Positions 1 to 43,945 of a DNA stretch of 43,945 nt are shown here, one piece after another (the first letter of the stretch is position 1; each line of letters opens with the position of its first letter). The DNA is taken from the IMG/VR virus record IMGVR_UViG_3300020416_000015, positions 1 through 43,945 of that record; one strand, written 5' to 3'. Source of the DNA: a virus. The notes under the pieces were generated by a model. The model saw only the letters and a list, made by a program, of their open reading frames with translations. It had not been told where the DNA came from and searched no databases. Position numbers and translations under genes: made by a program.

Positions 1-189
1 TACGTCGACATCACGAAAAAATTTGCAAAACCGCTTTACCGCTTCGCGGATTTCTTCGCTATCTCCCGCTTCGTTCCCTTGCGTGGAGTTTTCGTAGCAT
101 ACAGCCTGGTGGATTCGCTAGTTCTGAACATGCAGACATGTCCTCAAAGCGGATCGAGCAACCCCGATCAAACAATATCCGTATTTTGC
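1..189. other. GC-rich unassigned segment at the left edge
   Basis: This segment is about 49% GC over bases 1-180, well above the AT-rich remainder. A plus-strand frame is open from base 1 to a TAA at 202-204 and would overlap the convergent GIY-YIG gene by 15 bases, so it could be the C-terminal end of a gene entering from the left. Its GC-ending codons do not match the neighbours. A minus-strand frame is also open from 117 to the edge but has no start codon. On the minus strand there are two short inverted repeats, GATCG/CGATC and ACATG/CATGT. It could be a foreign or chimeric piece, a structured RNA, or a partial gene. I cannot assign it. Confidence 0.4.
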
Positions 190-612
190 CTATATATTTT
201 TTAAGTGTTCTTTTAGAATTTTTGAACCACCAACACGTACATTAATAATTCCATTGTAGTAATCATCATTTTCAAGTACTCTGCGTTCAAATTGTTCTCT
301 GGCCTCTAGGTAACTTGCAATGCCTCTGCTTGGACAGTAGTATAATATTTCTCTAGTGAACTTGTCTTCGCCTAGTTGTGCAACATCCGCAATCAATCTG
401 TCCGAAGATCCCCAATAGTCTCTCCAGTCTGATTCTTTTGTTCCACGTCTTTTGTTTTTCTTGCCTTTTAGCGGTGGCTTCGTTGTTTTGAATTTTGCTA
501 GTTTCTTGCCTACATACTTCATGCCATTGACTTTATTGGTTATCAAGTAGACAAATGCTTCTACACCTTCTGGTATTTCATCCACATTTTCACCTTGATA
601 AGTCCATTGCAT
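190..612 (-). CDS. GIY-YIG-like endonuclease family protein
   Basis: The 140-residue protein carries a GIY-YIG-like nuclease core near its N-terminus: a VYLITN strand at about residues 21-26 and KYVGKK about 11 residues later, followed by a basic loop and a helix containing EAREQF near residue 103 that could hold the catalytic Glu. GIY-YIG enzymes cut one DNA strand by a metal-dependent mechanism, and T4-like phages carry free-standing members (Seg type) as well as short conserved homologues of uncertain role. It is the last gene of the minus-strand block and lies 18 bases after the 66-residue gene, with only a weak ribosome binding site. No intron or interrupted gene is visible, so a homing function is not shown. 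The family assignment is fairly safe; the activity is inferred. Confidence 0.7.
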   Translation of the reverse strand: MQWTYQGENVDEIPEGVEAFVYLITNKVNGMKYVGKKLAKFKTTKPPLKGKKNKRRGTKESDWRDYWGSSDRLIADVAQLGEDKFTREILYYCPSRGIASYLEAREQFERRVLENDDYYNGIINVRVGGSKILKEHLKNI

Positions 613-630
613 ATTGGTACTTACCGTTGC

Positions 631-831
631 CTATGATTCTGGGGCCTCTTTCTTGGAATTGTGTTTATAATGTATCTCGTCCATACGCTCTTTTGCTAGT
701 GATCTTATCTCACGTAGCCATTTTCTGCTTTCTCGATGCGTTCGTACAGAGTTACGAGCTTCAAATTTCTCATTTGCCTTAAAATATGCCATATACGCCT
801 TGGTCAATTTATCATGTGTATCGTCATTCAT
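631..831 (-). CDS. conserved small T4-like phage protein, function unknown
   Basis: This 66-residue, highly charged protein is predicted to be mostly helical, with many Lys, Arg and Glu residues and no membrane segment. Its start overlaps the end of the gp46 gene by 8 bases (ATGAATGA), so it should be translated by coupling to gp46. Small proteins of similar character occur beside recombination genes in marine T4-like phages; I recall this rather than having checked it. Nothing in the sequence points to an enzymatic function. An accessory role in recombination or DNA binding is possible but unsupported. Confidence 0.65.
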   Translation of the reverse strand: MNDDTHDKLTKAYMAYFKANEKFEARNSVRTHRESRKWLREIRSLAKERMDEIHYKHNSKKEAPES

Positions 832-2599
832 TGTGTATTTCTACATCGTTCTCATATGATGTAAAGCCGTTTTCCTTTATTACTTTGAGAACATGTGTTA
901 CTCTTCCTACTAGTTCGTCTTTGTGGGATATAAGATAAACATTTTTCTGTCTTTCTCTACCCATCTTTTTAAGAATACCTAACGAATTCTCAACACCGCT
1001 GGTATCCATACCACTATCAATCAGCTCATCAATAAACAGCAGATTGATATTCTGATATAAGCTCTCCCAAACATCACGGAATGCAAAGCTCATACCAAGG
1101 ATAAGCCTATTACGCTCACCTCTACTTAAATTGTCAAAATCTAAATCTTGTCCTAATTGTGTAATTTCTACTGTTAAGTCGTTTTGGAATATTACACTGT
1201 GCGGTAGTCCAAGTTTATCAAGATAATTAGTAAGCCTATTGTTTAGATATGCTAAATTTTGATCAATAATCTTTTTACGAATAAAACTATCTTTGTTTGT
1301 TAATAGTTTCAACATGAAATCTTGATGTTCTTTGAGACTAGTTAAATCATTTACAGTTTTCCAATCAATTTCTTGTATTGCACTATTGTTTAGTTCATCA
1401 ATTTGTTCTTGATAAGGATCTACTTCTGCTTTTGCACGGCTAAGAGCTTCTTGTAATTGTGCAACATTTTGTTTATGATCGTAAACTTCTTTGATAGTTT
1501 CATAGAATGTAGTAGGCTTGCCGTTTATATCACCGATTTCGTCTAGTGCATTTGTTACATCAGTAACTTTGTCGCCTACTTCTTTTTGATATGCTATTGC
1601 ATCTTCAAGTTCTTTATTCTTACTAATTGCTAGTTCTTCTTTTTTATCATCATGTAGTGCTTGTCCACAAGTATGACATGTGCCTTGATCAAGATTTTCT
1701 GAATCTCTTTTTGCTTTTTCTACAGAGTTGTCTGCACGTACTAGTGCAGGCTCTAATGTGCTTAATTCTTTTTTAAGAGCCAAAATAGAATTGTTTTGTT
1801 CTTCCCACTTAGACAACTTTTCGTGTTTATCTAGTTCATCTTCTACATCTAAATGTTCTAATTCGTCGATTGAAGCTTCTAATTTAGCAATGTCTTGTTG
1901 TTGCTTTGTATTCCAAGCACTTTGCTTTGTTTGTAAACTACGAACTGTTTCACCGATACGTGAATTACTTGTTTCTATTGCATTTATACGAGCAGTTTCA
2001 TCCGTAATTGCTTCTCTTGTTTGTCTAAGTTTGTCTTTAAGCACTTCTGCTTTTTCAGAAAGTATTGTAATACCAAGTAATTGTTCAATAATATCTTTTT
2101 GATCATTTACCCGCATACTTAAAAAAGGTTCTGTGTATGTGTTTAGTGCAACAACGTGTTTGAACATGTTGTGCGACATACCTAATAAGTCAATAATATC
2201 TTCCTGTGTTTTACGTGAGTCACCTTGAGACTCATCTAGCATTTCTTGTTCTTGTCCGTCTACATAAAACTTAAGAATATTAGGTCCACGTCCTCTTTCA
2301 ATCTTATATTCTCTACCATCTTTTTCAAAAGATAGAGTAACCAACATACCTTTGTTGTTAGTTTTGTTAATTAAATTGTTGCGTTTAATATTTGTTAAAG
2401 CAAGCCCGTAAAGGGCATAACTCAGTGCGTTTACAATAGTAGTTTTACCTGTACCATTACGTGATCCGCTGTCGTCACCGCCTTGGTCAAGGTTCTCTCC
2501 TAATACAAGTGTAAGTTGTTGTTTATCAAAATCAACTGCTTGGGTTTGATTACCCACACTCATAAAGTTTTTAACAGTTAAGCTCTTAATTTTAATCAT
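824..2599 (-). CDS. 46: gp46-like recombination endonuclease subunit (SbcC/Rad50 family)
   Basis: This 591-residue ATPase is the SMC/Rad50-like partner of gp47. In T4 the pair resects DNA ends for recombination-dependent replication and helps degrade host DNA. The Walker A loop is at residues 45-54 (GSRNGTGKTT) and is preceded by an acidic insertion. A long coiled coil follows, with a zinc-hook CHTC at residues 308-311 near its middle. The ABC signature LSRGE and Walker B region LLFIDEL lie near the C-terminus, followed by an ISHKDEL switch region. All parts of an SbcC-type ATPase are therefore present. The ATG overlaps the gp47 stop by 4 bases (ATGA), indicating coupled translation of the two subunits. 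Confidence 0.96.
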   Translation of the reverse strand: MIKIKSLTVKNFMSVGNQTQAVDFDKQQLTLVLGENLDQGGDDSGSRNGTGKTTIVNALSYALYGLALTNIKRNNLINKTNNKGMLVTLSFEKDGREYKIERGRGPNILKFYVDGQEQEMLDESQGDSRKTQEDIIDLLGMSHNMFKHVVALNTYTEPFLSMRVNDQKDIIEQLLGITILSEKAEVLKDKLRQTREAITDETARINAIETSNSRIGETVRSLQTKQSAWNTKQQQDIAKLEASIDELEHLDVEDELDKHEKLSKWEEQNNSILALKKELSTLEPALVRADNSVEKAKRDSENLDQGTCHTCGQALHDDKKEELAISKNKELEDAIAYQKEVGDKVTDVTNALDEIGDINGKPTTFYETIKEVYDHKQNVAQLQEALSRAKAEVDPYQEQIDELNNSAIQEIDWKTVNDLTSLKEHQDFMLKLLTNKDSFIRKKIIDQNLAYLNNRLTNYLDKLGLPHSVIFQNDLTVEITQLGQDLDFDNLSRGERNRLILGMSFAFRDVWESLYQNINLLFIDELIDSGMDTSGVENSLGILKKMGRERQKNVYLISHKDELVGRVTHVLKVIKENGFTSYENDVEIHNE

Positions 2600-3606
2600 A
2601 GTTCGTCATATATTCCTAATAGCAACTTTTTATCATAGTTTTCTGTGTCTAGTGCAGTTATTTCTTTTGTTACAATTTCATCTACACTTTCAAAAGTGCT
2701 AATGTCAATGTCAGTGTGTATTTCCTCGTCTTGTTGACTAGGAATAAGTGTAATTTCTCTACAGTCATATTCATTAATAAATGTTTCTTTGATAAAACTT
2801 GCCTCTTCATAACTTATAGGTAAGTCAAGTGTTACTCGCAAATACATTTTATTTTTTAGTAGTGTATCTTTTTCATCTAATAGTCTTGATAGTTTTACTG
2901 TTCTATACTTAGGACAGTCTAGCCAATTGATGTATTGGGGTTCTTTATTATTTTCTTTATCAAGGATCATCATACCACGTTCATCGTCCCAAGCATCTGC
3001 ATAGTTGTGCGGAAATGCATTACCCATATAATGTATTGATCCTTGTACTTGACGTTTGTGAAAATGTCCGCTAAAAACATATTCTTGGTGCTTGAAATGG
3101 TCAGCTTTTAATTCGCCGTGATCTGGCATTTGTACCATTGCGTTCATATAGAAGCTAGGAAGTTCAAAATGTCCAAACATATACTTTGTTTTAATGTTAC
3201 TAATCTGTTTCCACTCTTCTCCTACAAGCCACGGAACTAACGCAACGTCATCTTCTACAAGTATTTCGTCAACATATGTTATACCAGGAATGTGTTTACC
3301 AAACTCAACACTATAAACATCACGTTTGTCTTTGTAATACAAATCGTGATTACCAGCAAAGAAATAAAATTTTTCAAATGCCGCACCTAGTTTTTCTAGA
3401 CAGCGTGTAGTCGCATCTAGTGTTTGTACATTAATAGTATTTCTGTTGTGATGCCAGTCACCACAAAATATTCCGGTTTCACAACCGTTTGCTTTTGCTT
3501 GTTCTATAAACCAATCTACAAAGTCTTCACAATCTTGAAGATGTAGCCTACTGTTAGACTTCAACCCAAGGTGAATATCTGTAAATACCGCCGCTTTCTT
3601 AAACAT
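2596..3606 (-). CDS. 47: gp47-like recombination endonuclease subunit (SbcD/Mre11 family)
   Basis: This 336-residue calcineurin-like phosphoesterase is the nuclease subunit of the gp46/gp47 complex. The metal-binding motifs appear in the usual order: TDIHLG near residue 10, CGDWHHNR near residue 50, GNHDLYY near residue 85, then FGHFELP and SGHFHKR near residues 145-180. The C-terminal part is a capping and partner-binding region without obvious motifs. The length is close to T4 gp47. The gene has its own sigma70-type promoter whose -35 box overlaps the gp55 stop codon, and its ATG follows an AGGAG sequence. It overlaps gp46 by 4 bases, so the two subunits should be made together. Confidence 0.96.
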   Translation of the reverse strand: MFKKAAVFTDIHLGLKSNSRLHLQDCEDFVDWFIEQAKANGCETGIFCGDWHHNRNTINVQTLDATTRCLEKLGAAFEKFYFFAGNHDLYYKDKRDVYSVEFGKHIPGITYVDEILVEDDVALVPWLVGEEWKQISNIKTKYMFGHFELPSFYMNAMVQMPDHGELKADHFKHQEYVFSGHFHKRQVQGSIHYMGNAFPHNYADAWDDERGMMILDKENNKEPQYINWLDCPKYRTVKLSRLLDEKDTLLKNKMYLRVTLDLPISYEEASFIKETFINEYDCREITLIPSQQDEEIHTDIDISTFESVDEIVTKEITALDTENYDKKLLLGIYDEL

Positions 3607-3625
3607 TCGTACTCCTGTTTGTTAT

Positions 3626-3654
3626 ATTATACTGTAAAATTTGACACAAGTCAA
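3626..3654 (-). promoter_or_regulatory. sigma70-type promoter for gp47-gp46
   Basis: Read on the minus strand, TTGACT (3649-3654) is followed by a 17-base spacer and TATAAT (3626-3631). The -35 box overlaps the TGA stop of gp55. Only one base differs from consensus. The 14 bases starting at the -10 (TATAATATAACAAA) are identical to those of the gp55 promoter. It should let host RNA polymerase transcribe gp47-gp46 early and independently of gp55. Confidence 0.85.
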
Positions 3655-4499
3655 GCGTTTTTTTCTTGTTTTTGGACAGATTCCTTAGCTTCTTGTGTTT
3701 TTACACGATCCCATTCGGTTGATGCTTGTCTAGTATAACTAGGATTCATGTTATTCATTTCTAAGATATCATCTCTTATGTTTTGATTTCTTTTTTCAAT
3801 ATTAATAACTCTAACAAATGAATTTGTAACCGCGGCTGTATAATAAGCAAATGGGTTGTTTGATTTTGATTCATCAAATTGTAAACCTATTTGTGCTAAT
3901 TGTAAGATTGCTTGTCCACGCATTTCATCATTATATGTATATCCACGAACGTTTCCTCTTGTTGCATATCTATCACATAATTTCATCCACATAAGGGCAA
4001 GTTTATTTGTAGCTTTGCCGTGATCTTTATTAAAAAATCCGTTCTCCATGCCACCTTCCCAATGGCTTTTACCTACACATACTAATCTATCATTGTCGTC
4101 AAACTTAAAATGTTGAAATGGAGGAAAATTAAGTTTAACTCTGTAATCTGCTGGTGTTTTAGGATTTTTCTTGCGGCCTGGTTCCTCAGGTATATGATCA
4201 AATGTCATAATCCTGAATATTAATTCATCTTTTTGTATCTTTCTATAATCAATTTCAAATTCTGCTAATTTTACTCGTTTACCTTCTGATTTTGCTTGTT
4301 CAAAGTTTTGTTGTTGTAGCCTCTTGGCTTTATTGCGTTTTGCTTCTGCAATAGTCCTTATATTGATTTTATCAATACTAGGGAGGATTATATCGTATTG
4401 TCCATACTCAGTGTCAGTGTAGCTACAGAATGTGGCTTTTGACTTGTGTATTTCTTTCAATATATCCTTGTTGTTTAGATAATTTACACGTTTATTCAT
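3651..4499 (-). CDS. 55: gp55-like late transcription sigma factor with N-terminal extension
   Basis: The 282-residue protein resembles T4 gp55, the divergent sigma factor that directs host RNA polymerase to late promoters. The gp55-like part is the C-terminal half: about residues 165-250 run from KLALMWMKLCDRYATR through YTYNDEMRGQAILQL to SNNPFAYYTAAVTNSFVR, the region related to sigma region 2. About 150 residues precede it, including a Lys/Arg/Gln-rich helix, making the protein much longer than T4 gp55 (185 residues). The C-terminus is hydrophilic (ends KQEKNA) and lacks the hydrophobic sliding-clamp-binding tail known in T4 gp55. The start follows a GGAG ribosome binding site and a consensus sigma70 promoter. 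The sigma assignment is fairly strong; the N-terminal function is unknown. Confidence 0.85.
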   Translation of the reverse strand: MNKRVNYLNNKDILKEIHKSKATFCSYTDTEYGQYDIILPSIDKINIRTIAEAKRNKAKRLQQQNFEQAKSEGKRVKLAEFEIDYRKIQKDELIFRIMTFDHIPEEPGRKKNPKTPADYRVKLNFPPFQHFKFDDNDRLVCVGKSHWEGGMENGFFNKDHGKATNKLALMWMKLCDRYATRGNVRGYTYNDEMRGQAILQLAQIGLQFDESKSNNPFAYYTAAVTNSFVRVINIEKRNQNIRDDILEMNNMNPSYTRQASTEWDRVKTQEAKESVQKQEKNA

Positions 4500-4521
4500 A
4501 TTTTCTCCGTTTATTTGTTAT

Positions 4522-4550
4522 ATTATAAACTACTCTTATAATTTTGTCAA
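4522..4550 (-). promoter_or_regulatory. consensus sigma70 promoter for gp55 and the left operon
   Basis: On the minus strand TTGACA (4545-4550), a 17-base spacer and TATAAT (4522-4527) give a perfect consensus promoter 23 bases upstream of the gp55 ATG. A GGAG ribosome binding site sits at 4505-4508. This is an early, host-polymerase promoter, as expected for the gene that supplies the late sigma factor. Confidence 0.9.
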
Positions 4551-4557
4551 CTAAATA
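4551..4557 (+). promoter_or_regulatory. late-promoter-like box CTAAATA before the baseplate genes
   Basis: CTAAATA lies immediately beside the -35 box of the divergent gp55 promoter and 24 bases before the first baseplate ATG. It differs from the T4 late consensus TATAAATA. The same ACATATA sequence follows it as follows the exact TATAAATA box at 35415. An AGGAG ribosome binding site is at 4566-4570. Confidence 0.5.
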
Positions 4558-4581
4558 ATACATATAGGAGACAAAAAGATT

Positions 4582-5496
4582 ATGGCAAGAGATAGAAGCA
4601 GTGACATGATGTCGGCCGCAAATTTTGCGAAGAAAAATGTCAAAAGTGGTACAGCCGCGGCAGGACAAGCCGTTGCAGGCGGTAATTTTCCTACATCATT
4701 AGGTGGATTAATAGATAAAGGCAAAGAAATTGGCCAAGACATATTCAATGGCATTTCTGGTGGTGCTGAAGATCTAGTTTCAAATTTACGTGGTAAAAAT
4801 TTACCAGGTAAAGGGAATGACCAATTTGAAGCCAAAGGCGTGGCTATGTATAATACAGCTCTTGAAGAAAAAGATTGGCGTGTCAAATTATCGGTTCCAA
4901 CGTCGGTTCCTGTTGATGGGTTATTACAACCTCTTGGCGCACAAGGCAGACAAATGATTTTTCCGTATACCCCTACAATTATTATAAGTCACTCAGCCGC
5001 TTATAATACAGTTGCTCCTATACATAATAATTATCCATTCTTTGCGTATCAGAACTCACAAGTGGACGCAATGACTATAGTGGGACAATTTTATGTACAG
5101 AATTCTACAGAAGCAAGATATTGGATGGCATGCTTACATTATTTGAGATCAATGACTAAAATGGATTACGGCTTGAATAGTACTGGTGCACCACCACCTA
5201 TTGCAAAATTAAACGGTTATGGTGATTATGTTTTTAATAATGTACCTGTTATAATTCAAAACTTTACAGTTGACATGCCAAACGAAGTAGACTATATAAG
5301 CACTTCGTTTTTCCCAGGACCTCCTCCAACAAGTCATCATGATTTACCAAGTGAAGGTGATATTAAATATGGATGGGCTCCTGCTGAATCACAATTTTCA
5401 ATTACTGTGCAACCTATTTACAGTAGAGAGAAACAAACACAGTTTAATTACCAAAACTTTGTTAATGGTGGAAATCTTGGACAAGGATATATTTAA
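4582..5496 (+). CDS. gp48/gp54-like baseplate tail-tube cap or initiator
   Basis: This 304-residue protein resembles the T4 gp48/gp54 pair, which cap the baseplate hub and start tail-tube polymerisation. The first 90 residues are Gly/Ala-rich and low in complexity. The core begins near residue 95 with KDWRVKLSVP and continues through FPYTPTIIISHSA, a YFVQNSTEARYWMACLHYLR-like helix (residues about 168-195) and GYGDYVFNNVPVIIQNFT near residues 213-230. These segments are the tube-like fold shared by tube and cap proteins. Only one of the two T4 paralogues is present here, and I cannot tell gp48 from gp54 with certainty; gp48 is my preference. AGGAG precedes the ATG. Its stop overlaps the next start in TAATG. 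Confidence 0.8.
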   Translation: MARDRSSDMMSAANFAKKNVKSGTAAAGQAVAGGNFPTSLGGLIDKGKEIGQDIFNGISGGAEDLVSNLRGKNLPGKGNDQFEAKGVAMYNTALEEKDWRVKLSVPTSVPVDGLLQPLGAQGRQMIFPYTPTIIISHSAAYNTVAPIHNNYPFFAYQNSQVDAMTIVGQFYVQNSTEARYWMACLHYLRSMTKMDYGLNSTGAPPPIAKLNGYGDYVFNNVPVIIQNFTVDMPNEVDYISTSFFPGPPPTSHHDLPSEGDIKYGWAPAESQFSITVQPIYSREKQTQFNYQNFVNGGNLGQGYI

Positions 5497-5786
5497 TGGC
5501 TAGTAGTCCTTATTCAAAAACAAGTTTCCAACCAAACGGTGCACTTGATGTTTTAACAATCAGACCTGTACCTTCTTACACTGACGATTACTTATATACT
5601 ATTGAACCGCAATATACTCATAGACCTGATTTATTAGCGTACGATATGTATGGTGATAACAGACTATGGTGGGTGTTTGCACAAAGAAATTTAGATATTA
5701 TAGAGGATCCTGTATACGATATGACACCTGGTACACAAATTTATTTGCCAGATGCAAAAAAGATCAAAGAATTATTAGGGGAGTAA
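5496..5786 (+). CDS. 53: gp53-like baseplate wedge protein, short form
   Basis: The 96-residue protein matches the core of T4 gp53, a wedge subunit that helps join wedges around the hub. The recognisable part is residues about 42-68 (RPDLLAYDMYGDNRLWWVFA), a motif typical of gp53 relatives, followed by a PGTQIYLPD segment like the end of a LysM-type module. It is roughly half the length of T4 gp53 (196 residues), so it lacks most of the C-terminal part. The start is coupled to the upstream stop in TAATG. Confidence 0.85.
   Translation: MASSPYSKTSFQPNGALDVLTIRPVPSYTDDYLYTIEPQYTHRPDLLAYDMYGDNRLWWVFAQRNLDIIEDPVYDMTPGTQIYLPDAKKIKELLGE
5777..5783 (+). promoter_or_regulatory. ribosome binding site supporting a GTG start
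   Basis: AGGGGAG lies 4 bases before the GTG at 5788 and overlaps the end of the gp53 gene. No ATG lies close by in the same frame, so this strong site decides the start of the 961-residue gene. Confidence 0.8.
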
Positions 5787-5787
5787 A

Positions 5788-8673
5788 GTGTCAACCTTTA
5801 GAACTGACAAGTATGGACGTACATTTATTACTCCTGGCAACAAAGTTGGTAAAGATGGTTTTACCGGTGACGAAATAGGAGGCAGACCTCCTAAGCCACC
5901 TCCAAAAAAAGAAGACGAAGTCCAAGGCGATCCAGAAGAAGCTAAAAAGTTTATGCGTTCTTTAGGCATGCACGGCCTTGCCGACATGTACGAAACAAAT
6001 GGAAACGCGGCAAAGAATGGAGAACTACCTCCTTTCTTTCAAGGACATCCTTTTTCAGGTGTAATTAAAGATGCACAAAATACTAAAGCAGGTAATGTAA
6101 CCGTATTAAAGCCAGACGAGCCAGTTGAGAAAAAAAATACAGCAACAGTAGGAGAGACAGCAAGAGTTAAAATACCACCAATGCCTACAGTTGCACAGTT
6201 GACATCAACTGGAGGTGCGTTACCTTTACCAAATGAATTAGAGAGATTTGCATCTTATAATAATATATTTTCATTTGGTTGTATAAGTCCTGAGGAACTA
6301 AACTTCCCAGACGACACTTATAGAAAAACTGGTATAAGAGCTGGACAAATGGTTTTGCGTAGTAACGGAGGATTAACTTCTCCTGAAAAACCAAGGACTC
6401 ATGCAGAAGCTCACTATGGCATTGATACACAATATTTTATAGATAATGTTGATATTGAAACTGTTATTGCACCTAACAAAAAAAGTAGAATGACAAACTT
6501 CCATAGTTTAAGTTTTGAAGTTAGAGAGCCTTACAGTATGGGTCAACTCTTACAAACTATGCAACTTGCGTCAATGAATGCAGGTTATCAAAATTATTTA
6601 GAAGCACCTTGGTTACTAAGTATAAACTTTTTAGGTTGGCAAGATGCAGAACAAACTAGTCCTGCATTACAAGCATCAAAAAAATTACTTCCTTGTAAAA
6701 TTGTTTCTGTAGACTTTAATGTTGATACTGAAGGATCAATATATAGATTTTCTTGTAGTGCATTTAATGATGAAGCATTTACAGACGGAGCACAAAATTT
6801 GCCGTGTAACGTTACATTATACGGAAAAGATTTAGAAGAAATTTGCCAATCAGGTTTAGGAAGTCTAGCAACAGCTATTAACACTCATATATTGAAACAG
6901 CAAAAATTTGAAAAAGATAAAGTTGAACAAGACGAATATATATTTTCTTTCCCACAAGAAACTTCAAGTTTTCAACATGCCATGTTGTTTAAAGGACAAG
7001 CCGCGGCAATGGTAGGCACAGCAACTACAGGTGATGTGTACAAAGAAAAAGAAGGTATAGATTATAAAGCGGCACTTGCAAGTCTTAATACAAATGAACA
7101 AGCATATAACAAATACTATGAACAAGCCGCAATGGGCATGTCTATGCAAACTACAGAAGACATTCAAAAAGATTATGTAAATTCGTTATTAGGTTTCAGT
7201 ATCAAAAGAGGAAAACTAAGTGAAACAATAAAGAAAACTATTGCAAATAGAGATGCAGGTATCAATGCTATAGGAAAAAATTTAATTAAACCAGAAGAAC
7301 CTTTAGCAAGTGGGGATAGTCCGTTTGGTAACGCTGAGTTTGTTTTGAATAGACAAACACAAACAATGGATCGAGGTGCAACATCAATAGATCCAAAAAG
7401 AAGAACTATTCAATTTCGTGCAGGAACACCAATACAGCGTGTGTTAGAAGAATTAGTTTTACTAAGTGAATTTGGACAGTCTATTCTTAAAAAACAATTA
7501 CAAGACAAAACAGGTAATGTACCTTGGTTTAGGATTGAAGCGGATTTATATATTGTTGAAGATCCTGAAGCTGAAAAGAAAAGAGGAAGAATGCCTCGTA
7601 TCTATGTTTACAAAGTTACACCATACGATGTAAACACACAGTTCTTTAAAATGCCTAATGATCCGCCAGCAGGCTACAATAAATTAGTAAGAGAAGCGGC
7701 CAAAGCATACAACTACATGTACACAGGATACAATAAAGATATTTTAGAATTCGATATAAGATTTGAAAATGCATTTTATAAAAGTATAGCAGGTGATATA
7801 GGAAACAGTGCAGGTAGTAATGAGCCAGCAAATCAGGCTACAACTAAAAAAACAACAGAAGTAGAACTACAAGGAGTAGACGGACCTGCCGGATCTAATG
7901 TTACAAATATACAAAAAGATAATACGTCAAATGCTTCAAATGAACTTTCAGGCGGTTTGACTGAAACTGCTGAATTAAAAATAGCAAGACAGTTCAACGA
8001 GTCTTTAGCAAACAGTGATGTAGATTTGATTACAATGACAATTAAGATTTTAGGTGACCCTTATTATATTGCAGACAGTGGCATGGGAAACTATAATGCA
8101 CAAACTACAAGTTTCACAAATGTAAATGCAGATGGAACAATTAATCACCAAAGTGGACAAGTACACGTACTGTTAAACTTTTTAACTCCTATTGATATTA
8201 ATGAAGCATCTGGTCGTTATAAAATGGACGGTCCTCAAGTAGGTGTTTCCAATTTCAGTGGACTGTATCAGGTAATTGGTGTAAACAATAATTTTTCGGG
8301 TAACCTTTTTACACAAGAACTTGAACTAGTTAAAATGAACAACTTTGACAAAAAAGATTTAGACGAAGAAAACAAAAATAAAATTGCTGAACCTAAAAGT
8401 CAATATGATAAAGCAGTTGCAGATGCACAAAAAGAATTTGGCGATGGATCTCCTCAAGTTGAATTTGCAAAAGCAGACCTAAATGCTGACGGCAAATTAT
8501 CTAACACAGAAATTGTGACCGCAGGATATTCTTTTGATGAAGCTACTAAATTAGCAACAGATGCTTCTAAGCCAAAACCAGCACAACCTAAACAATCAAA
8601 GAACGGAAAGGTAGATGAAGATATTATCCCAGGTAATCCACCAACCGTTAGACCAGGATATGGACCAACATAA
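5788..8673 (+). CDS. baseplate hub-like structural protein (gp27 position)
   Basis: This 961-residue protein sits between gp53 and the gp5-like spike, where marine T4-like phages encode a large structural protein. Its position suggests a hub role like T4 gp27, which is much shorter (391 residues). The first 150 residues are Pro/Lys-rich and probably disordered. A region at about 245-350 (REPYSMGQLLQTMQLAS, PWLLSINFLGW, FRCSAFNDEAF-like) and another at about 750 (TMTIKILGDPYYIAD) resemble tail-tube or hub beta domains. A C-terminal EF-hand-like loop is at residues 897-908 (DLNADGKLSNTE), followed by a Pro/Lys tail. The start is GTG with a strong ribosome binding site; the stop overlaps the next ATG. 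The structural role is likely; the specific subunit is inferred. Confidence 0.7.
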   Translation: MSTFRTDKYGRTFITPGNKVGKDGFTGDEIGGRPPKPPPKKEDEVQGDPEEAKKFMRSLGMHGLADMYETNGNAAKNGELPPFFQGHPFSGVIKDAQNTKAGNVTVLKPDEPVEKKNTATVGETARVKIPPMPTVAQLTSTGGALPLPNELERFASYNNIFSFGCISPEELNFPDDTYRKTGIRAGQMVLRSNGGLTSPEKPRTHAEAHYGIDTQYFIDNVDIETVIAPNKKSRMTNFHSLSFEVREPYSMGQLLQTMQLASMNAGYQNYLEAPWLLSINFLGWQDAEQTSPALQASKKLLPCKIVSVDFNVDTEGSIYRFSCSAFNDEAFTDGAQNLPCNVTLYGKDLEEICQSGLGSLATAINTHILKQQKFEKDKVEQDEYIFSFPQETSSFQHAMLFKGQAAAMVGTATTGDVYKEKEGIDYKAALASLNTNEQAYNKYYEQAAMGMSMQTTEDIQKDYVNSLLGFSIKRGKLSETIKKTIANRDAGINAIGKNLIKPEEPLASGDSPFGNAEFVLNRQTQTMDRGATSIDPKRRTIQFRAGTPIQRVLEELVLLSEFGQSILKKQLQDKTGNVPWFRIEADLYIVEDPEAEKKRGRMPRIYVYKVTPYDVNTQFFKMPNDPPAGYNKLVREAAKAYNYMYTGYNKDILEFDIRFENAFYKSIAGDIGNSAGSNEPANQATTKKTTEVELQGVDGPAGSNVTNIQKDNTSNASNELSGGLTETAELKIARQFNESLANSDVDLITMTIKILGDPYYIADSGMGNYNAQTTSFTNVNADGTINHQSGQVHVLLNFLTPIDINEASGRYKMDGPQVGVSNFSGLYQVIGVNNNFSGNLFTQELELVKMNNFDKKDLDEENKNKIAEPKSQYDKAVADAQKEFGDGSPQVEFAKADLNADGKLSNTEIVTAGYSFDEATKLATDASKPKPAQPKQSKNGKVDEDIIPGNPPTVRPGYGPT

Positions 8674-11372
8674 TGCCAGAACAATTAGAATCTAATCAAA
8701 TTAATAAACGTTCATCGGGTGCAGGACTTGCAAAAACATCTACAGGACCTTTCATTGCAAAGGTTATAAATCATTTAGATGCAAAACGTCAAGGAACTTT
8801 GCGTGTACAACTATTAACAAATACAATTCCTGGAGGTGAGAAAGATGCTGGCGAATTATTTACAGCTAGATATCTTATGCCTTTTTATGGTGTAACAAAT
8901 GTTGAAAGTAATACTAAAAATAATGATTATTATAACACACAACAAAGTTACGGATTTTGGGCAGTACCGCCAGATCCAGGAACAAAAGTTTTAGTTATAT
9001 TTGTAGAAGGTTCTCCTAACCAATGTTTTTGGATAGGTTGTATTCAAGATGAATATATGAATTATATGGTGCCTGGAGGTTATCCTGCAGACAAAGCATC
9101 TAATATAGTTCAAAAAGATATACTAGCGGATTTCAAAGGAAAAAGTTTACCTACAGGTGAATTTAATAAAGCAATTGATGGTGAGGAAAGAAGAGGCGTT
9201 GACCCAGATAAATTTAAACGTCCTTTAAATCCTATGATGGCACTTACTTTAGGTAAGCAAGGATTAATGGAAGATATTGTTAGAGGGCTTACAACGACAA
9301 GTGCAAGAAGAGATATTCCTAATACAGTATACGGTTGGAATACCCCAGGTCCTATCGACAAGCGTCCAGGAGCTCCAAAAGGAAAATACGGAGAAACAGG
9401 TAGAGAAGTTGATATTTTTAGAAGTAGACTAGGCGGTTCTGCTTTTACAATGGACGATGGAGATCCTACTATTTTACGGATGGGTATTGCAAAAGAAAAT
9501 CCTGCAACATATTATGATATAGAAAATACACCTAAAAATATAAGCAAAGCTGATCCTACTTTACCGTTCAATGAACATATTAGATTACGCAGTAGAACAG
9601 GACATCAAATACTTTTACATAATACTGAGGATTTGATTTATATTGGAAACGCAAACGGTACAGCATGGATTGAATTAACATCTAACGGCAAGATAGATGT
9701 TTATGCTACAGACAGTATTAACCTTAGAACAGAAACAGATTTTAATCTAAAAGCAGATAGAGATATTAACATTGAGTCAGGCAAAGATATTAACATTACA
9801 GCTGGTAGAGATTACAAATTAATGGTCAACAATGATAGAGATGTTACAACAAATAAAAATGAAACAACTTTTGTAGGTAAAGATAAAAATGAATGGACTG
9901 GAGATAACCATTTAGTTGCAGTAGGAGGCAATCAAGACATACAAATTAAAGGAGCTCATACAACAACTATTAGTAAAAATTACAGTTTACAAGTTGGCGG
10001 AGATGGCAAGTTAGCAATAAACGGAGAGTACGGAAGTAAAGTTGCAGGCAATTACAGACAAACTGTTGTTGGAGCATACAATCTAAGCACAACAGGAGAT
10101 AATAAACTTACAAGTGGCGGAGATACACAGATACTTACTACAGGTGTACACAAAGAAACTGCCGCACAGATACATATGAATACAGCGGCACAAACTGCTT
10201 TAGGTGCTGATAGTATAAGTGATACATGGACAGCGCCAGTAACTGATGATATTGAAGATAAAACTCAAGATTCAACAGGCACTGATTTAAATGTTCCTGT
10301 GACTGCATTAGCAAGTAGAGCAAGTGTTGCTAAGATAGCTCTAAGACCAAGACGTATACCAAAACATGAACCATGGGACGGACACGAAAATATTAATCCA
10401 GGAGGACATACTCCTAGTGCAACTGCAAGTATTGAAGCACCGTCACCAGAAGTTAGAACGTCTGCACCACAGATTGATAAAGATAGTGATATACCAGAAT
10501 ATACAGAAACATCTGGTATCTATAATGCACAAGATCCTTATGTAACAAACGCAGATGGAGAACGTGTTAGAGAAGAATTTGATATAGACAGAGTTTCAAC
10601 TAAAAATACAGACAATCTTTCAGGCAAAAAACCTGCAGATCCTGTACCAGTAAATGAAATGCAAGAATATATGTTAGGTGAACTTATAAAAGGTCTAGGA
10701 TTAGATCCTGCTACTTGCTTAAACAGTGCCGATCCTGCAGATTTACCAGCGGGTGCTACACCTGGAAATGCACAAGCTCTTGCAATGGCACTAGCTCAAG
10801 TACAAAAAGAATGTAACTTTGAACCAAGATCAGAAAATATGAATTATAGAGTATCTACTTTACAACGTGTATGGCCAAATAGATTTGGCGGCACAGCAGG
10901 TAGACGTAAAGCGGAAGCATTAGTTGCAGGAGGTCCTCCTGCTATAGCAAATAGTGTTTACGGAAACAGAATGGGCAATGGTGGACCTGAAACAGGTGAT
11001 GGATTTAGATATAGAGGTAGAGGACTTATACAAATTACAGGAACATTCAATTATAAAAAATACGGAAAACTTGCAGGTGTAGACATTTATAACAATGCTG
11101 ACATGGCAAATGATCCTGAAGTTGCAACAAAAATAGCTGTAGCATATTTGAAAAGTAAAACTGTAACATGGACAAGTTCTAGTTTTGGTTCGTTAGGAAG
11201 CCAGTTTGCAAAAGCAGTTGGTTATGCAGGCGGCCAAGCAAATACAAATGATAGAATAGGTTTAGGTAAAGGGTTTTATCAAAGGATTATAGCAGGAGAA
11301 CTTTTACCTAGAGCAAGTTTATCAACAACTACACCTATAGATAGAGGTACAGGAACTTCGCAGGTACAGTAA
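8673..11372 (+). CDS. 5: gp5-like baseplate spike with C-terminal GH19-type lysozyme
   Basis: This 899-residue protein combines the parts of a T4 gp5 membrane-puncturing spike. An N-terminal VgrG-like OB fold lies at about residues 25-150 (PPDPGTKVLVIFVEG near 100). A triple-stranded beta-helix repeat spans about 330-500, seen as the octad-like run DINIESGKDINITAGRDY. A linker follows, then a GH19 chitinase/lysozyme-like domain at about 700-880 with a likely catalytic Glu713 in AQVQKEC and the family motif YRGRGLIQITG near 780. In T4 gp5 the lysozyme lies between the OB fold and the helix and is of another family. The PAAR tip follows directly, overlapping in TAATG. Spike identity is firm; peptidoglycan cleavage is inferred from the domain. 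Confidence 0.9.
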   Translation: MPEQLESNQINKRSSGAGLAKTSTGPFIAKVINHLDAKRQGTLRVQLLTNTIPGGEKDAGELFTARYLMPFYGVTNVESNTKNNDYYNTQQSYGFWAVPPDPGTKVLVIFVEGSPNQCFWIGCIQDEYMNYMVPGGYPADKASNIVQKDILADFKGKSLPTGEFNKAIDGEERRGVDPDKFKRPLNPMMALTLGKQGLMEDIVRGLTTTSARRDIPNTVYGWNTPGPIDKRPGAPKGKYGETGREVDIFRSRLGGSAFTMDDGDPTILRMGIAKENPATYYDIENTPKNISKADPTLPFNEHIRLRSRTGHQILLHNTEDLIYIGNANGTAWIELTSNGKIDVYATDSINLRTETDFNLKADRDINIESGKDINITAGRDYKLMVNNDRDVTTNKNETTFVGKDKNEWTGDNHLVAVGGNQDIQIKGAHTTTISKNYSLQVGGDGKLAINGEYGSKVAGNYRQTVVGAYNLSTTGDNKLTSGGDTQILTTGVHKETAAQIHMNTAAQTALGADSISDTWTAPVTDDIEDKTQDSTGTDLNVPVTALASRASVAKIALRPRRIPKHEPWDGHENINPGGHTPSATASIEAPSPEVRTSAPQIDKDSDIPEYTETSGIYNAQDPYVTNADGERVREEFDIDRVSTKNTDNLSGKKPADPVPVNEMQEYMLGELIKGLGLDPATCLNSADPADLPAGATPGNAQALAMALAQVQKECNFEPRSENMNYRVSTLQRVWPNRFGGTAGRRKAEALVAGGPPAIANSVYGNRMGNGGPETGDGFRYRGRGLIQITGTFNYKKYGKLAGVDIYNNADMANDPEVATKIAVAYLKSKTVTWTSSSFGSLGSQFAKAVGYAGGQANTNDRIGLGKGFYQRIIAGELLPRASLSTTTPIDRGTGTSQVQ

Positions 11373-11683
11373 TGGCACTAAAAGTTTGTAGAGAAGGCGA
11401 TACATTAGACACAGGACATGGCTGTGATGGTACAACTACTCTTGACACACCTTCTCAAAGCACAGTATTTGCAGAAGGAAAATTAGTTGCCAGAAAGACA
11501 GACCCAACTGTAAGTCATGACATTGATCCTGAACCTTGTACTTCTCACGTAGCACAAGTTAATGTAGGAGATACTTTGGTAGTAACAGTTGGTTTATTTA
11601 CAGCAAGAGTTACAGATTCAGCAGATAGCGGACAAATGACCACAGGCGCCGCTACAGTTTTTGCTGGCGGACCAGCAGGATAA
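11372..11683 (+). CDS. PAAR-domain spike tip protein (gp5.4-like)
   Basis: The 103-residue protein is a PAAR-type cone that caps the tip of a spike and, in characterised members, binds a metal ion with conserved His and Cys residues. Supporting features are the short Gly-rich beta repeats (GDTLDTGHGCDG, GKLVARKTDPTVSHD, TGAATVFAGG) and candidate ligands His18, Cys20, a His in VSHD and one in TSHV. It follows the spike gene with a TAATG overlap, exactly where a tip protein belongs, and corresponds in role to T4 gp5.4. Confidence 0.85.
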   Translation: MALKVCREGDTLDTGHGCDGTTTLDTPSQSTVFAEGKLVARKTDPTVSHDIDPEPCTSHVAQVNVGDTLVVTVGLFTARVTDSADSGQMTTGAATVFAGGPAG

Positions 11684-11691
11684 ATATTAAC

Positions 11692-12126
11692 ATGGCAACA
11701 GATTTATACAAAACTATTAAAATAACTCCTAAGAGAGAAGTTAAACCTCCTATAAAGCAAAAAGCATATAGAGGGTTTAGTACAGTCAATCCTGAAAGCA
11801 CAACTTTCCAACAGTTTGATATGGGCTTAATAAAACAAAATTTACTGAATCATTTTAACATCCGTCAAGGAGAAAAATTATCTGATCCTACATTTGGTTG
11901 TATAATTTGGGACGCTTTGTATGAGCCATTAACTACAGAGCTCAAAGACGCAATTACAACAAATGTTACAAATATTGTAAACTACGATCCTAGAACTAGA
12001 GCTTCTGGTGTGCAAGTATCAGAATACGAAAGCGGCTTACAAATCGAAGCAACTATTACATATCGTGATTACAATATTAGTGAAAATTTAAGGATGCAGT
12101 TTGATAAAGATGTTGGGTTAGCGTGA
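11692..12126 (+). CDS. 25: gp25-like baseplate wedge protein
   Basis: The 144-residue protein belongs to the gp25/GpW family, a conserved wedge component that starts sheath assembly. The family core is at residues about 57-130 (NHFNIRQGEKLSDPTFG, then WDALYEPLT, and a long beta strand QIEATITYRD). The usual EPR motif appears here as EPL. The length is close to T4 gp25 (132 residues). It lies 8 bases after the PAAR gene and is followed by gp6, the same order as the wedge genes of related phages. Confidence 0.92.
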   Translation: MATDLYKTIKITPKREVKPPIKQKAYRGFSTVNPESTTFQQFDMGLIKQNLLNHFNIRQGEKLSDPTFGCIIWDALYEPLTTELKDAITTNVTNIVNYDPRTRASGVQVSEYESGLQIEATITYRDYNISENLRMQFDKDVGLA

Positions 12127-12155
12127 TAGAATTAACTACTAGTATTATTGTTTAT

Positions 12156-12163
12156 AATAAATA
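12156..12163 (+). promoter_or_regulatory. late-promoter-like box AATAAATA before gp6
   Basis: AATAAATA lies 26 bases before the gp6 ATG in the 63-base gap after gp25, one of the largest gaps in the late region. The 13 bases AATAAATACAGTA recur exactly at 30859 before the 203-residue gene. It differs by one base from the T4 late consensus TATAAATA. Confidence 0.6.
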
Positions 12164-12189
12164 CAGTAGCATTTAAAGAAGGATAATCG

Positions 12190-15100
12190 ATGTCATCAAC
12201 CGACAGACAAAATAGACTGCTACTCGCAGAAGATTGGCAGAAAGTATACCAAAGTTACCGTAATGCGGAGTTCCGTAGTTATGACTTTGATACACTTAGA
12301 AGGTCAATGATCACCTATCTAAGAACAAATTACCCTGAGGACTTTAATGACTATGTTGATACATCAGAATATCTAGCACTTATAGATATGATTGCCTTTC
12401 TTGGGCAGAACATTAGTTACAGAGTTGATTTAAATGCAAGAGAAAATTTCTTAGAATTAGCTGAACGCAGAGAGTCAGTGCTACGTTTAGCACGTATGCT
12501 TTCTTATAATGCTAGAAGAAATCAGCCTGCAAATGGATTACTAAAATTTGAAACTGTTAGTACAACAGAATCAATGGTAGATAGTAATGGTAGTAATTTA
12601 GCTGAACAAACAATTATTTGGAATGATCCTAGTAATGCAAATTGGGCAGAACAATTTAGACGTGTTTTAAATGCGGCACTTCCACAAAATGGTACAATAG
12701 GTAAACCATCAGTCACACAACCAATTAATGGAGTGCTTACACAGCAATATAGATTTACATCAGCTGGTTCAGATGTTCCTGTGTTTTCTTTTACAAAGGG
12801 TGTTAATGGTATTCCAACAACATTTGAAATTGTATCAACAGGTATAGACACAGATGACAATGTTCTTATTGAAGAAAATCCTGTACCAGGAAATAGTTTA
12901 GCATTTTTATATAGAGAAGATGGTAGAGGATCAGGCAGTTCAAACACAGGATACTTTTTACATTTTAGACAAGGTAGTATAAAATCAGATACATTCAATG
13001 TAAATAGTCCTTCTGCAAACCAAAGAATATCTATCGAAGCAGAAAATATTAATGAAACAGATGTATGGCTTTACAGTTTAGATGAGAATGGTGTTGCAGA
13101 TAAAATTTGGACAAAGGTTTCGTCTACAGAAGGCAATAATGCAATTTACAATAGTTTGAATAAAAAAATAAAAGATTTTTATGTTATACAAACTAGAGCT
13201 AATGATGAAATAAGTTTAGTATTTGCAGATGGAACATTTGGAAATCTACCAGCAGGTGGTTTTAGACTTTATTATAGAACAAGTGCAAATAGAGCTTTAT
13301 CTATAAAGCCTGCAGACTTAACTAATATTACAATAAGTTTTCCTTATGTTTCTAAGACAGGTGCTACAGAAACATTGACACTAGGACTTGAACTAAAGAC
13401 TCCTGTTAACAATGCAACTACAAGTGAAACAACTTCTAATATTAGAACAAATGCTCCACAAACATATTATACACAGAATAGAATGGTTACAGGAGAAGAT
13501 TATAATATTGTTCCTTTAACTACTAACCAAGAGATTATAAAAGTAAAATCAACAAACAGAACTACAAGCGGTATTAGTAGATATTTTGATTTGAAGGATG
13601 CTACTGGAAAATATTCTAGCACAAATTTATTTGGAAATGACGGAGTACTATATAGAGAGCCTTACGAAAATAAAACATCATTTACATTTGATACACAAAC
13701 AGATATCGAAGGCACTATTGAAAATACAATTTTGCCTATTATAAAAAATAGAGCTATTAGTAATTTTTATTTTGCAAACTATGCTAAAATTATTGTTAGT
13801 GATCTAAATGCTACATGGGTCCAAACAACAAAAACTACCAATAGCAGTACTGGTTTACTTAATAATGTAAATGAAGTTCCTTATCAAGTAGGAAATTTTA
13901 CAGGAGGTTCTTTAAAATACGTAGAAGCAGGAGCATTACTAAAATTTAAACCACCAGCAGGTCTATACTTTATTGGTAATGGAGATCTTACAAGTGATGC
14001 AACAGCAAAAGGTGCAAGTACATATAAATGGGTAAAAGTTATAAGTGTAAACGGTGCAGGAACTAGCATTGCAACAGACACAGGACAAGGACCAATTGTT
14101 TTTAACGAAATACTTCCTAAAAATAGTATACTTGAAGAAGTTAAACCAAAACTTGTAAAAGATATTACTGCTGATGTTAGAGGACAAATTATTGATCAAG
14201 TATTTGCCTACAAAACATTTGCTTTACGTTATGACCAAGTTACAAGAAACTGGCGTATTATTATTAATGAAAATTTAAACACTGTTGATGTTTTCAGTAA
14301 CGGTAAAACTGGTGACGTTACAAACAACCAATTAGACTCGAGTTGGATTATATTATTTGAAACAAACGGAGAAAAATATACTGTTACAAACAGAGGACTA
14401 AGATATATTTTTGAAAGTGATAAGGAATTATCTTTTTACTTCGATGGACAAAATAAAATTTATGATTCTCAAACTGGACAGCTTGTAAAAGATAAAGTTG
14501 CAATTATGAATTTTAATACACAGCCTGATTCATTGTTACCTTTTAACAATGATGTCAATTGGGAAATTGTTAAAGAATTTAGAAATGCAGATGGATATAT
14601 TAATAGTAAAAAAGTAGAAGTTAGTTTCTTCGACCTAAACGAAGACGGTAGTATTGATGATCCGGATATTTTTGATGTAGTAGTTGCACCATTAACAAAT
14701 GCAAATAAAAAATATATTTTCTTAAAGAAAGTATCCTCAGAACAAGGATTTAGTAAATTTAATTATTATGATAAAGGCAGTGATATTAAAGTAGTATCAA
14801 CAGAAACTGAAATTGGAGCATACAGTCAATATGAAAGTGGACAAATATTTTATATAATTGACAATGATAACTTTAAAATATTAAGTAATAATTCTTTAGT
14901 TATTACAGCAGATTATAAAGCACAAACAGGAAGATCAAATTTAAAATTTCAATATGTACATAGTGCCGACGAAGGTAACAGAATAGATCCTAGTGCAAGT
15001 AACATCATAGATGTATACATGTTAACTAGAAATTATAATAATAGCTTTAGACAATACCTCAAAGGTGTTACTAGTGTTATGCCTCTTCCTCCAAGCACAG

Positions 15101-15810
15101 ATGAGTTATTCCAAAACTATGGTGCAACAATAGCACAATATAAATCAATAAGTGATGAAGTAATTTATCATTCAGTAGAATACAAGCCGTTATTTGGTGT
15201 TCATGCACAAGAAAATTTACAAGCAACTTTTAAAATTGTAAAAAATACAGGCGAAGTTACTAATGACAATGAAGTAAAAACTTCTGTAATTAATGCAATC
15301 AATCAATTTTTTGCACTAGAGAATTGGGACTTTGGAGACACATTCCACTTCACTGAACTTGCAACACATGTAATGAACAGGGTAGCGCCAGATGTTGTTA
15401 ATATTTTGTTAGTACCAAAACAGGCTACACAAGGATTTGGTAGTTTGTACGAAGTAAAAGCAGAAAATAACGAAATCTTTATTAATGATGCAACTGTTGA
15501 CGATGTAGAAATTATAGATTCTGTAACAGCATCTAGAATACAGTCAACAGGTAATGTAGTTACAGCTACAGGCACAACTAATACAGGAATAAGAAGCCAA
15601 GCGTTGTCGACAAGCAGTACCACAAATACTTCAACAAGTCCAAGTATGCCAACTACAACTACAAGTACAACAAGTACAAGTAGTTCGTCAGGTAGCTCAG
15701 GTAGCTCGGGTAGCTCAGGAAGCTCAGGTGGTTCTGGTTCATCAGGAGGTTCAGGTTCAAGCGGCGGGGGCGGTAGTTCCGGCGGCGGAGGTGGAGGCTA
15801 CGGGTACTAA
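12190..15810 (+). CDS. 6: gp6-like baseplate wedge protein, enlarged
   Basis: The 1206-residue protein is the wedge scaffold related to T4 gp6 and to baseplate J proteins. The N-terminal 120 residues are the conserved part, from DWQKVYQSYRNAEFRSYDFD through YLALIDMIAFLGQNISYRVD to RLARMLSYNARRN. It is nearly twice the length of T4 gp6 (660 residues), with long beta-rich insertions. An EF-hand-like loop occurs at residues 815-826 (DLNEDGSIDDPD). The last 70 residues are a Thr/Ser then Ser/Gly repeat ending in GYGY, unlike the rest of the protein. A late-promoter-like box precedes it and its stop overlaps the next gene in TAATG. The identity is strong; the roles of the added regions are unknown. 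Confidence 0.88.
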   Translation: MSSTDRQNRLLLAEDWQKVYQSYRNAEFRSYDFDTLRRSMITYLRTNYPEDFNDYVDTSEYLALIDMIAFLGQNISYRVDLNARENFLELAERRESVLRLARMLSYNARRNQPANGLLKFETVSTTESMVDSNGSNLAEQTIIWNDPSNANWAEQFRRVLNAALPQNGTIGKPSVTQPINGVLTQQYRFTSAGSDVPVFSFTKGVNGIPTTFEIVSTGIDTDDNVLIEENPVPGNSLAFLYREDGRGSGSSNTGYFLHFRQGSIKSDTFNVNSPSANQRISIEAENINETDVWLYSLDENGVADKIWTKVSSTEGNNAIYNSLNKKIKDFYVIQTRANDEISLVFADGTFGNLPAGGFRLYYRTSANRALSIKPADLTNITISFPYVSKTGATETLTLGLELKTPVNNATTSETTSNIRTNAPQTYYTQNRMVTGEDYNIVPLTTNQEIIKVKSTNRTTSGISRYFDLKDATGKYSSTNLFGNDGVLYREPYENKTSFTFDTQTDIEGTIENTILPIIKNRAISNFYFANYAKIIVSDLNATWVQTTKTTNSSTGLLNNVNEVPYQVGNFTGGSLKYVEAGALLKFKPPAGLYFIGNGDLTSDATAKGASTYKWVKVISVNGAGTSIATDTGQGPIVFNEILPKNSILEEVKPKLVKDITADVRGQIIDQVFAYKTFALRYDQVTRNWRIIINENLNTVDVFSNGKTGDVTNNQLDSSWIILFETNGEKYTVTNRGLRYIFESDKELSFYFDGQNKIYDSQTGQLVKDKVAIMNFNTQPDSLLPFNNDVNWEIVKEFRNADGYINSKKVEVSFFDLNEDGSIDDPDIFDVVVAPLTNANKKYIFLKKVSSEQGFSKFNYYDKGSDIKVVSTETEIGAYSQYESGQIFYIIDNDNFKILSNNSLVITADYKAQTGRSNLKFQYVHSADEGNRIDPSASNIIDVYMLTRNYNNSFRQYLKGVTSVMPLPPSTDELFQNYGATIAQYKSISDEVIYHSVEYKPLFGVHAQENLQATFKIVKNTGEVTNDNEVKTSVINAINQFFALENWDFGDTFHFTELATHVMNRVAPDVVNILLVPKQATQGFGSLYEVKAENNEIFINDATVDDVEIIDSVTASRIQSTGNVVTATGTTNTGIRSQALSTSSTTNTSTSPSMPTTTTSTTSTSSSSGSSGSSGSSGSSGGSGSSGGSGSSGGGGSSGGGGGGYGY
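15691..15804 (+). repeat. 9-base Ser-Ser-Gly/Gly-rich coding repeat at the end of gp6
   Basis: About eight degenerate copies of a 9-base unit (GGTAGCTCA and variants) run from 15691 to 15762 and grade into a poly-Gly stretch to 15804. They encode the Ser/Gly-rich C-terminal tail of the gp6-like protein. This stretch is more GC-rich than its surroundings and could change in length by slippage. Confidence 0.85.
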
Positions 15811-18800
15811 TGGCTCAAGATGAGAATGCAATTCCAACAGATGGAAATTCAAAAAGAAGATCAGTTGATTTACTACCAAGGTATTTTAGAACAACAGCAA
15901 ACAAGAAGTTCTTAAGTGCTACATTAGATCAATTAGTTCAACCAGGATCTATCGAAAAGATAGATGGTTTTATTGGACGTAGAGATGCCAAAGCATTTAA
16001 GGCGTCTGATAATTATGTTGCAGACGTATCACAAGACAGACAAAACTATCAACTAGAACCTGTTGCAACAATATCAGATGATCTAGGTAACACAACTTAT
16101 TATGGTGACTATAGAGATCTTATTAATAGTGCTAAGATAAGAGGTGCTGATAATATTAATCATAGTAATTATAATTCCCAAGAATACTATGCATGGGATC
16201 CTCACATTAGTTGGGACAAGTTTGTAAACTTCAGAGAATATTATTGGCTACCATCAGGACCAGATGAAATTCCTGTTTTTGGTAATGCAAGAAATATTAC
16301 AAGTACATTCAATGTTAAAAAACAAGACAACGTTGATAACAACAGTTATATCTTTAGTGAAGATAATATAGTAAACAATCCTACAATTACATTGTACAGA
16401 GGACAAACATATAACTTTGATATAGATGCAGTTGATATGCCTTTCAGCATTAGAACTAGCACAGACATAGACGATGATACAAATTTGTATACTATCGGAG
16501 TAGATAAGCAAAAAGTAGAAAAAGGTACAATTACTTTTGAAGTCGACTTAGAAGCACCAGAAGTTTTATATTATACGAACGGGAATGATGTAGAAGCATC
16601 AGGTCTAATTATTATTAAGGATATTAGAGATAACTCAGAATTAGATGTTGGTGAAAATATATTAGGTAAGAAAACTTATACCATGCAGAATGGTTATGAA
16701 TTAACCAACGGAATGAAAGTTAAATTCTACGGAAAAATTACTCCTAGTCAATATGGTGAAGGTAATTGGTATGTAGAAGGCGTTGGAGATTCAATTAAAC
16801 TTATTTCTGAAGATGATCTAGTTATTACTGCTGATTACTTAGATGACGTATCAACAGAATTTGATAACCAAGGATTTAGTGCATTGCCATTTGACGATGC
16901 AACTTCTTATGCAACAGTAAAAGATTATATTGTAATTAACCGATCTGCTAAAGACGGAAACCAATGGTCAAGATATAATAAATGGACTCATAAAAGTGTA
17001 ATTGAAAATATTGCTAAAATTAATAACGTGCCTGTTGTTTTGAATCAACAATTTAGAGCAACTAGACCTATCATTGAATTTGAAGCTGGTCTAAAACTTT
17101 ATAATTTTGGTACAAAAACAAAAGCATCTGTTGATCTAGTCGACACAGTTACAAAAGACGTTTTTTCTGATATTGAAGGACAAGTAGGTTATTTTGTGGA
17201 TGGTGTTGAACTTGTTAGCGGAATGCGTGTGTTATTTACAGCAGATCCTGATAGTTTTGTTTCAGGTAAGATATATGAAGTAAGATTTATTAATCAAAAC
17301 GGAACTTTACAGATTGCATTAAAAGAAACTACAGATGCAACTCCTCTAGAAAATGAAACAGTTTTAGTTAAGTCAGGTACGAATTTTAAAGGTAAAATAT
17401 TTTATTATAACGGAACAACTTGGAAGCAAACACAAGACAAAATAAAAGTTAACCAACAACCTTTATTTGATTTATATAATGATGCAGGAACAGAGCTTTC
17501 AGCATTAGAATCAAGCACCTTTAGAGGTAACAAAGTATTCAGTTACAAAGTAGGGACAGGCGCTAATGATACAGAATTAGGATTTCCGTTAAGTTATAGA
17601 ACAATAGAAAATAGTGGTGATATTGTTTTTGATTTTAACTTACTGTCAGATTCTTATCAATATGACGAATTAGCAGATGTATTTACAGTTAGTACCGATA
17701 CTGCATTGTTAAGAAAGTATACAGATAGAACAACTTTTACAAGTGTGTCGGCTTGGACCAAAGCACCTTACAAATCAAAACAATATGTTGCAGATCAATT
17801 TGTTGTTGCAGAAAGAACAAATAACTTTATTGTTGATGTTTATAAAAACAGCGGTGATTTAAATGATCTAGAAATTAGAGCATATGTAAATGGTGTAAGA
17901 AAAAGAGAAACTGTTGATTATGTTATTAACAGAGTAAACGGTTACGCCTATGTACAGTTTAATAAGGATTTAGTTAAGGACGATAAGTTAGTTTTAAAAA
18001 CTAGTTCTAGTGCAAAGAAATTAAATGGCTTAGGTTACTATGAATATCCAATAAACTTTGAAAAAAATCCTATGAACGAAAACGTTACTACGTTTACACT
18101 AGGAGAAGTATTAGATCATGTAGATAGTATTGTTGATAACATAGAAGGATTCAAAGGAGTATATCCGGGAGTAAGTAATTTAAGAGATTTAGGACATGCT
18201 TCTCAGTATGGTTTAAAATTTGTACAGCATAGTGGACCAATAAATCTTGCATTATATAATTTAACTGACAAAGATTATGATGCTATTGAAGCAATAAAAT
18301 ACTCAGGGTTTGAATACATTAAATTTAAAAGAGAATTTTTGCGTACAGCAAATGAGCTAGGTTTTGAAGGCACTGATAAAATTCATGTAGACAAAGTTTT
18401 AGATAAACTTATGGAAAATAAAACAAATAAAGATGCGTTTTATTTTAGTGACATGATGGCCTATAGTGGCGATACAAAAGTTAGACATATTATTGAAGAC
18501 GAATCACAAACAATCTTTAGTTTAGTGCGTGGTGTAGATTATAATACTTTGTCAGAAAAAGCAGTGTATGCTTATTTGAATGAAAAACAATTATTACTTG
18601 GAAAAGATTACTCTGTAAGTGCTGACGGATTCCTTACATTATTAAATCCACCTACAGGAGGTGATGTTTTAGATGTATACGAATACGTTACAACAGATGG
18701 TTGTTGGGTACCTCCAACACCTACCAAGTTAGGATTGTATCCTAAGTATACACCTGAGATAATTTTAGACGATACCTACTTAAAAACTCCAACAGATGTA

Positions 18801-21800
18801 ACAGGCCCTTGGAAAGTTTATGGCATAGATGAAACAACTACAAAATCATATAAAGGTAAGTTAGGTTGGTTTTATCCTATATACACAGACGAAACATCAG
18901 CTCAACAAGCAGACATTGTAGCAGGAGGAACAGGCGAAGCACACACTCATACATTTGTAGGTACTAACAAATTATTTTGGATGCCTAACAGTAGTATGGG
19001 TCATGCTACAAATGATAGTCAAACTTTTATTGAATATCCAAATGCAAGACCTATGATACAAGGACATGACGGTAGCTTATGGAGATGTTTTGGAGATTTT
19101 AGAGATACTCTGTTGTTAGATTTAGAAAAAAGAATCTACAATAATTTAAAGCAACAGTATAATGAAAATATTTTAGATATAATAGACTACGTACCTGGTC
19201 AAAATAGAAACACTGGATTTACAAGAAAACAAATTTCTAAAACAATGATTGCAGAATTTAACAGTTGGTTAGAAACTGTAGCAACACCAGACTATGTATC
19301 AAATACATATTATAAGCCAGGTGATGGATTTACATACAATTATTCTAGTGCAGGTGATCCATATGGAAATGCTTTGTCAGGATTTTGGAGATCTATATAC
19401 AAAGATTTTTACAATACAGATAGACCACATAGCCATCCATGGGAGATATTAGGCTTTAAGGAAAAACCAGATTGGTTTGACGATACTTACGGACCAGCAC
19501 CATATACAGCTAATAATTTAATTTTATGGGAAGATTTATCTAAAGGTATTGTAAAAGGTACAAAAGGATCAAAGATAACTTATAGAAATAAATTTAAGAA
19601 TGAAGATATCTTTAATTATATTCCTGTTGATGTAGAAGGAAACTTATTACCTCCTAGTGCTACAGGATTTGCTGTAGGCAATATTCCTACAACTAATGAT
19701 AATGAATTTGCATTTGGTGATGAAGGACCAGTAGAAACAGCATGGAGAAGAAGTTCTCATTATCCATTTAGTTTAATGATATCTTGGGCATTAAATCAGC
19801 CAGCACAGTTTTTTGGTTTAGCTTTTGATATCAGTAGAATCAAAAGGAACAGTGCAAATCAATTAGTTTATGAAGATACAAGCAAACGAATTGAACTTAA
19901 CCAATTACAATTTCCTAACAGTGCAACTGATGCACAAAGAATATTTACTGCTGGTATTGTAAATTACATACAAGGATATCTAGCTGATAATGATACATTA
20001 AGATTTAGTGAATATAAAAATAATTTACAATCAATAGAAAATAAACTAGGTTCTAAAATAGGTGGCTTTACACAAAAATCTAAATTTAGATTAATCCTCG
20101 ATTCAAGAACGCCTAGTAATGAAGGTAATGTTTTTGTACCCGATGAAAATTATAAAATACATTTAACTAAAAGTATACCTTTAGATGTATATTCTTATAG
20201 TGGAGTAATTATTGAAATAGTGCCACAAGGATATGTAGTAAAAGGATATGATAGAGATAATCCTGTTTTCAAATATTTTCCAGTAAGAAGAAAGAATAGT
20301 GATCCCTTAATAAATGTAGGCGGAGTTAGCGAAAACTTTTTAACATGGACTGAAGGCAAAACTTATGAAGCAGGACAAATAGTAGAACTTCAAGATAATT
20401 ATTATCGTGTTAAAATAAGCCACACAGCAGGTGATGGATTTAACCAAGACAACTTTCAGAAACTTGCCGAACTACCAGAAGAAGGCGGAGCATCAGCATA
20501 TATATCAGACAACTTTGATGTGGAACTTGCTGAAATGCCCTATGGTACATTACTAAGAGATAAGCAAGATGTTGTTGATTTACTTATTGGATATCAAGAA
20601 TACTTAAAACGTGTAGGATTTAGTTTTGACAAATTTAATCAAGAAATTGAAGAAATTGAAAACTGGAGATTAAGTGCAAAAGAATTTTTATTCTGGACTA
20701 CACAGAATTGGGACTCAGGAACAATTCTTACATTAAGTCCAAGTGCAAGACAAATTGAATTTACAAAACCATACACTGTTGTAGATGATATCTATGATAA
20801 TTTTTATGCGTACAGTCTGCTAAAAGCAGACGGTAAAAGATTACTTGCAGACTTTGCTACTACAGAACGTGACAATACAAATGACTTTGGAATTTTTGTA
20901 AGAAATACTAATGATGGAATATATCATCTAAAAATTCCTGTGGTACAATATGAACATGCTGTAATTATTGATAATAAGACAGTGTTTGGCGATGTTGTAT
21001 ATAATAGAGCACAAGGCTATAGGCAAGAAAGAATTAAAATTAAAGGATATCGTTCAGACGAATGGAACGGGTCTTACAATATTCCAGGATTTATTTTCGA
21101 TGATGCAAAAGTAGTTGAATGGACTTCTTGGACAGATTACTCCATAGGTGACTTAGTAAAGTATAAACAGTATTTTTATGTTGCACAAAAAAATGTTCCT
21201 GGATCACAACTGTTTAACGATTATGATTTTGTAAGATTAAATGATAAACCAGAACAACGTATGTTACCAAACTTTGATTATAAAGCAAGACAGTTTGCAG
21301 ATTTTTACGATTTAGAATCTGATAATTTTGATATTGAACAGCAAAAATTAGCACAACATTTGACAGGATATCAAAAACGTAAGTATCTAGAAAATATTAT
21401 AAATGATGATGTAAGTCAATTTAAATTTTATCAGGGTGCAATACAAGATAAAGGAACAAGAAATGTCCTTACAAAATTGTTTGATAAGTTAGGTAGTGCA
21501 AATAAAGATAGTTTAGAATTTTATGAAGAATGGGCTGTACGTGTAGGACGTTATGGTGCAACTAAAGGTGACGAACAATTTGATTTATCTTTAGATGAAT
21601 CAAAATATAGACAAGAACCTCAATTAGTTCAGCTTGTAGATTTTATTGATCCTAAAGACACTAGTTTGATTTACAAAGTAGACAGAAACGGTGTATATGT
21701 AAAACCAGATAATTATGATCATAAGCCATTACCTACAAAATATTTTAATGACGACAACAGCTTTACAAAAACAGCTGGTTATGTCAACCCTGTTGATATT

Positions 21801-24800
21801 ACAACACAATTAGTCTCTTATAACGATATACTACAACAAAGTTTATATCCTGCAGGTAGTTATATTTGGACAGCAGAAGATAAAAGTGGACAAACATGGG
21901 GAGTATATAAAACAGTATCTACAGATTATAGAATTACAGAAGTTACTGCAAGTCAAGAAAATAAATTTAAAATTACTATTGATAAAATAGCAGATTATAC
22001 TAAAGGCGATATTATTGGAATAAATGATATTTCATCTGATACTGATGGTTACTATAAAATAGACAGTGTAAATTTAGCTGTAATTACTTTAGAATCTGTA
22101 GAAGGTGAAGATGTTGAAGCAACAGAACCAGATGCAGTTGTTAACGGATACATCACAGAATTTAAACCTGCAAGATTAAAAACACTTCAACTTGCTAACG
22201 ACAGTATTAAAAAAGATCCAGATAATATATTCAGCTTAACTGGTAGTAATAGTGCTACTAACACAATTTGGGTAGATGATGATGATACAGGAAAATGGAT
22301 CGTATTAAAAAACAAACAAGTGTTTGAGCTTAAACCAAATATTGTTAATACAAATGCAGGATTATTGGATTCAACTGAAAAAGATTTTGGTAATGCTTTT
22401 AGTGTAAGCAAAGACAATAATAGGATTGCAATTAGTGCACCTAAAGATTTAAATGGTAGCGTATACGTTTATCAAAGACCAAGTGATAACACAGACTTTG
22501 GATTTTTACAGCAAATAGACGAACAATTATTTTTATTCGACTCTAACGGAGGCTTTGGACAAAGTGTTGCTATGAGTCCAGATGGAAAATATCTTGCTGT
22601 AGGTTCTCCACATGCGTCTAATACAAAAAGTAGATTAAAAGGAGATTACAAAAATAACATAGCTTATACTACAGGTGATATAGTAATTTATTCAGATCAA
22701 CTTTGGAAGGCGGCTAGAAATGTAGAGGCTGATGCTATCCAAACATATCAAAGCCATGCAAGTAATCAACAAGCAAAAAGTAATGATTATATAAGTGATA
22801 CTCAAAGCTATCCAGAAATTGAATATATGGTTAGAGGAGATTACACATTAGGAAAAACAGAAGCAACAGACCATATTTTAATTAGAGCAGAAAAAGAACA
22901 ATTTGAAGGAACTAAGCCGGGCGATATTTTATCACTAAAATGGAACAAGTATACTACAACAACAGCAGGTGGTAGAGAGCCATTCAATGGTGATCCTATA
23001 CTTACAGAATCCTTGATAAATGGACAACATACTATTGCAGACAAAGTACAATATATTGTACATATACAAAGTGCATTATCTATTCCAGATGCTGGTACAG
23101 AAATTACAACTGAAACTGCAAGAGCTACATTAACATATAGAAAAGTAAACGATGAAAATGAAATGACAGTTTATATTAAAGATGTAAACGGATCGTTCCA
23201 AGCATCAGGATCAATTTTTGCTAATGGAATTTTAGTTGGAGAATATGAACAAGTTTTACAAATAACTGATGATTATCATACAGGCTGGTGGAAGGTTAAT
23301 GTAGGATCAGCATTTAATACTGAAGAACTAAGCGACACAACTGCAAATCTTGTTGTAAGAAATATTACTTTAGAGACACAAACAGTAAATGATCCGTTCT
23401 TTAGTAATATATTAGATACAAAGCAAATACAAGATGTTACTAAACCCACTAAAGTTTCTGAGATTGGTATATTTTCTCATACGCAAGGACAAAGTGATAT
23501 AGAAGTTTTAGATAGTAAATGGTGGGTAAGAACGCCGTTAGCTCATGGTAATAGTATTTCTCCAGGAGATAAAACAAGAATATGGCTAAATGATATTCGT
23601 GTTAATGGGTTAGTACAAAATCCAAGTGCAATAGGACTTGATTCAACTTACATAAACACAACCGAACATACGGTTGCAGATGTATGGAATGGATATGTTG
23701 AAGTAAGATTAACTAATTTTGATTTACAAGGTAATCCATTCATACCAAATATTGGTGATACATTAACAGATACAGCAACAGGTTCTACAGCAGAAATTGC
23801 TTACATTGAAAGAGCCTTTGCTACTGCAAAAATTTACCTAAAAAATAGAAATGGTACATGGGCTGTAGGATCAGATTTTGGTGAAAACTCAAATGCAACA
23901 TTTGTTGAAATTGATCCTAATCTTGGCCCTGCAACAAGAACTATTGGACCTATTAATTCTGCACACATGGAAAATAGCATAAGTGGTCCAATAATAGTAA
24001 TAGATACAGGAACTAATATTCCTGTTGTAGTTGGAGGAGCAAATTATTTACGTGATCTAGAGTATTGGATTTATTCGTCAAGTCTAATTCAAGGTATTAC
24101 TGATAGTGCAAATCCTCCTTCTAGTATAAACTTAGATTGGACACGGGTATATAATATACCTTTGATTGCAGAAGGTTATGCATCAAACGTAGAAGAAGAA
24201 GGAACATATGCAATTTACGAAATAAAAGGGGTAACTTATAGCCTTATAAATTATTTCACAGTTCCTAACAGTGCTACTAATAGAAGGTTAGGAACAAAAT
24301 TAAGATTTGTACAACCAAGTGCTGATAGTTATAAACTTTATATACATGCTGAAGGCGACGGCACAGAAGCAAATCAAGGTAGAATTTATTTTGTAAACAA
24401 AAATTCTACAGATGACTGGGCTTTATCTGTACAGAAAAACTACAGAGGAAACTTTAGAGTTTCAGCTACATATTTTGAAAATGAATTTGTTAGATTTGGT
24501 GAAACAGTTTATAAAGCAAATACAAATTTAGTTCCAGGTCCGTTTAATGTTGCACAGTGGACAGCACAGACAGGTGGATTAGATTTATTAGGATATGTTC
24601 CTAATGATACAAATTTTAGTATAGTTGAAAGCACATTAGAACAAAACAACTTAGAAGCATTTGGTTCAGACTTTGATGTCAGCGATAATGGTGAAGTCCT
24701 AATTTCTAATTCTATGTATACAAGTGTATATGAAATTGAATCAGGCAACGAGGTACTAGGATTAGACAGTAGTATTGCAAATAGAAAAGTTGTAGTATAC

Positions 24801-27800
24801 AGACTTAATAGTGCAAGTTATGAATATTCTCAAATATTAGAACCTTTTATAGAGACAGAAGATTATGGATATTCAATAGCAGTTTCTGCAGATGGTAAGA
24901 AGATTGCTGTAGGTGCTCCAGATAACAGCGAAGTAATTTCAAACGGTGGTGCTGTATACATTTATATACAAGATGGCAACTCATTTAAATTCAACCAAAC
25001 TATAAGACCTGTTACTGTACAACCTAATACACAGTTTGGATATAAATTAGACTTTGACGGCAATACACTTGCTGTAACTTCTAGAGGTGGAGATATTGTA
25101 ACAGCAACTACATTTGACACAAATACTACAACACTTGACAATAATTCTACAGTATTTAGAATTACAGATCAAGGTAGTGGTGTTATTAGTATATACGAAA
25201 CTGTAAACAATACTTTATTATACAGTCAAGATTTTGCCTATGATTTAGATACACAAAACTTTGGAAACAGAATGTTGGTTAATAGTAATCACGTTTATGT
25301 AGGTCTTCCTAAACAGCAGGTTCCAAACAGTAGTGTTTTAGATAAAGGATTAGTAGCTGAATTTAGAAAGCCTGCAGGAACAGCTTCTTGGTCAATAACA
25401 AGAAGACCAGTTATTCCAGCAGATGTTTCTAAATTTAAAGGTGTGTATCTATACAGGAAAAAGACAAATAGTTTAATCAGTTATGTTGATTACATAGATC
25501 CTATACAAGGAAAAATTGCAGGACCTGCAGAACAAGAGCTAAGTTTCAAAACAAGTTATGATCCTGCAAGGTACTCAAACACTACTACAGCTTCAGGCAT
25601 TACTGCTTATCCATTAGATTACCATAGTGATGATTGGATTGGTAGACTATGGTGGGATATAGATAGTGCAAAATTTATTAATCATCATCAAGGTGACATT
25701 ACAGAATCTTCTGCTAATTTTAATAAACTGTTCCCAGGAACTGAAGTAAAAGTTTATGAATGGGTAGAATCAGAATTATTACCAAGCGAATATGACGAAG
25801 AATCTGCGGCGCAGACAGCATTAGAAAAAGGAATAAGCGGAACAACATTGTATGGAGACGATGCATACAGTGTAAGAAGAAAATACGATCCGGCATCTCA
25901 GACTTTTACAACTTATTATTATTTCTGGGTATTAGCAAAAGCAACACTTCCTCCTGTAGATAAAAGAAGTCTAAGTTGTTATGATGTAATTAGATTAATT
26001 GAAGAACCAGCAAACATAGGTTATAGATTTGTTGCAATGTTAGCCGACAATAAATTTGCTATACATAACTGTGAATCCCTAATAGAAGATAAAGATAGTA
26101 CAATTAGTTTTAACTGGTGGACAATAGAAAACCAAGAACAACCTACGCACATTCAGTACCAATTAATTAGTGACGGATTAGAAACAAGCGTTCCAAACAG
26201 AGAAATAGAACAAAAATGGTTTGATAGTTTAGTCGGATTTGATACTAATGATAGACCAGTTCCAGATATTGACTTGCCAATAAAAGAAAAGTACGGAGCA
26301 TTAAATGAACCAAGACAAAGTTGGTTTGTAAATAGAACAGAAGCACGTAAACAATTTATAGAAAGAGCAAATAAAAATGTAGCTAAACATTTAATTGTTG
26401 ATGAATTTGATTTAACTCCATTAAATGGATTTGATCCTCAACCTACATTGGCAACTGGACTTTATGATACTACTGCTGACTCTTACGGTGAAATAGGATT
26501 TGTTAGTGTAGCTAGAGTACAACCAGCACAATTAACATTAGAAGTTGAAAACGGTGTTATTATAAATGTTTTAATTACAAATCCAGGCCAAGGATATATT
26601 AATACTCCAACCTATACAATAAGTGATAATAAAGGTTCTGGTTGTGAATTAGATATTACCTTAAATGAAAACGGCGCAATATCTAATGTTACTATTATAA
26701 ATGGTGGTAGAGATTATACAACAGATGTTAAGATTAATGTACGTAAATTCACAGTGCTTGTTAAAAGTGATGAAACTATTGGCGGCAAATGGAGTGTATA
26801 TGAGTGGGACGGTAAAGAATATCTTAGAACGCTTACACAAAGTTATGATATAAATCTTTACTGGAAATATATTGATTGGTACGCTTCAGGATACAATCAG
26901 TTTACATTTATTAATCATACGATTGAGTCTAGTTTCCAAATTTATTCTTTAGACGATCAAATAGGTGACATTGTTAAAATTAATAGTGTAGGTACAGGCG
27001 GTTGGTTATTACTAAGAAAAATTGCAAACCTTGACAGTCAAGATTACACTTTGAGCTATGAAACTATTGGTAGGGAAAACGGAACAATAGAATTCAAAAA
27101 TAGTTTATATGATGTAAATGCAAGTAATACAGCATTTGACGGTGCAAGTTTTGATAAGATATTCTACGATACAGAACCTAACACTGAATTTAGATTAATA
27201 CTTGGAATATTGAAAAATAACATTTTTATTGATGACCTTGCAATTTATTGGAACGAATTATTTTTTGCAAGTCTACGTTATGTATTTGCAGAACAACCTA
27301 ATGTTGATTGGGTATTTAAAACAAGTTTTGTAAAAGCAAAACATAACATTGGCGAGCTAAAACAAAAAGTAACATTCCAAAATGATAGTTTGCCAAGTTA
27401 TCAAAATTATGTTGAGGAAATGAAACCTTATAAAACTAAGATTAGAGAATATCTAAGTTCATATGAGAAGATTGATCCAGCAAGTAATGTAATGACTGAT
27501 TTTGATCTTGCTCCGTTCTATGATGAACAAAGCGGTAAAATACTTCCTCAAGATATAAAAGTAATCAACGGAGAAATCAGTGTAGGACTATCTGATGTAA
27601 AACGTTATCCAGGAAAGCATTGGTTAGATAATGTAGGATTTGAGATTGTAGCATTTAGTATTGCAGACGCAGGTTCAGGATATCAAGTACCACCAAGGAT
27701 TGTTATTGAAGGCGGTGGCGGTTCGGGTGCTACAGCTGATGCATTTATAGGTAATGGTAAAGTAACAAATGTTATAGTTACAAATCCAGGAAGCGGATAT

Positions 27801-30800
27801 ATTACAAGACCTACAATTAAAATTATAGGATCAATAGACGATGGCGGAAGTGTTGCAAGATTAAGTCCTATATTAGGAAGAGGCAAAGCAAGATCAGCTC
27901 ATATTAGATGTAAGTTTGATAGAGTTACAGGAAATTACTTATTCCAAACATTAAGTGAAACAGAAACATTTACAGCAGAAGTAGATCAACAAATATTTAA
28001 TTTGAAATGGCCTATGCAACTTAAAACAACACAAATAAGTGTTACTGTTGATGGGTTGGAATCTTTACGTAGTGAATACATTTTTGATAACATTGAAGAC
28101 ACTTCAAAAGGTTATACTAGGAATTTTGGACGTATATTTTTTACTAATCCGTTAGACAAAGGTAAGTCCGTAATTATCACATACAATAAAGCACCAGAAT
28201 TATTACAAGCACAAGATAGAATAAATCTTTATTATAATCCTACTACAGGAATGTATGGAAATGATTTAGGACAATTACTTGATGGTATTGATTATGGCGG
28301 TGTTGAAGTAAGTAGTTTTGACTTTGGAACAGGAACTGGTTGGGATTCAGACTCATGGTTTACAACAACATATGATACATTTGATACAACCTTTGAAGAT
28401 GAAATCTTCCAAATAGGAGACGATAGTACAAGAGTTTTAAATTTTGCAAGTCCACTAGAAGCTAATGCAGTATATAATGTTTATAAAAACGGTGTAAGAC
28501 TTGATGATCCTAATTTTGGTACAAGTGATCCTGTAACAAACACTGCGGCAGTTATGCAAAGTATTACAGGTGCAGGACAAACAGGCGTTGCATTATATGA
28601 CGATGCAGGTGCTTTAGCTAATGATATAATTATATTTGACGAAGAAGTAATAAGCACAAAACCTAATGATGTGCTTGTATTTAGAAAGTCAACATCAGAT
28701 GGTGCATTTTTACCTGATCCAAGATCATATGATACAATTCTAAGAGGTGGTGATTTTGCATTTAGCACAGCAAGAGGAATAAATCCAGAAGAAATAATTG
28801 TTGACGGTGATGACTTTGTAAGTCCAACAACATCAAAAGGACCTGAAGAACAAGTTCCAGGACAAGTATTAGATTCAGTCAACATTAGAGTTTTCCACAG
28901 ACCACAAGATGGCGGAAGCATGTTATCCAGCAACTCATATCGTGCAGACGGTATTAATGATAGATATGGCTTTGGTATACAACCACAAAATAAAGACGGC
29001 TTGTTTGTAAGATTAAATGATGTGATACTAGCACAAAATTTATACAAAGTAGATTATAGAAATAAACAAGTTAAATTTAATACTATTCCTGCTGTAAATG
29101 CAGATGTTAATATTATTTCAGTAAGCGGAAATGGTAAAAACTCTATTGAACAAAGTGAATTTGTAGGTGACGGAAGTACAAATGCTTTTGTAACTAAAAT
29201 ACATTATAGCACTGACTTAGATTACTATGCAACAGTAAACGGAGAAGCAGTAGATTCTGTTTTAACTTCAACTGAGGATAGTGCAGGACAAGATCCAAAA
29301 GCAATGATTATATTTGGTAGTCCACCTCCTGATAACAGTGTAATTAATTATGCAATTTATACTTCAGTAGATAATTTTAGTAAAATTGAAACTACAGAGT
29401 TTACAGGTGACGGAAGTACAAAGGTATTTCCTTTAGCAAAAACGCCTTATAGTGCTTTACCTAACAGTCATAATGTTATTGTTAAATTAGATAATAAAAT
29501 ACTTAATCCTGGATACAATCAACAATTTGATTGTAAAGCATCACAAAGAGAATATTTCTTAGAATTATGGCAATCACCTGTAGGTAGTTTTGATGATTCA
29601 GATATACTTGTGTTGCTAAATGGTAAAGAACTTACTATTGCAGTTGAATACAATATTCGTCCTTCAAACAGCAGTATTATTTTAGAGCCAGGCATTGGAG
29701 TTGAAGGTGATATTTTAGAAATTTATTTACGAACTGATGGTGATTATGCATTTGGAGATTTACAAATCATCAACAGTCAAAATACATGGGTAGACAGTGG
29801 TAAGAATTTACAACTTAAGACAGCTCCTACTGAAGGACAAAAATTAACAGTTTATACATTTAACAAGCACGATAGTATGGATTTTGAAAGACAAAACTTT
29901 GATGTTGTTGCAAGAAGTGTTCTAAGTATAGGTACTGAAGACCACATACAGTTTAATCATATAAAAGCAGGTTTAGTAAAACTTAGATACCCTGCTATTG
30001 ATGCTCAATATGTATGGCTAACAGTAAATGGAATATTACAAACACCAAGTGTTGACTACAAACTTACAGATGATAAGAATTTTGTAAAATACAAAGGTTC
30101 TTTTGCTGATGACGATGTAGTTGAAGTAATACAATTTAGTTCACAAGGAGAAATTCAACCTAAGTTTGGATTTAGTCAATTCAAAGATATTTTAAATAGA
30201 AACATATATAAGCGTCTTGGTGATGTTGCTCCATTAAAACTTGCAAAAGATTTAAAAACATTTGATAAAGAGATATTTTTAGATGATGCATCTAAATTAG
30301 GACAGCCCGATAAGAATAGCAGTATTCCGGGTATAGTGTTTATTAATGGTGAGCGTATTGAATTCTTAATTAAACAAGGCAATGTATTACGTCAAATACA
30401 AAGAGGAACATTAGGAACAGGAGTACCTAGCGTACATGAGTCAGGCAGTGATGTTTATAACCAAGGACCAATACAAACTGCACCTTATGCAGATCAAACT
30501 ATTGTAGAAGAACAAATAGGTGACGGATCTACAGCAGTATTTCCACTTTCCTTTACACCTACAAGTGTAAACGAGTTTGAAGTGTTTGTTGCAGGTAAAA
30601 GATTGCGTAAAAACGCAGTACAAATGTTTAATCCTACATTAGATCAGGATTCTCCTGAAGCAGATGAGACTGCTCCAGCTGAATTTTCAGTAGATGGTAC
30701 AACAGCGAGCGTAACTCTGTTAAATACACCAGCACTGGATGTTAAAATTAAGATAGTCAGAAGACAAGGAAAACGCTGGGCAGACCCAGGAATTACACTT

Positions 30801-30863
30801 AATGATGCGGAAAGTTTGGTAGCACGTTTCTTTAAGGCAGAAAAGGTGGAGCTACCCAAATAA
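15810..30863 (+). CDS. giant 5017-residue virion structural protein (gp7 position)
   Basis: One open frame of 15 kb follows gp6, where T4 encodes wedge protein gp7 (about 1030 residues). A conserved N-terminal domain opens with LLPRYFRTTANKKFLSATLD and includes DPHISWDKFVNFREYYWL. A cupredoxin-like beta domain is at about 188-272. Another conserved core near 1205 reads DRPHSHPWEILGF. Four W/Y-x-G-D-x-V modules begin near 1513, 1771, 2277 and 2879. FG-GAP-like propeller strands lie at about 2193-3160 (YGYSIAVSADGKKIAVGAP). GSGY motifs occur near 3592, 3955 and 3993, and GDGST beta repeats at 4453, 4533 and 4904. No transmembrane segment is obvious. It is probably a baseplate-periphery or fibre-anchoring protein with sugar-binding parts. 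Gp7 equivalence rests on position only. Confidence 0.8.
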   Translation: MAQDENAIPTDGNSKRRSVDLLPRYFRTTANKKFLSATLDQLVQPGSIEKIDGFIGRRDAKAFKASDNYVADVSQDRQNYQLEPVATISDDLGNTTYYGDYRDLINSAKIRGADNINHSNYNSQEYYAWDPHISWDKFVNFREYYWLPSGPDEIPVFGNARNITSTFNVKKQDNVDNNSYIFSEDNIVNNPTITLYRGQTYNFDIDAVDMPFSIRTSTDIDDDTNLYTIGVDKQKVEKGTITFEVDLEAPEVLYYTNGNDVEASGLIIIKDIRDNSELDVGENILGKKTYTMQNGYELTNGMKVKFYGKITPSQYGEGNWYVEGVGDSIKLISEDDLVITADYLDDVSTEFDNQGFSALPFDDATSYATVKDYIVINRSAKDGNQWSRYNKWTHKSVIENIAKINNVPVVLNQQFRATRPIIEFEAGLKLYNFGTKTKASVDLVDTVTKDVFSDIEGQVGYFVDGVELVSGMRVLFTADPDSFVSGKIYEVRFINQNGTLQIALKETTDATPLENETVLVKSGTNFKGKIFYYNGTTWKQTQDKIKVNQQPLFDLYNDAGTELSALESSTFRGNKVFSYKVGTGANDTELGFPLSYRTIENSGDIVFDFNLLSDSYQYDELADVFTVSTDTALLRKYTDRTTFTSVSAWTKAPYKSKQYVADQFVVAERTNNFIVDVYKNSGDLNDLEIRAYVNGVRKRETVDYVINRVNGYAYVQFNKDLVKDDKLVLKTSSSAKKLNGLGYYEYPINFEKNPMNENVTTFTLGEVLDHVDSIVDNIEGFKGVYPGVSNLRDLGHASQYGLKFVQHSGPINLALYNLTDKDYDAIEAIKYSGFEYIKFKREFLRTANELGFEGTDKIHVDKVLDKLMENKTNKDAFYFSDMMAYSGDTKVRHIIEDESQTIFSLVRGVDYNTLSEKAVYAYLNEKQLLLGKDYSVSADGFLTLLNPPTGGDVLDVYEYVTTDGCWVPPTPTKLGLYPKYTPEIILDDTYLKTPTDVTGPWKVYGIDETTTKSYKGKLGWFYPIYTDETSAQQADIVAGGTGEAHTHTFVGTNKLFWMPNSSMGHATNDSQTFIEYPNARPMIQGHDGSLWRCFGDFRDTLLLDLEKRIYNNLKQQYNENILDIIDYVPGQNRNTGFTRKQISKTMIAEFNSWLETVATPDYVSNTYYKPGDGFTYNYSSAGDPYGNALSGFWRSIYKDFYNTDRPHSHPWEILGFKEKPDWFDDTYGPAPYTANNLILWEDLSKGIVKGTKGSKITYRNKFKNEDIFNYIPVDVEGNLLPPSATGFAVGNIPTTNDNEFAFGDEGPVETAWRRSSHYPFSLMISWALNQPAQFFGLAFDISRIKRNSANQLVYEDTSKRIELNQLQFPNSATDAQRIFTAGIVNYIQGYLADNDTLRFSEYKNNLQSIENKLGSKIGGFTQKSKFRLILDSRTPSNEGNVFVPDENYKIHLTKSIPLDVYSYSGVIIEIVPQGYVVKGYDRDNPVFKYFPVRRKNSDPLINVGGVSENFLTWTEGKTYEAGQIVELQDNYYRVKISHTAGDGFNQDNFQKLAELPEEGGASAYISDNFDVELAEMPYGTLLRDKQDVVDLLIGYQEYLKRVGFSFDKFNQEIEEIENWRLSAKEFLFWTTQNWDSGTILTLSPSARQIEFTKPYTVVDDIYDNFYAYSLLKADGKRLLADFATTERDNTNDFGIFVRNTNDGIYHLKIPVVQYEHAVIIDNKTVFGDVVYNRAQGYRQERIKIKGYRSDEWNGSYNIPGFIFDDAKVVEWTSWTDYSIGDLVKYKQYFYVAQKNVPGSQLFNDYDFVRLNDKPEQRMLPNFDYKARQFADFYDLESDNFDIEQQKLAQHLTGYQKRKYLENIINDDVSQFKFYQGAIQDKGTRNVLTKLFDKLGSANKDSLEFYEEWAVRVGRYGATKGDEQFDLSLDESKYRQEPQLVQLVDFIDPKDTSLIYKVDRNGVYVKPDNYDHKPLPTKYFNDDNSFTKTAGYVNPVDITTQLVSYNDILQQSLYPAGSYIWTAEDKSGQTWGVYKTVSTDYRITEVTASQENKFKITIDKIADYTKGDIIGINDISSDTDGYYKIDSVNLAVITLESVEGEDVEATEPDAVVNGYITEFKPARLKTLQLANDSIKKDPDNIFSLTGSNSATNTIWVDDDDTGKWIVLKNKQVFELKPNIVNTNAGLLDSTEKDFGNAFSVSKDNNRIAISAPKDLNGSVYVYQRPSDNTDFGFLQQIDEQLFLFDSNGGFGQSVAMSPDGKYLAVGSPHASNTKSRLKGDYKNNIAYTTGDIVIYSDQLWKAARNVEADAIQTYQSHASNQQAKSNDYISDTQSYPEIEYMVRGDYTLGKTEATDHILIRAEKEQFEGTKPGDILSLKWNKYTTTTAGGREPFNGDPILTESLINGQHTIADKVQYIVHIQSALSIPDAGTEITTETARATLTYRKVNDENEMTVYIKDVNGSFQASGSIFANGILVGEYEQVLQITDDYHTGWWKVNVGSAFNTEELSDTTANLVVRNITLETQTVNDPFFSNILDTKQIQDVTKPTKVSEIGIFSHTQGQSDIEVLDSKWWVRTPLAHGNSISPGDKTRIWLNDIRVNGLVQNPSAIGLDSTYINTTEHTVADVWNGYVEVRLTNFDLQGNPFIPNIGDTLTDTATGSTAEIAYIERAFATAKIYLKNRNGTWAVGSDFGENSNATFVEIDPNLGPATRTIGPINSAHMENSISGPIIVIDTGTNIPVVVGGANYLRDLEYWIYSSSLIQGITDSANPPSSINLDWTRVYNIPLIAEGYASNVEEEGTYAIYEIKGVTYSLINYFTVPNSATNRRLGTKLRFVQPSADSYKLYIHAEGDGTEANQGRIYFVNKNSTDDWALSVQKNYRGNFRVSATYFENEFVRFGETVYKANTNLVPGPFNVAQWTAQTGGLDLLGYVPNDTNFSIVESTLEQNNLEAFGSDFDVSDNGEVLISNSMYTSVYEIESGNEVLGLDSSIANRKVVVYRLNSASYEYSQILEPFIETEDYGYSIAVSADGKKIAVGAPDNSEVISNGGAVYIYIQDGNSFKFNQTIRPVTVQPNTQFGYKLDFDGNTLAVTSRGGDIVTATTFDTNTTTLDNNSTVFRITDQGSGVISIYETVNNTLLYSQDFAYDLDTQNFGNRMLVNSNHVYVGLPKQQVPNSSVLDKGLVAEFRKPAGTASWSITRRPVIPADVSKFKGVYLYRKKTNSLISYVDYIDPIQGKIAGPAEQELSFKTSYDPARYSNTTTASGITAYPLDYHSDDWIGRLWWDIDSAKFINHHQGDITESSANFNKLFPGTEVKVYEWVESELLPSEYDEESAAQTALEKGISGTTLYGDDAYSVRRKYDPASQTFTTYYYFWVLAKATLPPVDKRSLSCYDVIRLIEEPANIGYRFVAMLADNKFAIHNCESLIEDKDSTISFNWWTIENQEQPTHIQYQLISDGLETSVPNREIEQKWFDSLVGFDTNDRPVPDIDLPIKEKYGALNEPRQSWFVNRTEARKQFIERANKNVAKHLIVDEFDLTPLNGFDPQPTLATGLYDTTADSYGEIGFVSVARVQPAQLTLEVENGVIINVLITNPGQGYINTPTYTISDNKGSGCELDITLNENGAISNVTIINGGRDYTTDVKINVRKFTVLVKSDETIGGKWSVYEWDGKEYLRTLTQSYDINLYWKYIDWYASGYNQFTFINHTIESSFQIYSLDDQIGDIVKINSVGTGGWLLLRKIANLDSQDYTLSYETIGRENGTIEFKNSLYDVNASNTAFDGASFDKIFYDTEPNTEFRLILGILKNNIFIDDLAIYWNELFFASLRYVFAEQPNVDWVFKTSFVKAKHNIGELKQKVTFQNDSLPSYQNYVEEMKPYKTKIREYLSSYEKIDPASNVMTDFDLAPFYDEQSGKILPQDIKVINGEISVGLSDVKRYPGKHWLDNVGFEIVAFSIADAGSGYQVPPRIVIEGGGGSGATADAFIGNGKVTNVIVTNPGSGYITRPTIKIIGSIDDGGSVARLSPILGRGKARSAHIRCKFDRVTGNYLFQTLSETETFTAEVDQQIFNLKWPMQLKTTQISVTVDGLESLRSEYIFDNIEDTSKGYTRNFGRIFFTNPLDKGKSVIITYNKAPELLQAQDRINLYYNPTTGMYGNDLGQLLDGIDYGGVEVSSFDFGTGTGWDSDSWFTTTYDTFDTTFEDEIFQIGDDSTRVLNFASPLEANAVYNVYKNGVRLDDPNFGTSDPVTNTAAVMQSITGAGQTGVALYDDAGALANDIIIFDEEVISTKPNDVLVFRKSTSDGAFLPDPRSYDTILRGGDFAFSTARGINPEEIIVDGDDFVSPTTSKGPEEQVPGQVLDSVNIRVFHRPQDGGSMLSSNSYRADGINDRYGFGIQPQNKDGLFVRLNDVILAQNLYKVDYRNKQVKFNTIPAVNADVNIISVSGNGKNSIEQSEFVGDGSTNAFVTKIHYSTDLDYYATVNGEAVDSVLTSTEDSAGQDPKAMIIFGSPPPDNSVINYAIYTSVDNFSKIETTEFTGDGSTKVFPLAKTPYSALPNSHNVIVKLDNKILNPGYNQQFDCKASQREYFLELWQSPVGSFDDSDILVLLNGKELTIAVEYNIRPSNSSIILEPGIGVEGDILEIYLRTDGDYAFGDLQIINSQNTWVDSGKNLQLKTAPTEGQKLTVYTFNKHDSMDFERQNFDVVARSVLSIGTEDHIQFNHIKAGLVKLRYPAIDAQYVWLTVNGILQTPSVDYKLTDDKNFVKYKGSFADDDVVEVIQFSSQGEIQPKFGFSQFKDILNRNIYKRLGDVAPLKLAKDLKTFDKEIFLDDASKLGQPDKNSSIPGIVFINGERIEFLIKQGNVLRQIQRGTLGTGVPSVHESGSDVYNQGPIQTAPYADQTIVEEQIGDGSTAVFPLSFTPTSVNEFEVFVAGKRLRKNAVQMFNPTLDQDSPEADETAPAEFSVDGTTASVTLLNTPALDVKIKIVRRQGKRWADPGITLNDAESLVARFFKAEKVELPK

Positions 30864-30866
30864 ATA
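30859..30866 (+). promoter_or_regulatory. late-promoter-like box AATAAATA after the giant gene
   Basis: AATAAATA overlaps the stop of the giant gene and lies 17 bases before the next ATG. The 13-base string AATAAATACAGTA is identical to that before gp6, which supports a functional site over chance. An AAAGG ribosome binding site follows. Confidence 0.6.
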
Positions 30867-30883
30867 CAGTATAGGACAAAGGT

Positions 30884-31495
30884 ATGATTGACAACATAAA
30901 AGAAGAAAACGGAGTGTTACTCCAAGGACATATTAAGATTACTGACGCCAAAACCGGCGAAGTAATAGTCGATAAACGTAACGCTATTCACTATGAGAAT
31001 ATGAGTATTTCTCTAGCAGAAAGTTTAGCAAATGCAGGACAAGGAACTATTTACCAGATGGCATTTGGTAATGGCGGAACTAGTATTGATCCTACTGGAA
31101 TTATTACATACCTTACACCTAACAGTACAGGAACTAACGCTAGTCTTTATAACCAAACATTTATTAAAGTTGTTGATGATAGAAGTGTTAATAACACAGA
31201 CCCTGCAAGAAATAAGATTGAATCAAGACACGTAAGTGGTACTAATTATACAGACATTGTTGTTAGTTGTTTACTTGATTACGGTGAACCTTCAGGGCAA
31301 GATGCTGTAGATAATGCAACCGACGCTGACAGTTTATATGTATTTGATGAACTAGGACTTGTAAGTTATAATCCATCAGGACAAGGCAGACTGTTAACAC
31401 ATGTAATCTTCCACCCAGTACAAAAGAGTTTAAATAGATTAATTCAAATTGATTATACTGTGCGTGTACAAAGTCTATCAGGGATGAATGAGTAA
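30884..31495 (+). CDS. virion structural protein, probable wedge or fibre-attachment component
   Basis: The 203-residue protein is soluble and beta-rich. It starts with a GHIKITDAKTGEVIVDKRNA segment of a kind I associate with a structural protein family in T4-like and other large phages, and has a Gly-rich region (QMAFGNGGTSID) near residue 65. Its place between the gp7-position giant and the tail fibres suggests a baseplate-peripheral or fibre-attachment role, such as T4 gp8 to gp10 fill, but I see no clear match to those proteins. It has its own late-promoter-like box and its stop is coupled to the next start in TAATG. Confidence 0.65.
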   Translation: MIDNIKEENGVLLQGHIKITDAKTGEVIVDKRNAIHYENMSISLAESLANAGQGTIYQMAFGNGGTSIDPTGIITYLTPNSTGTNASLYNQTFIKVVDDRSVNNTDPARNKIESRHVSGTNYTDIVVSCLLDYGEPSGQDAVDNATDADSLYVFDELGLVSYNPSGQGRLLTHVIFHPVQKSLNRLIQIDYTVRVQSLSGMNE

Positions 31496-33576
31496 TGGCA
31501 TATACAATTAACTACTCAGATACTAACAAGGGAACTATCTCAATTGAAGATAGTACAATTAATCAGCAAACAAGTTTAGATATTCCTGGACGTAACACAA
31601 CTAGTTATGGGTCAGTTATAGCAGAGAGCTTTCTTAAATTACTAGAAAATTTTGCAAATACAGCGGCACCACGTAACCCTGTGCAAGGACAATTATGGTA
31701 TGATAGTTCAACAGGTATTGATACATTAAAATTATATGATGGTACTGGTTGGGTAAATGCAAGTGGACTTAAAAAAGGAAACAATGCACCAGACGTTGCA
31801 AATGCACTACAAGGAGACCTTTGGTCAGATACAGACAACAATCAGTTGTATATTTTTACAGGTTCAGGTTGGACACTAGTTGGACCTGAGTATAGTGACG
31901 GACTTTTGACAGGTGCAAAGCCTGTTGTAGTAACAGGTAAAGACGAAGTACTTTATACTATTTTACAACTTGAAGTTGGTGGCTCACCAATTGCAATTTA
32001 TTCAACAAGAACATTTCAACCTAAGAGTACAATTCCTGGATTTACAATTATTCAACCTGGATTAAATTTATCAAACGCTAATGTTGGCGGAGACGGCATT
32101 GGAAAATATTATGGTACAAGTGAAAAAGCAGAAAACTTAGTTGTAGCAGGAGCAAGTGTTGCGGCAAGTAATTTTTTAAGATCTGATGTAGCAAGTACTT
32201 CTTCACAAAAATTAACAGTAAGTAACAACCAAGGTATACAAGTAGGACAAGATGCTATTGTTACACTTGATGTACAAGGTACATCAGGAGTTGTTACTAA
32301 CTTAACATCAGGTGCACCTATCGACTTTAAAGTTAATAACTTAGGTGTACAAAAGAATGTTATAAGAATTGATTCAACAGAAAAAGTTGGTATTAATACA
32401 TTATCACCTGCAGAAGCATTAGATGTTGCAGGGTCAATACAAACAAGTGCAAACTTAATTGTACAAGGTACAACTGATAGTGCAAGTATTGGAACTGGAG
32501 CAGTAAAAATTTCCGGTGGTGTTGGTATTGCAAAAAAATTATTTGTAGGAACAGATTTAAGTGTTGCTGGCTCAAGTACAGTTGGTGCCGTTGCACCTAT
32601 ATCTACACAAACGTATTCATTAGGAACAAGCGAAAAACGTTGGTCAGCAGTTCATGCTGTTGAGTTTAGAGGAAACTTAGTTGGTAACATTACTGGTACA
32701 GTAACTGGTGGTGCTACAAACGCAAACAAATTGACTAGTGCATCAACATTCCAACTTACAGGAGATGTAAGTTCTAATCAAATTACATTTGACGGACAAG
32801 TTGGCGGAACAACAAAAACATTTTCAACAGAAATTAGCAACACATTTATTGCTAACAAAACACTTGCTACAACACCTAACAAAGATGATGAAATAATTAT
32901 TAACAGAATTTCAGGTGATGACACAGGTGTATTTAAAATTTCACAAGCGGCACTTGTAAGTAGTGTACCGGTAATTCCAGTTGGTACTATTGTACCATTT
33001 GGCGGAGTAAACACACCTGCTGGTTGGTTGTTGTGTGATGGTACAGAAGTTAGAATTGCTGATTACTTAGGTTTATATAATGCTATTCAATATCAATTTA
33101 AAGACCAAAGCCAAGTTTCGTCAGGATTTTTTGGTCTGCCAGACTTTAGAGGTAGATTCCCACTAGGTGCAGATAATATGGGCGGTGCTAGTGCTAACAG
33201 AGTTTCAGATGTAAACGCTGATACAGTTGGTCTTGCATCAGGTGTTGAAAGTAGATCTATTGATGTTAAAAACTTACCTGAACACGAACATGATTTAAGA
33301 TCACCAAAAGGTGCTCAGTTCTATGTTATATTAGATGACAGTGGTACACAGCAAGACGCTGATACTATTCCATATGATGCTCCAACAGGATCAGGTGCAG
33401 GACAAGCGAGAACTTCAAGTGGTGGATTGTTGAATAGAAGAAATATTCAGTACAATACTAACACAGGATTAGAAGAATTTGAAACATTTGATATTACTGA
33501 ACTAGGAACACCATATAATGTTATGAACCCGTTCTTAACTGTCAAATATATCATCTATACAGGAGTTGGGGGCTAA
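31495..33576 (+). CDS. tail fibre protein with tail-collar domain
   Basis: The 693-residue protein is a trimeric-fibre type. Residues 1-75 are the shared module (MAYTINY, then LLENFA and GQLWYDSSTG) found in the next two genes. A second GDLWSDTDNNQLYIFTGSGW copy follows. The middle has VGINTLSPAEALDVAGSIQT, a shaft motif common in phage fibres. The C-terminus holds a phage tail-collar domain at about 495-545 (PVGTIVPFGG, PAGWLLCDG, then FGLPDFRGRFPLG), the fold of T4 short fibre gp12. A His-x-His pair at 597/599 (EHEHD) matches the metal-binding HxH of gp12. It is likely a receptor-binding or short-fibre protein. The TAATG overlap couples it to the gene before. Confidence 0.87.
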   Translation: MAYTINYSDTNKGTISIEDSTINQQTSLDIPGRNTTSYGSVIAESFLKLLENFANTAAPRNPVQGQLWYDSSTGIDTLKLYDGTGWVNASGLKKGNNAPDVANALQGDLWSDTDNNQLYIFTGSGWTLVGPEYSDGLLTGAKPVVVTGKDEVLYTILQLEVGGSPIAIYSTRTFQPKSTIPGFTIIQPGLNLSNANVGGDGIGKYYGTSEKAENLVVAGASVAASNFLRSDVASTSSQKLTVSNNQGIQVGQDAIVTLDVQGTSGVVTNLTSGAPIDFKVNNLGVQKNVIRIDSTEKVGINTLSPAEALDVAGSIQTSANLIVQGTTDSASIGTGAVKISGGVGIAKKLFVGTDLSVAGSSTVGAVAPISTQTYSLGTSEKRWSAVHAVEFRGNLVGNITGTVTGGATNANKLTSASTFQLTGDVSSNQITFDGQVGGTTKTFSTEISNTFIANKTLATTPNKDDEIIINRISGDDTGVFKISQAALVSSVPVIPVGTIVPFGGVNTPAGWLLCDGTEVRIADYLGLYNAIQYQFKDQSQVSSGFFGLPDFRGRFPLGADNMGGASANRVSDVNADTVGLASGVESRSIDVKNLPEHEHDLRSPKGAQFYVILDDSGTQQDADTIPYDAPTGSGAGQARTSSGGLLNRRNIQYNTNTGLEEFETFDITELGTPYNVMNPFLTVKYIIYTGVGG

Positions 33577-33577
33577 T

Positions 33578-35419
33578 ATGGCATATCAGATTAATAAGAC
33601 TAGTGGTGCATTACTTGTAAACCTAGCAGACGGGCAAATTGATGTTTCAAGTACAGACATTACACTAATTGGTAGAAACTATACAGGATTTGGTGAAAGC
33701 ATAAATGAAAACTTTGTTAAAATGTTGGAAAATTTTGCTAATCCAAGTGCTCCACCTAATCCACTAGCAGGACAAATTTGGTGGGATACAGCCACTTCAA
33801 GATTAAATGTTTATACAGGTACAAATTGGACAACAGGTGGAGGACCTATTGTACAACCTACACAACCTTCAATGGTTGCAGGTGACCTATGGATTAACAA
33901 TGATGCTAACCAAATGTACTTTTATGATGGTACAGATTTAGAATTAGCAGGACCTATTTACAATGCTTTCCAAGGACGTTCAGGTCCTGAAGTTGTAACT
34001 GTACTTGACCAAACAGGTACAAGTAGAACTATTGTTAAGTATTGGGTAGGTGGAACATTTGTTGGACTTTGGAGTAAGATTGCATTTACTCCACAAAACG
34101 TTGACACTATTCCAAACTTTGTTGGTGACGTTTCAAAAGGATTTAATGTTGTTGACGCTGATTTTATTTTTGCAGGTACAGCTTCTAGAACAGCGGCACT
34201 TGTAGATAGTAATAATGTATCAAGAACAGCGGCACAGTTTTTAGCAAGTGACTCAGACGATGCAACATCAGGTGCGTTAACAGTAAGAAATAACAATGGA
34301 CTTACTATTGGACTTACAGACAACAATGTTGTCAAAATTGCCGCAGATGGTGTTATTAATGAGAACCAAGTTTCAGGACAAAACTATACATTTAGAATGA
34401 CAACTAGCACTGGTAAAACAGATGCAATGACTATTGATTCTGCAAATAGTAGAATAGGAATTTTTAACACAAGTCCAACGCAAACATTAGACGTTGGCGG
34501 CAACATGAGAGTTGGCGGAAACTTAATTGTTGACGGAGAAACAACAAGTTTAGATGTACAGACATTATTAGTAAGAGATAAAAGTATCGAACTTGCAAAA
34601 GGTGACGATAGTACACTACTTGACGATACAGCAGTTGATCAAGCAGGTATTACAGTAGCGTCTACAAACGGTACTAAAGAATTTTTATGGCGTAACAATA
34701 CAAACTCATGGACATCTAATGTAAGTGTCAACTTAACAGGAGCAAGTTCACTTAAATTTGACGGAGTTGACATTATTACAGGCTCATCAGCACCAGGACT
34801 AACATCATTAGGTGCGTTATCAGATGCTAATATAGGTAGCTTTGCTTTTACAGGTGGTAATGCTTTATCTACAACCACTGTAGATGGTGCTGGTAACGGT
34901 ATGAATATAACAGCGGCTGGCAACATTAACTTAGTTACACCAAGACAAATCAGAAATGTTGCAGATCCAACAGCAGATCAAGACGTAGCAACAAAGGCAT
35001 ATGTTGATAGTAGTATAAATTTAGAAGTTTTATCAATAGCACTAGACGTAACAGGGCTTGGAACAGCAGGAACTACGCAACAGCATACAAATATTGCTAC
35101 AATTTTGAATGATATTGCTCCTGCAAGTACAAAACAGAACGGAACTGAAGCTAGAATACACTGTACAACAACTACAGGTGCTACAGCAACACTTACTGGA
35201 TCTGCTTTGAATACAGCATTCAACGAAAGTTTAATACTTGTACAGCAAAAAGACAACAGCGGAAACGATGATGGCTCTGTAAGTGTTATACAAAGTGCTA
35301 CGTTTAATGATGCTACTGGTAATATTACATCTACGGTATCTAGAACACTTAAATTATTTAGAATTAATGACGGAGCATGGGGTTATGTGCAAGACTTGAC
35401 TCCAGGCGCTTTGATATAA
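33578..35419 (+). CDS. tail fibre protein, paralogue 2
   Basis: This fibre protein of 613 residues begins with the same module as its neighbours (MAYQINKTSG, LLENFA-like MLENFANPSAP, GQIWWDT). The ATG at 33578 is chosen over a TTG at 33566 because the paralogues all start at MAY and the ATG directly follows the preceding stop. The shaft contains RIGIFNTSPTQTLDVGGNMR near residue 292 and an LLVRDKSIELAKG segment. No collar domain is present; the C-terminus (RINDGAWGYVQDLTPG) is beta-rich and may be the tip. It is probably a receptor-binding fibre or a fibre partner. Confidence 0.82.
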   Translation: MAYQINKTSGALLVNLADGQIDVSSTDITLIGRNYTGFGESINENFVKMLENFANPSAPPNPLAGQIWWDTATSRLNVYTGTNWTTGGGPIVQPTQPSMVAGDLWINNDANQMYFYDGTDLELAGPIYNAFQGRSGPEVVTVLDQTGTSRTIVKYWVGGTFVGLWSKIAFTPQNVDTIPNFVGDVSKGFNVVDADFIFAGTASRTAALVDSNNVSRTAAQFLASDSDDATSGALTVRNNNGLTIGLTDNNVVKIAADGVINENQVSGQNYTFRMTTSTGKTDAMTIDSANSRIGIFNTSPTQTLDVGGNMRVGGNLIVDGETTSLDVQTLLVRDKSIELAKGDDSTLLDDTAVDQAGITVASTNGTKEFLWRNNTNSWTSNVSVNLTGASSLKFDGVDIITGSSAPGLTSLGALSDANIGSFAFTGGNALSTTTVDGAGNGMNITAAGNINLVTPRQIRNVADPTADQDVATKAYVDSSINLEVLSIALDVTGLGTAGTTQQHTNIATILNDIAPASTKQNGTEARIHCTTTTGATATLTGSALNTAFNESLILVQQKDNSGNDDGSVSVIQSATFNDATGNITSTVSRTLKLFRINDGAWGYVQDLTPGALI

Positions 35420-35422
35420 ATA
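35415..35422 (+). promoter_or_regulatory. exact T4-type late promoter box TATAAATA
   Basis: TATAAATA matches the T4 late consensus exactly. It overlaps the end of fibre gene 2 (stop at 35417-35419) and lies 26 bases before the ATG of fibre gene 3, with an AGGGG ribosome binding site at 35437-35441. It is the best late-promoter candidate in the window. Confidence 0.7.
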
Positions 35423-35448
35423 CATATAACACAATTAGGGGTTAATAA

Positions 35449-36936
35449 ATGGCATACGTAATAAATTTAACAAATGGAGCACAGTTAACTACTGTTGAGG
35501 ACGGCACCATTGACCAAAGTACTTCGCTTAAATTAGTAGGTAAGAACTATGCTGGTTACGGTGAAATCCAAAACGAAAACTTTGTCCATTTACTAGAAAA
35601 CTTTTCTAGTGCAAATCAGCCAGCAGGTCCACTATCTGGGCAAGTTTGGTTTGACAGTTCATTAAAGAAATTAAAGTTCTATGACGGAACAAAATTTAGA
35701 ACAACAGGTGGTGCAGAAGTAGGTACTACGCAACCAGTTGGTTTAACAACAGGTGATTTTTGGTGGGATAGCGGCAACAATCAGCTATATGCACAAAACG
35801 CTGACGGTGGATTTGTCCTAATTGGTCCACAGTCCATAGGCGAAACTGTAAGTGCTATGGTTACTGCACAAGTACGTGACAACAATCAAGTTAATAGAAC
35901 AATTATTAAAGGTACAGTCGACGATGGCGTTGTGTTTATTGTAAGCAACGCAGAATTTACTATCGATACAACAGATCCAGCCAATGCCATTACTGGTTTT
36001 GATGTAGTTCGTCAAGGACTTACTTTAAGAAATACAACAAGTTCAACAAACGGTATAACAAGTTCAGCACATAGGTTCCATGGTACTGCTACAAACGCAG
36101 AAAAACTTGGCGGAGTAGCGGCGGCAGATTATGCACTAGCAGGAGCGGCGGACTTTAGCAGTATTGTTAGATTTGCTGACGCTGGATTCACAGTAGGTGC
36201 GGCAAATGACTTAGCAGTGTTTATTGACACATCAGGATCAGGTGATGAAGGTGTTATTGATAACACAGTTGGACAAAAAATTAGATTTAAAGTTAAATCA
36301 ACTGGCGGAGTAACAACAGAACCATTCCATATTCAAGCGGCAGGTTTGATTCCAACAGCTACTACAACATATGACATTGGAGATGCAAACTATAAATGGA
36401 GAAATATGTATGCAACTTCATTTAATGGATTAGCCACACAAGCTATTGCACTACAAGTTGGTAGTAATTATAGAACAGGTGATGTAAATCCAACAAACAA
36501 TACAGTTGCAGTACGTGACTCAAGCGGTAACATTGCCGCAAACGTGTTTAACGGTATATCAACAAGTGCAAGATATGCTGACTTAGCAGAAAAATATACA
36601 ACAGCAGAAGAATATCCAGTGGGAACAGCAGTTGCAGTAGACTTTGGTGACGAAAATGATCACGAAGTTGTAAGTGCAAAATCAAGTTCAATGCCAATTG
36701 GTGTTGTTTCAGCAGAACCTGCTTACTTAATGAACAGTGAAGCAGAAGGACAAGCAATTGGTCTCAAAGGTCGTGTGCCAGTACGTTGCAAAGGAGTTGT
36801 TAAGAAGGGCGAAGCAGTTTATGCTTGGGAAGATGGAGTATGCTCAACAGTACAAACTACAGCATTAGTAGGAATAGCTTTAGAATCTAGTACAGATGAG
36901 TCAGAAAAACTTATCGAGTGTGTACTTAAAGTATAA
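35449..36936 (+). CDS. tail fibre protein, paralogue 3, with conserved C-terminal domain
   Basis: The 495-residue protein repeats the N-terminal module (MAYVINLTNG, HLLENFSS, GQVWFDSS) of the two genes before. Its middle is a short shaft with TTTYDIGDANYKWRNMYATS, a motif shared by many phage fibres. From about residue 374 (ARYADLAEKYTTAEEYPVGT) to the end is a compact beta domain seen at the C-terminus of many fibre and appendage proteins, loosely like the peptidase-G2 intramolecular chaperone. Whether self-cleavage happens here is not visible. An exact late promoter box precedes it. Confidence 0.82.
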   Translation: MAYVINLTNGAQLTTVEDGTIDQSTSLKLVGKNYAGYGEIQNENFVHLLENFSSANQPAGPLSGQVWFDSSLKKLKFYDGTKFRTTGGAEVGTTQPVGLTTGDFWWDSGNNQLYAQNADGGFVLIGPQSIGETVSAMVTAQVRDNNQVNRTIIKGTVDDGVVFIVSNAEFTIDTTDPANAITGFDVVRQGLTLRNTTSSTNGITSSAHRFHGTATNAEKLGGVAAADYALAGAADFSSIVRFADAGFTVGAANDLAVFIDTSGSGDEGVIDNTVGQKIRFKVKSTGGVTTEPFHIQAAGLIPTATTTYDIGDANYKWRNMYATSFNGLATQAIALQVGSNYRTGDVNPTNNTVAVRDSSGNIAANVFNGISTSARYADLAEKYTTAEEYPVGTAVAVDFGDENDHEVVSAKSSSMPIGVVSAEPAYLMNSEAEGQAIGLKGRVPVRCKGVVKKGEAVYAWEDGVCSTVQTTALVGIALESSTDESEKLIECVLKV

Positions 36937-36939
36937 GTA
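36932..36939 (+). promoter_or_regulatory. possible late promoter box TATAAGTA
   Basis: TATAAGTA differs by one base from TATAAATA and spans the stop codon of fibre gene 3, 16 bases before the next ATG. AAGGAAG at 36945-36951 is the ribosome binding site. Such a short string can arise by chance in AT-rich DNA. Confidence 0.35.
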
Positions 36940-36955
36940 TTAAAAAGGAAGTAAT

Positions 36956-37870
36956 ATGGCAGTAGGCGACACAATTACCGCGGCGCGGTACAACATTATT
37001 CAAGCAAGAATTGCGGCAGTCATCGGTCTAGGATCAGGTGATGAAGGTTATGGGCAAGCAAGAGCAAGTCAAACAGTTCCAGTAGGAGCAACGATTACAG
37101 CTCAAGACATGACTAATTTGTTTACTGATATGACAAAGATTAGACTGCACCAAACTGGATCAGTACCAAGCGAAATTGCAGAGCCAAGCGTAGGTGATAC
37201 AGTTGAAGATAGTAATACAACTACAAAAGAAGGGTATGTACAATACGAAAGTTTAAGTACAACCTGTCAAGCATCAAGATTAAGTGCGGCCGCTAGCCAA
37301 TTAGGTTTACAATCAGGAACATCTAGTAGTAGAGGTTCAAGTTGGTCAGATGATATTAACCATTCGTTCACAGTAACATTTGGTGGATATTCAGTTACTA
37401 ACGGCGATGGTACAACAACAACTATAAGTGGTGCAGATCATATGCGTGTATTTTTTAATGCAGGCGGAACTATTAATTTAAGTGGGTCAATTGGTTCAGG
37501 AAATAGCACTATTAATAATGACTGGCGTAACTTAATGACAAGTGTTGGAACAGTTGTGTTTGGTAGAGCAACTACAAGTAATGGATCAGTTGGTACAAAC
37601 TTTGGTTATGCAAATTTGCCAGGAAGTTTTACAACAATTTTTAACAAAACAGCATCTGCATATTCAGCAAACGATTATTTGATTGAAGCAAGAAAAAGCG
37701 GAGCAGTTCTTACATTTAGAGTAACATTCAACGAAGATAAAGGTCCAAATCCAAATTTTGACGAAGCAGTTACAGCAACTACAAGCAGTACAGCTCAATT
37801 AAATAGGCCAAATAACTCTAGTAGCGTTAATATTCCAGCGCCAACTTTCAATACTACAGACAACCTATAA
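36956..37870 (+). CDS. adhesin-like virion structural protein
   Basis: The 304-residue protein starts with a helical region (ITAARYNIIQARIAAVIG) that could form a trimer base, then turns into a beta-rich, Ser/Thr/Gly-rich domain. A recognisable segment is MRVFFNAGGTINLSGSIGSG near residues 163-182, a motif I recall from structural proteins of marine T4-like phages. Near the end it is again Thr/Ser/Asn-rich. It is the last member of the fibre cluster and could be a small fibre or a fibre-tip adhesin. The assignment as structural is likely; the exact role is not shown. Confidence 0.65.
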   Translation: MAVGDTITAARYNIIQARIAAVIGLGSGDEGYGQARASQTVPVGATITAQDMTNLFTDMTKIRLHQTGSVPSEIAEPSVGDTVEDSNTTTKEGYVQYESLSTTCQASRLSAAASQLGLQSGTSSSRGSSWSDDINHSFTVTFGGYSVTNGDGTTTTISGADHMRVFFNAGGTINLSGSIGSGNSTINNDWRNLMTSVGTVVFGRATTSNGSVGTNFGYANLPGSFTTIFNKTASAYSANDYLIEARKSGAVLTFRVTFNEDKGPNPNFDEAVTATTSSTAQLNRPNNSSSVNIPAPTFNTTDNL

Positions 37871-37871
37871 G

Positions 37872-37879
37872 ATTAAATA
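37872..37879 (+). promoter_or_regulatory. possible late promoter box ATTAAATA
   Basis: ATTAAATA lies in the 36-base gap after the fibre cluster, with AGGAG at 37895-37899 and an ATG at 37907. The spacing matches the other candidate boxes, but the sequence differs from consensus, so this is tentative. Confidence 0.4.
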
Positions 37880-37906
37880 GTTATACAATTAACTAGGAGT
37901 ATAACT

Positions 37907-38254
37907 ATGGAAGATGCTTTAGAAAAAGCATTAGAGTTTGCTAATTTTTCAGCAACACTTAATACACAGAAAACAATACTGAAAAACAAGTACAAAGATA
38001 ATTGTGCATTGTATTTCAAAGGTGGCAAGTTTACAGTATCTATGACGTTGTTTTCTTTTGTTTCTAATTTACTTTCCCATAATGTAAAAGCAACAGTAAT
38101 TGTTGACGACAACGATACTCCTATACAAATAGATGATGTGCAAGAATTTTTTGATCTTGTTAAGAACAAATATGCAACAGCAAATAACATTTATCTAAAT
38201 GAATATAAGAAACTTACATCACAAAGAAGCATAGAAGGTTTAGTTGATGAATAA
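37907..38254 (+). CDS. conserved small phage protein, function unknown
   Basis: The 115-residue protein has a mixed helix and strand pattern: helical ALEKALEFANFSATLN, a strand and turn CALYFKGGKFTVSMTL, then helical DDVQEFFDLVKNKYATANNIY. It has no membrane segment and no obvious catalytic motif. I recall similar small proteins among tail genes of marine T4-like phages, but no function is established. A good AGGAG ribosome binding site precedes it. The overlap of its stop with the next start suggests coupled translation into the sugar-related genes. Confidence 0.6.
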   Translation: MEDALEKALEFANFSATLNTQKTILKNKYKDNCALYFKGGKFTVSMTLFSFVSNLLSHNVKATVIVDDNDTPIQIDDVQEFFDLVKNKYATANNIYLNEYKKLTSQRSIEGLVDE

Positions 38255-39068
38255 TGGAGTACTATGCTTTGCAAATAACAATAATAAAATAAATTACATT
38301 CTGCAGGCACAAGAACTGGCTATAAGAGTACGCAAGTATTTAGACTTGCCTACAACAATAGTTACATCTACACCCGAAGAAGTAGATAGCACATATTTTG
38401 ATAAAGTAATTACTACAGAACATCCTAGTGGAAATTACAAAAGATATTACGATGGTGCAAGTACACATACTAACATTGCTTTTAATAATGCTGGCAGAAT
38501 AAACAGTTTTGATATCTCTCCTTATGATCAAACATTAGTTTTAGATACAGATGTTATTTTGTGTAACCACGATTTAAAAAATGCTTTCAATAATTTACAC
38601 GAATTTCAAATCTATAAAAATTGTACAGACTTAACAACATGGCGTACACATGATGAATTCAAATACATAAATGACAAAGGTATTTCATTCTATTGGGCAA
38701 CAGCTTTTTGTTTTAAGAGAACTAAACAAACAGAAATATTTTTTAATCTATTAAAAACACTTAGAAAAAATTGGAATCATTATTCACAAGTTTTTGATTT
38801 AGGATCAAGAAACTTTAGAAATGATCATATCTTTAGTATTGCTATACACATGATGGACGGTTTTGTAGAAAGTAATTGGGCAAAAAATTTACCTGGCACT
38901 TTGTATTATACACTAGACAGAGATATATTACAAAAAATAAGTGATAGTAAACTTGTATTTCTTTTACAAAAAGAAAACGTACACAACGAATATATATTGT
39001 CATCTACTAAAGATATGAATGTACATGTCATGAATAAATTTAGTTTAGAGAGGTTATTAAATGTCTAA
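38247..39068 (+). CDS. GT-A-like glycosyltransferase-type protein, family A copy 1
   Basis: This 273-residue protein looks like a glycosyltransferase of the GT-A fold. Its N-terminus (GVLCFANNNNKINYILQAQE) resembles the opening strand of such enzymes. A DTD motif at residues 100-102 (LVLDTDVIL) is the expected metal and nucleotide-sugar site. The next gene is a paralogue with the same PYDQT/PYEET-ILDTDTI arrangement. The ATG at 38247 is preferred over TTG at 38244 because AAGG at 38235-38238 is well placed for it. It overlaps the previous gene by 8 bases. The donor and acceptor are unknown. Confidence 0.7.
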   Translation: MNNGVLCFANNNNKINYILQAQELAIRVRKYLDLPTTIVTSTPEEVDSTYFDKVITTEHPSGNYKRYYDGASTHTNIAFNNAGRINSFDISPYDQTLVLDTDVILCNHDLKNAFNNLHEFQIYKNCTDLTTWRTHDEFKYINDKGISFYWATAFCFKRTKQTEIFFNLLKTLRKNWNHYSQVFDLGSRNFRNDHIFSIAIHMMDGFVESNWAKNLPGTLYYTLDRDILQKISDSKLVFLLQKENVHNEYILSSTKDMNVHVMNKFSLERLLNV

Positions 39069-39858
39069 AGGATATTTGTTAGTTGCAATGGGTAACGAGT
39101 ATGTAGATCAAGCATGCCTTTGTGCATTAAGCATTAAGAAAACACAATCTATATCAAATGTATCTATTATGACTAATGATGTAGTTCCTGCAAAGTATAA
39201 AAAACTATTTGATAAAATAATTGAAGTCCCACAACGTAAGTCAGATAAAAGTTTTTATAGTACAGAGCATAGATGGAAAGTATTCCATATAACGCCTTAT
39301 GAAGAAACTATAATTCTAGATACAGACACAATATTTTTAAGTAATATTGATTATGTCTGGGATAGTTTACAAGGACGCAGTGTAGCATTTTTAACGGATG
39401 CAAAAACTTATAGAGGCAATACTATTGTTGATGATTTTTACAGGCAAGTATTTGTAAAAAATAACTTACCTAATATATACAATGCATTCCATTACTTTAG
39501 ACAAGATCATATTGCTTTAGATTACTACAAACATTTAGAACTTGTTTGTAAGCATACGGAAGATTTTTACAATATACATTTGAAAAAACTAAAACCCAAA
39601 GTATCAAGCATGGATGTCAATCATGCTATTGCTGTCTTGAATAGCAATCTACAAAAATACGAAATAAACACTTTAAACTTTGTTCATATGAAACCGCGTG
39701 TTCAAGAATGGAAAGTGACAAATGGATCATGGATGCAAGATATTCCTTTTTATATAGATGATAATTGCAATTTAAAAATAGGAAATTATTTACAGTCTGG
39801 AGTTTTTCATTACGTAGAACATAAATTCTGTGAAGAGGTAATAGGAAAATATGCATAG
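39061..39858 (+). CDS. GT-A-like glycosyltransferase-type protein, family A copy 2
   Basis: The 265-residue protein is a diverged paralogue of the gene just before. It starts GYLLVAMGNEYVDQACLCAL, typical of glycogenin-like GT-A enzymes, and has its DTD motif at residues 87-89 (TIILDTDTIFLSN). A later FVHMKPRVQEW region includes a His that could complete the metal site. It overlaps both neighbours by 8 bases, so it is tightly coupled. Like its partner it probably transfers a sugar; the acceptor could be a virion protein or a cell-surface glycan, but nothing here proves either. Confidence 0.72.
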   Translation: MSKGYLLVAMGNEYVDQACLCALSIKKTQSISNVSIMTNDVVPAKYKKLFDKIIEVPQRKSDKSFYSTEHRWKVFHITPYEETIILDTDTIFLSNIDYVWDSLQGRSVAFLTDAKTYRGNTIVDDFYRQVFVKNNLPNIYNAFHYFRQDHIALDYYKHLELVCKHTEDFYNIHLKKLKPKVSSMDVNHAIAVLNSNLQKYEINTLNFVHMKPRVQEWKVTNGSWMQDIPFYIDDNCNLKIGNYLQSGVFHYVEHKFCEEVIGKYA

Positions 39859-40378
39859 TATCAAAGTTGAAACAAAACAATATGTATCTTTCAATCCTGA
39901 CACAGGAGAAATATTTGCTATTGGTCCTAGTCAAGAAGAAGGATATCAACATATTGAAGTTACCGAAGAACAGATAGATCCTATAAAAACTTTCAAAGAC
40001 AAAATGGAAGATTATAAAGTTGTTTTCAGTTCTGTAACTAAACAACATGAACTAAGGAAACTTGAAAATAACGAAGATGAGAATCGGTTTCTATTAAATC
40101 AACTACAAGAAAAGCGTAAAGATCCATACTTTGATATTATCTTTTCTGTTGACAAAAAGAAGGATTTATGTTATATTAGTACAATCGAAGGTTTATCTAA
40201 TGTAAAGTTTGACGCAAATATTATGTTTAGCGTTACAAAAAAAGATGATCCGCACTTTCTTATTGAATCTGTAGATTACAAAGTAGGTGATAAGTTGGAA
40301 CTAGAAATAAAATTAGATAAGCCATATAGCATATTCACAGACAGCAATTCGTTACGTTGTGTATATGAGGAGATATAA
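39851..40378 (+). CDS. unknown 175-residue protein of the sugar-modification block
   Basis: I do not recognise this protein. It begins with a beta hairpin (KQYVSFNPDTGEIFAIGPS), continues with an acidic and basic helical stretch (about residues 40-95) and ends with beta strands (PHFLIESVDYKVGDKLELEI). There is no signal peptide, membrane segment or Cys pair. It lies between a family A and a family B glycosyltransferase-type gene, overlapping the former by 8 bases and the latter in TAATG. This suggests a joint function, such as a scaffold or acceptor for the block. Confidence 0.5.
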   Translation: MHSIKVETKQYVSFNPDTGEIFAIGPSQEEGYQHIEVTEEQIDPIKTFKDKMEDYKVVFSSVTKQHELRKLENNEDENRFLLNQLQEKRKDPYFDIIFSVDKKKDLCYISTIEGLSNVKFDANIMFSVTKKDDPHFLIESVDYKVGDKLELEIKLDKPYSIFTDSNSLRCVYEEI

Positions 40379-41292
40379 TGAAGATTGCAGAACTTGATAT
40401 TATATTTTTGAGTTATGATGAACCAAATGCTGATAAAAATTATGCAGACCTATTAACAAAAGTTCCTTGGGCAAAACGTGTACACGGTATAGAAGGTTCA
40501 GATGCCGCACATAAAGCCTGTGCAGAATTATCTGAAACAGACAGATTTATTACAGTTGATGGCGATAATACTATACGTCAAGACTTTATCAATCAAGTAT
40601 TAGACTTTGATGAACATACTGATTTAGCAAATAGTGTTATAAGTTGGTGTGGCAAAAATACAATAAATGGATTGATGTACGGCAATGGCGGACTTAAATG
40701 TTGGCCTAAAGAATATGTTTTAAATATGAAGACACATGAAAATGCAGATCCAAACAATCCACATGCACAAGTAGATTTTTGTTGGGATATTAATTACATT
40801 CAACAAAACAGTTGTTATTCAGATGTTCACAATAACGAAACACCACACCAAGCATGGAGAGCTGGTTTTAGAGAAGGAGTAAAACTTGCTCTTGATAGAG
40901 GTGTAAGAATTAGTAAAGAGCAATTTAAAGTAGGCCATGCTAAAAATTTAAATATGTTATATATTTGGATGATGATAGGTGCTGATATGCCTAATGGTTA
41001 TTGGGCTATTGCAGGAGCTCGAGAAGGCTTGTCAATGACAATGCTTACTGACTGGGACTATATAAATGTAAGAGATTTTCAATATTTAAATAATTTATTT
41101 GCAGGACGTGACGAAATGCCAGACGATGTGTTACACAGCGAAATATTTAATCATGGTTCTGATTTGATAAATGAGTTAGAGATTCCTATTGCTATACAAC
41201 CGTTAAATGAAGAACAAAGTGCATTTTTTAAAACAGTAAATGAAAACTACGGTAGGGTAATTAATAATAAGGTAATCGACAGAGAAAATTAA
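40378..41292 (+). CDS. GT-A-like glycosyltransferase-type protein, family B copy 1
   Basis: The 304-residue protein starts with AELDIIFLSYDEPNAD and carries a VDGDN motif with D61 and D63, the DxD site of a GT-A enzyme. A second signature is NGLMYGNGGLKCWPK near residues 97-111. The gene at 42638 shares this layout (VDGDA, then YGYGGVKLLP), so the two form a second paralogous pair distinct from family A. I recall such proteins from cyanophage and pelagiphage genomes. It overlaps the genes on both sides in TAATG. It probably uses a nucleotide sugar; the substrate is unknown. Confidence 0.7.
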   Translation: MKIAELDIIFLSYDEPNADKNYADLLTKVPWAKRVHGIEGSDAAHKACAELSETDRFITVDGDNTIRQDFINQVLDFDEHTDLANSVISWCGKNTINGLMYGNGGLKCWPKEYVLNMKTHENADPNNPHAQVDFCWDINYIQQNSCYSDVHNNETPHQAWRAGFREGVKLALDRGVRISKEQFKVGHAKNLNMLYIWMMIGADMPNGYWAIAGAREGLSMTMLTDWDYINVRDFQYLNNLFAGRDEMPDDVLHSEIFNHGSDLINELEIPIAIQPLNEEQSAFFKTVNENYGRVINNKVIDREN

Positions 41293-42650
41293 TGCGAGTA
41301 GAGCCAACAGAAGTTAAACAGAAACTAGACGCTGTCGGTTGCGGCTTTTGCCTTGCCAAATGGACGCAAGTTACAATACATTTAGGTTCAGGACTTACAC
41401 AAAGTTGCCATCACGTAAAAGCTCACCCTATCGATTTAAATGATCTTGCAACTAATCCAAGTGTATTACATAATACAGGCTTTAAGAAAAACATAAGAAA
41501 GCAAATGTTGAATAATGAACGTCCTGCGGAATGTAATTATTGTTGGAGAATAGAAGACAATACCGGAATGACAAGTGATAGGATATGGAAAAGTAGAGAT
41601 AATTTTAGTTGGCCGCACTATGACACTATCAAAAATCTAACAGGAGATGAAAATTTTTATCCTACATATGTTGAAGTAAGTTTTAGTAATGTATGTAATT
41701 TCAAATGCGGATATTGTGGTCCTGCATTTAGTAGTAAATGGGGTGATGAGATTAGAGAACATGGTGCTTATACATTTGATACAACCAATTGGAAATACAA
41801 TCAGCCTGACGAATATCAAAAACAGATTCCCGAAAGAGAAGAAAATCCGTATATAGAAGCATTTTGGAAATGGTTTCCGGACGCAGTGCAACATATGCAT
41901 ACTTTTAGAATTACAGGCGGTGAACCGCTTATGTCAAAACATACAAACAAAGTTATTGATCATCTTATGAATAATCCACAGCCTAACTTAGAATTTTCGA
42001 TAAATTCCAATGCTTGTCCTCCGGGTAAACTTTGGAAGCAATTCGTAGATAAAATTAAAGTTTTAGAAGATAAGAAATGCATCAAGCGTTTTATATTATT
42101 TGTTAGTGCTGAAGGGGTTGGCGAACAACAAGAATACAATAGGTTTGGTATGGATTGGGATATGTTTACTCGTAATGTTGAATATTATTTAAGTAGCACT
42201 CAAGGAGTATGTAGTTTTATGAGTGCATTTAATATTTTAAGTATTCCTACATTTTATAATTTTTTACAGTATGTCGCAGATTTAAAAAACAAATATTACA
42301 CAAAAGATTTTCAAAGAGTTTTAGTAGACATACCTTATGTAAAAAGTCCAGGATTTTTAGATGCCAAGATTAGCACTTACGATCTAGTTCAAGAATATCT
42401 ATATCCTTGTGTATCTTTAATGAGAAAGAACAAATTTTCAAATATAGAAATACAAAAAATGCAAAGAATTATTGCTGATTTAAATGTAAGGCATGATAAA
42501 CCTGAAGAATTTGAAACAGAAGCTATAGAAGGCCGACGCATGTTTTACGAATGGATACAACAATATGATAAAAGGCGTGGCACAAATTTTATAGAAACAT
42601 TTCCAGAAATGAATAGATTTTTAGAGGACTGCAAAGCATGTATGATATAG
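41292..42650 (+). CDS. radical SAM protein with N-terminal twitch/SPASM-like domain
   Basis: The 452-residue protein has the radical SAM cluster motif Cys135-x3-Cys139-x2-Cys142 (CNFKCGYC), followed by FRITGGEPLM, the SAM-binding GGE motif. N-terminal to it is a twitch/SPASM-like region with Cys17, Cys20, Cys39, Cys81 and Cys84 in SPASM order (CLAKWTQVTIH, then SCHH, then ECNYCW). It probably holds an auxiliary iron-sulfur cluster. Two more Cys form a CxxC at 447-450. Twitch-containing radical SAM proteins with this arrangement are known in databases and in marine phages. Family members modify peptides or small molecules, and no precursor peptide was found here. The gene sits between two family B enzymes, overlapping one by 13 bases. 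The activity is inferred. Confidence 0.85.
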   Translation: MRVEPTEVKQKLDAVGCGFCLAKWTQVTIHLGSGLTQSCHHVKAHPIDLNDLATNPSVLHNTGFKKNIRKQMLNNERPAECNYCWRIEDNTGMTSDRIWKSRDNFSWPHYDTIKNLTGDENFYPTYVEVSFSNVCNFKCGYCGPAFSSKWGDEIREHGAYTFDTTNWKYNQPDEYQKQIPEREENPYIEAFWKWFPDAVQHMHTFRITGGEPLMSKHTNKVIDHLMNNPQPNLEFSINSNACPPGKLWKQFVDKIKVLEDKKCIKRFILFVSAEGVGEQQEYNRFGMDWDMFTRNVEYYLSSTQGVCSFMSAFNILSIPTFYNFLQYVADLKNKYYTKDFQRVLVDIPYVKSPGFLDAKISTYDLVQEYLYPCVSLMRKNKFSNIEIQKMQRIIADLNVRHDKPEEFETEAIEGRRMFYEWIQQYDKRRGTNFIETFPEMNRFLEDCKACMI

Positions 42651-43321
42651 TTTTTATTAGTTACTACGAGCCTAATGCAGATGACCTATATAAAGATCTG
42701 TACACTAGATATAATAGCACAGGTGTATTTGGTGATAGAGTAAAGCGTATAAAAAATGTAAAAGGAATTCACAACGCACACATTGAAGCGGCTAAGATTG
42801 CAAACACAGATTATTTTTATGTTGTTGACGGAGACGCAGAAGTATTAGATAGTTTTAACTTTGATTATATTGTTCCTAATTTAGTTGAAGATGTAGTGCA
42901 TGTATGGACAAGTATAAATCCGATAAATGATTTAGCATACGGTTATGGCGGTGTAAAACTTTTACCAACACAACTTACAAGGAACTTAAATACAAATAGT
43001 AGTGATATGACAACAAGTATTAGTAATAATTTTAAGGTTATGAATGAAGTATCTAATATTACGTTTTTTAATACAGATGAATTTAGCACATGGAAAAGTG
43101 CATTTAGAGAATGTGCAAAGTTGAGCAGTAAAATAATTGATAGACAAGATGAAGGAGAAACAGATGAAAGACTCAAAATATGGACTACTAAGGCTAATGG
43201 AAGATTTTGTGAGTATGCGATTCGAGGTGCTAGGGCTGGTATGGAGTTTGGCCTTTCTAGCGGGGCTGACCTTCGGCTAATAAATGACTTTGATTGGTTA
43301 AAGGAAAAATTCAATGCTTAA
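42638..43321 (+). CDS. GT-A-like glycosyltransferase-type protein, family B copy 2
   Basis: The 227-residue protein is a shorter paralogue of the gene at 40378. It begins YDIVFISYYEPNAD and has D64 and D66 in VVDGDAEVL. The second signature YGYGGVKLLP follows near residue 105. The C-terminal EYAIRGARAGMEFGLSSGAD matches WAIAGAREGLSMTM of the longer copy, so the core is complete and the difference lies mainly in the last 70 residues. It overlaps the radical SAM gene by 13 bases and the last gene by 8. Confidence 0.7.
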   Translation: MYDIVFISYYEPNADDLYKDLYTRYNSTGVFGDRVKRIKNVKGIHNAHIEAAKIANTDYFYVVDGDAEVLDSFNFDYIVPNLVEDVVHVWTSINPINDLAYGYGGVKLLPTQLTRNLNTNSSDMTTSISNNFKVMNEVSNITFFNTDEFSTWKSAFRECAKLSSKIIDRQDEGETDERLKIWTTKANGRFCEYAIRGARAGMEFGLSSGADLRLINDFDWLKEKFNA

Positions 43322-43945
43322 TATTGTTGTAACAAGTAAACCTGTAGATGGACTTTTTTATTATAGCTATGAGTATTGCTCTCTTTTGAATAGTTTAGGA
43401 ATAAAAGCAAGAGTAATTGTAATTACACATAGAAACTTTACACAGCAAGATTACTTAGATGTATTGAAGTACAAGTACATACATCAACATAATGTTTTGT
43501 TTAACTCATTAGATGGTTGGACAGGTGACGCTACACTAATTATGGGTAGGAGTATGATGACATTGAGCTACCAAGACTTTGATAGTTACACAATGCAACA
43601 GCAAATGATACTACGTACTTTGTTTGCAGGTAATGTAATTAGTGTATACTCAGAAAATCATCCTACAAAATATCCACTAGCAGTTGAATTTTACCAACCT
43701 GAGAAAATTGTAGACTTATGTGATAAAGAAGTATATCCTAATGGCGTAGGAATACATTTTGAAAAAACAATTAATTTTGACATATACAAAAAGCATAAAG
43801 ACAATATACAATTCAAGCATTTATTTTTAGGAACCAATGACAAATATTATGCAACAGTGGAAAAAATTATTGATCAATATCCAGATCATGGTATTTTAAC
43901 ATATGATGCTGATTACATAAATCCTAAAAATAATAACATATTTGT
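43314..43945 (+). CDS. partial unknown protein, possibly GT-B-like glycosyltransferase
   Basis: An open frame of 210 codons starts at ATG 43314 and runs off the right edge. It begins MLNIVVTSKPVDGLFYYSYE and continues with CSLLNSLGIKARVIVITHRN. A VISVYSENHPTKYPLAVEF segment lies near residue 103. The opening, a strand then a helix then LGIKARVIV, resembles the N-terminal Rossmann domain of GT-B enzymes. No conserved catalytic residues can be named, and the donor-binding C-terminal half is outside the window. Its start overlaps the previous stop by 8 bases (ATGCTTAA), so it belongs to the same operon. Confidence 0.6.
   Translation, partial: MLNIVVTSKPVDGLFYYSYEYCSLLNSLGIKARVIVITHRNFTQQDYLDVLKYKYIHQHNVLFNSLDGWTGDATLIMGRSMMTLSYQDFDSYTMQQQMILRTLFAGNVISVYSENHPTKYPLAVEFYQPEKIVDLCDKEVYPNGVGIHFEKTINFDIYKKHKDNIQFKHLFLGTNDKYYATVEKIIDQYPDHGILTYDADYINPKNNNIF

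Follow-up and report, generated by a model that had tools for sequence, protein, structure and literature searches.

A conserved late gene block of glycosyltransferase-like proteins and a radical SAM enzyme lies behind the tail fibres of T4-like aquatic phages and may decorate the tail tip

A virus record of 43,945 bases (IMGVR_UViG_3300020416_000015, positions 1 to 43,945), analysed here over its whole length and called the window, carries eight overlapping, same-direction ORFs at positions 37907-43945, directly after the gene of a tail-tip-like protein, fib304. Their order is A115-B274-C265-D175-E304-F452-G227-H (hereafter A to H), and they include four glycosyltransferase-like proteins and a radical SAM enzyme. 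More than 100 related viruses carry the set, which probably serves to decorate the tail tip. We propose, as a reading to which we give about an even chance, that the block is a late module glycosylating a tail-tip component (fib304 or D) and that F tailors the sugar; we infer both the acceptor and the chemistry. If so, the structure by which a widespread lineage of aquatic phages contacts its host would bear a glycan tailored by enzymes, and phages of uncultured hosts could vary receptor binding without altering their fibre genes.

Gene order behind the tail fibres

The source of the window is a T4-like aquatic phage, as marked by SbcCD-like gp46/47, a late sigma factor, baseplate genes, a 5017-aa structural protein and fibres. 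The tail fibre protein fib495 (35449..36936, + strand; phrog_19602 tail fiber, 1.4e-15) precedes fib304 (36956..37870, +), which we identify by alignment as a tail-tip-like structural protein with an FFNAGG motif and consider a candidate acceptor; in relatives, too, the block follows fib495. The small conserved protein A (37907..38254, +) starts 36 nt after the end of fib304, and each gene then overlaps the next (A/B by 11 nt, B/C by 8, C/D by 8, D/E by 1, E/F by 1, F/G by 13, and G/H by 8). The preliminary description of this DNA had placed these genes, joined by overlaps, directly after the tail fibres, and all of them are indeed found there. Since the same block recurs on a second contig (L031/L081), with E and F 100% identical to those of the window, the arrangement cannot be put down to misassembly. 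No membrane segments were found in A to H.

Loci from relatives were gathered by four separate queries (F, E, A, and gp203); the tallies cover the nearest relatives returned in each scan and therefore describe this lineage rather than all phages. For 125 distinct E proteins, the genes immediately ahead were exactly A-B-C-D in 100 cases, and loci gathered by A alone show the same gene order. A lack of conserved order in related phages, which the preliminary description had named as a ground for refutation, was thus checked for and not seen. A match to the F profile lies at most eight genes from E in all 67 loci with enough downstream sequence, in some of them only via the shared radical SAM core, and G, free or fused, is present in 48 of these 67. 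E-G fusions occur in L121, L124, and L127; longer ones, with a third domain and an additional 340-440 residues, occur in L123, L126, and L136, and their extra length fits the methyltransferase-like gene found after G elsewhere. One further fusion (L057) joins G to a radical SAM protein. Conserved order and fusions bear out the earlier suggestion of one operon serving one pathway.

Among the 51 contigs that were picked by the upstream gene gp203 and reach 9 kb downstream, A-B-C follows the fibres in 43; another breaks off after A, and four (L286-L289) stop before A would be visible. The remaining three of the 51 (L281, L290, and L318) have neither fib304 nor the block in the available stretch, these being short records in which the absence of E is weak by itself. 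In isolates, tblastn with F, E, A, and C and with diverged forms of E (L163) and A (L117) gave no match in 50,697 phage records. The search itself works, since gp6-like and gp203 queries matched 60-62 jumbo phages, of the Rak2-like/Atu_ph07 type.

Late promoter and co-divergence with fib304

The T4-type late promoter box TATAAATA is present once in the window (35415..35422, +), against 8.5 expected copies, 27 nt before the start of fib495, where it is the probable promoter of fib495, fib304, and the block. Over 117 distinct fib495-to-E stretches of relatives, the box occurs 69 times; 61 copies lie within 70 nt before fib495 or fib304 (1.8 expected) and 1 lies in A-E. Because the copies crowd before these two genes, the block most likely has no late promoter of its own and relies on read-through from the tail-tip promoters. 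The late timing that we deduce from this motif would be compatible with an envelope target too. Separately, the depletion of the box in the window looks as if selection had removed stray late promoters.

The divergence of fib304 was followed by partial distance correlation over 35 loci, with four structural proteins as controls rather than a full phylogenetic null. Correlations were 0.58 for B, 0.55 for D, 0.31 for C, 0.23 for E, and 0.14 for A. The correlation with A is thus low although A is placed between the other two genes, fib304 and B; in 300 of 300 half-samples, it was lower than the correlation with B. A coupling of fib304 to B and D is suggestive only on these data, and E, the best-conserved transferase, yet does not track fib304. 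The close tie to the fibres claimed earlier is supported. Fibres, another virion part, and the host surface had all been left open as targets; promoter read-through and co-divergence narrow this choice towards a tail-tip component, without settling it.

Placement also bears on whether the glycosyltransferases hypermodify the bases of phage DNA, as DNA-decorating phage glycosyltransferases are well known, those of T-even phages being cited in PMC12619734. The block sits behind fibre genes in a late operon, and neither the annotated window nor the downstream stretch of the close relative L003 showed a recognisable base-modifying enzyme, be it a hydroxymethylase, a thymidylate-synthase-like protein, or a kinase. 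We regard this explanation as very improbable, and O-antigen synthesis also ranks low.

Two glycosyltransferase-like pairs and their partners

The four glycosyltransferase-like proteins form two paralogous pairs by profile comparison (hhalign E values of 6e-28 for B and C and 1e-46 for E and G), with no detectable relationship between the pairs, in line with the earlier view that they looked unrelated. B (38244..39068, +) and C (39061..39858, +) are glycogenin-like. The profile of C matches glycogenin-1 with an E value of 1.2e-6 over about 105 positions of C, and that of B with 0.04 only; the DxD region is common to both. With 26 members examined for B and 26 for C, no match to a Pfam GT8 model above its cut-off appeared, and we assign the pair to a predicted GT8 type by sequence relation and conserved DxD.

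The DxD (metal/nucleotide-sugar) motif is kept intact in all four proteins, at the positions originally reported. In B, numbered from a TTG start, it is the DTD at 101-103 (D100/D102 in the earlier numbering), with both aspartates invariant in aligned members; in C it is the DTD at 87-89, with D89 invariant and D87 kept in at least 90%. The DGD motifs of E (D61/D63) and G (D64/D66) are each invariant in 26 aligned sequences.

Pfam, NCBIfam, and PHROGs barely recognise E (40378..41292, +) or G (42638..43321, +), and no Pfam model recognised the block's glycosyltransferase-like families beyond one weak Glycos_transf_2 match, to the G of the window. The structure of E was predicted by AF2 with a pLDDT of 89.1 and a pTM of 0.88. 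Its best solved fold matches are the SunS/ThuS peptide S-glycosyltransferases (E 1.1e-4, with a weak TM of about 0.35), followed, at a similarly weak TM near 0.35, by polypeptide GalNAc-transferases and the PBCV-1 capsid glycosyltransferase. The model thus predicts for E a GT-A fold with DxD, at a TM of about 0.35 and with a fold that nucleotidyltransferases also have. By homology to E, the paralogue G would be GT-A glycosyltransferase-like as well; in relatives it is found fused to E or to a radical SAM protein.

D (39851..40378, +) is a fast-evolving protein with a conserved N-terminal YVxFDxxTGEI motif and may serve as acceptor or adaptor. It is predicted to be a folded beta protein of two domains (pLDDT 86.8), and its fold search returned no solved relative below an E value of 1e-3 and otherwise unnamed viral proteins only. 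H (43314..43945, +) comprises at least 210 aa, runs off the contig end, and measures 284 aa in L003. No useful family or PDB match to H emerged in any library searched, and its earlier suggested identity as a GT-B protein found no support in these searches.

F (41292..42650, +) is by sequence a clear member of the N_Twi_rSAM family, matching NCBIfam NF033640 with 305.5 bits (cut-off, 170) over positions 4-397 of the 398 in the model. We know of no established function for this family, which here is tied to a glycosyltransferase block. The radical SAM cluster C135-x3-C139-x2-C142 and the extra cysteines 20, 39, 81, and 84 are invariant in 24 aligned sequences, as expected from the initial account of a radical SAM protein with additional Cys. 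Together, C20-x13-G34-x4-C39 and C81-x2-C84 form the first half of a SPASM signature, but at the N terminus; the classic SPASM/twitch auxiliary motif, C-x9-15-G-x4-C ... CxxC, is C-terminal. Single phage records (L153, L233, L327, L199, and L189) hold up to 13-14 hits of the N_Twi_rSAM type, mostly clustered beside E.

Downstream genes and cellular homologues

In L003, the block continues beyond H with a radical SAM ORF, a SPASM-only ORF, a DegT aminotransferase, nitroreductases, another radical SAM gene, and a carbamoyltransferase. Of the ORFs downstream of the block in relatives, 571/609 have no hydrophobic segment, and four are multi-span and desaturase-like. Lipid-carrier transferases, flippases, and polymerases, by which an O-antigen or LPS cluster would be identified, were not recognised in the cluster. 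Bacterial relatives were searched across six genomes. Homologues of E/G lie next to radical SAM genes in Bdellovibrionota bins (L165, L167, and L168) and in a KSB1 bin (L171). The Bdellovibrionota bins also have a methyltransferase-like family in common with the phage loci, and the KSB1 homologue, a G-like protein, sits in a polysaccharide/ABC export locus. Cellular E/G homologues thus lie in or near envelope-polysaccharide loci (L168 and L171), a context that favours a surface-glycan role.

These observations bear on the main rival to tail-tip glycosylation, namely, that the block remodels the host envelope glycan (LPS or capsule), for example hiding the receptor from competitors or stopping the re-adsorption of progeny to debris. 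It is how the authors of the pelagimyophage study (PMC7029224) themselves read GT8 genes beside fibres, the Bdellovibrionota and KSB1 loci agree with it, and the DegT and carbamoyltransferase genes downstream would suit O-antigen-type sugars. The missing flippase, polymerase, and lipid-carrier transferase and the near lack of membrane proteins nearby speak against it, as does a core order as conserved across related contigs as the fibre operon itself, when envelope-editing genes would be expected to vary. Moreover, the block appears to share late transcription with the tail-tip genes and is absent where fib304 is absent. All told, we hold envelope remodelling to be rather unlikely.

Decoration of the virion is favoured by the fixed order, the fusions, the placement of the late box, the co-divergence with fib304, the few membrane proteins, the fold of E, and the DegT and carbamoyltransferase genes of L003. 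It is weakened by the indirect nature of the acceptor assignment, by the low TM of E and a fold common to nucleotidyltransferases, by the failure of E to track fib304, and by the envelope loci of cellular E/G. For tail-tip glycosylation, we envisage that transcription from late promoters before fib495 or fib304 would read through into A-B-C-D-E-F-G. B and C would attach the first sugars to a tail-tip component, with fib304 as first choice and D as second, and A might help as an adaptor or chaperone. The glycan would then be lengthened by E and G, and F could perform on it a radical C-H reaction, whether an epimerisation, a dehydrogenation, or a cross-link. Further downstream genes of relatives (aminotransferase, carbamoyltransferase, methyltransferase-like, and more radical SAM genes) may vary the outer decoration. 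The phage would likely benefit through changed receptor binding or through a protected tail tip.

Cultured relatives and peptide modification

In two cultured relatives, the Sinorhizobium phage Phosso (L329, 20333-21253) and the Agrobacterium phage Atu_ph07 (L330, 21062-21952), SPASM peptide-maturase-like radical SAM genes occupy the slot behind gp203 and a fibre gene, replacing the block. The named models nearest to them are DynA/PapB/DarE, with HxsB/HxsC below cut-off. They adjoin the gene of a roughly 300-aa protein with three terminal CHxS repeats (CHTSCHASCHSSRSRR; CHSSCHASCHNSRSRR), an end that resembles, by sequence, a radical SAM-modified C-terminal tail. Such a Cys-rich radical SAM target was also considered for fib304; since fib304 has few Cys and no repeat among the entries listed, this model was abandoned for the window.

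A related possibility is that these enzymes produce a small molecule or a modified peptide, with D or a short peptide as precursor and sugars as tailoring groups. Radical SAM enzymes with auxiliary clusters often use peptides as substrates. One phage record has as many as 14 clustered hits of the N_Twi_rSAM type, the nearest folds to E include peptide S-glycosyltransferases, and the cultured relatives hold peptide-maturase-like enzymes in the same slot, all of which would agree with a peptide product. No short ORF that resembles a precursor and has a conserved core is seen in the block, D is predicted to be a folded beta protein, and no transporter is found nearby, so we judge this product improbable.

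Relation to known systems

Glycosyltransferases and radical SAM cassettes beside fibres have been described for pelagimyophages (PMC7029224), and a T4-like marine genome holds 12 radical SAM genes (PMC5332604); the earlier view that their pairing in a phage late operon is unusual is not supported. The pelagimyophage host recognition cluster resembles the block in belonging to T4-like aquatic phages and in having, in one region behind baseplate genes, fibres together with several glycosyltransferases of the GT8 type and with radical SAM cassettes. However, that cluster is described as a hypervariable island and read as modifying the host O-chain (PMC7029224), whereas here the gene order is fixed, late promoters are indicated, genes are fused in relatives, and a tie to fib304 is seen; isolate records gave no match to F, E, A, or C. 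Mycobacteriophage glycosyltransferases act on capsid and tail proteins of the virion (Freeman et al. 2023, as cited in PMC11256854 and PMC12619734). Phage-encoded glycosyltransferases are common to both systems; as far as these citing accounts describe the mycobacteriophage system, the radical SAM enzyme, the GT8-type pair, and the fixed position after the fibres distinguish the present block, whose acceptor is a proposed one. Moraphages (PMC12619734) likewise are large T4-type phages from water, and the target of their four core glycosyltransferases is unknown; radical SAM genes go unmentioned in that text, and the lineage may be a different one.

Phage virion glycosylation and glycosyltransferases with radical SAM genes near fibres are thus already known. 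In the literature searched, outside which most subscription journals lay, we came upon neither the fixed A-E block nor its late promoter, its fusions, or its link to a radical SAM enzyme. We advance tentatively, as a possibility well short of even, the fuller proposal of an undescribed late module in which GT8/GT-A transferases would glycosylate fib304 (or D) and N_Twi_rSAM enzymes would diversify the glycan by C-H chemistry. Radical SAM chemistry would then join virion modification, and the N_Twi_rSAM family would gain a biological context.

Three relatives (L115, L212, and L218) encode, downstream of E, multi-span membrane proteins that resemble fatty-acid desaturases (GYHRLISHRSF motif). 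Elsewhere in the window, the single 5017-aa ORF at 15810-30863 shows successive matches to virion structural, head-closure, and baseplate families, and an ORF at 190-612 (- strand) matches an "NAD synthetase" phage family and homing endonuclease families simultaneously.
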